Source of the DNA: Gyromitra esculenta
Lineage: Eukaryota > Ascomycota > Pezizomycetes > Pezizales > Discinaceae
Assembly: GCA_038503075.1 (NCBI GenBank)
Contig: JBCAML010000021.1
Location: forward strand, 868,001-932,000
Reading direction: 5' to 3'
Length of the DNA: 64,000 bases
The notes below the pieces were generated by a model. The model saw only the letters and a list, made by a program, of their open reading frames with translations. It was not told where the DNA came from and did not search any database. Below are positions 1 through 64,000 of the stretch, piece by piece (the stretch's first letter is position 1; every line of letters starts with the position of its first letter). Made by a program: the position numbers and the translations under genes.

Positions 1-299
1 CTTATATACCACTTTTCAACTTGTTCGATGACAAAGACTTGACTGCAACGGAAACCTAAAGAAACACAAGGAACGACAATGTAACACAACACCCTTATAC
101 CCTTATACCCGACGAACCAACGAAAACAGTTATCCATGAAAGAAAGATCCCTTCGCTTATATACTAAACTTCAACTCTTTCGATGACAAAGACATGACTC
201 ATTGCAATATAAATCCCAAGGAACACAAAGAACAATAACAAGGCGCACCAACCATGTACCCATGTACCTAACTGACCAACAAAACAACCATCCATGAAA
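1..299 (-). repeat. Two nested LTR tails (Gypsy LTR family B)
   Basis: Both pieces end with the LTR terminus CATCCATGAAA or a close variant (at 141 and at 299). The first piece (1-141) interrupts the second (142-299). Both share the stretch around TTCGATGACAAAGACTTGAC seen in the complete LTRs at 9192-9601 and 52672-53077. They are in reverse orientation and the first is cut by the window edge. They hold no gene; the short frames across them are chance. Confidence 0.7.
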
Positions 300-768
300 G
301 AGGGAGGTGAAGTGGGTGAGATTCAGTTCGTCAGCCTTTGTGAGGAACTGACTAACTGTCTTTAGGGTCATGGGGGCTCCTGTTATCCTGTTGTCCTTAT
401 TTTGGATTATAGAAATCCAATTAGTAGGGTGGGAAAAGACAGGTGGTGATGGAGGAAAGGTGTCAGATCTCTGCCGTTTCGATGGTGAGTGGTTCTTGGT
501 TCCGCCATGGCAGTTGTGGAGGAAGCAGGAGTGGTAGAGGCTTTGCCTCTTTGGAGAGAGGGGAAGAGAAGTGTAAAGATTCTTGCTGTGTCTTCTGAAG
601 ACATGCGATTGGAGTGGTAGTGTTAGAACAAGGATCCAACTTGTTTTTGTGAGCGGGGTAATGAAATGAAGCCGAAGTGCTAAAGACTTTTGGCTGTGTG
701 TAACGCCGTTGCAACACAAGGTGGTGGTGAACTTTCAATCGAAGAGGTTGTAGCAGGGACGGAGGATG
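300..768 (-). pseudogene. LINE ORF1 5' fragment (zinc-knuckle LINE family)
   Basis: Minus-strand translation gives the start of the ORF1 found more fully at 52112-53950, beginning MSSEDTARIF and running to a segment like GAPMTLKTVSQFLTKADELN. The 5' end of the LINE, CATCCTCCGTCCC, is at about 768, the same boundary as the copies at 45569 and 51946. The reading frame is shifted near the Ser/Pro-rich part, and the element is cut at 300 by an LTR. Only about 470 bp survive, so this is a dead fragment. Confidence 0.7.
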
Positions 769-835
769 GCTAATGAACACTAGTATGTGCGATATCTTCA
801 ATTCTCTAATACTAAGCTATATACATATATGATAC

Positions 836-1295
836 CCTCTGCTCTACTTCGCTCCCCGCTCTCTACTACGCTCCCCGCCCTCTCAGGCGCTTCCTGCTCC
901 CCCACCCGCGGTCGATCAGGCGCCATATACAGCTCTTCAGGGGTCAATCCTATTATCAAGCAGGCGCCCTATAGGGCTTGCTCAGGGGCCGATCCCGCTG
1001 CCTATCCCGCTGTTGAGCAGGTGCCATAGAGAGCTCTCTTGGGGGTCGAGCCTGCAGCTGAACAGGCGCCCAATATGGCTCCCTAGGGGGGTCGATCCTG
1101 CTGCCGAATAGACGCCATATAGGGCTCCCTAGGGGGAGAATCCCGCTGTCGAATGGGGTCAATATGGGCGCCCTAGGGGGGCTGCTAGGGAGGTCGCTAG
1201 GGAGGTCGATCCTGCTGTTGAACGGAGTCAATGTGGGTGTCCTAGGCCAGCCAAGCAGGCAGTATATGGGGAACGCTAGAGAGATTCCTATGGCA
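836..1295. repeat. Degenerate minisatellite, about 45 bp period
   Basis: Repeats of a unit resembling CAGGCGCCATATAGGGCTC followed by CTAGGGGGGTCGATCCTGCTG recur every 44-46 bp, each diverged by several bases. The reading frames through it (787-1029 plus, 956-1231 minus) only mirror the repeat. From 1296 to 1560 I see no gene. Confidence 0.65.
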
Positions 1296-1564
1296 GTCGA
1301 TTCAACAGTCTAGCAGGCGGTGTGGAGGCCCCCTAGACAGGGGAGGGAGGGACACTGAACGACAGAGACATACAACCTGGAGATCTGTTAGTGAAGTGCA
1401 TTGCAGCAGCAGCAGGAAGGTGAGCAGGAGGTGGAGGGTGTGGCCCATATAAGAGAAGTGCCGCTGGGAGGGCGTGGGTGAGGTCATGGTGATCGTGAAG
1501 GAAGCTGGCTCAAAGATCTGAGGAAGGGGCTAGGGTTCCAACTTAGAAGAATCCGACCGAGGCA

Positions 1565-1965
1565 GCCATTGGGCGTACGGGCGTACTGGGTGTGGACGTA
1601 TGGACGTACTGGGCATACTGGGCGTGAGTGTATGGGCGTATGGGCACACTGGGCGTACTGGGCATGCAGAGTTATGGGTGTATGGGCGTACTGGGCATAC
1701 TAGGGCATATACACGCATATAGACGCACAAGATTTGGGGCTTTCCAACGTACCAGACATGGATGGACGTACCAGCATACCATTTTGACTACGTAGGAGGG
1801 GTAGCAACGCACTGGGCGCAGTCGGACGTACGAGAGCTCCATATTAGCAATGTACTGGGCACACTGGTACTGCTGAACGCATATGGGCGCATATAGACAC
1901 ATATAGACGCACAAGCTTTTAGGACTGCGTCTGGACACTTGCCCATGCGCGCACACGCAGACAGG
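1565..1965. repeat. Degenerate short tandem repeat (GGGCGTACT type)
   Basis: About 400 bp built from variants of TGGGCGTACTGGGCATAC and TATGGGCGTA. The repeats run up to the decayed 3' end of the Plavaka element. The Cys/Tyr/Arg-rich frames on the minus strand (1530-1956) are by-products of the repeat. Confidence 0.6.
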
Positions 1966-3022
1966 TTTTTGCTGATGATAGGAGCGATAAATTGATCCCT
2001 TTGGTTCAATTCCACTTCTACAAATCCGTGAGCAGGATCTGGCTTGCTGCTTTGGTTAACAAACTTCCTACCTTGCACCATTGTGAGCCCAAGCTCTTGC
2101 GCCTTCCTCGTCAATACTCATTTTCCTTAAACCAAACGAATTTTCTCAGCCGTCAATACTGTTCCCGGTGCCACTAGTGGATCGTTGAAGACCCACGGTG
2201 GCGGTCTGTAGCCAAAGTACAGAAGAGGGAAACATGCCTTTGGCCCCTGAAAACTATCCACCTCATAATCTTCACACTGTCGAACCCAGACTGCATGATC
2301 CGTGGACCTTCCATCTTCTTTCTGTTTTCCTCCTTTGAGGCACAGAAGTAGCTGCTTTTTGATACCATCCGGGCCCTGAAACGGATGGTACCAACATGCC
2401 ACCGCGTTATATATATTGATCTTGATCTCCCCGAACTCTTGGTTACATATTTTATCTACCAAACTCCACTCCCACTTTCGTACGAGCCAATCATAGAAAC
2501 GCGAACCTAGACCTGTGATTCTATAACGTTCTCCTGCCATTTTCAAGGTTATTTGGCCCCCAAGCTTTCTGGCAAGGTGGGGAGCAGATGCTCGATCCGC
2601 CCACCACTTCTCAAGGATCATTGGAATATTAGGTTGAGAAACCTTGTTTTCGCGCTGTTTCCACCTCCCTGTCCACATAGTTGCATGTCGCTTTCCTGGG
2701 TCATGCAACTGCAGTATTTTCGCAGTCTCTGGCTTATAGTATCCCCGTACAGCAAGGTATTCTAAACTCCGGACCATATATGACAACCCTAATTGGCAGT
2801 CGTTAATAAGCAGAATCTGTGTTTCGTAATCAACACAATTAGATGCCCGGTATGCGTCTTTGACACACTCAACATGGAGTAGTTCCATCATATCTGTCGA
2901 ATAATTGTCTGGGGCACCCATGCGATGGATATTCTTGCCAATATGACTAGCCAGATGCATCTTTGGGAATGAGAAGTGGTAAATCTCCGTCTCAAGCCTT
3001 TTCTTCTCCACTTGCTTGCTCT

Positions 3023-3420
3023 TCTCACGGTTCAGTCTCTCGTTAAGCCCTTCAGTATCCCTGAAGGTGAGCAGTGCTACTTAAGCGAGATCCTAACTCG
3101 TTCGAAGAGTGCGGTATTTCTACAAGTTCTACGGGGGGTATACTTCAAGGCGAAGTATCGGCGATGTTTCACAGCGACAGCGAAGGTTCTGAGATAGAAC
3201 CGAGATAGTATTAAGATAATACAAGTAGAAGTGACGAGAACGTTGCTTAAGGAAAGAAGAAGAACACAAACTACCAAAATCCACCCTTAAATACCCCGCT
3301 TTCTTTAACAAAACTTATAACCGAGAAATAACCGAGCAACAAAGAGATTGTTCAACCATCCAAACAACAATACAACCAACAACCAAACCACAACTCATTA
3401 CCCGAAATCAATCCATGAAA
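3023..3420 (-). mobile_element. Solo LTR, Gypsy family A, TSD GCTCT
   Basis: Begins TCTCACGG and ends ATGAAA, flanked by GCTCT on both sides (3018-3022 and 3421-3425). It carries the family hairpin CTTCAGTATCCCTGAAGG near its left end and the conserved GAACGTTGCTTAAGG. It is reverse-oriented and sits inside the Plavaka reading frame. Confidence 0.9.
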
Positions 3421-3435
3421 GCTCTTCTCAGACCA

Positions 3436-4350
3436 TGTAAGACCGGTACTTCTTACCGCACACTAAATCTCCAAGAAGCTTTAGATAACAATCTAGACGC
3501 TATAACCTGCCCAGTTACTATCTGCAACACAATACACAGGCGCCAGTCCTAACTGCTTCTTATGAACTGCTAAAAGATAACGGTAGGGTTCAAGGTAGGG
3601 ATTGAGCAAGGTTCCATGAAGAACTTCCAATAGTAAGGTTTAATAACTAACGCTGAAGGGTCCTTGGCCCTGGGTATAGTGTAATATCACTTGCTGTGCT
3701 TGTTTGGTATCATGTTCGTTTGAATATACTCGTCGTCTAGCCAATCTGGAAGGACAAGGTCTGTTGTGGACGCGTCGTGACTTTGAGGTTCGTGTCGCGT
3801 GAAGCAACTACAAAGTCTCTTGAAGAAATAAAGGATTCTTTGCATGAAGAGAGTATTACTTGAAGATGAAACGAATGCAGGACCTTGAGAGTATGAATGA
3901 AAGTCGTATACCGCTAAGCTATCCAATATAATGTTGATAAGGCTCGTTATTCATTGCTAATGATCAGGAAGAAGACCCTTCTCAACCGTAGAACACTGAA
4001 CTACTTATAGTAGTCAAGCATCGAATACAAAGGCTATGTAATAACATGAACTAGCATGGAGAAATCCCATAGACCCTGAAAACGCTTTCCTTTGCTCCTA
4101 CCCCTCTCATTATTGTATGGTGTGATTGTAGAAATTAACTGGCGACGCAACATATAAGCGAATCGGGGAAGTGTTAATCGAAAGAGTCGGCCATTGATGA
4201 CACAAGGAAACCAAACATTCAATCTGAATCTTATTAATAATCAACCAAGATTAATAATAACCAACATGGTTGGGGATTGAACGCTAGTCCATATTGTGCA
4301 TCATAAGCGAACTCAAGTTGTAACCAACTAAGCTACCAATAGGTATAACA
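3436..4350 (+). mobile_element. Solo LTR-X, 915 bp, TSD GACCA
   Basis: Starts TGTAAGACC, ends GGTATAACA, and is flanked by GACCA on both sides (3431-3435, 4351-4355). The outer parts match the 729-bp copies at 24847, 27787 and 47350. A central segment (about 3660-3915) has no counterpart in those copies, so the LTR varies by internal blocks. The last 100 bp, read on the minus strand, contain a tRNA-like A box and B box. Confidence 0.85.
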
Positions 4351-4650
4351 GACCATATCACCCCGTTTTCCGTGAGTAAATCTTCCCACTGAGTGTTGAA
4401 TGCTGTGGTCCGCGCTGCAGTTGCCCTGGTCCCTCGAAATATCGCTTTGGAGCCATAGAATGTCGCGAGCTCTTTCTGCAGTAGCGACAGTGAATAGTCC
4501 ATGTGACTTCGTTGTTGTAAGATCAAAATCAACTCACACAAAGCCCTGACACACTTTAAGGCGTCCAGCTCTTCTTGACTCTTTGCTCTGGCAGCGCGAT
4601 ACTTTGGAGCTAGCAAAGGACCCACAGCAACCAGAAGAAAGCCCATCATG

Positions 4651-5439
4651 CCATCAGGAAAAGGTAAAAATGATCCCAGGGAATCCCTGTACGGTCCTGG
4701 GACACACAGGGCTGTAAGGACACCACCCGGTCCTGTGGGATTCTTTGATACCCCTGGGACTCCTGGGAGCACATGCATTCGGTCCCAGGGAGAGCTCTGG
4801 TACTGCTAAGCGACTAGTGATAGTTACCCAACCTATCCAGAAATCCTCTACATCTTGCTCATATGGTATCATGAATGCCGCAATTGGCGAATTATCTTTA
4901 TTAATCTAGGTACATAAAGCTCTCTATATACACACTAAAATATGCTTCTTCTGGCAGCAGCGAAAGCTCCTGCTGCTGGCGGAAGCTGCTGCTTCTGGTG
5001 GGGGCGGAGGACTCTCCTGCTGCTGGCGGGGGCGGAGGAACCTGTTACTGACGGATCCTACTGATGCTGGTGGAGGTGGAGGCCTAGGAAGCTCCTGCTG
5101 CTGGCAGGGGCAGAGAGAAGGTGCTGCCCCTGCTGCTGGTAGGGGGAAGTTTCACTTGCTGCTGTTGGGCGTTGATGTTACTGTTTGAGAAGTGTTGAAG
5201 ATGAAGTGTTTTCATAACAAGCAAAATAGGCCGGGTAACTATAAGTTGGTAGGGTTAGGGTTCATGGTCCACCAAGACCCTCCTGGGACTTGGCCCTTTG
5301 GTACTAGGGTGCTCCTGGGATGTTCCTGGGACCATGCCCATTGCCCCAGAGACTCCCAAGATGTCAGGTCTTCCCGTGGGACACTTGGGGTCCCTGGGAC
5401 ATTGGTGAATGTCCCAGGGACCAATATATTTTGCTGATG
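4651..5439 (+). mobile_element. TIR element, family Y, inside Plavaka
   Basis: Ends are CATCAGGAAAA and TTTTGCTGATG, an imperfect terminal inverted repeat. Both ends are rich in TCCCAGGGA/TCCCTGGGA blocks, and the middle has GCTGCTGG-type short repeats. Excising it restores the transposase frame if a 2-bp duplication (TG) is assumed. No long coding frame; it is probably non-autonomous. Other copies: 48463-49294, and one split between 28516-29128 and 48079-48297. Confidence 0.7.
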
Positions 5440-6383
5440 TGTTCAATATCCCTTTCCCTTGCCATTGGCTAATGTCTCTATAGGTCCCGCAGAACTGCTG
5501 GAATCCCGGGTACGCAGGCATCGATTTGAATCGCTTGTTGAATCGTTGGTACAGCTTTTTTGATTTATGAAAGGGTATCAGCCACTCCATGAGTCTTTTC
5601 ACCAGACCAAGATAGAATTGATGGAGGATATCGACCATCCATAGCAGATATACGTCGCAAAGTGGATAGCCCCAGAGTGGATTGTCGACAGGCAATACCA
5701 TTCTTTCACACAGGCGGCGCAAGGAATTCTCACGTGCTTCCATTCATGTGGTCTGGGACCTCGCAAACAGCTCTTGGTACTCCTCAGATTCTCTCTCCTG
5801 ACCGCAAACCAAACCATCTTCATGCCCCATTTACGCGACCTGAATCTTGCAGGACAGGCAAGCATCATTCTTTATACATGCGATAATAATGTGTAATTGG
5901 TAATCAGCAACCCATGCAGCTATTACCAGAAAACAGCAATGGACCTTTCCATCCGAGCAATCCCATTCAAATCCAGGACCCTTTAGATTAAGGTCTTTGA
6001 TGCTCCTAAAAGCCTCATCGATAGCAGTATGCCAGGAAGCTTGTGTTGCGCCGCTTTCCGGGCCCTTGGCAGGTATGGGAAGTAGAGCAAGCAAGATCCA
6101 CGCCATTTTCGACTTCTCTCGCCGAACCTCTTTGTTGATGTTACCAAGAGTAATGTAAAGTGGCCAGGCAGATTTATAGCCCAAAAAGTTTGTCAGGGAG
6201 GTCTTTTGGAAGCGCAAATGAGAGTTATAAGGGTTCCGCTGTCAGGGATGTGACCTTGTTTTTCCCACCACCAGTCGCCGGAATACATTTTGTTGTAGTT
6301 CTGTCGATTCTGTGAGTCTTAGTATCATACCGGCTCATATACTGTATGGTCCGCAAACGGTAGATGGCTAAGGAGAGGATTGA

Positions 6384-7217
6384 TTTCATGGATTAAGGTT
6401 GGGTATTGGGTTAGGGTTTCTCTGTTGGTATGTGGAAGGATTCTGTTGGGGTTTTATGATGTCTTTGTAGTTCGGTTGATTTCGGGTATTGGTTGTTGTA
6501 TGGGAAAGCAGGGTATTTAAGCGATGGGTTTTCGGCCGTTCTTTGTCTCTTCTTCTTTCTTTCCTTAAGCAATGTTCTCGTTTACCTTCTTCTGTAGTAC
6601 TTTAATACTACCCCAGTCTTGTGGTTGGGTCCCTCGTTAAGCCCTTCAGTATCCCTGAAGGTGAGCAGTGCTACTTAGACGAGGTATCAAAGCGTTCAAA
6701 GAGTGTGGCGTTTCTACAAGTTCTATGGGAGGGTTTTATCTTGAGGCGAAATAGATGCAGCGAAGTGAACAGCGACAGCGAGGGTTCTGAGGTAGAACCG
6801 AGATAGTATTCCGACAATTACAGAAGAAGGTAAACGAGAACATTGCTTAAGGAGAGAAGAAGAAGAAGACAAAAGCTAATGAAATCCATCGCTTAAATAC
6901 CCCGCTTTTCCACATCATAATCCATTCCCGACAACAACCGAAACACAAAGACATTATTCACCATAACTGAAATCCCTCACAACCGACCAAGTAAAAACCC
7001 TAACCTCATTCCTCATTTCCATCCATGAAACCCAGCTCTATCTCAGAACCCAGGCTGTCACTGTTTATTTCGCCAATACTTATCTCACCTCGAGATAGAC
7101 CCCCTCTGTAGAACCTGTAGAAACATTGCACTCCTCGAACGTGTCAGCACCTCACTCAAGTAGCACTGCTCACCTTTAGGGATACTAAAGGGCTTGACGA
7201 GGGACTAAACCGTGAGA
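6384..7217 (+). mobile_element. 5' LTR of a Gypsy family A element (interrupted)
   Basis: Starts TTTCATGG, ends CCGTGAGA. Its two halves (6384-6616 and 7036-7217) are separated by an inverted solo LTR. It is followed by a gag frame at 7258, so it is the 5' LTR of that truncated element. A TATTTAAG box and the CCTTAAGCAATGTTCTCG motif are present. Confidence 0.8.
6617..7030 (-). mobile_element. Solo LTR, Gypsy family A, inverted inside another LTR, TSD CCCAG
   Basis: Begins TCTTGTGG (a variant of TCTCACGG) and ends ATGAAA; flanked by CCCAG at 6612-6616 and 7031-7035. The hairpin CTTCAGTATCCCTGAAGG is present. Excision rebuilds the host LTR. Confidence 0.9.
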
Positions 7218-7257
7218 TTATGCTGGTTACCTATCTAAACCTTCTACTACCATCATC

Positions 7258-8084
7258 ATGAGCTCCTCCACTCTCGCTGCTGCTGAAACCTCCTCAGAAG
7301 AAGCCGCCGTCGCTGCCAAAAGGTTTCCCACTAGAGAAGCCTTTGCTCAAGCGATTAGAGACGATCCTGCTGAGCTGTACAACCAGCTGAAAGAACTCTA
7401 CCAAAGCCTAGAGGACCAAATAAAAGCCCTCCAGGAGAATGAAAAGGATGTTGAGGTCAAACTCAGCACCACGCAAATACAGATAGAGAATGCCCTCCGC
7501 CATACCACCACACAAGATCAACGGGGCAAAGAAGCCTCGACCCTCATTGGCAGACTTCGCCAGGAGCGGAACGAAGCCCGCGCTGCCCATGCACCCCCAG
7601 CTCCACCAAACCTTACCACCACCACACCCCCAGCCGTTATCCACCACTCAGAATGAATGCCAGACCCAGAAAAATTTGATGGATCCCGAGCCAAACTCCC
7701 CGGCTTCATGCTTCAGCTCCGCTCCAAACTGGCTGTCAACAGAGACCGATTCGCAGACAAAAATACCATGATTCTCTATATGATCAACCGCCTGGAAGGA
7801 GCAGCCCTAGAACAAGTTCGCCACACCATTCTTCCCTCTGGCCTTACCACCAGGACCAATACAACAGCTCTCATCGCCGCTCTAGAAATAGCCTTCGGAG
7901 ATCCTGGCCCCACTGGCACCGCCCAACAAGAGTTACATCAACTTCAACAAGGCAAACGGGACTTCTCAGCCTATCTAGCCAACTTCCGAAGAATCGTGGG
8001 GCAACTCAATTTCGACGAAAACTCAAAAATGGACGCCTTGGAGCATGGAATGTCGGAAGAATTAAAGGAAGCCATGGTGTTCAC
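7258..8084 (+). pseudogene. Gypsy gag, truncated, one in-frame TGA
   Basis: Translates as a chromovirus gag closely related to the intact gag at 38795: AAVAAKRFPTREAFAQAIRD, a coiled-coil stretch, then MPDPEKFDG and QLRSKLAVNRDRFA. An in-frame TGA at about 7654 sits where the intact copy has CGA (Arg), a C-to-T change at a CpG. The frame is cut at EELKEAMVF by the Copia LTR and is not resumed, so the zinc knuckle and all of pol are missing. It would have formed the capsid. Confidence 0.85.
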
Positions 8085-8267
8085 TGTTGAGAGGTCATAT
8101 GGGCACGTGATTCTTTAGTGTTATGGGGCTCGGTGACGCGCTAGTGAATGGTTCTTTATATACTCGTGTTATTTTTCTTACTCACTTCTTCTTCTCTTCT
8201 TCATCAATCAATCAATAAATCTATCTCTGTAATGAACAGTTCGATCGTGCCTCTCTGCTCTCTAACA
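8085..8267 (+). mobile_element. Copia-type 5' LTR, 183 bp
   Basis: Starts TGTTGAGAGG and ends CTCTCTAACA, an inverted terminal pair. A TTTATATA box is at 8156-8163. It is followed directly by GGTTATGGGCCC (8268-8279), which resembles the primer-binding site of Copia elements that use an internal cut of initiator tRNA-Met. It interrupts the Gypsy gag; no 3' partner is in the window. Confidence 0.75.
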
Positions 8268-8315
8268 GGTTATGGGCCCTATGCTAAACCTCTACAACAG
8301 ATACCTCTATCTCTA

Positions 8316-9191
8316 ATGAATATCTACCTTGTTGCTATAATGTCTGCTGTCAAGGATATCTTCAAACATCCGAAGGGATCATATGAGCGGTTGACAACAG
8401 CTAATTATTCTGTGTGGAAGAATAGCTCAAGACGCCTCCTTCAAGCCATTGGAGCCTGGCAAATTGTAGATGGATCTGAGCCTGTTCCTCCAGCTCCAGC
8501 GGGAGGCATCAATCAGATGGCAGCAGCAAGAGCTATTCTCAGAGACTACGGAGAATGTAAAGAGGATGCAGCTGCAGTAATCTACAATTCTTGCAGTATT
8601 CTAGTCAGGGTCTACATTGACGATATTGATGACCCAGATCGAATGTGGATAGTCCTTGCAAGAAGGCTTGACACTGTGAGCACAGCTGTAGGTTGTCAAG
8701 CTATCTACAGGCAGTTCTGCAGCCTCTGCCCCACTCCGGGTGAGCCAATCAGTGACACTTTTGCCATACTGATGGAGCTCAGAAACCAAATCAGTGGTAC
8801 CCCTGAAGTCATCTCTGATGTGGCCGTCAAAATGCACATCTCTGCCTCCCTTCCTACCGCCTTCCAAGTAACAGCCCAGATACAGCAAAATTGACCTGAT
8901 GCAACCAATGAATCTATCCTCGATTCTCTGAAGGAAGATGAGAGCATCCATGCTATGAGAAATCAACCTGACACTTCTACAGAAGCCTTCCTGGGCCGGC
9001 TCAGTGGAAGCTACCAAATTCGGCCCAGAGGACGCATGAGGGTGATCAGTTCAGACCATTCATACTCTGATGGCAAGTGGTGCACCTATTGCAGCAAACC
9101 AACTCACAACACTGTCGACTGCAAATCCAGACAATTCAGCCAAAGGACGAAACATCGACTTGAGAACCCTCCATTGACTGGTACCACATTC
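8316..9191 (+). pseudogene. Copia-type gag, one in-frame TGA, truncated
   Basis: The protein begins near MNIYLVAIMSAVKDIFKH and shows the Copia gag pattern LTTANYSVWKNSSRRLLQAI, then a CCHC zinc knuckle CTYCSKPTHNTVDC near 9090. One TGA at 8892-8894 interrupts an otherwise continuous frame that runs from 8316 to about 9190. Protease, integrase and RT are absent because a chromovirus LTR begins at 9192. The LTR and primer site just upstream fit a Copia 5' end. Confidence 0.75.
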
Positions 9192-9601
9192 TCTCAAGGG
9201 GCGAGTTTCTTACTAAGCTCTTTAGTATCCCCAAAGATGCGCAGTGCTACTTAGTGAAAAACAAGCGATGAGAAGAGTGCGATGATTCCACAGGCTCTAT
9301 GTGTGTCTTGAGTCAAGGCGACTCGAATACAGCGACAGCAAAGGTATGCGAGGTGCAACCGAGGTTTGTATTTGTAGGAATACAAAGAGTGTACAATAGA
9401 AGACATTGCTTAAAGAAAGAAGAAGGAAAAGTACAACAAGAGGGAAAAACCCTTCGCTTATATACCCATGATCTAACCTTTCGATGACAAATACATGACT
9501 CATTGTAAGTGGAAACCAATGGAAACGTAAAGAACAACCATAACATCCGACAACCATATGCCCGCAAACTAATCCAACCAATGAAATATCCATCCATGAA
9601 A
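9192..9601 (-). mobile_element. 3' LTR of the minus-strand chromovirus (family B)
   Basis: Begins TCTCAAGG and ends CATGAAA, 410 bp, about 95% identical by eye to the partner at 15374-15783; most differences are C/T or G/A. The polypurine tract lies just inside at 9602-9612 (read on minus: GAGGGGGGGCTAC). Confidence 0.85.
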
Positions 9602-9604
9602 GTA

Positions 9605-12600
9605 GCCCCCCCCTCATAGCCGTGAGCTCCTGTGAACACTAACAATTCCTTCCTTAGGCTTATCTGGATATTGTTGATGAAAGGAATCCACTGCCTTCGT
9701 CTCTTCATGGTATTCTGCAGGTTCCCAAGTGGGTAGTGCATAACCAGTCCATTCAACCAAGTATTGAAGTTTTCCGCGACGTAACGTGAATCTAGAATAC
9801 TTTCGACAAGGTATTCTTCATGGTCGTTAACTTGAACTGGTGGTGGTGGCGTAATGACTTGGCCTGGGAGGGGGTCGACGGGGGCGGCTTTGATCAATGA
9901 GACATGGAATACGGGGTGATACTTCATCGATGTTAAGAGATCAATCTCATAGGTGTAAGCAGAAATAACACGCTTTATCAGGAACGGGCCACTCTACTTC
10001 CAGTCCAATTTTTTTAAGTTTTGCGTTGTCCTCATGTTCTTCATTGACACGAATACTTCGCCCTTTTCTTTAAACAATGGAGCGGGGGTGCGGTGCCGAT
10101 TGGTACTTGACTCAAAGATATCCTGGGCTGTTTTCATCTGGACCCGGAGGAAGTCTCTCAGTTCTTCCATCTTAGAGGCAAAGTCATTAGCGTCGAGGGT
10201 TTGGGGAGAGCGGTCATTGAAGATAACGGAGGTGTCAAAACGGGAATGATAGCCGTAGTTGGCAAAGAAGGTTGTAGCTTTGGTGCTGGCCAACTCTAGA
10301 TTATTAGCGGCGAACTCGGCAATTGGTAACCATTTTGCCCAGTCGTCCTGTTGGTATGAAACATAGCAACGAAGATACTGTTCCATAACAGCATTGAGAT
10401 GCTCGGTGTGGCCATCAGTTTCCGGGTGAAAAGATGTTGACATGTGGGTAGTAATATTTAGACGTGGGCAGAGGTGCTTCCAGAACTGGCGGTGAATTAT
10501 GTCCCTCTATCAGATGTGATATGGGAAGGCAATCCATGGAGTTTCCTAACGTTTTGGAGGTAGAGTTCTGCTGTCTGTTTGGCATTAACAGTGGTATTGC
10601 AGGGGATTAAATGCCGCATCTTTGATAGTCTGTCCACTACAACCATTATAGCATCAAAACCATTGGATTCTGGAAGGCCGGTAACAAAGTCCATCGATAG
10701 TTCTTCCCAGGGACGGTTAGGAATTGGTAGGGGTTTGAGGACGCCGTGAGTGCCGAGGGTATTAGGTTTCGCTCGTCGGCAGGTGTGACAGTTCCGAGTG
10801 TATCGTCCAATGTCCTCTCATTTTTGGCCAATAAAAATGTCTAGAGATAAGTTCAAAGGACTTTTCACGTCCTGGGTGACCAGCAGAGGGGGCATCATGA
10901 TGTGGTTTGAGAATGAGGAGGCGGAGTGGGTCATAATTGGGCACGTAAAACCTTTGTCGGTACAGAAGGCGGCCGTTATTTTCTGTACAGTTGCCGAGAG
11001 TGATTTCCTTGGATTGTTGTTCGCCATTCCTGAGTGCTAGAAGAATTTTTTGTGGGAATGGGTCAGCATTATATTCGTCATTCATCAAGGCTTCAAGGGG
11101 AGCGTCCAATTCAGCTGGTTCGTTTGACAAAGAACCCGAAAACAAACTCAGCTTGGGATCAATATTCTTCTCCTTCAGGACAACTTGATGTTGGTGTCGT
11201 AGTCTTTCATCCCCCTCTTCAGGGAGATCTCCTGATCTCCTTGTTAATGTGTCCGGTTTTCCTCCTTGTACCCCTGGTCTGTACGGAATGACAAAGTCAA
11301 AGCATGAAAGATACTCTGCCCATCTGACTTGTCTTCGGTTCAATTGCTTGGTGGTCATAAAATATTCCAAGTTTTTGTGGTCCGTAATGACAGAGATGGG
11401 GAGTTCGAATCCCTCGAGCTCTGGGTGCCATTCTTCAAAGCAACGGATAATCACTAGAAGTTCCTTATCATAGATCTCGTAGTTGCACTCGGCAGGTGAG
11501 TGTTTCTTAGAGAAGAATGCCACGGGGTGAAGTATGTCATTATCTTCCAGTTGGGAGACAACTCCTCCTGAGACGAAGTCAGATGCATCGGATTCCACGA
11601 AGATCTTCTTTTGTGGGTCGAAGTGGATGAGTACAGGGGCTTTTGTAAAAGCGTCCTTAAGGGCTTCAAATGCGAGTTCGGCTTCAACGGTCCACTCAAA
11701 GATGATGCCTTTTTTTGTGAAGGCCGTGAGGGGAGCAGCAAGTCTAGAAAACCATAAAATGAATCGGCGGTAGAAGTTTGCGAAGCCGAGAAAGGCCTGA
11801 ACATCTTTGATGCACTTGGGTCGGTTCCAATCGCGTACGGCTTTGAGTTTGTCTTCGTCCATCTTAATACCTTCGGGAGTGAGAATTAAACCATGATATT
11901 TGATCGATTGCACATGGAATTCACATTTTTCAGGTTTGAGGAGGATATCATTGGCTTTGAGGGCATCCAAGACTTGTTTGACATGTACCTTATGTTTGGT
12001 GAGAGTATCGCTATAGATTAGGATATCATCGAGGTAGGCGGTGCAGAAAAAGTCCAAATATTCTCGAAGGGAGTCATTCACAAACCTTTGAAAGGTACCG
12101 GGGGCGTTGGTAAGGCCGAATGGCATAACCATGTACTCGTATAAGCCATATCGAGTTCGAAATGCTGTCTTCCATTCTTCCCCCTCGGCGATGCGGATTT
12201 GATGAAAACCGTCGCGGAGGTCGAGTTTTGAATTCCACTGGGCCTTTGCTAATCGGTCTAATGTTTCCTTAATCAGGGGGGATGTATAGCAGTCCTTGAC
12301 TGTAAGAGCATTAAGACCAAGATAGTCTACACAGAGGCGTAAAGATCCGTCAGGTTTAGCAGCGAAGAGGACGGGGGAACCAGCCGAAGATGAGCTAGCG
12401 CGGATAAAGCCTTTCTCCAAATTGTCTTTGATGTACTTCTTTAGAACTAGAAGTTCATCCCAGGACATACCATCATGTGGGCCAAATGGTGGTTCCTTGC
12501 CTTCTTGAAGCATGATCTGATAGTCATAGGGGTGGCGAGGGGGGAGTCCTTGGGCTTTAGCCTTGTCGAACATGTCTAGGTATTGGTGGTACTCGGCAGG

Positions 12601-13293
12601 TATTCGTTGTCTCCACTCATCTTTAGTAGTCTTGTTATCGAGGACTCTATTGATTTCGTAGAGGGACATTGAATAAACTAGTATACCCTTCTTCCTAGCA
12701 AGCATGTGAAAGCTGGCGGCGCCGATGGGGGCGGCGCCGATGAAGGCGGCATTGAGTTTTGCTGGGGGAGGGATGGCGGCGGTGGAAGCGATGGGTTGCT
12801 TTGGGGCACAGTGTGTGGTGCAGAATTTAGAATTAAATTCAATGCTTTTATTGGCAATTTGTAGGTGAACGTCATGAAGGTTCATCCAAGTAATGACGAG
12901 TACTAGGGGGTAGTGTCCTAGCTTGGTTACAAAGAAGGGAGCTTTTTCGGTGTGTTGTAGGATGGAAAGCTCCATATGGCAAAGGTGGGTGATATCTCCT
13001 GAAGCAATTGTTCAGCCATCAATGACTTCTAATAGCCAAGAGGTTTTTAAAGGAGACAGGGGCAGGGAATGGTGACACACGAATTCTTCATTGATGAATG
13101 CAAACCCTGAGGCTCCGGTATCTAGGAGAGCATGTGTTTTGATAGTTTTATTTTGGTGGGTGAGACTACATGAAATTACAAAGTGGTCCCCATCCAAATT
13201 ATCCTCCACACATACATCTGATACCGAAAACTCAGAGATAGAAAATGCAGACAAAGAAGAAAAATTGGGAACCTGAGCAGGGTCACTTAACAA
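9605..13293 (-). pseudogene. Chromovirus pol (family B), frameshifted
   Basis: Minus-strand pol in order: aspartic protease with HALLDTGASGF (about 13150), reverse transcriptase with TAYLDDILIYSD (about 12030), RNase H with VESDASDFVSGG, integrase zinc region, the DDE core with FVTGLPESNGFDAIM and STSFHPETDGHTE, and a chromodomain (EEYLVESILDSR, then YLVEWTGYALPTWEP). A TGA stops the frame at 13012, the frame shifts near 10800, there are stops near 10495 and 9990, and it shifts again in the chromodomain near 9765. The copy is inactive. The integrase with chromodomain would have targeted insertion into heterochromatin. Confidence 0.9.
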
Positions 13294-13299
13294 CTCAGG

Positions 13300-15312
13300 T
13301 TGGACTAGTTTAAAGACTCATTGGAGGAGCTTGGTGCTTCGAGAGCAAAAAATTGTGGTGGCAGAGGAGGAGGAGGCAGTGAGGATGCGGGAGGAATGGT
13401 GGCAGCAGCAGGGTTGGTAAGGGCTCCTCTCATGGCTGGGCGTTTATTGGCGGAGGGACAGTTGGAAAATATATGGCCCTCGCTGTAACGGGGGTAGTTC
13501 TACTGCTCTGTAGTGGGAATAGGTATAGGAATACGGCCGTTGCAAATACTAAATCAGGTTGAGATGTTTAAGAGTATTTCGTGCAAGATACTCAATAATC
13601 TTAAGGGCTCTACTCGGTAGTAATCTGTCTGATGAGACTGGGAAGAAGAGCAACAGGTGGCGGGGTCATGCACTATCTTTATAGTGCTGCTGACTCGCCG
13701 TCCTCTTTCTGTTCTACTCCGCTGGGGGCCCGTCGAGACCCTGAGAACATGCCAAGATATTGCGAGCGGAACACCTCAGGATTCAGCTAATGATTACTTC
13801 GGCGCTCTCCGACACTCCTCGGTTGTTCTGTCCAGTTAGACCTTCGAGATCCGCCAGCTGCATGCCATGCCTATGCTGGATGTAGGAATCGGCGCTGATC
13901 AGTCTACTGTTGCATGTGAGGTGTCCTGCACTTAATAGTTTCCCTATTGCCGCACCAGTGGCTCTGGGCCGCTAGTATATGCATAGATGGATTGGAAACG
14001 CCACCACAGGAGCTTCCTGTGTTTGGTATCACCGGAGATATATCATTGGCTCGTCAGCAAATGTTATTCTCGCTGGTTCCACTCCATCGGAACAGCAGGG
14101 TAGCAGGTATCCTCTAACATGTGGTAGCTACACCACTCATGCTGATCCTTACTACCTCTCTGCTTGCCCGGTGCTATTATGCTTCACTGCAGGTAACGGT
14201 ATTGTAGATCCGTTACACTCGCCAGCACAAAAGAGGCATCGGTTATTGTTCTGTCTCCAGGATTTCTCTTCTGGAGATAACTTTCTTCGCCTGTTGACTT
14301 GGACATAACGCTGGTCCAGAGCAGGGTGAGAGGTGAAACTGTGGCTGAAGAATAGGTCCATGGGGGCAAGTCCTCCGGGGATGAAGGAAGAGACGGGGGT
14401 AAAGGTGGGGGCGGGGGCGGAAAATTGTCCCATAGTGTTACGGGTATTGCCTTTTTTCTCTTCTTTCCTGGCACGGATACGATTATCCAAGTGGAGGAGT
14501 AGAGCACAAAGGGGGGCGAAGAGAGTGGGGTAATCCGCGATTGTGACGACCGCTTCTTTGAGGTCTTCCAACATTCCATGATCTAGAGCGTCGACTTTTG
14601 CAGTTTCATCATAGTTGAGGCGGCCCTTGATGCGTTGGAAGTCAGCGAGGTATGCCGAGAAGTCTCGTTTGCCTTGTTGTAATTGATGCAATTCACGTCA
14701 GGCAGATCCAAGAGGGTCAGGGTCGCCGAATGAGGTCTCTAGGTGCACGATAAATTCTGCTGCGTTAGTCTAGGAGGTGAAGCCATCGGCAAGGACAGTA
14801 TGGCGGACTTGTTCCAAGGCAGCTCCTTCGAGTCGGTTGATGGTGTAGAGAACCATGTTGTTCTCTGATGCGAAGCGGTCAGCATTGACCAAGAGTTTAG
14901 AGCGTAGTTGCAGCACGAAGTCAGGAAGTTTTTCTCGAGACCCATCGAATTTCTCTGGGTCTGGCATCCTCTCTGAGCGGCCTCCTCTATTATCAATGGC
15001 TGGAGGGGCTGGTGGGGCAGGAGGGGGAGTGGCGAAGGCGGCGGAAAAGAGGCGGGTGATTTCTTCGTTGGCTAGTTGTAGGTCACTTGTAAGGTTCCCT
15101 ACAATTTGTTGAGTGTTATTGCGCTCCTGTGTCATCGTCTCAAGTTGGAGGTCAAGGACCTGGTTGTCTTCTTGTTGCATTCGGAAATGCTCTTCCAGCG
15201 AACGGCAGAAGGCAAGGGGGTCAGCGCGCATTTCTCCGTAGAACTGTTCCATTGAGGGGACAGTCCAAGCGGGGACAGCAGGGGTTGATTCTGACATTGC
15301 GGTGTCAGTCAT
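13300..15312 (-). pseudogene. Chromovirus gag (family B), split by a solo LTR
   Basis: Starts at ATG 15312 (MTDTAMSESTPAVPAW) and runs through MPDPEKFDGSREKLPDF, QLRSKLLVNADRF and a zinc knuckle. The knuckle (CLFCAGEGHIFSNC) is split by the solo LTR at 13494-14217; removing it and its TSD CTCGC restores the motif. A second break near 14695-14770 shifts the frame. The end of gag keeps the CAATTTTTTGC string found at the gag/pol overlap of the intact element. Confidence 0.8.
13494..14217 (+). mobile_element. Solo LTR, family Z, TSD CTCGC
   Basis: Starts TGTAACGG and ends CCGTTACA, with CTCGC on both sides (13489-13493, 14218-14222). A second copy at 31120-31850 is almost identical. No internal region of family Z is present in the window. 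The orientation of the element is not known. Confidence 0.9.
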
Positions 15313-15373
15313 GCGTTGGGGGGAGTGGGGTAGGCGATGGGGGGTAGAAGGTATAGTTGAGGAAGTAACGTAA

Positions 15374-15783
15374 TCTCAAGGGGCGAGTTTCTTACTAAGC
15401 TCTTTAGTATCCCCAAAGATGCGTGGTGCTACTTAGTGAAAAACAAGCGATGAGAAGAGTGCGATGATTCCACAGGCTCTATGTGTGTCTTGAGTCAAGG
15501 CGACTTGAATATAGCGACAGAGAAGGTATGTGAGATGCAACCGAGGTTTGTATTTGTAGGAATACAAAGAGTGTACAATAGAAGACGTTGCTTAAAGAAA
15601 GAAGAAGGAAAAGTACAACAAGAGGGGAAAACCCTTCTCTTATATACCCATGATCCAACCTTTCGATGACAAACATATGACTCATTGTAAGTGGAAACCA
15701 ATGGAAATGCAAAGAACAACCATAAAATCCGACAACCATATGCCCTCAAACTAATCCAACCAACGAAATATTCATCCATGAAA
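15374..15783 (-). mobile_element. 5' LTR of the minus-strand chromovirus (family B)
   Basis: 410 bp, TCTCAAGG...CATGAAA. The outer flanks of the whole element (CATTC before 9192, CAAGG after 15783) do not match, so a rearrangement has removed the original target duplication on one side. The internal sequence next to it reads TTACGTTACTTCC on the minus strand, nearly complementary to AAGCAACGT within the LTR, like the self-priming site of the intact element. Confidence 0.85.
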
Positions 15784-16996
15784 CAAGGCTGAACGTCTGA
15801 AGCTTTTCTCTGGCTTCGGGGATGCCTTTTTAATGGTTTATTCCTTCTCGTAGCTGAGAAAGTAGCAGTATACGTTTGTCACTTCGACTACTGATAAAAA
15901 AAAAATTTGAGAGACTTGATGGATATTGATGACCGATGACAACTTATCTAGCAGGAGGGTATTTCATATCAAATAACAATAGACACACGATGATATCAAT
16001 GATTTAGGTACCGACGATTTTGATTTGAAGAACAACCTCTGAGAATTGAGATCATGTTGTGGTCACCAATTGTCAGGCTGATTTTGCTCTTTCCTCAATC
16101 AGAGTTTGCAAACAACAAGATTGTATTCTGGAAGAGGATGATGATCTCTTGACCTCTACGGTTGTACAAACTATATATAGACGTTTTCCTAGCTTCCTGT
16201 TTAGTCATCGCCACAACATGGAACTATTTGTACACCCAGAATTGAATACCTGATCTTTGAATCACCTCCTTCCCAATTTCGTAATTGTTTTGGATCGAGA
16301 TCCAGAATTCACCCCTATTTTTTCAATATCCCCCCAGTGCGGTAAAACTTGAACACCTATATTTCTTTGCTTCACCGTTTCTCGCTTTGGTTGACTTCTG
16401 AGTCTCGGCAATGGGTTTCTAGGTTTTCCTTGTGGTCTGGTATTGATAATAAGAATATGTTTGGATAGGTTTAGCGAGGTTAAGTCTCTGGCCTCTGAAG
16501 ATTCTTACTCTGATGCAGGTCCAGGTTTTAGTTTCGGCATATTTCTTTCTCAGCGTCCTGGATGATGTATTGTTCAGGTTCACTGTGCGGCCGAAGCCAA
16601 AATCTACCCATTCTGTACTCCTGGAGACCTTGGTGTTACTTGTCAGAATCGAGAATCTAAGACTTTTTGTCGCCAGCTTTTTCCTCTCCACTTTAGATTA
16701 CGCCTCAAGGCTTAACCGCGAAATACAAAGATATCTCATGTTTTCCGCTCTGTTGAGTAGCAAATATTTTGGCTGAGTTCTGCCTATCCATCTCGAGCCT
16801 ATTACGTCGTGGTTTTTTAAAGCTCTTGATGGACGCAGCTGTGCAGCCACTGTATGTAAGAGACGTCTTGACATCCTACGAGCGAGACAGCTACTACTAA
16901 CCAGAAGAGTATATTTAGGGCTAGGGCTAGATACACAAACCACCTACGTCTCATGATCACTCAGTTAGACAATGTGGATACAGCCGAACCTAAGTC
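15784..16996 (-). other. No gene; possible LTR remnant upstream of the deaminase gene
   Basis: No convincing coding frame. Read on the minus strand, ...AGCCTGACA followed by ATTGGTGACCACAACATG at about 16071-16050 looks like an LTR end plus a primer-binding site of the TTGGTGACC kind, with a TATA-like ACTATATATAGACG at about 16170. A matching outer end (GTTAGACA at 16964-16971) would make a 901-bp LTR ending 25 bp before the deaminase start codon, but this boundary is weak. Confidence 0.35.
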
Positions 16997-18459
16997 ATGA
17001 CCGAGTGCGGAGATACAATTGCTCGTACTGTAATTTCTGCCTTTTCGGCACTTCCTACAAAATGTAAACCTAAATTCCGTCCCAATTCAACAGAATGGGT
17101 CCCACTATCCGGGATAGTACTTGAAGTGAATGGAGGCGAAATGATATGTGTAGCATTGGGGTGAGTTTCGCTTCTTTCTTGTAAAACCATGAAGGTAATG
17201 TAACTAAATGATTTGTAAGAAGGAAAGTACAGGAATGAAATGCCTACCATATTCAAAGGTCACTCTTGCTGCTGGCATGGTGTTGCACGATTTTCATGCT
17301 GAAGTTGAGTTTCTAGATATATGATTTCGTTAGGTTGATGCTAATTTATTCTTGATTTATTTATAGTGCTCGCCATCAGAGCTTTTAACATGTAATTCCT
17401 CTACCAAACGCCCCAAAAACGTTGATACTTTTTCTAACTCAATCAACAAAGCTTTTTGGTGGAGGAATGTCGGAAAATAGCCAGCGATGATTCGTATTTC
17501 TCCAAGTATGTTTGCAGACGAAATATACAAGAACTTCCCAAAAACTCACCTCAACCATTCGCAATACACGATCATGTCCGTATTCATTTCTACTCTTCCG
17601 AGGCACCATGTATGTCCTGTCGTTTACTTTACTGCATAAGAGGGGTATCTCATGTTTTATTTACTCAGCAGGCGGGGACGGAAGCATGGAGCTTATGATG
17701 GCCTCCCAAGAAGACGCCACGCCTTGGATTATGCCCTCCTCGTCTTCATCGGGCACATCTCTCTTGCGTGGTCGCGGATACTTCGACAGACTCGGTGTTG
17801 TTCGAACAAAGCCTGGGCGCGCTGACTCGCCTCCGACGCTCTCGAAGTCCTGCAGCGACAAATTAGCCCTTCGCCAAGTAGTCTCGACACTGCTAAGCCC
17901 CGTTAGTCTTCTCATAGCGCCGAATAACGCATATATTGCGTACTTCGTATTGAATAAGTTGGAGCATTCGGGGACAGCGTTTCGGCGGGCATTCGGAGAA
18001 GATGGGCGTATGGGAGGTGTGAAAGGCCGAGATTGGGGTGGTGGATATTCATTCAACCCATTCCATGTCCAGCTAACAGAGGTAGAGTTTCAGTATTCTA
18101 AAAGAGAGGCTGAGCGCAAGACAAAGGGGATGACGGTTGGAAGTAACGTCTCAGCGGTCTGGGTACAAAATAGAGGCATGGAAACATTGATTGGCGGGGT
18201 GCTGCAAGGGAGAAAACAGTTCTCAGGGCTAAAAGGAGCAAGTATGTTATGCAAGAACGGGGTTTGGAAGGCGGTAAGTGAAGTTGCGAAGATTGCGGGG
18301 TTACAGGTGGTTCAAAGAGCGGTTACAGTAAAGACTTATGAAAGACTTAAAAAGGGAGAGAGCATGCTACTAAGAAATGAAGCGAAGAACGAGTCAAGAA
18401 AAGTTTTGGGGGGTTGGGTTAGAAATGATGGGGATGACTTTGGACCAATCGAGTCATAA
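16997..18459 (+). CDS. TAD1: tRNA-specific adenosine deaminase, Tad1/ADAT1 type (5 exons)
   Basis: Deaminates adenosine 37 of tRNA-Ala to inosine. Exons read by eye: 16997-17160, 17228-17303, 17366/17367-17391, 17452-17609, 17672-18459; introns of 67, about 62, 60 and 62 bp. The deaminase signatures are all present: HDFHAE (His ligand and catalytic Glu) in exon 2, SEAPCGDGSMEL formed exactly across the last intron, and SCSDKLALRQV in exon 5, giving both Cys ligands. RADSPPTLSKSC and RGRGYFDRLG also fit the family. The product is about 403 residues, the usual length for fungal Tad1. The one oddity is the exon 2/3 join: the family-like reading HAE-VLAIRAFN needs a G that neither GT...AG choice supplies, so either the intron is non-canonical or one base is missing in this copy. 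The gene is single and flanked by repeats. Confidence 0.88.
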
Positions 18460-19288
18460 TTTTTGCGGGAGATTGCTTGTACCCTTCACAGACACAGAGG
18501 CTAAAGAGCAGAACAACAATAACATCGCTTGAAGTCTATCCTATACCTTGACTTCACGGACTTGTCTCGTTGACTGCAAGTGACTCGGAACACGATCCAC
18601 TAGCACGGGCCTAAATGTTGGAGAGTTGCTAAAACAATAAGAGACAAATGTAGTATATTCCATCTGCCTTACGTACAGGTTGCCCTGGTACTCACAGTGT
18701 ATTTATATGAAGCGGGAGATAAGGTTCTAGGAGAATTGCCATAACTTTCACTGTTGCATGATATAAACCCTTCATATACAATAAATTCAGCAAGAGGTGG
18801 GTGTCTGAATGCCCGACTGCTCCAAAGGCTCTGGAGTCAAATGTATATGCTATGGTTATCTTATAAGCTCGTCTTAAAGTCCTATCGCTTATTGCTCTTC
18901 GCCACCCTGATAAAATCCAAACTAAATCTTACCAACCCTACATGTGCTATCGAGCTATCCTCTCCTCAGTTGGCCACTTCATCTTTCCAGATCTTTTCCC
19001 ACGGCTATTCTCTCAGGGCTATCTCAAGCAAAAAAAAAAGTTGTTGATTTAAAAGAGACCATGCTTGATCCTAGGGAACATAAGATAGCAATCTAACTAA
19101 AGGGTAGAGTTACAATTTGGTGATCGAATAAAATCTTCGGCATCTGCTAATTGAATAATATTCGTAAACCGAACAAAATTATGCCTGTCCCAAGAGTATA
19201 CGTTAGCCTGATAAAAATTCAGGGTTTTCTAGAGATCTTGAATTTGCATACTACTCCATGGCTCATCTCCTTTATTTCTTATCACTCC
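18460..19288. other. Gene-free stretch downstream of the deaminase
   Basis: AT-rich sequence with only short random frames (for example 18754-19047). It probably holds the 3' UTR and terminator of the deaminase gene. No repeat seen elsewhere in the window was recognised here. Confidence 0.5.
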
Positions 19289-19483
19289 CTATTTCTTGCT
19301 CCCAGGTTGCAGTTTCTCGCTCTCCTTCTTCTGTAAACTATCATGAACCGCCTGTAGCGTGTCTCGTTCAGCGTGCTTCCGCCTGATATCTTCTTTAATT
19401 GCTCCTTCTTCCTCTTCAATCCGCTGTATGGCCTGAAGAAGTTCTGCTTTTTGAGAACTAGTCGTGGGAGGAGAGGATGCCAT
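19289..19483 (-). CDS. Small predicted coiled-coil protein, 64 aa
   Basis: Starts MASSPPTTSSQKAELLQAIQ and continues as a charged helix rich in Glu/Lys/Arg (IEEEEGAIKEDIRRKHAERD), ending SKK. The heptad-like spacing of Leu, Ile and Ala suggests a coiled coil. It lies in a gene-free region away from the repeats and has no transposon signature, so it may be a small host gene or the first exon of a longer one. I do not recognise the family. Confidence 0.4.
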   Translation of the reverse strand: MASSPPTTSSQKAELLQAIQRIEEEEGAIKEDIRRKHAERDTLQAVHDSLQKKESEKLQPGSKK

Positions 19484-21789
19484 TAGTTATTTTGTCAGAT
19501 AAGACGGGGATTATGATACGGTTAGCGATGAGGAGAGGCTTGATAGAGATTACATGTAATTTGTCGCCTTGGCGGCTTGGTATAGCGTGGCACGGGCGGA
19601 TGGCGAAGAACGGTCTATTCGCAGTTTCAAAAAGTATCAAGCGAGCCGCAAACCATAACCCACCTTGGAAATTCTGGCTCCCGGCCCGAGTTTAAAATTA
19701 ATACTATTAACTACATGTACAGTTGCGACCAGCAAGTTCTTGCGGATTTCGAGGTACCGTATTTTGTGCAGTTGCGAGATTGTAAAATGGCGAGAACTAA
19801 CCGATGGAGTCTCGATAGCAGCATACCCGATAGTAGCATATCACATATTGTTCAATATTCCCAACGATAAATGTATGGCAAATTGGCGCCAAGATGACGC
19901 TCTCCAGAAGCATATCTCGCCACCAGCATACCATTTCTCATTCCGAACCGTATACCACTATCGAGACTCCACTGTAATTCAATAATTGTTCAGAGCAACA
20001 ATGCGCAAAAATAATGCTATATGCCTCGGAAATGATTTTTCTGTTTGGGATTTTCTTTCTCTAGGTTCTCTATCAATCCATGTAAGAGCTTGAGCCATGT
20101 GTTGTCACTCTCCTAAAGTAAAGGCCCCTGGAACTCGAGTTTAGAAGGCACAGGCATATGTGATTTTATTGTTGTGATGATTGCAAACAGCATGCAAGAC
20201 AGCAGTGGTGCGAATTAAGTTTTATTTGAGATAATTATGACGACACTTCCCTAACCCACCCCCCACCCACACACTAGAGGTCCCCTTCAAGTTGCACAAA
20301 CTTTATTTGGTTAGTTCTAACTACTGTATAATCTTGAAAATAACAAACAGGGCCGGGCTGAGACAGCATAGAGGGCAAGGCCGTTAAGTGACCAAACACA
20401 AATATAGATGTGATTCGAATATAAAAATCCCAGATTTCAAAAGCCCGATTGCTACTATCACCACTTTCAGTCAATTTTGCCATGTGTGAACCTAAAAGGG
20501 TTATAAATTTCTAGTTGAATTTTCGCAGAGCAAGTGAGAGTTGTGTACAATGAATGGTAATGACTAGAATACTCTTATGTTTTCTTGAACCAATAACCTT
20601 TTTTTTACCTTAGGTTCATGTGCTGAGAACTAAGTACAAGGTCAACAGTAAAATGCAATAAAAGTATTTTTTTTATTGCCTGCAATTGTGGATAGTTATA
20701 ATGTTCACAACACTATCATTTGCTACAAATCTATGTATTTTGTTGTTGCTACATAAGCAAAAAAAAATCCTGTCCAAATGGACCTTGTTTTCCAGAAGGG
20801 CTACATTCTGCCTCCTGAATTTGATGCCGTCCTGTGCCACCTGGAAAATTGTCTTTCTACCTACTTACCTTTCCAGCAACCTCTATCAGTCAGTCATCCG
20901 CCTGATGATGTTTGAAAGCGTCTCCTCTCCCAAAGCTCACTAATAATACTATCCCTTCAGGCAACTCTCCACTTTCAATACAACTCACAAAGGTCTGTTT
21001 TTGCTGTCTTTTGATCAATTATCACCTGGACAGATTTTGCCTGTTTGGCGAATGTAAATTATAAAACTACTGGCAACCTTCAGAAGGTTTGTATCCAACA
21101 TCCATGTACCACCAACATCTTTAGTATATTTTATTGAGCGTTTCTAAATCTATTTTACTGTTTACATACCAACACCATTCATCCACCTGATCTTGCACAA
21201 GATGTGCAATACCCATAATCTAACACACATTGACTACACATTCATCATTTCCCAAAATCTCTACCTTTCAAAGACCAACCTTCCCCAAGCTACTGCCGGC
21301 CTCCAAAAGTTTGGGATCCTCCACTTGAAGCATTTGTACAAGCACTAATTGATAGGTTCCTTTTGTTGTAGGGTCCCAAAGCTTAAATAGACATCTCAAT
21401 TTGGCAGGTAAACAACCCTTCAGGGCACCAAAGTCAATATCATCACCTGCCCTGTGCTATACCCAATGAAGGTGATATACGTTATATACAAATCAGCATA
21501 AAAAAGAATGGCGTCCCATATGCCAACAGCATTGGGTGTCTTGGGTGCACAGGGCAGAATATAATCCTCCCTCCTGTACTTTTTTTTGCCCTCTTGTCTG
21601 GGCGCAGGGCTTGAGCAGGTTGGCTTCCCTAGGCAAGGCTTTGGGGAGGGCGCTCTGCCTGGAGGCTATGTGCGAGCTATTGAGATCCGGACGGCACTTG
21701 GTTCCTGGCCAGGAGCTTGCACCCACACTTTTTTGCCCGCATTAATATTGGTCTCTGATTCTATATAACTCTCGTTCTATATACATATA
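19484..21789. other. Mostly gene-free; weak coding fossil at 20770-21370
   Basis: AT-rich, with several A and T runs. A stretch at 20780-20900 reads DLVFQKGYILPPEFDAVL, and another at 21270-21365 reads WDPPLEAFVQALIDRFLLL. The phrase EGY/GYI near a Pro also occurs at 29340-29370, so both may descend from one unknown repeat. Nothing else is supported. Confidence 0.3.
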
Positions 21790-22560
21790 TCTACGACTAT
21801 AAGGAGCAGGCGGGAAACTGGGGTGGAAGCGGGCCGAGAAGCTAGCAGGGAAGCGCGCAGGAAACAGGCGCCTAAACAGGCAGGAAATCAGGCAGGAAAG
21901 TAGGTAGGAAAGTGGGCTCTTAAACAGACAGGAAAGCAGGCAGGGAAATGGGCAGAAAACTGGCGCTAAAGGTTGTGGGGAAGCAGGCGCCAAAGCAAGC
22001 AGGAAAGAACGCAGGGAGTAGGCCCCGAAGCAGGCAGGGAAGCAGGCAAGCAAGCTGACGGGGGAGCTGGTAAGGGGGCTGTTGGTGGAGCTGGCAGGCA
22101 AGCTGGCGGGGGAGTGGTAGGGGGGCTGGCGGGCAAGTGGCAAGTGTGGGCAGGGGGGCTGGAGGGCAAGCTGGCGGGGGGGGAGGGGGAGCTGGCAGGC
22201 TGGCGAGCTGGCAGCAGGGGGGCTGGCTGGCGAGCTGGTGGCAGGGGAGTAGGGGGGCGAGCTGGTAGGGGAGCTGGTGGCAGGGCTGGCAGGCGGGCGG
22301 GCTGGCAGCCCGAGGAAATAGGCCCCTGAGCAGGCAGGAAAACAGGCAGGACAATAGGCCCTGAATCGGGCAGCAAGCAGGCCCTGAAGCATGCAGGAAA
22401 ATAGATGCCGAAGTGAGCAGGTAAGCAGGTATACAGGCAGGAAAGCAAGCAGGAAACTGACCCTGAAGCGAGCCAGAGAGCATTGAGGAAACAGGTGCTT
22501 TAGCCAGCAGGAAAACAGGTGGGAAAGCAGGCATCGAAACAGGCGGATCCTGATAGGGAG
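21790..22560. repeat. G/A-rich degenerate minisatellite
   Basis: About 770 bp in which the plus strand is nearly all G, A and C with very few T, built from variants of GGCAGGAAAGCAGGC at the edges and GGCGGGGGAGCTGGCAGG in the middle. Long frames occur on both strands (minus ones rich in Pro, Ala, Cys, Leu), as expected for such a biased repeat, so I call no protein. Runs of G may form quadruplexes. Confidence 0.8.
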
Positions 22561-23027
22561 GGGGGGTCGAAAGCCCAAAGTCTTTAGGTACTAGAATATA
22601 CATGATGTTAGCACTATTCGCCTATGGAGAGTAAGAGGTGGAGAATGGAGAGAATAGGTGGTGGGAAAGGTGTTGATATGAAAAAAGGGGGACTGGTGGA
22701 GCGGAATAGGGGGAGATTGCAGTGTTGTTGGGGCAACGCCGCCTAGTGAGGTCTGGTCACCCCTGTACAGGTAGGGTAACCGTGGGTTAAGGTTCAACCT
22801 TTGCTGCTCTCGCGAGAATTCTCTAAGTCCCTAGGGTAAGGGTTTCAACTAAGCATTTTTCGAGAAGTCAAGTTTTTTTGGAATTTTTGTTTCTCAAAGT
22901 CCCCAGGGCTAGGGTTGCACAGGGCACCAGGAGAGTGCTGTGGTAAAAAAAGCTTTCCAGGCACGCAATTGGGGAAGAAAACCTATGGGCGGGAGAGTCA
23001 ATAGCACTACTTGCAGGTTTCATGGAT
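22561..23027. other. No gene seen
   Basis: Spacer between the minisatellite and a solo LTR. Short repeats of CCCTAGGG/AGGGTTTC type occur, but nothing codes. Confidence 0.4.
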
Positions 23028-23406
23028 AGAAGCGAGTAACGAGTGAGGAATTTGGTTAATGGTTGTATGATTTCTTTGTTATTCAGTTAGTTTTCGGTTA
23101 TAGGTCTTGGCAAAGGAAAGCGGGGTATTTAAGTGATGGCTTTTGGTCGCTTGTGTTGTCCTTTTCTTCTTCTTCTCATAAGCAACGTTCTTGTTTCACT
23201 TCTACCTGTATTACTTTAATACTACCTTGATTCTACCTCAGAATCCTCGCGGTTGCTGTCCACCTCGCTGCACTTATCTTGCCTTGAGATAGACCACATG
23301 TAGAACCTGTAGAAACCCTGTACTGTCTACCGCCTCCTATCTCGTCTTAATAGCACTGCTCTCCTTCAGGGATACTGAAGGGCTGAGCGAGAAGGGATCC
23401 GTGAGA
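23028..23406 (+). mobile_element. Solo LTR, Gypsy family A, TSD GCAGG
   Basis: TTTCATGG...CCGTGAGA, 379 bp, flanked by GCAGG at 23023-23027 and 23407-23411. The hairpin CCTTCAGGGATACTGAAGG is near the right end; TATTTAAG and CATAAGCAACGTTCTTG lie upstream of it. Confidence 0.9.
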
Positions 23407-24763
23407 GCAGGGAACTTCAAGGGGGTGAGGTGTGGGTAGGGGCGAGCACCTAGGCGCCTTGGGTGATCTGGAACTCATTTGGCAGAATGTAGCTCTCCTA
23501 GGCGTCAGCTTGTGTCTGGAAGCAATTTGTTTTTTGCTGATGCAATGGAACACGATACCCCAGGAAGTGCAGAGAATTATTCTGAGCCTGCAGTTGAAGG
23601 AAGTGAAACGGTTATTGGGCTATCGGTGCAGTGAAGAAAGTAAGCCAACAGTGAAATGGAACACAACCATGGACCTATTTGCAGAGGATGACCAGGATGA
23701 CCAGGACGGACAATAGAGCAGGCCTGAGGTGGTATGGGTATGAGTATGAGGTATTGCTTTAATATAATATAATATAGATAGTGTGTAATGGCATAATATA
23801 ATGAATAATACTGTAACAACTATACAAAGCATGCAAGAACGTTCAAATCACATACAAAGAGCACTCGGACAGACCACCGGATGCTTCCATAGCTCACGGA
23901 AAGCGCTCTGACAGGCCTCCAAGATGCTTCTGTAGCTCACGGAAAGCTCGTTAGCAAGTGCATGAGAAGATGGTGAAAGTGTCCCCATAGCCTACCAATT
24001 GTCTTGTGGAAGGCAGTGGGAAGGCAAGTGAAACCATGTAATAGGCTGTGGAAGGTCTGTGGGAGACATTGAAAAGCACGGTTAGGGCTATTTTGTCTAT
24101 TTTGTCTATTTTTGTTACAGTAACTTATGGGAGCCTATGGAAGCACACAGTAGCAAAGTGGTAACAAGTTAAGCTTTTCCTGATGCTGATGTGCTGACCC
24201 CAGTGCTTCCAGTGCTTCCATATCCAGTATGTTGGATGTACAGGGCACGTCCAGAAGTTGGGGCATGTCCAGATGTTGAAAATCCAGCCTCTGTGTCAAA
24301 CTCGCACCCTAAAATTAATCCTCGCCCAGTCCGTACAGTCCATTTAAATGGGTTGGGTGTCCTACACGCATCCTGACACAGACCCCCCTTTTTGCTGATG
24401 GCATTTGAATACACGCAATTATTTCTCATCCTTCAGTATTCTGAGATACTGTAACGGGGACCCTCCTAGAGACAGGGACTCTGGCGTGTAGCCGTGCTAA
24501 TTTGTGTGTGTACAGTCCCTAGTCAAAAGTGTTCGTGATGCGGTCTCAGTGCTCAAAGCATTTTAAAATCTCAAAATGCTGTCAGCTTTACAAATTTGTG
24601 AACAATCAAGAACAAATATCCAAGACCCCCGGAATAAATTTCAAATCATACATATCTATTTAATTTTTAATAAATTTTGTCCAAGAATATATTTGTTGTG
24701 CTTGTTTTTTATTAAAATTTTAAACATCACCGAAAATTACTAAAAATTACCGCCGAGACAGAT
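23407..24763. other. No gene; short tandem duplication near 23870-23950
   Basis: A unit of about 48 bp ending GCTCACGGAAAGC occurs twice in tandem with some changes. The rest has AT-rich microsatellite (AATAT repeats near 23760). A segment at 24455-24510 (ACCCTCCTAGAGACAGGGAC) resembles 48345-48390. The small frame at 23432-23716 shows no recognisable motif. Confidence 0.4.
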
Positions 24764-26444
24764 TGTAAGACCACTACTTCTTACCACACAGCAAATCTCC
24801 AAGAAGCTTTAGATAACAATCTAGACACTGTAACCTGCCCAGTTGCTGTAAGACCGGTACTTCTTACCGCACAGGAAATCTCCAAGAAGCTTTAGATAAC
24901 AATCTAGACGCTATAACCTGCCCGGTTGCTATCCGCAACACAATACACAGGCGCAAGTCCTAACTGCTTCTTATGAACCGCTAAAAGATAACCGTAGGGT
25001 TCAAAGTAAGGATCGAGCAAAGTTCCGTGAAGAACTTCCAATAGTAAGGTTTTTAATAACTAATGCTGAAGGGCTAAGGCCTTGCTAAGCGAGATAAAAG
25101 TAATTCACAAGTAAAAGAGTAATTTGCACGGAAATGATTTTGCTAGAAACAATATAATATTGATAAGGCTGGTTCTTCATCGCTAATGATCAAGAAGAAG
25201 ACCCTTCTCAATGGTAGAACATTGGACTACTTATAGTAGTCAATCATCGAATACAAAGGCTATGTAATAACATGAACTAACATGAAGAAATCTCATAGAC
25301 CTTGAACACTTTCCTTCGCTCCTACCCCTCTCATTATTGTATGGTGTGATTGTCAGAATTAACCGGCGACGCAACGTATAAGCGAATCGGGGAAGTGTCG
25401 ATCGAAAGAGTCGGCCATTGATGACACAAGGAAACCAAACATCCAATCCGAATCTTATTAATAATCAACCAAGATTAATAATAACCGACATGGTCGGGGA
25501 TTGAACGCTAGTCCATATGTGTGCATCATAAGCGAACTCAAGTCGTAACCAACTAAGCTACCAATAGGTATAACAGTTGCTATCCGCAACACAATACACA
25601 GGCGCAAGTCCTAACTGCTTCTTATGAACCACCAAAAGATAACGGTAGGGTTCAAGGTAGAGATCGAGCAAAATTCCATGAGAACTTCCAATAGTAAGGT
25701 TTTAATAACTAACGCTTAAGAGGCAAGGCCTTGCTAAGCGAGATAAAAGTAATTCACAAGTAAAAGAGTAAAATGCACGGAAGTAATTTTGCTAGAAACA
25801 ATATAATATTGATAAGGCTCATTCTTCGTCGCTGATGATCCGACTCAGGGTTTACATCCACTGCGAGAGTATTTATAATGCCTCCTCTCTACTATGTTTG
25901 GGTATAGTGTGGTGTAGAGGCACTATCTAGTATGATAACATGAAACCACTTCGCCTTATCTCCATACTCGATACCCCATTGAGTTTTCTGGCTCCGATCC
26001 GCGATTCTCTGAGCAGTATGCATGTCGGTAACACGTGAGTTACGTATTTGTCTTCATTGCGTTCGTCTCTTCGAGACAATCATTTTGCCTATCCGAATTG
26101 TCACGTAGCATTGCTTTCCCTTATCTTTGTCAGTCTGTAACTCCGCCAGTTTTGGTCCGATTCGCAATTCGTTTGAACCACAGCGAAGCCAGACACTTCC
26201 CCTACATACCATCCGGGTCCCATTCCGCCGGACGGTTTTGCTTGACGGCCTAGGGGTTACTTTTGCCCTCGGGGACAGGTCTTTTCTGGTGCTGTCCCCT
26301 CTTCTCCAAATACTATACCTACTGGAAGGATTGGAGGCAGGGTAACAGGCACCAGTCCCGATCCGGAAGGTGCTAAAGTAGGGTAACTCCAAAAATAGGG
26401 TAACTCCAGGGCCAGGAACTCCTTCAAAAGGTACAGGTATAACA
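24764..26444 (+). mobile_element. LTR-X, long variant, with nested 729-bp LTR-X
   Basis: Starts TGTAAGACC and ends GGTATAACA at 26444. It is split by the copy at 24847-25575. Its first half matches the 729-bp LTR-X, but from about 25845 it has a different block also found in the copy at 29984-30932. A gag-like frame follows on the plus strand, so this is probably a 5' LTR, which explains why the outer flanks (CAGAT, GAAGA) differ. Confidence 0.75.
24847..25575 (+). mobile_element. Solo LTR-X, 729 bp, TSD GTTGC
   Basis: TGTAAGACC...GGTATAACA, flanked by GTTGC (24842-24846 and 25576-25580). Inserted in another LTR-X. Minus-strand reading near the right end gives TAGCTTAGTTGG and GTTCAATCC, Pol III A-box and B-box like. 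Confidence 0.9.
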
Positions 26445-26733
26445 GAAGAAGTGGAGAAATATTTTCGCAAGAAGGGACGAGAACAGGAGGACAGAATGTT
26501 TAGACTTATTTAAGCAATGATGTCCGGCTGAACCACATCACCCTCCACCAACAGAGGCAGAGAACCGAAAGCACCTCAGCCCAATAAGTTTACGGGTGAA
26601 ACCAACAATGTGAACCGATTCCTCTGCCAATGCGAAAATGTCTTCATCATTGAGGCATCCAGTTTCCAGCAAGAGTCAATCAAGATCCGCTACACTGGTA
26701 ACCTCCTCGAGAGTCAAGCAGCAGTCAACTGGT
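26445..26733 (+). pseudogene. Ty3/Gypsy gag fragment of the LTR-X element
   Basis: Frame from about 26575 reads PNKFTGETNNVNRFLCQCEN then SIKIRYTGNLLESQAAVNWF, the pattern of Ty3-type gag (a P-x-F-x-G start, later a W-F). It is cut after VNWF by the poly-A tail of a LINE. Its position right after the LTR supports that LTR-X belongs to a Gypsy element in this orientation. Confidence 0.6.
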
Positions 26734-27786
26734 TTTTTTTTTTTTTAAATCATTTGATTATTATTTCTAGGTACAAAACCGCTTATGCAACAGGAAGGTT
26801 ATGAAGTCAAAACACCTATCCCCAGCAGTAACCATCCATGCCCCAGGATAACAAAAGAAAAATACAAAGGAAAAATAAATAAACCAAACCTATAGGAGAG
26901 CTGATAGGGAAGTAACCCCAATCATCATAACAATGATCCTGCAATAAATGACTTTAACGAGTAAAGAGATGTAGCAATTTTGGTACTAAAAAAGTAAATA
27001 AAAAGATGATGAAGAAACAGAAACTGCAGAAGATAATTGATTTGAGGTTCCAGTGAGTGATAGGGGGTACCAGGTATTCCACTTAGGTGGATAGCCGGTC
27101 ATAGTGTGGTGGATATAGTTGACAATTGGTTGCAGTTGTGTAGGTTTGTTCCTGATATCTTCAACAGAGATTAGGTCAGGGATGAACTTTTCTCTGACTT
27201 CTGTCTTAGCAGGACAGTGGAGAATGGCATGCTCAAGGTCTTCGTCTGCCGCTTGGCATTTGGGGCAGCGTTTGGAGAGGCCCTGGGAGTGCCAGGACTG
27301 GTGGGCGGCAAGGTAGCTTTTGTGGGCATGGAATTTGTGGAGTCTACCACTCATGAAGAGGTCCTATCTCATGAAGGTTGGTGCAATGGTGGAGAGAAGG
27401 GAGGTGTAGTAGCTGGGTGGGGGGTGTGAGGCAGCAAAAAGAGTCATGGTGAGGACTTGGGCCATCTCTGGGGTGATGGTAGGCGGTTCAGAAGAGGGTG
27501 TGAGGTTGCTTTGTAGTGCATTGTTGATCATAACACACAACTGGTCTATTGGGAGTGGCTTATTGGTTTTGGCTTTGGATGTCCATGTTTTCAGGTTCGT
27601 TGAAATGCCTCAGAGTGGGTGATGATGTGATGGTGCTCTGAAGGGGTCCTCAAGGGGGAAGTTACTGGAGAACCTGCCTGAGACAGGGTTGTGATGTGGT
27701 GATGCAGCCATGCTGTGAATGGCAAACTGGAGACAGGATTTGGAACAAAGTACATTGATTGGGAGCAAGGCTGCATTAGGGCATAG
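26733..27786 (-). pseudogene. LINE 3' half (ORF2 C-terminus and poly-A tail)
   Basis: The T run at 26733-26747 is the poly-A tail on the minus strand. Upstream, minus-strand coding reads PNAALLPINVLC, then KSYLAAHQSWHSQGLSKRCP with a zinc-finger-like CPKCQAADEDLEHAILHCP, equal to the LINE at 61987-64000. It stops abruptly at an LTR-X at 27787. The missing upstream half is the LINE end at 47349: joining them across a CTATG/CAATG duplication gives a continuous frame (see the inversion finding). Confidence 0.85.
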
Positions 27787-28515
27787 TGTTATATCTATTG
27801 GTAGCTTAGTTGGTTACGACATGAGTTTGCTTACGATGCACATATATATACTAGCGTTCAATCCCCAACCATGTAGGTTATTATTAATCTTGGTTGATGA
27901 TTAATAAGATTCGGATAGGATGTTTGGTTTCCTTGTATCATCAATGGCTGACTCTTTCGATCGACACTTCCCCGATTTGCTTATACGTTGCGTCGCCGGT
28001 TAATTGTGACAATCACGCCATACAATAATGAGAAGGGTAGGAGCAAAGGAAAGCGTTTTCAGGGTCTTTGGGATTTTGTTATGTTCGTTCATGTTATTAC
28101 ATAGCCTTTGTATTCGACACTTGACTACTATAAGTAGTCCAGTGTTCAGCCATTGGGAAGGGTCTTCTTCCTGATCATTCGCAACGAAGAATGAGCCTTA
28201 TTAATATTATATTGTTTCTAGCAAAATCACTTCCATGCAATTTACTCTATTACTTGTGAATTACTTTTATCTTGCTTCGCAAGGCCTTGGCCCTTCAGTG
28301 TTAGTTATTAAACCTTACTATTGGAAGTTCTTCATGGAACCTTGCTCGATCCCTACCATGAACCCTACTGTTATCTTTTGGTGGTTCATAAGAAGCAGTT
28401 AGGACTTGCGCCTGTGTATTGTGTTGCGGATAGCAACCGGGCAGGTTATAGTGTCTAGATTGTTATCTAAAGCTTCTTGGAGATTTCCTGTGCGGTAAGA
28501 GGTACCGGTCTTACA
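27787..28515 (-). mobile_element. LTR-X, 729 bp, at the left inversion breakpoint
   Basis: Reads TGTTATATC...GGTCTTACA on the plus strand, so reverse. Left flank CATAG, right flank GCCTC: they do not match each other, but each matches, as reverse complement and with one base difference, a flank of the copy at 47350-48078. The two copies share almost all variants (for example GGTACCGG and ACTCTATTAC) and are about 98-99% identical by eye. Confidence 0.9.
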
Positions 28516-29128
28516 GCCTCTACATCTTGCTCATATGGTATCATGAATGCCACAATTGGCGAATTATCTTTATTAATCTATGTACAAAAAGCTCTGTATA
28601 TACACATTAAAATATGCCACTCCTGGCAACAGCGAAAGCTCCTGTTGCTCCTGGGGGTGGAGGAATCTCATGCTTCTGGCGAGGGCGGAGGAAGCTGCTG
28701 CTGGCAGAGGTGCACGAGACTCCTGCTGCTGGCGGAGGCAAAGAAAGCTCCTGCTGCTGGCAGGGGAGGATGAACCTGTTACTGACGGATCCTGCTGATG
28801 CTGGTGGAGGTGGAGGCCTAGGAAGCTCCTGCTGCTGGCGGGGGCAGAGAAGGTGCTGCCCCTGCTTCTGGTAGGGGGAAGTTTCACTTGCTGCTGTTGG
28901 GCGTTGATGTTGCTGTTTGAGAAGTGTTGAAGATGAAGAGTTTTCATAACAAACAGAATAGGCCTGGTAACTATAAGTTGGTAGGGCTAGGGTTCATGGC
29001 CCACCAAGACCCTCCTGGGACCATGCCCATTGCCTCAGGGACTCCAGAGAGGTCAGGTCTTCCCATGGGACACTTGGGGTCCCAAGGACATTGGTGAATG
29101 TCCCTGGGACCAATATATTTTGCTGATG
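28516..29128 (+). mobile_element. TIR element Y, right part
   Basis: Starts inside the element at GCCTCTACATCTTGCTC and ends TTTTGCTGATG. The missing left part is at 48079-48297. Contains many GCTGCTGG-type repeats; the frames at 28477-28947 are shadows of these. Confidence 0.75.
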
Positions 29129-29499
29129 CTAGGTGGTGGAGGGGAATGGGGAGGCAGAGGCAGAGGTGGAGGTGGAGGTATTGTGCTTGTTGGCCTAGTT
29201 ATGAGGTTGAGACTTAGCCAAACTAAATAGAGTAATTTCAATTGCAGCCTTGTTTTTTTGGACTGGCTCCTGTTCCTTTTTTGGCAAACCAACAAACAAA
29301 CATTAGCCAAAAAAAATTGCACCCTGGCGGAGTGTGTCTTCCTGAAGGGCTACATCCAACCCTGTTAATCCATGGCACCCTTTGCTCTCCAGGCAACCGC
29401 CCCCTTGCCACATGCCACCCAGAACCATAGCCTCAAAGCTGACCCCGCCAGAAGCCCTCCTTCTAGCCCTCTCACCTGGAAGTTCTTCGTCTAGTTCTC
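29129..29499. other. No gene; remnant of an unknown repeat
   Basis: Contains AAAAAAAATTGCACCCTGG and LPEGLHPTLL-like coding remains comparable with 20780-20900. No complete feature is seen. Confidence 0.3.
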
Positions 29500-29921
29500 T
29501 CTCACGGTTGAGTCCCTTTGTTAAGCCCTTCAGTATCGCCGAAGGTGAGCAGTGCTACTTAAGTGGGGACACAACACGTTCAAAGTGTGCGAATGTTTCT
29601 ACAGGTCCTACGAGGTGTTGTATCTCCAGGTGAGATAAAGGCAGCGAAATGGCCAGTGACAGCAAGGGTTCTGAGATAGAACCGTGGTAATATTCCGATG
29701 ATACAAGAGAAGATAACGAGAACGTTGCTTAAGAAAAGAAGAGAAAAGAGAACAAGAACAACCGAAATCCTTTGCTTAAATACCCCTCTTTCTTGTAACA
29801 CGATCAGTAATCCAACAACAGCCAAAACATAACCGAATCAACAAAGCCATTATACCCAAAGAAATTCTTTGTGACTACCAACAACTTCATCCTAACCGAT
29901 TACCCGGTTCCATCCGTGAAA
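29500..29921 (-). mobile_element. Solo LTR, Gypsy family A, TSD TTCTC
   Basis: TCTCACGG...CCGTGAAA, flanked by TTCTC at 29495-29499 and 29922-29926. Carries the family hairpin and GAACGTTGCTTAAG. Confidence 0.9.
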
Positions 29922-29983
29922 TTCTCTTGCCCAGAAGCTCTCCCCAATCCCTCTCGCCTGAGAGCTTTGCTTCATGCTCCCAC

Positions 29984-30932
29984 TGTTATACCTGTACCTT
30001 TTGAAGGAGTTCCTGGCCCTGGAGTTACCCTATCTTTGGAGTTACCCTACTTTAGCACCTTCCGGATCGGGACTGGAGCCTGTTACCCTGCCTCCAATCC
30101 TTCCAGTAGGTATAGTATTTGGAGAAGGGGGGACAGCACCAGAAAAGACCTGTCCCGGAAGGCAAAAGTAACCCCTAGGCCGTCAAGCAAAACCGTCCGG
30201 CGGAATGGGACCCGGAGGGTATGTAGGGGAAGTGTCTGGCTTCGCTGTGGTTCAAACGGATTGCGAATCGGACCAAAACTGGCGGAGTTACAGACTGACA
30301 AAGATAAGGGAACGCAATGCTACGCGACGATTCGGATAGGCAAAATGATCGTCTCGAAGAGACGAACGCAATGAAGACGAATACGTAACTCCCGTGTTAC
30401 CGACATGCATACTGCTCGGAGAATCGCGGATCGGGGCCAGGGAACTCAATGGGGTGTCGGGTATGGAGATAAGGCGAAGTGGTTTTATGTTGTCATAGTA
30501 GTTAGCGCCTCTACACCACACTATACCCAAACATAGTAGAGAGGAGGCATTATAAATACTCTCGCAGTGGATGTAAACTCTGAGTCGGATCATTAGCGAC
30601 GAAGAACGAGCCTTATCAATATTATATTGTTTCTAGCAAAATTACTTCCGTGCATTTTACTCTTTTACTTGTGAATTACTTTTATCTCGCTTAGCAAGGC
30701 CTTGGCCCTTCAGCGTTAGTTATTAAAACCTTACTATTGGAAGTTCTTCACGGAACTTTGCTCGATCCCTACTTTGAACCCTACGGTTATCTTTTAAGCG
30801 GTTCATAAGAAGCAGTTAGGACTTGCGCCTGTGTATTGTGTTGCGGATAGCAACCGGGCAGGTTATAGCGTCTAGATTGTTATCTAAAGCTTCTTGGAGA
30901 TTTCCTGTGCGGTAAGAAGTACCGGTCTTACA
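29984..30932 (-). mobile_element. Solo LTR-X, long variant, 949 bp, TSD CCCAC
   Basis: Plus strand reads TGTTATACCTG...GGTCTTACA; CCCAC flanks both sides (29979-29983, 30933-30937). Its left block differs wholly from the 729-bp type (no A/B box), while the right 350 bp are shared. Confidence 0.9.
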
Positions 30933-30976
30933 CCCACCTCCTGGCGCACAGTGCACCCCTAGCCCTGGGCACTTAG

Positions 30977-32118
30977 TTTCACGGATCAAGGTCGGGTATT
31001 GGATCAGGGGTCGGTTATATCTAGATGGGATGGTCGGGGATAATATAATGTCTTTGTGTTTCCGTTGTTGTTGGGTATTAGTTGTTGTACAGGAAAGCAG
31101 GGTATTTAAGCAATTGATTGTAACGGGGTAGTCCTACTGCTCTGTATTGGGAATAGGTATAGGAATACGGCCGTTGCAAATACTAAATCAGGTTGAGATG
31201 ATAAGAGTATTTCGTGCAAGATACTCAATAATTTTAAGGGCTCTACTCGGTAGTATTCTGTCTGATGAGATTGGGAAGAAGAGCAACAGGTGGCGGGGTG
31301 ATGCACTATCTTTATAGTGCTGCTGACTCGCCGTCCTCTTTCTGTTCTACTCTGCTGGGGGCCCGTCGAGACCCTGAGAACATGCCAAGATATGGCGAGC
31401 GGGACACCTCAGGATTCAGCTAATGATTACTTCGGCGCTCTCCGACACTCCTCGGTTGTTCTGTCCAGTTAGACCTTCGAGATCCGCCAGCTGCATGCCA
31501 TGCCTATACTGGATGTAGGAATTGGCGCTGATCAGTCTACTGTTGCATGTGAGGTGTCCTGCACTTAATAGTTTCCCTATTGCCGCACCAGTGGCTCTGG
31601 GCCGCTAGTATGTGAACAGATGGATTGGAAACGCCACCACAGGAGCTTCCTGTGTTTGGTATCACCGGAGATATATCATTGGCTCGTCAGCAAATGTTAT
31701 TCTCGCTGGTTCCACTCCATCGGAACAGCAGGGTAGCAGGTATCCTCTAACATGTGGTAGCTACACCACTCATGCTGATCCTTACTACCTCTCTGCTTGT
31801 CCGGTGCTATTATGCTTCACTGCAGGTAACGGTATTGTAGATCCGTTACATTGATTTCCGTCGTTCTTTGTCTTCCTTTTCTTCTTTCCTTAAGCAATGT
31901 TCTCGTTTCACATTTACTGTATTGCTATAATACTATTTTGATTCTACCTTAGAATCCTCGCTGTCTCTGTCCACTTCACTGCACTTATCTCACTTTGAGA
32001 TAGACCAACACATTGAATCTGTTGAAACTCTGTACTCTCTATCGTTTCCTACCTCGTCTAAGTAGCTCTGCTCACCTTCAGGAATACTGTATGGCTTAGC
32101 AAGACAGGAACCATGAGA
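30977..32118 (+). mobile_element. 5' LTR of Gypsy copy C, split by solo LTR Z
   Basis: TTTCACGG...CCATGAGA. The insertion at 31120-31850 divides it. It is followed by gag from about 32160 and by TTATGTTGCTTCC, the self-priming type of primer site. Confidence 0.85.
31120..31850 (+). mobile_element. Solo LTR, family Z, TSD TTGAT
   Basis: TGTAACGG...CCGTTACA, flanked by TTGAT at 31115-31119 and 31851-31855. Nearly identical to 13494-14217. Confidence 0.9.
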
Positions 32119-32159
32119 TTATGTTGCTTCCAATATCTACACCTTCTACCGCTGATATC

Positions 32160-33459
32160 ATGAGCACCAGCTCACTCACCCCCGCTTGGACTTTTCCCTC
32201 AAGAGAGGCCTTTGACACGGCAATCTCCACCATTATCCCTGGATTATACCAAAACCTCAGGAACCTCATCAGACAGCTAGAGGTGCAAATCGAAGTTGCT
32301 TGTTCTAACGAAGATCAGGCAAACACCTACTCGGGGATCACAAGGCTCCAAGTACAGAATGCCCAAATCAAATAGCAGGAGCAACAAAAACTCCTTGAGG
32401 AAGGCGCTGCAACCATCACTCGTCTCTGTAAAGAACGAGATGACCTCCGCCAAGGCAAAGCCCCAGAAACCACAGCTCCACCACCACCACCACCAGCCCC
32501 ATCTGCCCCAGCTCAAATCCACTCAGAGAGAATGCCGGATCCAGAGAAATTCGATGGTACTGGCAGTAAACTCCCAGGCTTTATCCTGCAGTTACACTCG
32601 AAACTATCTGTCAATCACGACCGCTTCAGGGATGAGAACAACATGATTCTCTGCACTATTGACCGACTCGAAGGCGTGCTCTGGAGCAAGTCTGCCACAC
32701 TGTTCTTCCCACCAGCCTCACCACCTGGGCCAACACTGCTGCCCTCATCACCCATCTGGAAACATCCTTTGGCAACCCTGACCCCACTGGTACTGCCCGT
32801 CGCAAGCTACATCAGCTCCGACAAAACAAAAGGGACGTTTCTGCCTATGTCGCTGATTTCCAATGCATCATGGGCCAACTAAACTTTGACGAAAACTAAA
32901 AGATGGATGCCCTGGAGTTCGGAATGTCTGAAGAGCTCAAAGAAACAATGGTGCTCTGGCTGAACCCCCCCAAACGTTTAAGGACCTGGTGACATTTATC
33001 ACCCGCCTGGATAACTGAATATGAGCCAGAAAGGAGGAGAAGAAGGGGACAGCCCGTAATAATATGGGCCAATTCAATTCTCCCGCCACCTTTCCCTGAA
33101 CCTTTACCCCTGCCTCTTCCTTCACCCCTGGATGACTGGTCCCTATGGATCTCTCTTTCAGACGTACCAGCAACATCTCTTGCCCTTCGCAAGACCAAAG
33201 CTATACGGTGTTCAATGGACGAAGAAAGCTCTCTGAAGTAGAGAAACAATGGCTCCGATCCACCGGCAAATGTATGTTTTGTGCCGCCCCCGACCACTCC
33301 TACACCAACTGTCCCTTTGCCCCCAAAAAATCCACTATGAGAGGGGCTCTCACCAATATTGCCAATACCTCTGTTCCTCCTGCCCCTTCTGCCAACCAAC
33401 CCCCCCCCTCCGTTGCCGCCCCAGTTCTTTGCAATCTATGCACCACACGCCTCCAATGA
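32160..33459 (+). pseudogene. Gypsy gag, copy C
   Basis: Begins MSTSSLTPAWTFPSREAFD. Keeps SERMPDPEKFDGTGSKLPGF and a zinc knuckle CMFCAAPDHSYTNC near 33290. A stop follows NAQIK at about 32375, and frames shift near 32680 and 33000. Non-functional. Confidence 0.8.
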
Positions 33460-33501
33460 GGCTATTAACTAGTTTCACCGAAGTCAACCAGTGACCCTGC
33501 T

Positions 33502-35340
33502 TTGGTTCCTTTTTCTTTACCTTTGTCTGCGTTTTCCATTTCAGAGTTTTCAGTGTTGGATATGTGCATGGAGGATCAACTAGATGGGGAACACTTTGTT
33601 ATTTTATGTAGCATTTCCAATAGCAATAAAATTATCAAAACCCATGCACTATTGGACACTGGAGCCTCAGGATTAACTTTCATCGACAAAGAATTTGCGA
33701 GTCACCATTCCTTGCCTCTCTCCCCCCTAAAAACCCATAGACAACTAGAACTAATCGATGGTCGCCCTATTGCCTCAGGAGCCATCATTCACATCGCCAA
33801 TATCAACCTGTCTATTCAACAGCATCAAGAACAAGCCCCCTGCTTTGTGACCCAGCTTGTTCACTACCTCCTTGTATTAGGAATCCCGTGGATGAATCAT
33901 GATGATGTCCACCTTCATTTCTCCGATAAACGCATTGAGTTTAATTCTAAACTCTGCACCACCCACTGTACCCACAACTCCCCCGTTGTATCAACCCCCT
34001 CAATTCCTACTCCTCCTAGATTGAACCTGTCCTTCATTGGTCTCACGGTTGAGTTCCTCGCTAAGCCCTTCAGTATCCCTGAAGGTGAGCAGTGCTGCTG
34101 AAGCGAGGTAACAACATGTTCAAAGTGTGCGGCGTTTCTACAAGTTTTACGAGGGGTCTATCTCAAGGCGAGATACGTGTGGCGAAGTAAACAGCGACAG
34201 TGAGGGTTCTGAGGTAGAACCGAGATAGTATTCCAATGATTACAGAAGAAGGTAAGTGAGAATGTTGCTGAAGGAAAGAAGAAGAAGACAAAGACCAACG
34301 AAATCCACCACTTAAATACCCCGCTTTTCCATGCCACAATCAATTCCCGACAACAACAAAAACACCAAGATATTATAACAATAACCGAAATCCGTCGTAA
34401 CCATCAAACAAAAGCCTAACCCAACACCTGGTTTCCATCCATGAAACTTGGTGCCGCTAGTGTTAGAACTCTCACCAGAAAACGTACCTCGCAGGCCTAC
34501 ACCATGTCTATCTACGAAATTAATAAAATCCTACAAGAGAAGACCACTAAGGAAGAATGGAAAGCGAGAATTCCCGTTGAATATCACTATTTCTTGAATA
34601 TGTTTAGCAAGAAGAAGGCCCAAGGTTCACCACCCAGCCGATCCTATGACCATAAAATACAACTGCAGGAAGGAAAAGATGCCCCCTTTGGACCCCTTTA
34701 TGGAATGTCTAGAGGAGTTAATCGTCCTAAAGAGGTATATTGAAGATTACTTGGAAAAAGGATTTATCCGTGCTAGTTCCTGGCCCGCCAGATCACCTGT
34801 CCTTTTTGTCAAAAAGGCTGACAGTTCCCTTCAACAATGTGTTGGCTATCAAGGCCTAAACGCCATCACTGTCAAAGACCACTACATCTCCCCTCTCATT
34901 CGAGAGACCCTTGATCGGTTAGCCAAGGCACAATGGTATACTAAGTTGGACCTCCGCAACGGTTATAACCAAGTTCAGATTGTGGAAGAGGACAAATGGA
35001 AAACTGCATTCCGCACCCGCTATGGGCTTTATGAATACCAAGTCATGTCCTTTGGCCTCACAAATGCCCCTGGAACCTTCCAACGCTTTGTCAATGACTG
35101 TCTCACTAGGTATCTAGATATCTTTTGTGCCGCTTATCTTGAGGATATACTTATCTACAGCAATACCTTCGCCAAACATCAAATTCACGTTAGAAAGATC
35201 CTCCAAACGCTCAAGGATAACAACATTCTACACAAACCAGAGAAATGCGAGTTTGAAGTACAAACAACTAAGTGCCTAGGTCTAATCTTCACCCCCAATG
35301 GTATTAAAATGGACAAGGAAAAACTAGCAGTCGTCTTGGG
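33502..35340 (+). pseudogene. Gypsy pol, copy C, truncated in RT
   Basis: Protease HALLDTGASGLTF at about 33650; then, after a solo LTR, reverse transcriptase with LRNGYNQVQI, and FCAAYLEDILIYSN (the YLDD Asp is replaced by Glu). The sequence ends at KMDKEKLAVV where GC-rich MITE-like DNA begins; RNase H and integrase are missing. The frame shifts near 34720. Inactive. Confidence 0.85.
34041..34446 (-). mobile_element. Solo LTR, Gypsy family A, inside pol copy C
   Basis: TCTCACGG...ATGAAA. The flanks are ATTGG and CTTGG, one mismatch apart. Removing it restores the coding order FIGAAS seen in the intact pol. Confidence 0.85.
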
Positions 35341-35575
35341 GCAGGGGTGGGGCGGGGCGGGGCAATAATATTCACTCACAATTCGCCCCGAAGGTGCCAT
35401 GTTCTCAAATATGGCTGTGCTCCAACGGTGCCCCAACAGCGCCCTGTCCTCTGATATTGTGGTTCCCCTTTGAGGCTCCGTTCAAATGGGGCCCCATCCT
35501 TAGTAATACTAACATAGGGTAGCTTCACCACTGCCCAGAGTATGTATTAACATTAGCTCAGTCTAGGTGCGCTCT
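35341..35575. repeat. GC-rich MITE fragment and spacer
   Basis: From 35334 the sequence GTCTTGGGGCAGGGGTGGGG resembles the terminal repeat of the MITE at 50040-50297. No matching right end is seen. No gene. Confidence 0.45.
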
Positions 35576-36051
35576 TAAATGGCGTATGTATGCCTTCTAG
35601 CTGGTGCCACCATCTTCGCTTTGGCACTTGAGGTGGTGTATGAATAGAGAATTATTTTCAAAATATTGATCCTTATCATTATAGTATCCATCTAAGCCCC
35701 ATAATAAGCCTCTAATCCCTCTAGCCCATCGTATCATCCTAACACAAAATGCCAAAATGCCAAAAACGCCAACATCAACCACATATAATCAATATCTAGA
35801 CCAATAAGAAAACCCAATAGAAAGACACAATAGGAAACAAAGACCAAAGAACCAAATAGGGAATAAAGCAAGGGAATCGGATCCAATAGAAAATATAAGA
35901 GGTAATCTAGGAAGTAATAAAGTAAGCAAGCACTAAGAAGTCAAGAAAAGGGATAGAAGCGACCAATAGGAAGAATCAAAGCAAAAATTAGGAATATAGT
36001 AGTTTTGGCGCATGCTGTGTATGATATGGCGTATGTATTGCCATATTCCCT

Positions 36052-36692
36052 CTAAATCCCCTCAGATCTTTTCCTCTCCCAAGTATCGAGGAGTGCCATA
36101 TCCTTCGTCTGAATCGTTTGGTGTTTGGCGTGGAAGGCGGCGTCCTGCAACACTGCAGAAGGTTAGTAGGTAGGTATGTATTAGGGTCAATGATTGATGA
36201 AACTTACTACTAAATTTGACTGTTAGATGCTCCTCCGCAACATATTGCAGCGCTTCTACAACTGCGGCTTCCAACCCCAGATGCTCCCCCACAAACTCGT
36301 CAAAAATCTCGCGAACCACTCGGGCAAATGGGGCATGGGGAATGAGCAGATCTCCGTTGTTTTGATACTTGTGGATTTCAAGCAGGGCACGTTGCCCTGG
36401 CTTATGGTGGCGTGGGGCTTTGGGGATAGCCCCCTGGGCGCCTGTTCTTGGCATCTGACGGGGCTTCTTGGTCTTGGCAGGATGGAGGTTGGAGGGGCCA
36501 GCGCAGCCTTTGTCATTGTCATTGTCACTGTTGGAGCTGGAGCTGGAGCAGGAGGAGGAGGAGGAGTCGGGCTCTTCAACAGGTGGGTTGACAACGGGGG
36601 GTCGGCAACGTGGGAGTTGGCAACGGGAGAGTTGGGACGGCGGCGGCATTGGCAGCATCTATCCGTTTCTGAACATTCTTTGTGCAAGCCAT
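36052..36692 (-). CDS. Histone H3-like (H3/CENP-A fold) protein, 2 exons
   Basis: Exon 1 reaches 36208, intron 36153-36207 (55 bp, GTAAGT...CTGCAG, with a CTAAC branch site), exon 2 36152-36052. The fold aligns from the alphaN helix onward: KPGQRALLEIHKYQ, LLIPHAPFARVVREI, EAAVVEALQY, and in exon 2 LQDAAFHAK then TIQTKDMALL, with the H3 positions P-G, A-L, E-I, Y-Q, L-L-I, P-F, V-R-E-I, A-L-Q, H-A-K and K-D kept. Loop 1 has one residue more than H3. The N-tail is long, Ser/Asp-rich and not basic. From ATG 36692 the first residues ACTKNVQKR echo the H3 tail ARTKQTARK; that frame is one base out because of a six-G run at 36596-36601, so either a slip occurred or the start is ATG 36658 (183 aa). 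A TATATAAGG box lies at about 36826-36834 with an inverted CCAAT beside it. A nucleosome role is inferred only. Confidence 0.8.
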
Positions 36693-36825
36693 AGTAGTGG
36701 TTTTGGTAAGGTAGTAATAAGGCGTATGTAAAGCAGTAGCTATAGAGGTAAGGCAACAAGGCAGGGCAGCGGGGAAGGTTGGTTAGCAGATGGAGAAGAG
36801 AGAAGGGGATGAGGGATATGCCCTC

Positions 36826-36834
36826 CTTATATAG
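36826..36834 (-). promoter_or_regulatory. TATA box and CCAAT of the H3-like gene
   Basis: Minus strand reads ATTGGCTATATAAGG about 140 bp upstream of ATG 36692. This suggests a working Pol II promoter. It shares a 700-bp intergenic space with the divergent acidic-protein gene. Confidence 0.5.
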
Positions 36835-37279
36835 CCAATTATGGACCCTCTAGAAGCTTCCTCTATTTCTTTGAAGCCTTGATACATCATAGGATTTTTC
36901 TTTGAAGGTCTGAGCACGAAGCCTCCAGTATATACTAGATTGTCATATTATCATTGTCTTGCTGCGCACGGGCTTGATTGCAAGGCTTGATTGCAGGCTT
37001 TTCGGCATATCAACGTCATTTATTGATATTGCTACTCATGGGCCTGATCGCGAGCTTTCCAGTGGGTCCAGGACGTCATATATTTACTGCTTGTTTCTAA
37101 TATTAGCCTTTGATTAAATAGAATGAAGTTGAATGATATCTTATGACCAAGGAAGATCTTGGCAAGTCATATTCCGTGAAACTGTGAAGACAAAGGGCTG
37201 AAGGATTACCTACATAATCTTTGACTCGGCAGCTAGCTCAAGAAACCTCCATATTGCTACAAAAGCGCCCAAAGATGTG

Positions 37280-37287
37280 TATAAATA
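37280..37287 (+). promoter_or_regulatory. TATA box of the acidic-protein gene
   Basis: GTGTATAAATAGG about 130 bp before the first in-frame ATG at 37412. It is a strong match to the TATA consensus and points away from the H3-like gene. Confidence 0.5.
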
Positions 37288-37411
37288 GGAGGCATATTCC
37301 CTTCTAGGTTAGAGCTATTTACCACCAAAACCTACCACTGCAAGCACATACTAATAGTAACTTATTACCACTCGTGTAAGCTGCGTTCTACTCCCCTATC
37401 AATACATAGAT

Positions 37412-38208
37412 ATGCTTACTATTGCTGGAGAAATCAGAATGCCTCACGCTCCAAAGTGAACCTTCCAAGTCCTTCCTGCAGGTGCCACCAGCAGGTCAAC
37501 AAATCCCAAAACAGTTGCCCAAAATGAACGCCGCCAAAGACTAGACCCCCTGCATTCTGAATACAAACGAGCTAGGGCTAATAGAGGTAATGGTATATCC
37601 TCAAAGATCAGAAGGCTGAAGAAAGCGGCAGCTTATACCAACACACCTGACGACGATGAGCGTAAATCCATGGAGCAAAGAATCAGGGTTGCCGAGGAAG
37701 CTGTATACCAAGCAAAGAGGGCGGTAATTGCTCAGATATTTGCAGAAAGGGAGGCTGCTCCCATTGCTCCCGCTCCGACTGCAGTTGTGGGCACCAAGCT
37801 GCTCACTAAACTGACTGCAGAATTGAGCATTGCCAGACCTGAGGATGTGGAGATGACTGAGGCTGAGGCTGAGGGGGATGAGAGTGAGGATGAGAGCCAG
37901 GATGAGAGCCAGGACGAGTTGTTTGATGGAATCCTGTTTGATTTTGCTGCTTGCAAGGAGGATGTGGATACGGATGACGCTAGTGTAGATTCTGACGAGG
38001 AGATTGATGCTAAGGGGGAGATTGATATTAGGGGTGGAGAAGAGGAGATATCTGGTGTAGAGCTGCAGCCGAGAATTATGGAGAGGAATGTAGGGTTTTG
38101 AAGAGGTTGGAGGAGTTGGCGAAGGCAGATGAAGCTAAGCGGGAGAAGGTAAGGGAGGCGAGGAGGGGGGAAAGAAGAGGAAAGGGGAAAGGCATGTATT
38201 CTGATTAG
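37412..38208 (+). pseudogene. Acidic, coiled-coil protein gene next to the H3-like gene
   Basis: Coding from ATG 37412; an in-frame TGA at 37457-37459 (possible former CGA) lies 15 codons in, so an intact product might start at ATG 37670. Regions in order: basic N-terminal part (QNERRQRLDPLHSEYKRARA), a helical part (MEQRIRVAEEAVYQAKRAVI), a long acidic part with MTEAEAEGDESEDESQDESQ, and, in the next frame after about 38080, a Lys/Arg/Glu helix LKRLEELAKADEAKREK ending GKGMYSD. The acidic-plus-basic layout is typical of histone chaperones, but no family motif was recognised. It is divergently transcribed from the H3-like gene. Confidence 0.5.
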
Positions 38209-38235
38209 AGTTTAGATTAGAAAGGGTTAAACCCC

Positions 38236-38307
38236 CCAAAATGGCGTATGTATGCGAGGCCTGCGCATTTTGGGGGCAGACCTCACATACATACACCATT
38301 TTTGATT
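38236..38307. repeat. Inverted repeat with GGCGTATGTATG / CATACATACACC arms
   Basis: Arms AAAATGGCGTATGTATGCGA and CACATACATACACCATTTTT flank a short GC-rich loop. It sits just after the acidic-protein gene and next to the chromovirus insertion site. It may be a terminator hairpin or an internal copy of the element ends. Confidence 0.6.
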
Positions 38308-38312
38308 TAATG

Positions 38313-38729
38313 TTTCACGGATGGAACCGGGTAATAGGTTGAGATGAGGTTGTTTGAAGTAAGCGAAGGATTGTTTGGGTATAATGGCTTTGTTGTTCGG
38401 TTATGTTTCGGCTGTTGACGGGTTGTTGATTGTACTACGGGAAAGCGGGGTATTTAAGCGGAGGATTTTGGTCGTTGTTGTTCTTTTCTCTTCTTTCCTT
38501 AAGCAACGTTCTCGTTTACCTTCTTCTGTATTTGTCGGAATACTATCTCGGTTCTACCTCAGAACCTTCGCTGTCGCTGTCCACTTCGCTGCACTTATCT
38601 CGCCTTGAGATAGACCCCTCGTAGAACTTGTAGAAACGTTGCACTCTTTGAACGCGTTGATACCTCATTAAGTAGCACTGCTCACCTTCAGGGATACTGA
38701 AGGGCTTAACGAGGAACCCAACCGTGAGA
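38313..38729 (+). mobile_element. 5' LTR of a complete chromovirus
   Basis: 417 bp, TTTCACGG...CCGTGAGA. Left TSD TAATG at 38308-38312. TATTTAAG at 38451-38458, then CTTAAGCAACGTT at 38498-38510, probably close to the transcript start. A perfect hairpin CCTTCAG-GGATA-CTGAAGG is at 38685-38703. It differs from the 3' LTR (406 bp) by about 8% plus a 14-bp indel, so the insertion is not recent. Confidence 0.95.
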
Positions 38730-38731
38730 TT

Positions 38732-38740
38732 ACGTTGCTT
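38732..38740 (+). promoter_or_regulatory. Probable self-priming site for reverse transcription
   Basis: ACGTTGCTT starts two bases after the LTR and is exactly complementary to AAGCAACGT at 38501-38509, about 50 bp below the TATA box. No tRNA-type TGG start is present. Tf1/sushi elements, also chromoviruses, are known to prime from the folded 5' end of their own RNA; the same pairing is recognisable in other copies here. Confidence 0.6.
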
Positions 38741-38794
38741 CCTTTATCTACACCTTCTACCACCCAAACCTATACCCAACCTTCTAACGCCACC

Positions 38795-40087
38795 ATGGAA
38801 GGAGCCGCCGTCGCCGCGAAACGATTCCCCACCAGGGAAGCCTTCGCCCAAGCCTACAGAGAGGACCCCGCAGAACTCTATAACGAGCTCAGGGACCTAA
38901 ATCAAGCCCTGGAAGACCAAATCGATGTCCTCCAGGAAAGCGAGCGAGAAAACGAGGTCAAACTCAACACCGCTCGCATTCAAACCGATAATGCCCTCCG
39001 CCACGCTGCCGAACAGGATCAACGGGTCACAGAGACCGCTAATCTAATCGCCCGATTACGGCAGGAACGAAATGAAGCCAGAGCTACCATCCAAGCACCC
39101 CCCGCTCCACCTAATCTAAGCGCTACCCCACCTCCACCAACAAACTCCCACCGTTCAGAACGAATGCCGGACCCGGAGAAATTTGACGGATCTCGAACCA
39201 AACTCCCCGGCTTCATCCTCCAACTACGCTCCAAGTTGACCGTCAACCGAGACCGCTTTGCAAATGAAACCACGATGATCCTCTATACCATTAATCGATT
39301 AGAGGGAGCAGCTCTAGAACAAGTCCGTCATACAGTCCTCCCTTCCGGTCTCACCACTTGGACTAGTGCGGAACAACTCATTGCCGCCCTGGAAACCGCT
39401 TTCGGGGATCCAGATCCAACGGGTACCGCTCGACGGGAACTTCATCAACTCCGCCAGGGAAAACGTGATTTCTCAGCATATCTGGCCGATTTCCAAAGAA
39501 TCATGGGGCAGCTCAACTTTGATGAGAACTCGAAAATGGATGCCCTAGAACACGGCATGTCTGAAGAGCTAAAAGAAGCCATGGTGTTCGCACCCATCGC
39601 CCCTGCCACCCTTCCGGAAATGATCCTCACCCTCACCCGCCTAGATAACCGGATCCGAGCTCGCAAGGCAGAGAAACGAGGAAACACCCGTGATAACATG
39701 GGTCAATTCAATGCTCCTGCAGCCTTTACTCCCGCTTCTTCCTTCACTCCAGGAGGACTAGCTCCGATGGACCTATCTTTTGGCCGTACTAGCAATATCT
39801 CTCGCCCCCTGCAGGATCAACGGTATACCATGGTTAATGGAAGAAGGAAGCTCTCGGAGGAAGAAAAACAGTGGCGCCGCTCCACTGGAAAATGCATGTT
39901 CTGTGCCGCCCCGGATCACTCCTATGCGAATTGCCCCTCCGCTCCCAAAAAACCTACACTTAGGGGAGCCCTCACCGCCCCACCTGCTAACCGTACGCCC
40001 CCGGCCTCTTCCCTACCGCCGCCACCTCTCCCGCCTCAATTTTTTGCCTTAGAGTCTGCAAGCGCCTCAAGCGAGGCTTTAAACTAG
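38795..40087 (+). CDS. Chromovirus Gag, intact, 430 aa
   Basis: Start chosen at GCCACCATGG (38795), a good initiation context; the open frame runs upstream to 38735 only with a TTG. Capsid-like region with KRFPTREAFAQAYREDPAEL, a predicted coiled coil, SERMPDPEKFDGSRTKLPGF, then a zinc knuckle CMFCAAPDHSYANC near residue 370 for RNA binding. It overlaps pol by 97 bp in the -1 frame. Gag packages the element RNA into virus-like particles. No stop or shift is seen. Confidence 0.9.
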   Translation: MEGAAVAAKRFPTREAFAQAYREDPAELYNELRDLNQALEDQIDVLQESERENEVKLNTARIQTDNALRHAAEQDQRVTETANLIARLRQERNEARATIQAPPAPPNLSATPPPPTNSHRSERMPDPEKFDGSRTKLPGFILQLRSKLTVNRDRFANETTMILYTINRLEGAALEQVRHTVLPSGLTTWTSAEQLIAALETAFGDPDPTGTARRELHQLRQGKRDFSAYLADFQRIMGQLNFDENSKMDALEHGMSEELKEAMVFAPIAPATLPEMILTLTRLDNRIRARKAEKRGNTRDNMGQFNAPAAFTPASSFTPGGLAPMDLSFGRTSNISRPLQDQRYTMVNGRRKLSEEEKQWRRSTGKCMFCAAPDHSYANCPSAPKKPTLRGALTAPPANRTPPASSLPPPPLPPQFFALESASASSEALN

Positions 40088-43000
40088 TCCAACCAAGGTC
40101 GATCAGTGACCCTACCTTGGTTTCAAATTTCTTACCATTATCTGCATTTTCTATTTCGGGGTTTTCGGTTTCCGGTATAAGCGTGGAGGATCAGTTGGAT
40201 GGGGAACACTTTGTAGTAGCATGCAAAATTTCCCATAGCAATAAAATTATAAACACACACGCTTTACTAGACACCGGAGCCTCAGGATTTGCATTTATTG
40301 ACCAGAAATTCGCGAGTCACCATTCTCTTCCCCTTACCCCCCTAAGAACACACCGACAACTTGAAGTTATCGATGGACGCCCCGTTGCCTCCGGAGATAT
40401 CACTCACATTGCCAAACTCGACCTATCCATTGAAAACCACCAAGAACAAGCGCCCTGTTTCGTAACTCAATTAGGTCACTACCCCTTGGTCCTGGGAATA
40501 CCATGGATGAAACATCATGATGTACATCTACAGTTTGCCGATAAACGCATTGAGTTTAACTCTAAACTCTGCACCACCCACTGCGCCCCTCACTCCCCTG
40601 TCGTCGTCTCACCAGCAATCACCGCCCCCCCCAGACTAAACATGTCCTTTATTGGCGCTGCTAGCTTTAGGACTCTTACTAGGAAACGTACCCACCAAGC
40701 CTACGCCATGTCCCTCTATGAGATTAACAAACTCATAGACAATACAACCACCAAGGAAGAATGGAAGTCTAGGATCCCCGTTGAGTACCATGACTTCCTA
40801 GATATGTTTGACAAAGCAAAAGCCCAAGGGCTACCCCCACGCCGCCCCTATGACCATAAAATACAACTAATGGAAGGGAAGGATGCACCGTTTGGACCAC
40901 TTTATGGGATGTCAAGAGAGGAACTCATTGTCCTTAAGAAGTACATCGAAGATAACCTGGAGAAAGGCTTTATTCGCGCTAGCTCCTCTCCCGCCGGCTC
41001 CCCTGTATTATTCGTGAAAAAAGCAGACGGCTCCCTACGGCTATGTGTTGACTATAGAGGCCTAAACGCCATTACAGTCAAGGATCGATACACTTCCCCT
41101 CTCATACGAGAAACTCTGGATCGATTAGCGAAAGCCCAGTGGTATACCAAGCTCGACCTCCGCGACGGATATCATCAAATTCGAATCGCCGAGGGAGAGG
41201 AATGGAAAACCGCTTTCCGAACCCGCTATGGTCTCTACGAATACCAGGTGATGCCCTTTGGACTGACCAACGCTCCCGGCACGTTCCAACGCTTCGTGAA
41301 CGACTGCCTCACTGAATACCTAGACATCTTTTGTACCGCATACCTAGACGATATTCTCATCTATAGTGATACCTTCGACGAACACCAAACTCATGTTCGA
41401 AAGGTCCTACAAACGCTAAAGAATAATAACATTCTCCTTAAACCCGAGAAATGTGAGTTTAACGTACAAACGACAAAATATCTAGGCCTAATCCTCACTC
41501 CCGACGGCATCAAGATGGACGAAGAGAAATTAAAAGCCGTCCGAGAATGGGGAACTCCAAAGAGTGTTAAAGATGTACAAGCGTTCTTAGGATTTGCTAA
41601 TTTTTACCGCCGATTTATCCTGGGATTCTCAAAACTCGCCTCACCTCTTACTGCCCTTACAAGAAAAGGCATCAACTTCGAATGGACCGTCGAAGCCGAG
41701 ATCGCCTTCGAAAATCTAAAATACGCGTTCACTACTGCCCCTATCCTCATCCACTTTGACCCTGATAAAAAAATCATTGTGGAAACCGACGCTTCAGACT
41801 TCGTATCAGGCGGAGTCCTATCTCAGTACGATGACGCAGGAATCCTTCATCCCGTAGCCTTCTTTTCAAAGAAGCACTCACCGGCAGAATGTAACTACGA
41901 AATCTACGATAAAGAGCTATTGGCCATCATCCGTGTTTTCGAGGAATGGCGCCCCGAGCTTGAAGGATCAAAGCACCCAATTGATGTGATTAGTGACCAT
42001 AAGAATCTTGAGTACTTCATGAGTACTAAGCAACTCAATCGACGTCAAGCTAGATGGGCCGAGTATTTGTCACGTTTTGATTTTGTAATCACATATCGAC
42101 CAGGAAGCCAAGGAGGAAAACCCGATGCACTCACTAGGAGATCGGGAGATCTCCCCAAGGAAGGGGATGAAAGACTGGCACACCAGAGTCAAGTGGTGTT
42201 AAAAAAGGAGAATATTGATCCTAAGCTAAGTTTGTTGTCGGCTTCTTTGTCAAATGAAGCCGCTGAATTGGACGCACTCCTAGAAAAACTCTTCCTAGAA
42301 GGATATATCGCTGATAAATTTCCCAAAAAAATACTTCTAGCACTGAAGAACAAGGAACGACAGTCAAAGGAAATCACCCTTAGCGAGTGTACTAATGAAA
42401 ACGACAAACTCTACTACAGGGGAAACCTTTATGTACCAGACTACGACCCCCTTCGCTTAGAAATTATTAAAAGACATCACGATACCCCCGCAGCAGGACA
42501 CCCAGGACGGGATAAAACCTTCGAACTTGTAAGTAGAAGGTTTTACTGGCCAAAGATGAGAGAAATAATTGGCCGTTACGTACGCAACTGCCATGTCTGT
42601 CAAAAGGCTAAGCCGATTACCCAACGCACGCAAGGTGTTCTCCGTCCTCTACCTATCCCTAATCGTCCATGGCAGGAAGTGTCTATGGATTTTGTTACAG
42701 GCCTTCCAGAATCCGATGGTTATGATGCAATTATGGTAGTAGTAGACCGCTTGTCAAAAATGCGCCACCTGATACCCTGCAATACCACGGTTAATTCCCG
42801 AGATGTGGCCGACTTATACCTCCAGCACGTCTGGAAACTTCACGGACTGCCTACACACGTTACGTCAGACCGGGGTACTCAATTCACGGCCCACTTCTGG
42901 AAAGAGCTCTGTCAACGCTTAGGAATTCAATCCCGAATGTCTACTGCATTTCATCCTGAAACCGATGGGCAAACAGAACGATTGAACGCAGTTATGGAGC

Positions 43001-43788
43001 AATACCTACGCTCCTATGTGTCCTATCAACAGGAAGACTGGAGCAAGTGGCTACCGATGGCTGAGTTCTCTGCTAATAACCAAGAGTCAGCTAGTACTAA
43101 AGCCTCTCCCTTCTTTGCGAATTACGGATATCATCCACGCTTCGATACCTCTATTGTTCCAATAAAGACTTCCCCCCAAAGCCTAGATGCGGCATCTTTT
43201 GCTCAGACCATGCAAAATTTGTATGACCATTTACGGACGCAAATAAGGACGGCACAGGATACCCAGGAAACCGCTACTAATAAGCACCGCATGCCAGCTC
43301 CTTCGTACCAAGTGAATGATCAAGTCTTCGTTTCCATGAAGAACATCAGGACAATACGTAACGCTCGAAAACTGGACTGGAAATGGATGGGACCCTATCC
43401 TGTTAAAAAGATAGTGTCTCCCTTTGCGTATGAGATTGACCTTCCTATGTCGGTTAAGTATCATCCGGTTTTTCACGTTTCTTTATTGAAACCCGCGGCC
43501 AACGATCCCCTTCCCGGACAAGTAATTCCTCCACCATCCCCGGTTATAGTTAACGATCAAGAAGAGTACTTTATCGAAAAAATCCTCGAGCAACGAATTC
43601 ACCACGGACGAAGACAGTACCTTATTGAATGGACTGGCTATGCCCATCCTACCTGGGAACCCGCAGAAGATCTTCAGGATACTGCCGCCCTCGAGATATT
43701 TCTAACTACGGTAACTACGACTAGCCCTAAGGTTCGCAGGAGCTCACGTTTAAAACGGGGGGCTACTTTCACGGATGGAACCGGGTAA
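39991..43788 (+). CDS. Chromovirus Pol (PR-RT-RH-IN-chromodomain), intact
   Basis: Open without a stop from 39991, in the -1 frame to gag. Domains in order: protease HALLDTGASGFAF, reverse transcriptase with TAYLDDILIYSD, RNase H with VETDASDFVSGG, integrase zinc part HHDTPAAGHPGRDK...CHVCQKAK, DDE core (FVTGLPESDGYDAIM, TSDRGTQFTAHFW, HPETDGQTERLNA), GPY/F-like WMGPYPVKKIV, and a C-terminal chromodomain EEYFIEKILEQR...YLIEWTGYAHPTWEP. The stop at 43786-43788 lies 20 bp inside the 3' LTR. A CAATTTTTTGC string at about 40037-40047 in the overlap is kept in copy B and may be the frameshift site. The chromodomain would guide integration to marked chromatin. Confidence 0.95.
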   Translation, partial: PYAPGLFPTAATSPASIFCLRVCKRLKRGFKLVQPRSISDPTLVSNFLPLSAFSISGFSVSGISVEDQLDGEHFVVACKISHSNKIINTHALLDTGASGFAFIDQKFASHHSLPLTPLRTHRQLEVIDGRPVASGDITHIAKLDLSIENHQEQAPCFVTQLGHYPLVLGIPWMKHHDVHLQFADKRIEFNSKLCTTHCAPHSPVVVSPAITAPPRLNMSFIGAASFRTLTRKRTHQAYAMSLYEINKLIDNTTTKEEWKSRIPVEYHDFLDMFDKAKAQGLPPRRPYDHKIQLMEGKDAPFGPLYGMSREELIVLKKYIEDNLEKGFIRASSSPAGSPVLFVKKADGSLRLCVDYRGLNAITVKDRYTSPLIRETLDRLAKAQWYTKLDLRDGYHQIRIAEGEEWKTAFRTRYGLYEYQVMPFGLTNAPGTFQRFVNDCLTEYLDIFCTAYLDDILIYSDTFDEHQTHVRKVLQTLKNNNILLKPEKCEFNVQTTKYLGLILTPDGIKMDEEKLKAVREWGTPKSVKDVQAFLGFANFYRRFILGFSKLASPLTALTRKGINFEWTVEAEIAFENLKYAFTTAPILIHFDPDKKIIVETDASDFVSGGVLSQYDDAGILHPVAFFSKKHSPAECNYEIYDKELLAIIRVFEEWRPELEGSKHPIDVISDHKNLEYFMSTKQLNRRQARWAEYLSRFDFVITYRPGSQGGKPDALTRRSGDLPKEGDERLAHQSQVVLKKENIDPKLSLLSASLSNEAAELDALLEKLFLEGYIADKFPKKILLALKNKERQSKEITLSECTNENDKLYYRGNLYVPDYDPLRLEIIKRHHDTPAAGHPGRDKTFELVSRRFYWPKMREIIGRYVRNCHVCQKAKPITQRTQGVLRPLPIPNRPWQEVSMDFVTGLPESDGYDAIMVVVDRLSKMRHLIPCNTTVNSRDVADLYLQHVWKLHGLPTHVTSDRGTQFTAHFWKELCQRLGIQSRMSTAFHPETDGQTERLNAVMEQYLRSYVSYQQEDWSKWLPMAEFSANNQESASTKASPFFANYGYHPRFDTSIVPIKTSPQSLDAASFAQTMQNLYDHLRTQIRTAQDTQETATNKHRMPAPSYQVNDQVFVSMKNIRTIRNARKLDWKWMGPYPVKKIVSPFAYEIDLPMSVKYHPVFHVSLLKPAANDPLPGQVIPPPSPVIVNDQEEYFIEKILEQRIHHGRRQYLIEWTGYAHPTWEPAEDLQDTAALEIFLTTVTTTSPKVRRSSRLKRGATFTDGTG
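43752..43766 (+). promoter_or_regulatory. Polypurine tract of the chromovirus
   Basis: AAAACGGGGGGCTAC directly before the 3' LTR start TTTCACGG. The same GGGGGGCTAC-TTTCA join is seen in copy B at 9602-9612 (minus strand). It primes plus-strand DNA synthesis. Confidence 0.75.
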
Positions 43789-44172
43789 TCGGTTAAGACA
43801 AGGTTGGTTGGAGTAAGCGAAGGATTGTTTGGATATAATGGCTTTGTTGTTCGGTTAGGTTTTGGTTGTTGATTGTACTACGGGAAAGCGGGGTATTTAA
43901 GCGGAGGATTTCGGTCGTTGTTGTTCTTTTCTCTTCTTTCCTTAAGCAACGTTCTCGTTTACCTTCTCCTGTACTTGTTGAAATACTATTTCGATTCTAC
44001 CTCAGAATCCTCGCTGTCGCTGTCCACCTCGCTGCACTTATCTCGCCTGGAGATAGACCCTTCGTAGAACTTGTAGAAACGTTGCACTCTTTGAACGCGT
44101 TGATACCTCATTAAGTAGCACTGCTCACCTTCAGGGATACTGAAGGGCTTAACGAGGAACCCAACCGTGAGA
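43767..44172 (+). mobile_element. 3' LTR of the complete chromovirus
   Basis: 406 bp, TTTCACGG...CCGTGAGA, right TSD TAATG at 44173-44177. Contains the end of pol and all LTR signals. Confidence 0.95.
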
Positions 44173-44339
44173 TAATGTGATTCATATGCCATAACAGATG
44201 CGCTGGGCACATACGCCGGATACATGCGCCATATTAGGAGCTCTTGGAGAGTTTTGTAGATAGAGAATAAAGACTGCAGTTTATTGAAATCAAATACAAA
44301 TCAAGAGAAAGAATACGCTGCTTCGCACCACTTAATTAG

Positions 44340-44968
44340 CTAGTATAGTTCTATCTCCAACCTAACCCTTCCTGCAATAACCTCCAATCCCTTCATTGTA
44401 CACCTCTGCTCAAGCTTTTGCACTGTAAAGCTATGCTAGACTCCTGCCTTTAATGCCTGCACCAGCTTTCAACCTACAGCTTTTGAGAATGACATCCTTC
44501 CACAATGAAACTCTTTGCGGAGTAGAGCTATTCCAACAGTTTTGCCTTCCTCCGATTGACCATAATAGATATCTAACATATAGCGAGCACCTAGCTTGGG
44601 CTTTTTGTGAGGTAGGTTGTAGTCAAAATGCTGGTGATCTAATAGCTAGTCAATCTCAATATCTCTACAAAAAAGGCCTATAAGCATACAGATAATGCAT
44701 AACCTTTTACCCTCAAATGGACGCTCTTCTAGGGTGAAATCCTCCACCTCCCAATCTGAAGACTGTGTTGCTGCTGCTGCAGCAGGAGAATCTAACACAA
44801 CCAATTCGGGTTCTGGAGGACGCTGGAGGAAGGGGGAGGTGGATGGAACGGCCCCAATATGGCTGGCGCATGCTGAGGGGAGGTTGAAGTAAAAGAAATA
44901 GGGGGAGTAGAAGGGAAAAACTCAGTAGCAGAAGCTGGGTAAAATTCAGGGTCGAACATTGCAGGCAT
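44340..44968 (-). CDS. Unknown intron-containing gene of the H3-like element
   Basis: Minus strand from ATG 44968 (MPAMFDPEFYPASATEFF, then a Pro/Ser-rich part). Two introns fit GT...AG: 44639-44710 and 44423-44473. Spliced, it reads PELVVLDSPAAAAATQSSDW, EERPFEG, then DHQHFDYNLPHKKPKLGARY, LRKEFHCGRMSFSKAV and QKLEQRCTMKGLEVIAGRVR, ending LEIELY. One base shift or an extra tiny intron is needed near 44800-44870 to join the start to the rest. I recognise no family. Because it lies with the H3-like gene between ACATACGCC repeats, it may be an element gene. Confidence 0.5.
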
Positions 44969-44977
44969 GCTGGGTGT

Positions 44978-45568
44978 AGAAGAAAGAGAGTAGGAAAGAA
45001 CTGGGATTATATAAAGCAGTGGGAGTGAGTGGCCTATTATACCCAATTTGTAAGGAACTGACTGAACATATTCCAGTCAATACATACACCAGTCAACACA
45101 TACGCCGATTTAGGCCTTATTTGCTTGAACTACGCTAGATGCATATATTCACAAAATATCAGTCGATCTGGAGGTCAGTTATTATCCTTCAGCTGGTTGC
45201 GAGAAGCTCTCGAGGGGAGCATTAGCAGTTGAGCAAAGCTTTAATCGCCGAGTACTACCTTTTTCGGCACGCTGTATATTCTCATGGTTCAGTGGGTCGG
45301 CTCTTCCCCACTTAAATTGGTAGCCCACAGACCACTCCAATATTCAACTGACACAGTCTCACGGAGCTTACAGATCCAGCAGCTCACATATCAGAGAGAT
45401 CATAGCTTCGACCACTCAAAGCCTCGTCAACTCTAGGCTTACATTCAATCTAATCGAGTTACCGAAAGGACAGTACATACGCCAGTGGGTACATACGCCA
45501 AAAAACAAGTGTGTAGATATGGAGGTTTTTATATATTCCCTAGATCTCTCCTATCTAGCAGCTAGGAG
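44978..45568. other. No gene; ACATACGCC repeats
   Basis: Upstream DNA of the preceding gene, with ACATACACC/ACATACGCC at about 45074-45095 and two copies at 45475-45505. Nothing coding. 45506-45568 lies between the candidate element end and the LINE. Confidence 0.4.
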
Positions 45569-47349
45569 CATCCTCTGTCCCTGCTACAACCTCTTCGATT
45601 GAAAGTTCACCACCACCTTTTGCATTGCAACAGTGTTACACACAGCCAAAGGTTTTTAGCACTTCAGCTTCATTTTATTACCCCGCTCCTAAAAACAAGT
45701 TAGATCCTTGTTTTAACAACACCTCTCCGATTGCATGTCTTCAGAAGACACAGCAAGAATTTTTACACCTCTCTTCCCCTCCTTCCAAAGAGGTTAAGCT
45801 TCTACCACTCCTGCTTCCTCCACAACAGCCATGGTGGAATCCAGAATCCCCTCCCCATCGAAACGGCAGAGAGCTGACACCTCTCCTCCATCGCCACCTG
45901 TCTTTTCCCACCCTACACACTGGATTAATGCAATCCATAACAAGGACAGCAGGATCACAGGAGCCCCCATGACCCTCAAGACAGTGAGCCAGTGCCTTAC
46001 AAAGGCTAACGAACAGAATCTCGTACATGTTACCTCCCTTCTTAATATGATCCAGCATCTACAAAGCAAGGTCAACCTAATCAAAGAGGCCGCAAAGAGT
46101 CCAGCACCTCTCCTCGACATGTTTCCAGAGTCTCCAACTTTGAGCAAACAAGAGTGCATGCACCTCCTCACAGTAGGAAAAGCAGTGCCCCCAGCAACAC
46201 CTGCACCTTTTAGTGCTCCTCCTCTTACTGCACCTGCTGCTGCTATTCCAGCTCCTCCTATCCCAAAGCCTTTGCAATGGGCTCAGGTGGCCGCCAGCAA
46301 ACCCAAGAGAAAAGCCCAACCAGCAAAGGCCAAACAGGCTGCGAACGCACCTGCCCCTAAGACTTCATCTTCTCCTCCTACCATCACTCCCACCATGCTT
46401 GCACGCCGTTAGATTGTCAAACACGACAGCACTCCCCTTTCTCAAGGGTCAATCATGGAACTCAGAGATAAACTTAACTCTGCCATTGGTTCCATCACCA
46501 TCCAATCTGTGGCAATAGACACACATTCTCAGAATGTGTCGTTGATAGTCATGAATAACATGTTTGCCAACACCCACTACAGAAAAGTTGGTCAATTTCT
46601 CCACCTCATCCCAGGTGCTCATTCCCTCCACATAGACGAACCACTGCACCAACTTGTAGTTCATGGTATCCCAACCTCACTGGAGCCTTCAGCTATTCAG
46701 CAAGAGCTCTGCAACTTTAACCTCAGCCTCACTATGGACACTCCCCCAAGATGGCTCACACTATCTGAGAAATGAAGAAGAAAGACAGTTTCTTCAATTG
46801 TCATCACCCTCTCTGGCCCCAAAGCTAATGAAATTGCCAATCACACTCACTGTTTTGCCTTCTCTACCACTGTCCGAGCTGAACGCAAGCTTCGTTTTGG
46901 ACCCTCCATCCAGTACTCCCAATGCCACAAATTTGGACACCATACCAACAAATGCGCAACCAACCATGCTGTCGCAGATGTGTTGGACTCCATCCTGCTG
47001 CAGCTCATACCTGTTCCACTCTCTACAATCTCTTCTTCCCTCTCAAAGTCTTCAAATAGATTGGCCTCAGGTTTGAAGCCAATTTGTCACCATTTCATCA
47101 CTTCAAACAACACTTTTTGAAAGCCAACAAAACATTCCTCTTCCTCTGTTGCTTGTCCCCAGCTGGGACAGGTCTCACCTCATACAATAACAGATGATTG
47201 GCCTAGGCTGTCATTCTCCCCACAATGCTCTTTGGCTCCGCTGTCTTCACACCCAACAATTCCTCTCTCACCCTCCTCCAATGCCTTTGGGACAAAGTAC
47301 TCCACTGGGTCACCAACTGCATTACATCAACCAATTCACTCACCCAATG
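45569..47349 (+). pseudogene. LINE 5' half with internal deletion (ORF1 joined to ORF2 C-terminus)
   Basis: Starts CATCCTCTGTCCC. ORF1 from 45735 on with GAPMTLKTVSQCLTKANEQN, PKPLQWAQVAASKPKRKAQP, MELRDKLNSAIGSI and a zinc knuckle region near 46920-46950. ORF1 has stops near 45800, 46412 and 46775. At about 47055-47075 it jumps straight to the ORF2 C-terminal region (the same region as 63200-63310), so most of ORF2 including RT is missing. It ends at NSLTQC at the LTR-X; the rest of this LINE is at 26733-27786. Confidence 0.8.
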
Positions 47350-48078
47350 TGTAAGACCGGTACCTCTTACCGCACAGGAAATCTCCAAGAAGCTTTAGAT
47401 AACAATCTAGACACTATAACCTGCCCAGTTGCTATCCGCAACACAATACACAGGCGCAAGTCCTAACTGCTTCTTATGAACCACCAAAAGATAACAGTAG
47501 GGTTCATGGTAGGGATCGAGCAAGGTTCCATGAAGAACTTCCAATAGTAAGGTTTAATAACTAACACTGAAGGGCCAAGGCCTTGCTAAGCAAGATAAAA
47601 GTAATTCACAAGTAATAGAGTAAATTGCATGGAAGTGATTTTGCTAGAAACAATATAATATTAATAAGGCTCAGTCTTCGTTGCGAATGATCAGGAAGAA
47701 GACCCTTCTCAATGGCTGAACACTGGACTACTTATAGTAGTCAAGTGTCGAATACAAAGGCTATGTAATAACATGAACGAACATAACAAAATCCCAAAGA
47801 CCCTGAAAACGCTTTCCTTTGCTCCTACCCTTCTCATTATTGTATGGCGTGATTGTCACAATTAACCGGCGACGCAACGTATAAGCAAATCGGGGAAGTG
47901 TCGATCGAAAGAGTCAGCCATTGATGATACAAGGAAACCAAACATCCAATCTGAATCTTATTAATCATCAACCAAGATTAATAATAACCTACATGGTTGG
48001 GGATTGAACGCTAGTATATATATGTGCATTGTAAGCGAACTCAAGTCGTAACCAACTAAGTTACCAATAGGTATAACA
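47350..48078 (+). mobile_element. LTR-X, 729 bp, at the right inversion breakpoint
   Basis: TGTAAGACC...GGTATAACA. Left flank CAATG, right flank GAAGC; no match between them, but both match flanks of 27787-28515 with one difference each. Confidence 0.9.
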
Positions 48079-48297
48079 GAAGCTTTCAGGGTAGGTATGG
48101 TAACTATGACTAGTCGCTTAGCAGTACCAGAGCTTTCCCTGGGACCTAAAGCATGTGCTCCCAGGAGTCCCATGGGACATATAAGTGGGTTCCAGGGGTA
48201 TCAAAGAATCCCACAGGACCGGGTGGTGTCCTTACAGTCCCGTGTGTCCCAGGAGCGTACAGGGATACCCTGGTATCATTTTTAACTTTTCCTGATG
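48079..48297 (-). mobile_element. TIR element Y, left part
   Basis: Reads, reversed, from CATCAGGAAAAGTTAAAAATG to TACCTACCCTGAAAGC. Its continuation GCCTCTACATC is at 28516. Ends with CTGATG at 48297. Confidence 0.75.
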
Positions 48298-48462
48298 AGC
48301 CCCTCCAACTCCAACTCCACAAAGAGGCCTTTTGTAAAGGGGCCCCTCCTAGAGACAAGGACTGTGGAGTGTAGCTGTGCAAATGTGTATGTGTATGTAG
48401 GATAAAGATAAATGCTTCAGCAGAAAGTTGTTGCTCGCAAAACTTAATTTAATTAAGGTTGG

Positions 48463-49294
48463 CATCAGGAAAAGTTAAAAATGATCCCAGGGAATCCCTT
48501 TACGCTCCTGGGACACACGGGACTGTAGAGACACCACCCGGTCCCATGGAATTCTTTGATACCCCTGGGACCCCCTTATATGTCCCATGGGACTCCTGGG
48601 AGCACATGCTTTAGGTCCCAGGGAGAGCTCTGGTACTGCTAAGCGACTAGTCATAGTTACCCAACCTAGCCCGAAAGCCTCTACATTTTGCTCATATGGT
48701 ATCATGTATGCCTCAAACAGAGAATTATCTTTATTTATCTATGTACAAAACGCTCACTATACACACACTTAAATATGCCTCTCCTAGCAGCGGCAAAAGG
48801 TCCTGCGGCTGGCGGAAGCTCCTGCTTCTGGCGGGGGTGGAGGAAGCTGCTGCTGTTGGAGTTGTGGAAGCTGCGGCTGGTAGTGAGGGCAGAGGAACCC
48901 GCTGCTAGCAGATCCTGCTGCTGCAGGCAAAGGCGCAGGACCCTGCTATTGGCGGACCCTGCTGTTGCTCGCGGGGGCAGAGGAACCTGCTGCCCCTGCT
49001 GTTGGTAGGGGGAAGTTGCTCTTGTTGCTGTTGGGCATTGATGTTGCTGTTTGAGAAGTGCTGAAAACGAAGTGTTTTCATAACAAACAGAAAAGGCCGG
49101 GTAACTATTGGTAGGTAGGGTTAGGGTTCATGGTCCACCAAGACCCTCCTGGAACTTGGTTTTTTGGTCCTAGGACACTCCTGGGACCATGCCCATGGGC
49201 CCAGGGACTCCCCAGCAGTCATGTCTTCCCATGGGACAACCAGGGTCCCAGGGACATTGCCTAATGTCCCTGGGACCAATATACGTTGCTGATG
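48463..49294 (+). mobile_element. TIR element Y, complete copy, 832 bp
   Basis: CATCAGGAAAAGTTAAAAATG ... ATACGTTGCTGATG, uninterrupted. Both ends carry CCCAGGGA/TCCCTGGGA blocks. The centre has GCTGCTGG-like repeats and no conserved frame. A target duplication is not clear (GG and GC). The 165 bp before it (48298-48462) hold no gene. Confidence 0.7.
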
Positions 49295-49513
49295 GCCCCC
49301 CTGTAGCTTCGCAGGTAACTCGCTATTGCTACTATCTTGGGAAGATGACGATGCTTTGCAGGTGGCTGTGATCTCGATACTTTTGAACTAGTTATCCTGA
49401 CCAATGACCTTGAACCAACCTGTACTTACTTCCTTCAGGTTCTACTGTGGCAGGTTTGCATTCCGTTGCTGCGTTAACGCTTATCTCTGACTGCTGATTG
49501 TAACGCATGGTAG

Positions 49514-49920
49514 TTTCACAGATAAAGTCGAGTGATGGGTGAGGGTTCGGTAAAGGGTTCCAAAGGGTTATGGGGTACAGAGAATAATCTCTTTGTTGTT
49601 CGGGCTCTCTCGGTTAAAGGTTATTAGTAGGAAAGTGGGGTATTTAAGTCATGGATTTCGGTTATTCTTGTTGTTTTCCTTTCCTTCCTTAAGCAACGTT
49701 CTCTTTTCACTTCTATTGTATTGTTATAATATCATCTCGGTTCTATCTCAGAACCCTCGCTGTCGCTGTCCTCGCTGCTACACTTAATTCACCTTGAGTT
49801 AGACCCCACCGTAGAACTTGTAGACACCTCACACTCCTCTAATGTGTTGGTACCTCGTTTAAGTAACACTGCTCATCTTCAGGGATACTGAAGAGTTTCA
49901 CGAGGGACTGAACTGTGTGA
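49514..49920 (+). mobile_element. Solo LTR, Gypsy family A, TSD GGTAG/TGTAG
   Basis: TTTCACAG...CTGTGTGA. The flanks differ by one base. The LTR is more diverged than others, so it is an older insertion. Confidence 0.8.
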
Positions 49921-50039
49921 TGTAGACTCAATTAAGCCTGAGGATTACGCACACATTCCAAGCGACAGAGCCTGCTGAAGAATACTGCATCGGCAGAAGG
50001 ATCCGCTTTCGCTGTCTCCTCACCTCTCTGCTAGCGTTA

Positions 50040-50297
50040 GTCTTGGAGTGGGGTGGAAACAGGGCACCCCATACCCCGCCCCGCCCTGTCAGGGCTGGGC
50101 ACTCTGTGCACACCATCTGGGCGGGGTGAAAGTCAATTCTCCACCCCGTTAACCTACATTGGCATATGTTAATTGATGGGGCCCCGATGGGGCCCCGCCA
50201 GTTATTGTCCTGACGGGGCGGAGGCCAATATTTTCGTCCCGTCCCATCGATGGGGCAGGGCGAGAGAGGTCTGCCCCACCCAGCCCCACCCCAAGAC
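50040..50297. mobile_element. GC-rich MITE, 258 bp
   Basis: Ends GTCTTGGAGTGGGGTGG and CCAGCCCCACCCCAAGAC are inverted repeats. The interior is full of GGGGC/GCCCC blocks, including GATGGGGCCCCGATGGGGCC. No coding frame. A similar end occurs at 35334. Confidence 0.65.
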
Positions 50298-50389
50298 CTT
50301 TGCTACTCTCTGCCTTCAGCCTGGGGACCTGACATTGCTGCAAGACAATTGGCAGGAGTCAGGGCGACATTCCAAGCCTCCAACTTCGG

Positions 50390-50430
50390 GTGCTCATAAT
50401 AATAATAATCATAATAATAATATAATCTTA
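50390..50430. repeat. AT microsatellite (ATA)n
   Basis: Repeated ATAATA with two interruptions (CATAATAATAATAATCATAAT). Confidence 0.8.
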
Positions 50431-50670
50431 GTAGAACTACAGGACCACATGTAACCAATCCTCCATCTCACACCAGCATGGCACAGTAAAACACAGTACA
50501 AGGCCTCATCCTCCACCCTACGCCCCCAATACATAATAGAAAGGAAAAACAACATAAGGAAAAACATAGGAAAAACAAATTTAACCCAACAGCAGCCTCC
50601 TCTGTCACACATCATAAACAAATGAATCTCGCATGGCCTTCCATGCCAAGTAACATAAGAGATGAACAAA

Positions 50671-51000
50671 ACGTTAAGCGTTATCAATAAAGTCCTCCTC
50701 TGCCGCACCTTCTTCCACCGTGTACGGCTCAAACAAACATAAACCTATTTGCTTCAAGAACTTCAACAAAGGAAAAACATCTTTCTTAGGAAATAACATA
50801 TCCGCCTTTGTACAATTTATGCCCATCTCCCTCAGGGCCACTTTTCTTTGCTGTGCAAACAATTTGTAATCTCAATTCAAGTGATCAGAGATAAGGGTAT
50901 CCCCACAGTCACAGGTCTTCTCTTCAGTGTCAAAGGGTGTCATATCTGCCCTAGTCGTGCTTGTTCTGGCTTTAAAAAGGAACTGTGCCATGTGGATCCG
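50671..51000 (-). pseudogene. 3' remnant of a second LINE family
   Basis: Minus strand reads HMAQFLFKARTSTTRADMTP, CDCGDTLISDHLN, a stop, then LFAQQRKVALREMGINCTKA and ends EEDFIDNA. The order 'A-L-R-T, C-x-C-G, H, R' is like the C-terminal tail found after RNase H in fungal non-LTR elements (for example the Tad group). It differs from the LINE family elsewhere in the window. Short and broken. Confidence 0.45.
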
Positions 51001-51149
51001 TATGGAAGCTTCAGGCCCAGAAAAGGTGGGGTTAACTTCATCAGCAAAAAACTTTCACCTCCTTTAGTTCCTCCTGGATCACCACAGACCTCGTGGATTG
51101 CTCGCACCTATGTCTCCCTCCATGGAGGGCGCATATCCGATCAACCTCG

Positions 51150-51930
51150 GCTTGTAGACCCTGCACCTTGGCCTTCGTCTCGTGGACCCTTGTAGACCTC
51201 TCTGGACCATCACCCTTTATTCTTCAACCATCACGTCTTTATTCCAGACCTTCCTCGATTCTGTAGACCCTGTTGTCTATTGCTCATTTGTCTTCTTGAT
51301 TTGGCGAACCCTCTGCAGACCTGCTGCGTTGTGCTCTTGTTTCCTCCCATTACTTGCGACCCTGTCGCAGACCTTCAGTTCTCCCATTTCGGCTCCTCTA
51401 GCGACTCTTGCCTTTCTCCTGGTCCTTCGAAAATCCTGCTGGTCTTTGTTTTTATTGTCGTTAATTGCTCACGACATACCTGTGTGTCTTCTGGATTTTC
51501 TCTTCTTTATTCTGGATCTTCGTGCCACAGCCCAGTGTCCACCCGGAATTATTTTATCCCCCTTATTATTAAACCGGATCTCCTAGACCATGGGCAATCA
51601 ATTTTGAGGTTTTCCAGACCCCTGCCTGTGATATGCGGATCTATTATACGTTGATCGTTGACTATTCATTGATTTAGTCTATATATGTAGTTTACTCTCT
51701 TTACATAGCTTTGCTAATATTCTATCGAACCTCTCTCGACCGCGATCCCATAACATTACTTCCTCAGACCCATACCGCTTCTTCCTCGAACACCAATAGC
51801 CATTCTGTTACTCCGGTCTCCTACTCACTCGCTGTTACTATATCTTCGATATCACTTCCCATCTCATCTGTATACCCTTAGGTGACCACTACATCCTCTG
51901 TTAATTGGAACCGCTTGTATATACTCTCTT
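51150..51930. other. No gene; cluster of (G/C)(C/T)AGACC motifs
   Basis: At least eight AGACC copies, all on the plus strand, between 51154 and 51620, far above chance (about one per 1 kb per strand). No transposase or other frame is convincing; the T-rich frame at 51182-51654 is probably chance. See findings. Confidence 0.4.
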
Positions 51931-51945
51931 CAAGTTTCTCCACAA

Positions 51946-54346
51946 CATCCTCCGTCCCCGCTACAACCTCTTCAATTGAAAGTTCACCACCACCTTTTGT
52001 GTTGCAACGGCGTTACACACAGCCAAAAGTCGTTAACACTTCGGCTTCATTTCATTACCCCGCTCACAAAAACAAGTTGGATCCTTGTTTTAACAACACC
52101 ACTCCGATCGCATGTCTTCAGAAGACACAGCAAGAATCTTCACACCTCTCTTCCCCTCTCTCCAAAGAGGTGAAGCCTCCACCACTCCTGCTTCCTCCGC
52201 AACTGCCATGGCGGAACCAAGAACCCCCTCACCAGCGAAACGGCAGAGAGCCGACACCTCTCCTCCATCACCACCTGTCTTCTCCCACCCCACTAATTGG
52301 ATTTCTATAGTCCAAAATAAGGACAACGGGATCACAGGAGCCCCCATGACCCTCAAGACAGTTTGTCAGTTCCTAACAAGGGCTGACGAACTGAATCTCA
52401 CCCACTTCACTTCCCTCCTTAACATGATTCAGCATCTACAAAGCAAGGTCACCCTACTGAAAGAGGCTGCTAAGAGTCCAGCACCTCTCCCGGACATGTT
52501 TCCAGAGTCTCCAACTCTAAGCAAACAAGAGCGCATGCACCTTCTCACAGTAGGGAAAGCAGCGCTCCAAGCATCACCTGCACCACCAAGTGCTCCTCCT
52601 GCTCCTGCTCCTGCTGCTGCAATTCCTGCTCCTCCTGCCCCAAAGCCTTTGCAATGGGCCCAGGTGGCCGCTCTCAAGGGGCGAGGTTTTCCTTCAAGCT
52701 CTCAGGTATCCCCCGAGATAAGCAGTGCTACTTGAAGAGAAAACTAAGCGACGAGAGTGTTTACGAGATTCCACAGGCTCTACGAAGTGTTCAAGTATAG
52801 AGGACTTGAGAACGGCGACAGCGTAAGGTTATGAGGTATAACCGAGGTTTGTATTGTAAAATACAAGAGTGTACGATAGAAGACGTTGCTTAAAGAAAGA
52901 AGAAGGAAAAGTACAACAAGAGGGGAAATCCCTTCGCTTATATACCTCATTCCAACTCGTTCGATGACAAAGACTTGACTCATTGCAACGGAAACCCAAA
53001 GAAACATAACAACAACGTAACACAATTACCTCGCACCCTTATAGCCAACGAACCAACGAAAACAGTCATCCATGAAAGCCGCCAGCAAACTCAAGAGAAA
53101 ACCCCAACCAGCAAAGGCCAAACAGGCTGCTAACGCCCCTGCCCCTAAGATCTCATCTTCCTCTCCCTAAACATCTCCCACCATGCACGCTCGCCGTTTG
53201 ATTGTCAAACGCGACGGCACTCCCCTTTTTCAAGGGTCACCCATGGAACTCAGAGATAAACTCAACTCTGCCATTGGTTCCATCACCATCCAGTCTGTGG
53301 CAATAGACACACATTCCCAGAATGTGTTGTTGACGGTCATGAACAACATGTTTGCCAACACCCATTACAGGAAAGTTGGCCAATTTCTTCACCTAATCCC
53401 AGGAGCTTGCTCCCTACACCTTGACAAACCATTACACCAACTTGTTGTACATGGTATTCCCACCTCTATGGAGCCCGCTGCTATTCAGTAAGAACTCTGC
53501 AACTTCAACCCCGGCCTAACCATGGACACAATTCCAAGATGGCTTACTCTACCTGAAAAACGAAGAGGGAAAACAGTTTCCTCCATTGTCATCACACTCT
53601 CTGGCCCCAAAGCTAATGAGATTGCTAATCGCACACGCCTCTCTGCCTTCTCCACCACTGTCCGAGCCGAACGCAAACTCTGTTTCGGACCATCCACCCA
53701 GTGTTCCCAATGACACAAATTTGGACACCACACAAATAAATGCCCCAATCAACCATGCTGTTGCTGGTGTGTTGGACTCCATCCTACTGCTGCTCATAGC
53801 TGCCCCACACTCTCTTGCTCAACTAAAGGCCGCCCCTGCTCTCACACTCTTGTCAAGTGTGTTAACTGCGACGGACCCCATGAGTCACACCTGAACAGCT
53901 GCCCATCACGCCCTTCAAAGGCCTCACCGCCCCCTCTGGCAGATGATCAGATGGACCTCTAGGTCATTTTACTTATACTCGCTCAACCCTAACTAACTTT
54001 GATTGGAATTTTTCCTGGCTGCTTTTTACTTCCACTGCGGCTTTACTGTGGACCTACTTCTATTGTTTCTCATTGTTTTTTAGCTGTTGTTTGCAAGTCT
54101 CTCTACTTTTACAGGCATTTGTTGTCAATTTTCCCCTGCACTGTTAAGTCGTTCATCGCAGGAACATTGTCTTGTTCTGTCAGAAGTACTTGGTTCGCTT
54201 TTCTTTTGTGTTCTCTCTTGTTACCCAGGCGGATAAGGGTGTTTATTTGGTGGGGATAGGTTTTTTGACTTCATAACCTTTGTGTTGCACAAGCGGTTTT
54301 GTACCTGGAAACAATCATCAAATGATTTAAACAAAAAACAAAAAAA
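51946..54346 (+). mobile_element. LINE copy without ORF2, TSD of 15 bp
   Basis: Flanked by CAAGTTTCTCCACAA at 51931-51945 and 54347-54361. The 5' end is CATCCTCC. ORF1 from ATG 52112 (MSSEDTARIF...), Pro/Ala-rich linker, split by a solo LTR, then RRLIVKRDGTPLFQGS, the conserved VHGIPTSMEPAAIQ block, and zinc knuckles (one Cys codon is now TGA). After ADDQMDL* it goes directly to about 450 bp of AT-rich sequence and the shared LINE 3' end, with an A-rich tail at 54331-54346. Stops at about 53168, 53489 and 53712. No EN or RT domain is present. Confidence 0.85.
52672..53077 (-). mobile_element. Solo LTR, family B, TSD GCCGC
   Basis: TCTCAAGG...CATGAAA, flanked by GCCGC at 52667-52671 and 53078-53082. 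It splits ORF1 at WAQVAA. Confidence 0.9.
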
Positions 54347-54556
54347 CAAGTTTCTCCACAATTGCATTTTGTCTCGTCTTCGACATCTATTCATTTTAGC
54401 ATTTTGTGCGCAAACGCGGACCTCGATTCATATCTTTGCCATGGTGTTTCTATATCAGATATTGTTGTCTGGGGATTGTTAATCAAAAGAAGCCACAGTT
54501 CCAAGTAGAAGACCCACCTATCATCAGCTCCCGCTCCAACCCAACAACAGGATTCG

Positions 54557-54972
54557 TTTCACGGATTAAGGATTAGGCATAGGGTTAGGTTTTGGCTCGT
54601 TGGTTGTTATGGTTTTCGGGTTGTAGTGAAGGATAATGCCATTGTATTTCAGTTCTTATCGGTTATTGGGTTTTGTTGGGAAAAGCAAGGTATTTAAGGG
54701 ATGGATTTCGCTCTTCTTTTACTCTCTTCTTCTTTTCTCTCTAAGCAACGTTCTTACTTTACTTCTACTGGATTGTTTTAATACTATCTCGATTCTACCT
54801 CAGAATCCCCACAGTCACTGTCGCTGTGAAAACCTTACACTTAACTCGCCTGGAGTTAGACCCCCGTAGGACCTGTAGAAACATTGCATACCTTGTCGCT
54901 TGACCTTTCGTTTAAGTAGCACAGCTCACCTTCAGGGATACTGAAGGGCTTAACAAGGGTCAAACCGTGAGA
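54557..54972 (+). mobile_element. Solo LTR, Gypsy family A, TSD ATTCG/GTTCG
   Basis: TTTCACGG...CCGTGAGA with one mismatch in the duplication. Hairpin CCTTCAGGGATACTGAAGG at about 54930. Confidence 0.85.
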
Positions 54973-56126
54973 GTTCGCTTTCTTGCCTGTATCCTAATAA
55001 TCCATCAACGCACAGCTGAGCACGGTACAAACCACCAGAACTGTGGTCCACTTGATGGGCATGAACTCACTGGCTGTCAACGGTCCATGTCCTACCACCC
55101 ATTCCGATCCGAAAAAATGCTGCTCTAGGAGCATTAGGATTGCAGAGTGCATAAACTAAGCCCTTCTCGGTAGCCCGCTTCCCAATGTTTAAGGTTAGCA
55201 AGCTAACAGACCTTGGTCTCAGGATTCTTACATTCAGTATTTCCTTGGGGATGAATTGGTCTTTTTCGAGTAAACGGTGGACCTTCTGACGGCAGACCTC
55301 CGGGTTATGCGCCTGCAGCTTATATGCGTGGATAATTATATGTTGTGCATCAGACACCAAGTATGATCGGTACGACGTAATTCTTCTCTTCAGTTACTAT
55401 ACGTCCGCAACAGTCTTAAAAAGGTGTTTCAAGCCCACAAGTTTGAGAGGTACGAGGTCTGTCATCATATCAGGTGGTATCACACCATTCGCAACTGTTT
55501 GCCAGATCACATCTTTGTCTATCTCCTGTTTCCGATAGTCCATTGCCATACCCCATGCTTTTAATGCTAACATGTCTTGCCTGGGCGTGTTTGGCCACAG
55601 CTGAGCTGTAAACAAGCCCACTTGGAGGAAGACCTTCATGTAGTTGTACACGAATCTGTTCCTGTGGGGCACAAGTGTAGACCTAGATACAGCCCCGAGA
55701 ACATCGTCGAGAGGATCGTCGCTTGGAGCTATTGACGAAGGTGGTGTGGACTCGTACCTGGTATGACCGCGTTCATGTGAAGTTGACTGTTCTCATGAAA
55801 ACAGACAAGGACGTTTGTCAAGCTCTCTTAGGGCGTCTCCCAAGCTTCGTTTCTCGCCAGATACTGGCTCAGGGGTATTTACTAGACTACGGCACAGCGA
55901 AGAAGCTCTACTATTGGGGGGTCCGTGACCAGCCCATCTCCCCCATTGTCCGGCTATTCTCTCACTTCAATTCAGCCATCTCAGATAAATTATTCCTGGG
56001 TATATATTCACGCACATCTTGGTTCCTCATCATCGTCTTCATCCTCATCATAGTCGTCAGCGCCGTTTTCTATGTTTTCTTCCGGTCCTTCCGCCATGTG
56101 TCTTCTCGGGATACATTGTGGCTCCA

Positions 56127-56538
56127 TTTCAAGGAGGAAGTCGAATAATGGGTTAGGGTTCGGTTAGAAGGGCTGTAATGGATTTCGGGTTATCTTTCAT
56201 TAATAATGTCTTTGTCTTTCGGTTATGTTCGGTTATGGGTCACTTGAAGGAAAAGCGGGGTATATAAAGGGAATAGTTTTGTTGTTGTTGTTACTTTTTC
56301 CTTCTTTTCTTAAGCAATGTTCTCGTTCACTTCTGCCTGTATTACTTTAATACTATCTCGGTTCTACCTCAGAACCTTCGCTGTCACTGTGAAACATCGC
56401 CGATACTTCGCCTTGAAGTATATCCACCGTAGGACCTGTAGAAACATTGCACTTGTCGAACAAGTTGATACCTCGTTTAAGTAGCACCGCTCACCTTCAG
56501 GGATACTGAAGGGCTGAACAAGGGACCCAACCGTGAGA
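56127..56538 (+). mobile_element. Solo LTR, Gypsy family A, TSD CTCCA
   Basis: TTTCAAGG...CCGTGAGA, 412 bp; CTCCA at 56122-56126 and 56539-56543. Confidence 0.9.
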
Positions 56539-56562
56539 CTCCAGTTGCTAGGTTGAGGTTCT

Positions 56563-56974
56563 TCTCACAGTCGGTCCCTTGTTAAGCCCTTCAGTATCCC
56601 TGAAGGTGAGCAGTGCTACTTAAACAAGGTAACAACACGTTCAAAGAGCGCAATGTTTCTACAAGTTCTATGAAGGGTTTATCTCCAGGTGAGATAAGTG
56701 CAGCAAGGTGGACAACGACAGCGAGGGTTCTGAGGTAGAACCGAGATAGTATTCAAAAGGATACAGGAGAAGGTAAACGAGAACGTTGCTTAAGAAGAGA
56801 AGAAGAAGATAAAGAATGAATGAAGTCCATCATTTTAATACCCCGCTTTTCCCCATTAAAACCCAATAACCGATAACACCCGAAATACAACGACATTGTC
56901 CCTTATAACACCTAAAATCCATGACAACCATCGAACTGAAACCTAACCCTATACCCAATCCTTAATCCGTGAAA
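56563..56974 (-). mobile_element. Solo LTR, Gypsy family A, inverted, TSD GTTCT
   Basis: TCTCACAG...CCGTGAAA, 412 bp; GTTCT at 56558-56562 and 56975-56979. Only 24 bp separate it from the preceding solo LTR of opposite orientation. Confidence 0.9.
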
Positions 56975-57186
56975 GTTCTTGCCACTAGTCTAACGTCAGT
57001 AGTGGCCATCAACGGAGGCTAGTATTCATTCAATCTTTTACCTTCATTTTCCTCCTCGTCTTCACTGACAGCGGACCTGCCGTGTACTGAACTAGGAGGT
57101 GGAGGCTGAGATGTTGCTGAGGCCCTCTGAGCCTGATTAGAGTGTCTTATTTGGCGTTCATTCTCTTGTGGTGTATCTGCTCTCAT

Positions 57187-58425
57187 TTTGACGTCCTAGG
57201 TTGGTGATCTGGTTCAATGAGATATTGTAGTGAAAGAAATAGGGTGTTGTTGGTGAGTCTTTGAGAAGGGGGTATTAGAGCGATGAAGAAAAGGGGTGAC
57301 TGAACCGCTCTCTCTCTCTCTCTTGGACGCCTTGATTACGTAACGCAGACCCACAAATCACTCAGCTTCCCTTGACGTCTGCAGACCGTTTGTGGACCTG
57401 GAACGATTGAGTCTTCTGTCAGCGGTCTTGAACGATAGCTGTGGACCTTGCAATCCGCGCTCCGACACACGCCCCACTGTGTCTCCCAGAGATATATAGT
57501 GATCAAGTTAATTGGGTGTGGTGTTTGGCAAGAAATGCGAACATGGGTGCAAAGATAGTAGTCAAAAAAGACTAGAGCTAGGAAACACATAATTTGGTGT
57601 TGGTGAATCGTGGTAGGAAATCTTTGATGGGAGCAGGAAAGGCCTGCTCTGGCAGGGCGTTATATATATCTACGAACAGCTAATACTTCAGTTGCCTTTT
57701 GAACTTCCCTGGAGGATGCGGATCGAGCAACAGAAAGCTGCATATTAAGCAGAAAGCGAATCGTAAATATATCAAGTCTGTTATATTAACAACAATTGGC
57801 ACCCCCGCGCCCTTTCTTCCCCAATTTCTACGGTATAACATGTATGTTTGCATGAATGATATATCTATCTATCCGTCTACGGTTTGATTGATGTTGATAA
57901 ATCGAGTGACAGATCATGCTTATTGAGCTGTATCCTTATTCGGGGACTTGCCCCATGCTATACCTAATTCGGCAAGACAAGCCGAACCACAGATCCAACC
58001 ACAAACACCAAAACACGGACCCAAAGAATCAATTGAGAAAATGCAATACACCTAAAATCTATAATGAAAAACCAATACTCCCGTATCTAATACACCTTAG
58101 AAATCTACTGTGCTAGTTAGCATAGGTCTCCGAAAACTTGTGCTGAGCAGGGATCCTACTGACCCATTCTGCGTATCTAGCAGACCGAACGCAAACCTAC
58201 CAGCAGACCCTATCCTAAGCTAAAAATGACCCACCCGCAGACCTAAGAGAAAATAGAAATAAAATGCTAAACTGAATTTCTCCCAGACACCTCATTTGCA
58301 ACCAATAGTCAAATGCAGACTTAATCAATAATCAAAATGTCATCAGGTATGTATTTATTCAGCTCTCTCTTCTGCTCGGCTAGGTATTTGATCCTGGCGT
58401 TTGTGTCATCCAGTAGCTCCACATA
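57187..58425. other. No gene; GCAGACC motifs and a CT microsatellite
   Basis: A CT run at about 57308-57322. GCAGACC copies at 57345, 57381, 58180, 58203, 58237 and GCAGACT at 58315, mostly on the plus strand. The region joins the promoter side of the unknown gene and the 3' side of the SNF2 gene. Small frames (57336-58116) show nothing known. Confidence 0.4.
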
Positions 58426-61400
58426 TTAAAGATCAGTCCCAATGATTTTATGCATAAAACGAGCCTCGAATCTTCCCAGGATCTTGTGAAGCTGCTGCCC
58501 CCTATCATCAACCCCTCCAACAGTATGCAGAGTCCGCAAAGTTGGCTTGCGCGTCTGGCCGAGGCGATGGATGCGCACAATTGTTTGTCCCTGCTCGTTT
58601 AAATTCCAGAATTTCTTGGCTATGATGACATGATTCGCAGCAACGAGGTTAACACCCGTTCCACCAAGAGCTGGGGTGAGGATGAACATGCTTGGGATGT
58701 TGCTCTCGGCGAATTTTTGAAGGATCTCAGTGCGCTCTTGTGGCTCAAAAGCTGTGTGGTAAAGGAAAGGTTTTACTGCTGGGTGGAAGGTGCTTACCCA
58801 CCAAGCTAGGATGTGCGTTTCGCCCGGTAGCGGAGCAAAAACAACAGCCTTATTCAGCAGACCCTCCTTTACAGGCTCCATCAAAATCAGGAGAAACGTA
58901 GACTCTAGCCAACGAAAGATAGGCCCTCCAATAAACTTTTTCTCTTCCCATTCACATCGGAAAACGGTGCTAGTGTCCGCTCTGGATTAGGTGATAAAGT
59001 CACCTAATACGACAAGGTTTTGTGTAAAGGAGCCTAAGCACCACTTGTGTACCATGGTCTGGGGTTTGCTCATATGGGCTATCCTCAACTCTTTTTCGAA
59101 CGCTTTGTGTCGCTCATCCTCCTCTGGCGTGAACTCTAGGCGGACCTCCGTGGAGGTATGCTCAGGAACCTTCACGAGAGCTGTACCATTGGCGCTTTTG
59201 CTCTCTACCCACCGGCAGATAGTCCAGGGCCAGACACAGCTCTTGACCATTTCGTACGTCTCTTCCATGGACCCATCATCGCATTTTGGTTTGTTGATGG
59301 CCTTTGCTAACGGTTTGGGTCCATGATCCGTGAGACTGTCAGCCTTGCAAGAACTGAATAGCCAATGAGTTTGAACGACCCAGTCGAGCATGGTATGATG
59401 CATCGGGGTACCCAATAGCTGGATTCTGTAGGGTGCGTCAAGCTCCGTCAATGCTGCAAAACCCATGGTCTTGGTGTTTTTGACCCAATGTGATTCGTCA
59501 AATATCACCATCCTGAATTCACAACCCTTCATTGACTTTTGGAACCTGTTGTGGAAAGTACTGTAAGAGATGAGGTAGACAATATTCTTGTGTTCTGGGT
59601 GATCCATGTCAATGTTTATTTCTGCTGTGGTGGGTTTGTTGTTCCCAGCAATGACCTGCAATGTTAAACCAGTTCCTGGCAGAACTTTCTTGATAGTCGA
59701 ATCCCAGGTCTGCGGAAGAGATGGTGGCACTACAATCAAAATCGGCCTGTGAAGGACATCTGCGTCTTCAGAAAGCAATGGACAGTTGAATTCAAGTTCG
59801 AAAAGCTTTTTCTCTTTGTAGAATGGGATGGGTTTGTTGGCGGCGACTTGTCCGAGGAGCCACTTAATGTGGAGGACTGCAGCCAAAGCTGTATATGTTT
59901 ACCCTAGACCCATGTCATCTGCGATCAGCACCCCGGTAAGTCCAAGCCCATCCTGCTGCATGAAGCGCTGAAGCACAAAGGCTTCACCCCAGACTTGATG
60001 TGGTAAAAGTCTCGCAGCTGGTATGCCGGATATCTTGAGAAGGTGATCACCAGTATCACCCTCAGCTGGGGCCAACTGACGGGCCCTAAGCTGCCACATT
60101 GCGTCATTGAAGCATTGGTGCTCAAAATCATTGTTCATCTAGTCCATGCAATAGCCATGAAGGTCTGAAAGTTTGCTGTATTTTGTCGGGACTACTTCAT
60201 CGTCAACAGGATCATTGATAGGGTTTGCTAGGTTCTCACGTCGATGCCGCCCGGACAACGGGCCTGGCATGTTTTTAAGGATGTCATCTATATCATCAAC
60301 TGGGATAATTTTCTTGTCTAGAGGGTCTGTGTCAGTGGACAATTTAATATATTAATATATATACAGGTTCCTATAGTGCTACTGACCGTCACCATCATCT
60401 CCCTTGTCCAAAGACCCACTTCCTTCACCTGTATCGTTCTCATTTCCTTCATCATCATTCTCTCCTTCTGCTTCCACATCCTCTATCTTCATCTGCGCTT
60501 TCACAGCATCTAGTGCCGCTTTCAGCTTCAACTTGGCAATCCTTTTGGTCACAGGGTCCGCTATTTGCGCTTCCAGTGATTTCTCCTCCTCCAGGTCCAC
60601 CGCCCTCTGCTCCTTCCGCCTCTTTTCCTCAGCAGCCCTTGCAGCTTCAGCCGAGGCTTTCTCCTTCTCTAATTTCTCCTTCTCCGCCTTAGCCTTTGCT
60701 CTGGCTTTCGCTTTAGCTTTCTCTTTTTCCTCCACTGCCTTCTTGGCTTCCGTTTCCTCCACAATATTAGCATCAGTTTTCGCTTTCACCACTTCTCCCG
60801 CTTTCTTTCTGTCAATAGCCGAAGCCTGTATGACTTCTCTCATGGGCTCCTTACCTGTTGGCCGGCAAACATTTACACCCAGGTACTTGAAACCTCTAGT
60901 AGGGTCGTAGTTCGATTGAGCATTGATGATGGCGGTGTTCCACGATCGTTGGTCCATGATAGGGGTTTTGGTGGATTTTATGGGTTCCCCTTCAGCGCCA
61001 TTTCCCATCAGCGCCTGCAGCTCAGGATCGCGGATTGGCACATCCACCCAGACCGGAAGATTGTCAGTTAGCTTGGTCTCTTCTTGGACCCACTTAACTA
61101 GGTCCTCGCATTTGCGAACCGCCTGGTAGCTGATCATTGGACGGACCATCCCGTATATGAGCACGCATAAGAATGTAGGAAATTCGAGAATGGGATATTC
61201 AATCTTCGCAAGGTTCCAGGGGAGGAGGCTTGCACTGTCGTTGTCTTCTTCAAGCGACCGTTTGGGGGTTTCAGACCTCATAGCACCAATTGGTTTGGAT
61301 GCCCATGGTGGTTTTGCGCGCACTTTCTTTGTTTGTGCCAGCAGAAACAAATGTGCGTAGTTGCCCTTCTTTTTTGCCCCAGCTACTCCTGGGAAATGAT

Positions 61401-61620
61401 CCATACTCCAGACGTCGGGGTATGCGGTGAACATCTCCTGTATGCATTTCTTCCAACTAGCCTTGTCCCCCACGTCTTCAAAATGCTTGTAGCCCTTGCG
61501 TATCTCTGGCCGGGATCCAAGGATGTTCGCTTTGAATGGTGCAATAAATTCCTTCCACTCCTCTGACTCCTCTGAGGGAAACCCGAGAGCTATGACGATA
61601 TCTTGACCAGTGATTGACAT
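58426..61620 (-). pseudogene. SNF2-family helicase-like gene with three in-frame stops
   Basis: Exon 1 61620-60387 encodes a novel N-terminal region (MSITGQDIVIALGFPSEESE...) and a long Lys/Ala/Glu coiled coil; intron 60327-60386 (GT...AG, 60 bp); exon 2 60326-58426 holds the helicase. Motifs: LTGVLIADDMGLG then stop then T at the Walker A site, IVVPPSLPQTW, FDESHWVKN (DExH), LLGTPMHHT, KAVVFAPLPGE, LGGTGVNLVAANHVI and QTIVRIHRLGQTRKP. Stops TAG at 60141-60139, TAA at 59901-59899 (the Walker lysine codon) and TAA at 58989-58987; no frameshift in about 1.9 kb. If translated it would remodel or unwind DNA using ATP. Flanked by inverted GCAGACC/GGTCTGC repeats. Confidence 0.8.
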
Positions 61621-61986
61621 GTTGATCTGAGGTGGAGTCTGCGGTTTTTAGAGGTCTGCGCTTGGTTCAGTATGTCGGTTATCTATTGGGTCTGCTACAC
61701 AGGCAGTAGGAGGTCTACCTGTATAATCCCATTAATCGAATATAGCAAATATGATCGATATGGTCGATATTTGTCGAATATAAATATGTCAAACGTGGTA
61801 AATTGTGCTTCTGCCTGATCTGGGATTTTGATCGATAGGGAAGCAAAGCGAGGTTTGTATAACCTCTCTCTTAGTCAGACCCTCTCAAGAGAAGCAATAC
61901 AGGGTTCATCTTGAAAAATATGAGGCTGATGATCTGAAGGAGCACGGTGCTCTTCTTGAAAACATGACATCATGAAAACAGGAAGG
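61621..61986. other. No gene; 5' flank of the SNF2 gene with GGTCTGC motifs
   Basis: AGTCTGC at 61635, GGTCTGC at 61653 and 61689, GGTCTACC at 61711, opposite in direction to the GCAGACC copies at 58180-58243. Confidence 0.45.
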
Positions 61987-64000
61987 TTTTTTTTTTTTTT
62001 GTTGAAATCATTTGATTATTGTTTCTAGGTACAAAACCGCTTATGCAACACGAAGGTTATGAAGTCAAAACACCTATCTCCAACAGTGACCATCCACACC
62101 CCAGGATAACAAAAGAAAGATACAAAGGAAATTAAATAAACCAAACCTATAGGCGTACCTATAGGGAAGTGACCCCATTGATCATAACAATGATCCTTCA
62201 ATATATGACTTTCATAAGTAAGGAGAAGTAACAATTTAGGTACTAAAATAGTAAAGAAAAAGTAGATGAAGAAACAGAAACTGCAGAAGATAACTGATCC
62301 AAGGTTCCAGTGAGTGATAGAGGGTGACAGTTATTCCACTTAGGTGGGTAGTCGGTCATAGTGTGGCGAATGTAATTAACGAATGGTTGCAGTTGGGTAG
62401 GGTTGTTCCTGATATCTTCAACAGAGATTAGGTCACGGTTGAACTTTTCTCTGGCTTCTGTCCTAGCAGGACAGTGGAGAATGGCATGCTCAAGGTCATC
62501 GTCTGCCTCTTGGCATCTGGGGCAGCGTTTGGAGAGGCCCTGGGAGTGCCAGGACTGGTGGGTGGCAAGGTAGCTTTTGTGGGCACGGAATTGGTGGAGT
62601 CTCCTGCTCATGAAGCGATCCAATCTCATGAAGGTTGGTGCAATGGTGGAGAGAGGGTTGGTGTAATAGTGGGGAGGGGGGCGTGAGGTAGCCCAAAGAG
62701 CCATGCTGAGCTCTTGGACCATTGCTGGTGTGATGGTAGGTGGTTTGGAGGAGGGTGTGAGATTGCTTTGTAGTGTGTTATTGATCATAACACACAGTTG
62801 GTCAATTGGGAGTGGTTTATTGGTTTTGGCTTTGGATGTCCATGTTTTCAAGTTCGTTGATACACCCAGGAGGAGATGGCAATGTGATGGTGTTCTGAAG
62901 GGATCTTCAAGTGGGAAATTGCTGGGGAACCTACCAGAGACGGGGTTGTGATGTGGTGAAGCAGCCATGCTGCGAATAGCAAACTGGAGATGGTATTTGT
63001 AGCATAGTACGTTGATTGGGAATAGTGCTGCATTTGGGCACAAGGTGAGTGAGTTGGTTGATGTAAAGCAGTTGGTGACCCAGCGGAGTACTTTGTCCCA
63101 AAGGTGTTGGAGGAGAGTAAGAGAGGAGTTGCTAGGGGTGAAGACAGCAGAGCCATAGAGCATTGTGGGAAGAATGACAGCCTGGTCCAATCTTCTGTTG
63201 TTGTATGAGGTGCGACCTGTCCCTGCTGGGAACAGGCAGCGAAGTAGAAGAAATGTTTTGTTGGCTTTTAAATAGCATTGTTCGAAGTGGTGGAATGGTT
63301 ACAGATTGGCTTCAAACCAAAGGCCGATCCATTTGACAACTTTAAGAGGGAAGAAGAGATTATTGTTGAGGGAGAAGGAGTGGTTGCAGAAAGAGGATTG
63401 GTCTCTTTCTGTTCTCTAGTGGATAAAATCTGTTTTGGCAATGGAGAATGAGATGTCTAGAACTGATCCAACATATTGCAGGTAGTTCCAGGCACGTTGT
63501 AGTTGTTGTATGTTGGATCTTTCGGAGGAAGATGCAACACTGAGACTGAAGTCGTCAACATAGGAGAGAGTGATACCCTTTGCTAGTTTGACCTGGTGGA
63601 GTGGGGCAACATAGATGATGAAGAGCAATGGAGAGATTGGGGAACCCTGGGGTACACCAACGTCTATTGGTTCAAAGGTGAAAGGGCTGCCTTTGAAGAG
63701 TAGATGACAGAATCTGTTGGAGAGGAAGGAGAGGACCCAGTGAACAAGATATTCAGGAGTGTCTTTTTTCCTCAGCTGTTTGGAGAGAGAGTTGGCCCTG
63801 ATGTTATCAAAGCCTCCTTTGATGTCGAGAAAGAGTAATAAAACCTTGCGTCCAGATGCCTAGAGAAGCTTGATTTCATGGAGAAGTGTTGTTCCAGCAC
63901 CAGAGATGCTTCTGCCTGGGAGTGAGCCTAGTTGGTTGGGGTGGATTAGGCCAGCAGTGAGAGCATGGTCGTAGAGGCGGAATGCTGCAATTCGTTCCAG
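61987..64000 (-). pseudogene. LINE (non-LTR retrotransposon) ORF2 3' part and poly-A tail
   Basis: T run at about 61987-62001 is the poly-A tail. Minus strand from the window end: LPGRSISGAGTTLLHEIKLL, stop at 63862-63860, LLFLDIKGGFDNIR, VGVPQGSPISPLLF, LSYVDDFSLSVASSS (RT catalytic YVDD), then stops near 63418 and 63300, and a long intact end (63190-62243) with LPTMLYGSAVF and CPRCQEADDDLEHAILHCP. This is the best view of this LINE family; its RT is broken by stops. The 5' part lies outside the window. Confidence 0.9.

Follow-up and report, generated by a model that had tools for sequence, protein, structure and literature searches.

An H3-like gene and its neighbours

The window, a 64,000-nucleotide stretch of Gyromitra esculenta DNA (C21:868001-932000, in a genome of 47.1 Mb on 23 contigs labelled C6, C7 and so on), contains a two-exon gene for a predicted histone H3-like protein, a gene for an acidic protein and a third gene, here called gene C. 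All three lie in what is probably a decayed DNA transposon interrupted by foreign repeats. The features are as follows (window positions; a point marks features given without strand):

35325..35342, plus: left terminal repeat TAGCAGTCGTCTTGGGGC, where homology of C21, C6, C7 and C19 starts sharply
35325..38312,.: left element part, homologous to C6, C7, C18 and C19 at 73-91% identity
35581..35590, plus: GGCGTATGTA motif
36028..36037, plus: GGCGTATGTA motif directly downstream of the H3-like stop codon
36052..36658, minus: H3-like gene (exon 1 36658-36208, intron 36207-36153, exon 2 36152-36052)
36678..36692, minus: sequence homologous to the start codon and the MARTK-like N-terminal residues (MACTKNVQKR...); in the window copy it is not in the frame of the core
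36721..36730, plus: GGCGTATGTA motif upstream of the H3-like gene
37412..38101, plus: acidic-protein gene, start read by eye
38238..38302,.: near-palindrome (arms 38238-38264 and 38276-38302) that contains the motif both forward and reversed
38243..38252, plus: GGCGTATGTA motif
38313..44172, plus: inserted Gypsy LTR retrotransposon, foreign to the element, with the duplication TAATG at 38308-38312 and 44173-44177
44178..45568,.: right element part beyond the Gypsy insertion, with two genome matches (window and C6)
44430..44968, minus: gene C, predicted protein MPAMFDPEF..., limits approximate and set by eye
45474..45499, minus: two exact GGCGTATGTA copies, both reversed, at a distance of 16 bp
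45569..47344, plus: LINE-like sequence, foreign to the element, starting at a site that has a poly-A end in C7 and C11

The spliced product of the window H3-like gene has 183 residues, and its intron carries the signals GTAAGT ... CTAAC ... CAG. In this copy the histone frame also reads open across the intron (a 198-residue ORF), and the intron of the C6, C7 and C18 copies contains stops in the histone frame, the C19 row being out of frame there. The intron is bounded by GT..AG in four of the five copies, the window included, and by GT..AA in C7. A preliminary description of this DNA had proposed a minus-strand gene in two parts at 36692-36052; the minus-strand gene, its intron and the core hold, while the start does not, since in the window copy the ATG at 36692 is out of frame and the core frame begins at the ATG at 36658. 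The homologous ATG is in frame in C6 (MACIKNVQKR) and C7 (MARTKNVQKR), whose starts resemble MARTKQTARK, the N-terminus of canonical H3. The tail is Ser/Asp-rich, and ARK/ARKS is absent from the histone-frame reading of all five copies, of which C18 and C19 have a degraded or incomplete tail.

The predicted window protein matches the Pfam Histone family (PF00125) with an E-value of 8.2e-19 (68.5 bits, cut-off 26.4), and its closest solved structures in a PDB sequence search are H3 chains (E 1.5e-15); the best 60 of the 173 PDB matches are H3 or CenH3 chains, with H3 at the top. Because of the Pfam match and the H3 chains among the best solved relatives, we assign the predicted protein to the H3 family, in agreement with the H3 fold seen earlier from the letters alone; the best match is thus a histone and not a non-histone family. 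A CENP-T identity, for which a profile search had likewise been suggested, was rejected, as the 13.5 bits of CENP-T_C (PF15511), with E 0.077, fall short of its cut-off (28.1). A database search with the H3-like protein gave nothing at 1e-10, and another, over 85 candidates, gave one eukaryote protein with a Histone domain (E 8e-7).

The acidic protein, whose gene beside the H3-like gene had been recognized before, has a basic N-terminal half and an Asp/Glu-rich C-terminal half. Its gene has a TGA at 37457-37459 in the window and is open from 37460; the protein matched no Pfam family and had no homologue at E 0.1 among the 510 candidates of a database search. The frame of gene C is broken in the window relative to C6, and its protein matched no Pfam family.

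Extent of the element and its related copies

A genome search with the H3-like protein returned 15 matches, 11 of which are exon pieces in five loci and four of which lie in host histone genes. The five loci, one per contig (C21, which is the window, C6, C7, C18 and C19), have flanking DNA in common; the gene is therefore multi-copy and not a single-copy host gene with repeats nearby. The left element part also matches two weaker pieces on C13 (70-73%). The left terminal repeat TAGCAGTCGTCTTGGGGC is exact at C6, C19 and C21 and has 1-2 mismatches at C7, C22, C3 and C15, and a genome search allowing up to 2 mismatches found it 7 times, against 2 for a reversed-pattern control. In six of these loci (C15 excluded) homology begins at the repeat and the flanks differ. 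This left end adjoins four of the five H3-like copies (C6, C7, C19 and C21); at C18 it was not found within 2 mismatches.

The preliminary description had taken 35576-45505, from motif to motif, as a probable mobile element. These limits were rejected as element ends, since homology and the left terminal repeat begin at 35325. Most of the span (38313-44172) is the inserted Gypsy element with its 5-bp duplication. The near-palindrome at 38238-38302 was also rejected as an end, as C6 continues through it. The C6 counterpart of 44178..45568 is contiguous with the acidic-gene part. At the 45569 site, a poly-A end followed by CCTAGCAGATAGAAGG is present in C7 and C11, and C6 is empty. Neither a right end of the element nor a transposase gene was found in the window. 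From its sequence, the window copy is thus a truncated and decayed one that has lost its transposase gene and is split by the Gypsy element and the LINE.

The GGCGTATGTA repeats that had been seen as inverted repeats around the histone gene are real: at up to 1 mismatch, GGCGTATGTA and its complement occur 11 times in 4383 bp of the element, where 300 Markov sequences give an expectation of 0.11. They are internal motifs rather than ends. The remaining 59617 bp of the window contain two. Only this local density is telling, because the genome-wide count is 86 against 63 for the reversed pattern. Four of five motifs point forward in the left arm and all six backward in the right arm, C6 has the same orientation trend, and the right part of the related C23 copy has one forward and three reverse, so that orientation is not uniform. 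The sites adjoin the genes of the element; we infer that they are putative binding sites of its own transposase, and they may regulate its genes too.

The related copies supply the rest of the plan. C6 has the order left end, histone, inserted repeats (~3.2 kb, parting the histone section from the acidic gene), acidic gene, gene C and transposase start, running from the acidic gene via gene C into a gene that starts with MSSASSTKAESS. The N-terminal stretch of this MSSASSTKAESS gene contains a zinc-finger-like CxxC...HxxxxxC stretch, recognized by eye, and gave no match above a Pfam cut-off. The N-terminal part of the transposase is present in C6, C7 and C11; in C11, the hAT dimerisation domain (PF05699) lies after the transposase start on the same strand (C11:1230145-1230342). 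The C11 stretch matches C23 at 90%, where PF05699 is found with an E-value of 1.8e-10 and a right end follows. The genome holds 26 PF05699 matches, most of them in other places, and a search with two transposase fragments matched neither DUF659 nor hAT. Judged by sequence, the C-terminal dimerisation domain characteristic of hAT elements is therefore carried by C11 and C23, not by the window copy.

The right ends at C7, C22 and C23 terminate in GTGAYRAACACTA. The right-end pattern at up to 3 mismatches gave 82 matches against 84 for the control and is useless alone; we accepted only three 1-mismatch matches that coincide with homology. The 8-bp sequence GGTTACCC stands beside both ends of C22, a rearranged copy whose ends are ~30 kb apart in opposite orientation and which therefore needs a later inversion. 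Compared by eye, the left TAGCAGTCGTCTTGGGG agrees with the complement of the C7, C22 and C23 right ends at 11 of 17 positions, and within C22 at 10 of 17. The plan is assembled from C21, C6, C11 and C23, there being no complete one-piece copy: no copy spans left to right end, no right end is assigned to any H3-bearing copy, and none of the genome-search matches to the H3-like protein falls in the copies that bear a transposase on C11, C22, C23 and C6:774 kb.

On this evidence, the window element is very probably (roughly 85%) a hAT-superfamily transposon carrying an H3-like gene, and the earlier idea of a mobile element with its own histone gains from the five loci, the left end common to four of them and the C6 cargo contiguous with a hAT-type transposase gene. 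The intact form would be a cut-and-paste DNA transposon of ~8.6 kb (a sum over overlapping copies), with the predicted order left terminal repeat, H3-like gene (minus), acidic gene (plus), gene C (minus), transposase (plus) and right terminal repeat, the transposase having a zinc-finger-like N-terminus and a hAT C-terminal dimerisation domain.

Divergence and decay of the H3-like gene

The host has a canonical H3 gene at C13:1010020 and two CenH3-like genes at C9:1567777 and C13:1443488, named from reading the sequences. Over 92-99 aligned residues, the cores of four H3-like copies (all except C18) are 38-48% identical to these three proteins and 39-45% identical to host H3 alone, whereas host H3 and the two CenH3-like proteins are 67-73% alike among themselves. 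The alignment score of the window copy is 156 with H3 and 144 and 126 with the CenH3-like proteins; in the remaining three of the four, L035, one of the CenH3-like proteins, slightly outscores host H3. At some positions where canonical H3 contacts DNA or H3 partners, the element histone has other residues (compared by eye). The element intron lies at about H3 residue 106 and the host H3 intron at about 110, which are near but not identical positions by eye. With its 39-45% core identity and without ARK/ARKS, the predicted protein is not a canonical H3.

It is not a CenH3 by its loop 1 either. In CenH3 / CENP-A this loop is longer by two or more residues; the element histone has a single extra residue relative to host H3, as noticed before and now seen in the alignment to host H3, and its loop is shorter than those of both host CenH3-like proteins. 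It resembles CenH3 / CENP-A in the H3 fold and the divergent tail, and differs in that it keeps MARTK (C7), exceeds H3 by a single residue in loop 1 and occurs in a host with CenH3-like genes of its own.

The five copies are in differing states. In C21 the core is open and the frame of the tail is shifted against that of C6; the C6 gene no longer has its stop codon and is interrupted by a TAG in exon 1; C7 likewise carries an exon 1 TAG, together with the GT..AA intron; the 5' part of C18 is degraded; and the C19 gene is split by an inserted LTR with the duplication GCGCC, which is why a 5-base insertion there was rejected as a frameshift. Since the lesions differ between copies, the element probably moved while its ancestral H3-like gene was still intact. 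In none of the 10 pairs among the five copies do nonsynonymous changes depart significantly from neutrality (lowest P 0.12), and no purifying selection was seen among them. The differences fit neutral decay after insertion, which speaks neither for nor against a past use of the histone. The RIP indices give a mixed picture, with no clear RIP signature by the usual thresholds, because (CpA+TpG)/(ApC+GpT) is not lowered (1.58 in the left element part, 1.36 in the right part and 1.25 in the whole window); the corresponding TpA/ApT values are 0.83, 1.00 and 0.85.

Known elements and possible roles of the histone

The preliminary description knew of no fungal transposon of this type; hAT elements bearing H3-like genes were in fact reported in 2013 (PMC3538342) and 2019 (PMC6710886). 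In Pyrenophora tritici-repentis, a 5.6-kb hAT element is described with a transposase, a central ORF of unknown function and an H3-like gene, alongside a 2.3-kb form, with 26 copies together; its H3-like protein is reported to match neither H3 nor CenH3 and to have N-terminal tail insertions, and ESTs are known there (Manning et al. 2013, PMC3538342). The present element is like it in the hAT dimerisation domain (here in related copies), the terminal inverted repeats (candidates here), the H3-like gene and the extra ORF of unknown function, and differs, as far as descriptions can be compared, in its ~8.6 kb against 5.6 kb, its two genes without a Pfam match and its five divergent, decayed copies against 26 very similar ones (PMC3538342). 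For six Mycosphaerellaceae, hAT elements with intronless, RIP-damaged H3-like copies are described, the full-length element of P. fijiensis measuring 9.5-9.9 kb (Dhillon et al. 2019, PMC6710886). The Pseudocercospora, Cercospora and Sphaerulina elements share with ours the hAT affiliation, terminal inverted repeats (candidates here), 8-bp duplications (here a putative one in one rearranged copy) and inactivated H3-like sequences (PMC6710886). By that account they are intronless, RIP-damaged and present in hundreds of copies, with DUF659 and no dimerisation or other domains found; again compared by description, the present element bears an intron, occupies five loci, lacks clear RIP and has the dimerisation domain in related copies (PMC6710886). 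Histones of DNA viruses, the subject of a review (PMC9145170), likewise place a histone on a selfish element, the carrier here having hAT transposon features. The kind is thus already known, and G. esculenta apparently adds another fungal lineage; the 5.8S-ITS region puts the host among the ascomycetes and speaks weakly against Pleosporales or Mycosphaerellaceae. New are the intron off the host H3 introns, the two further genes without a Pfam match, a tail that is acidic, has MARTK and lacks ARKS, and the array of motifs.

The protein may have marked the chromatin of the element or blocked silencing, as first proposed. While the element was active, the H3-like protein would have paired with H4 and entered nucleosomes, favourably placed on the element itself; without ARKS, the target of methylation around K9 and K27, silencing marks would have been impossible on those nucleosomes, and without the marks the element would have stayed expressed and mobile. 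Such an escape from silencing is our preferred guess and a tentative one. In the same speculative vein, the H3-like genes that hAT elements carry in three or more fungal groups might be a working part rather than accidents of capture, with own nucleosomes free of K9/K27 marks, an acidic partner and a common regulatory motif. The frame preserved despite deep divergence, together with the repeated association, speaks for a histone that serves the element. The two published cases were read as separate host-gene captures (PMC3538342, PMC6710886). Another one, apparently from a different fungal lineage and with a deeply diverged histone that bears an intron of its own and lacks silencing sites in its tail, raises the question of whether transposons take up histones to escape silencing, a question testable in species with intact copies.

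The H3-like gene may instead be a passenger, a transduplicated host gene that was useless to the element, was amplified and is now decaying. This is a serious possibility, if short of probable: the pattern among copies is neutral, four copies are broken and the window copy is doubtful at its start, and a passenger is the published reading for Pseudocercospora (PMC6710886). An idle gene, however, should not reach 39-45% identity to host H3 with a spliced frame kept open until the last moves, and the gene has its own intron off the host H3 intron sites (by eye) and the same association in other fungal groups.

The adjoining gene with its Asp/Glu-rich half and the motif shared beside several genes would also suit a co-factor of transposition, in which the histone and a chaperone-like acidic partner shape the transposon ends or the transposase-DNA complex rather than chromatin; this seems rather unlikely, as the acidic protein has no Pfam match and acidic stretches are common.

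A centromeric role, raised in the preliminary description, finds no support, since the genome has a separate canonical H3 and two CenH3-like genes. Self-marking or drive by CENP-A-like nucleosomes could draw on the H3-like fold with its unusual tail and on the three copies scoring slightly higher with L035; the higher score of the window copy with H3, the loop 1 shorter than in both CenH3-like proteins and the MARTK start in C7 make it very improbable. Hardly credible is a divergent host H3 variant beside repeats by chance, which has the histone fold itself and nothing further in its favour; set against it are homologous flanks at five loci, each on a different contig, and a host with separate H3 and CenH3-like genes.

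An apparent LINE at a common site in three element copies

The hAT-type element appears to hold a LINE, accompanied by a roughly 15-bp duplication, at one and the same site in three of its copies, at the following positions:

window 45569, LINE site in the window copy
C7, near 705770, LINE site in the copy on contig C7
C11, near 1227190, LINE site in the copy on contig C11

Either the element transposed with the LINE already inside it, or the LINE has a preference for that site.

Ends of the element and the copy on C22

In one hAT copy, on contig C22, the duplication GGTTACCC is common to both ends (C22:674350 and C22:704632). These ends lie 30 kb apart in opposite orientations, which suggests an inversion. 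The first 150–200 bp of the element, at window 35325-35500 and in its homologues, contain G+C-rich repeats of variable sequence, such as GGTGCCCCGCTCAAATGG and others like it. A high G+C content is likewise seen at the right ends.

Host histone genes and relatives of the acidic gene

The host genome seems to contain one canonical H3 gene and two CenH3-like genes:

C9:1567777-1568218, CenH3-like gene L035
C13:1443488-1443847, CenH3-like gene L036

The loop-1 region of L035 is longer by about 12 residues, unless the reading took in an unspliced stretch. At another locus on C13 (L030), two pieces (768634-768842 and 769644-769807) are 70–73% alike to the acidic-protein gene of the element and come without the histone; they are perhaps a relative of that gene.

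Other repeats and reading frames in the window

Several occurrences of a roughly 730-bp repeat lie in the window (24764-25840, 27789-28520 and 47349-48082), and the repeat is also present near element copies on C6, C18 and C19. In this repeat-rich region, reading frames at 58426-59898 on the minus strand resemble, by eye, a SNF2-type helicase.
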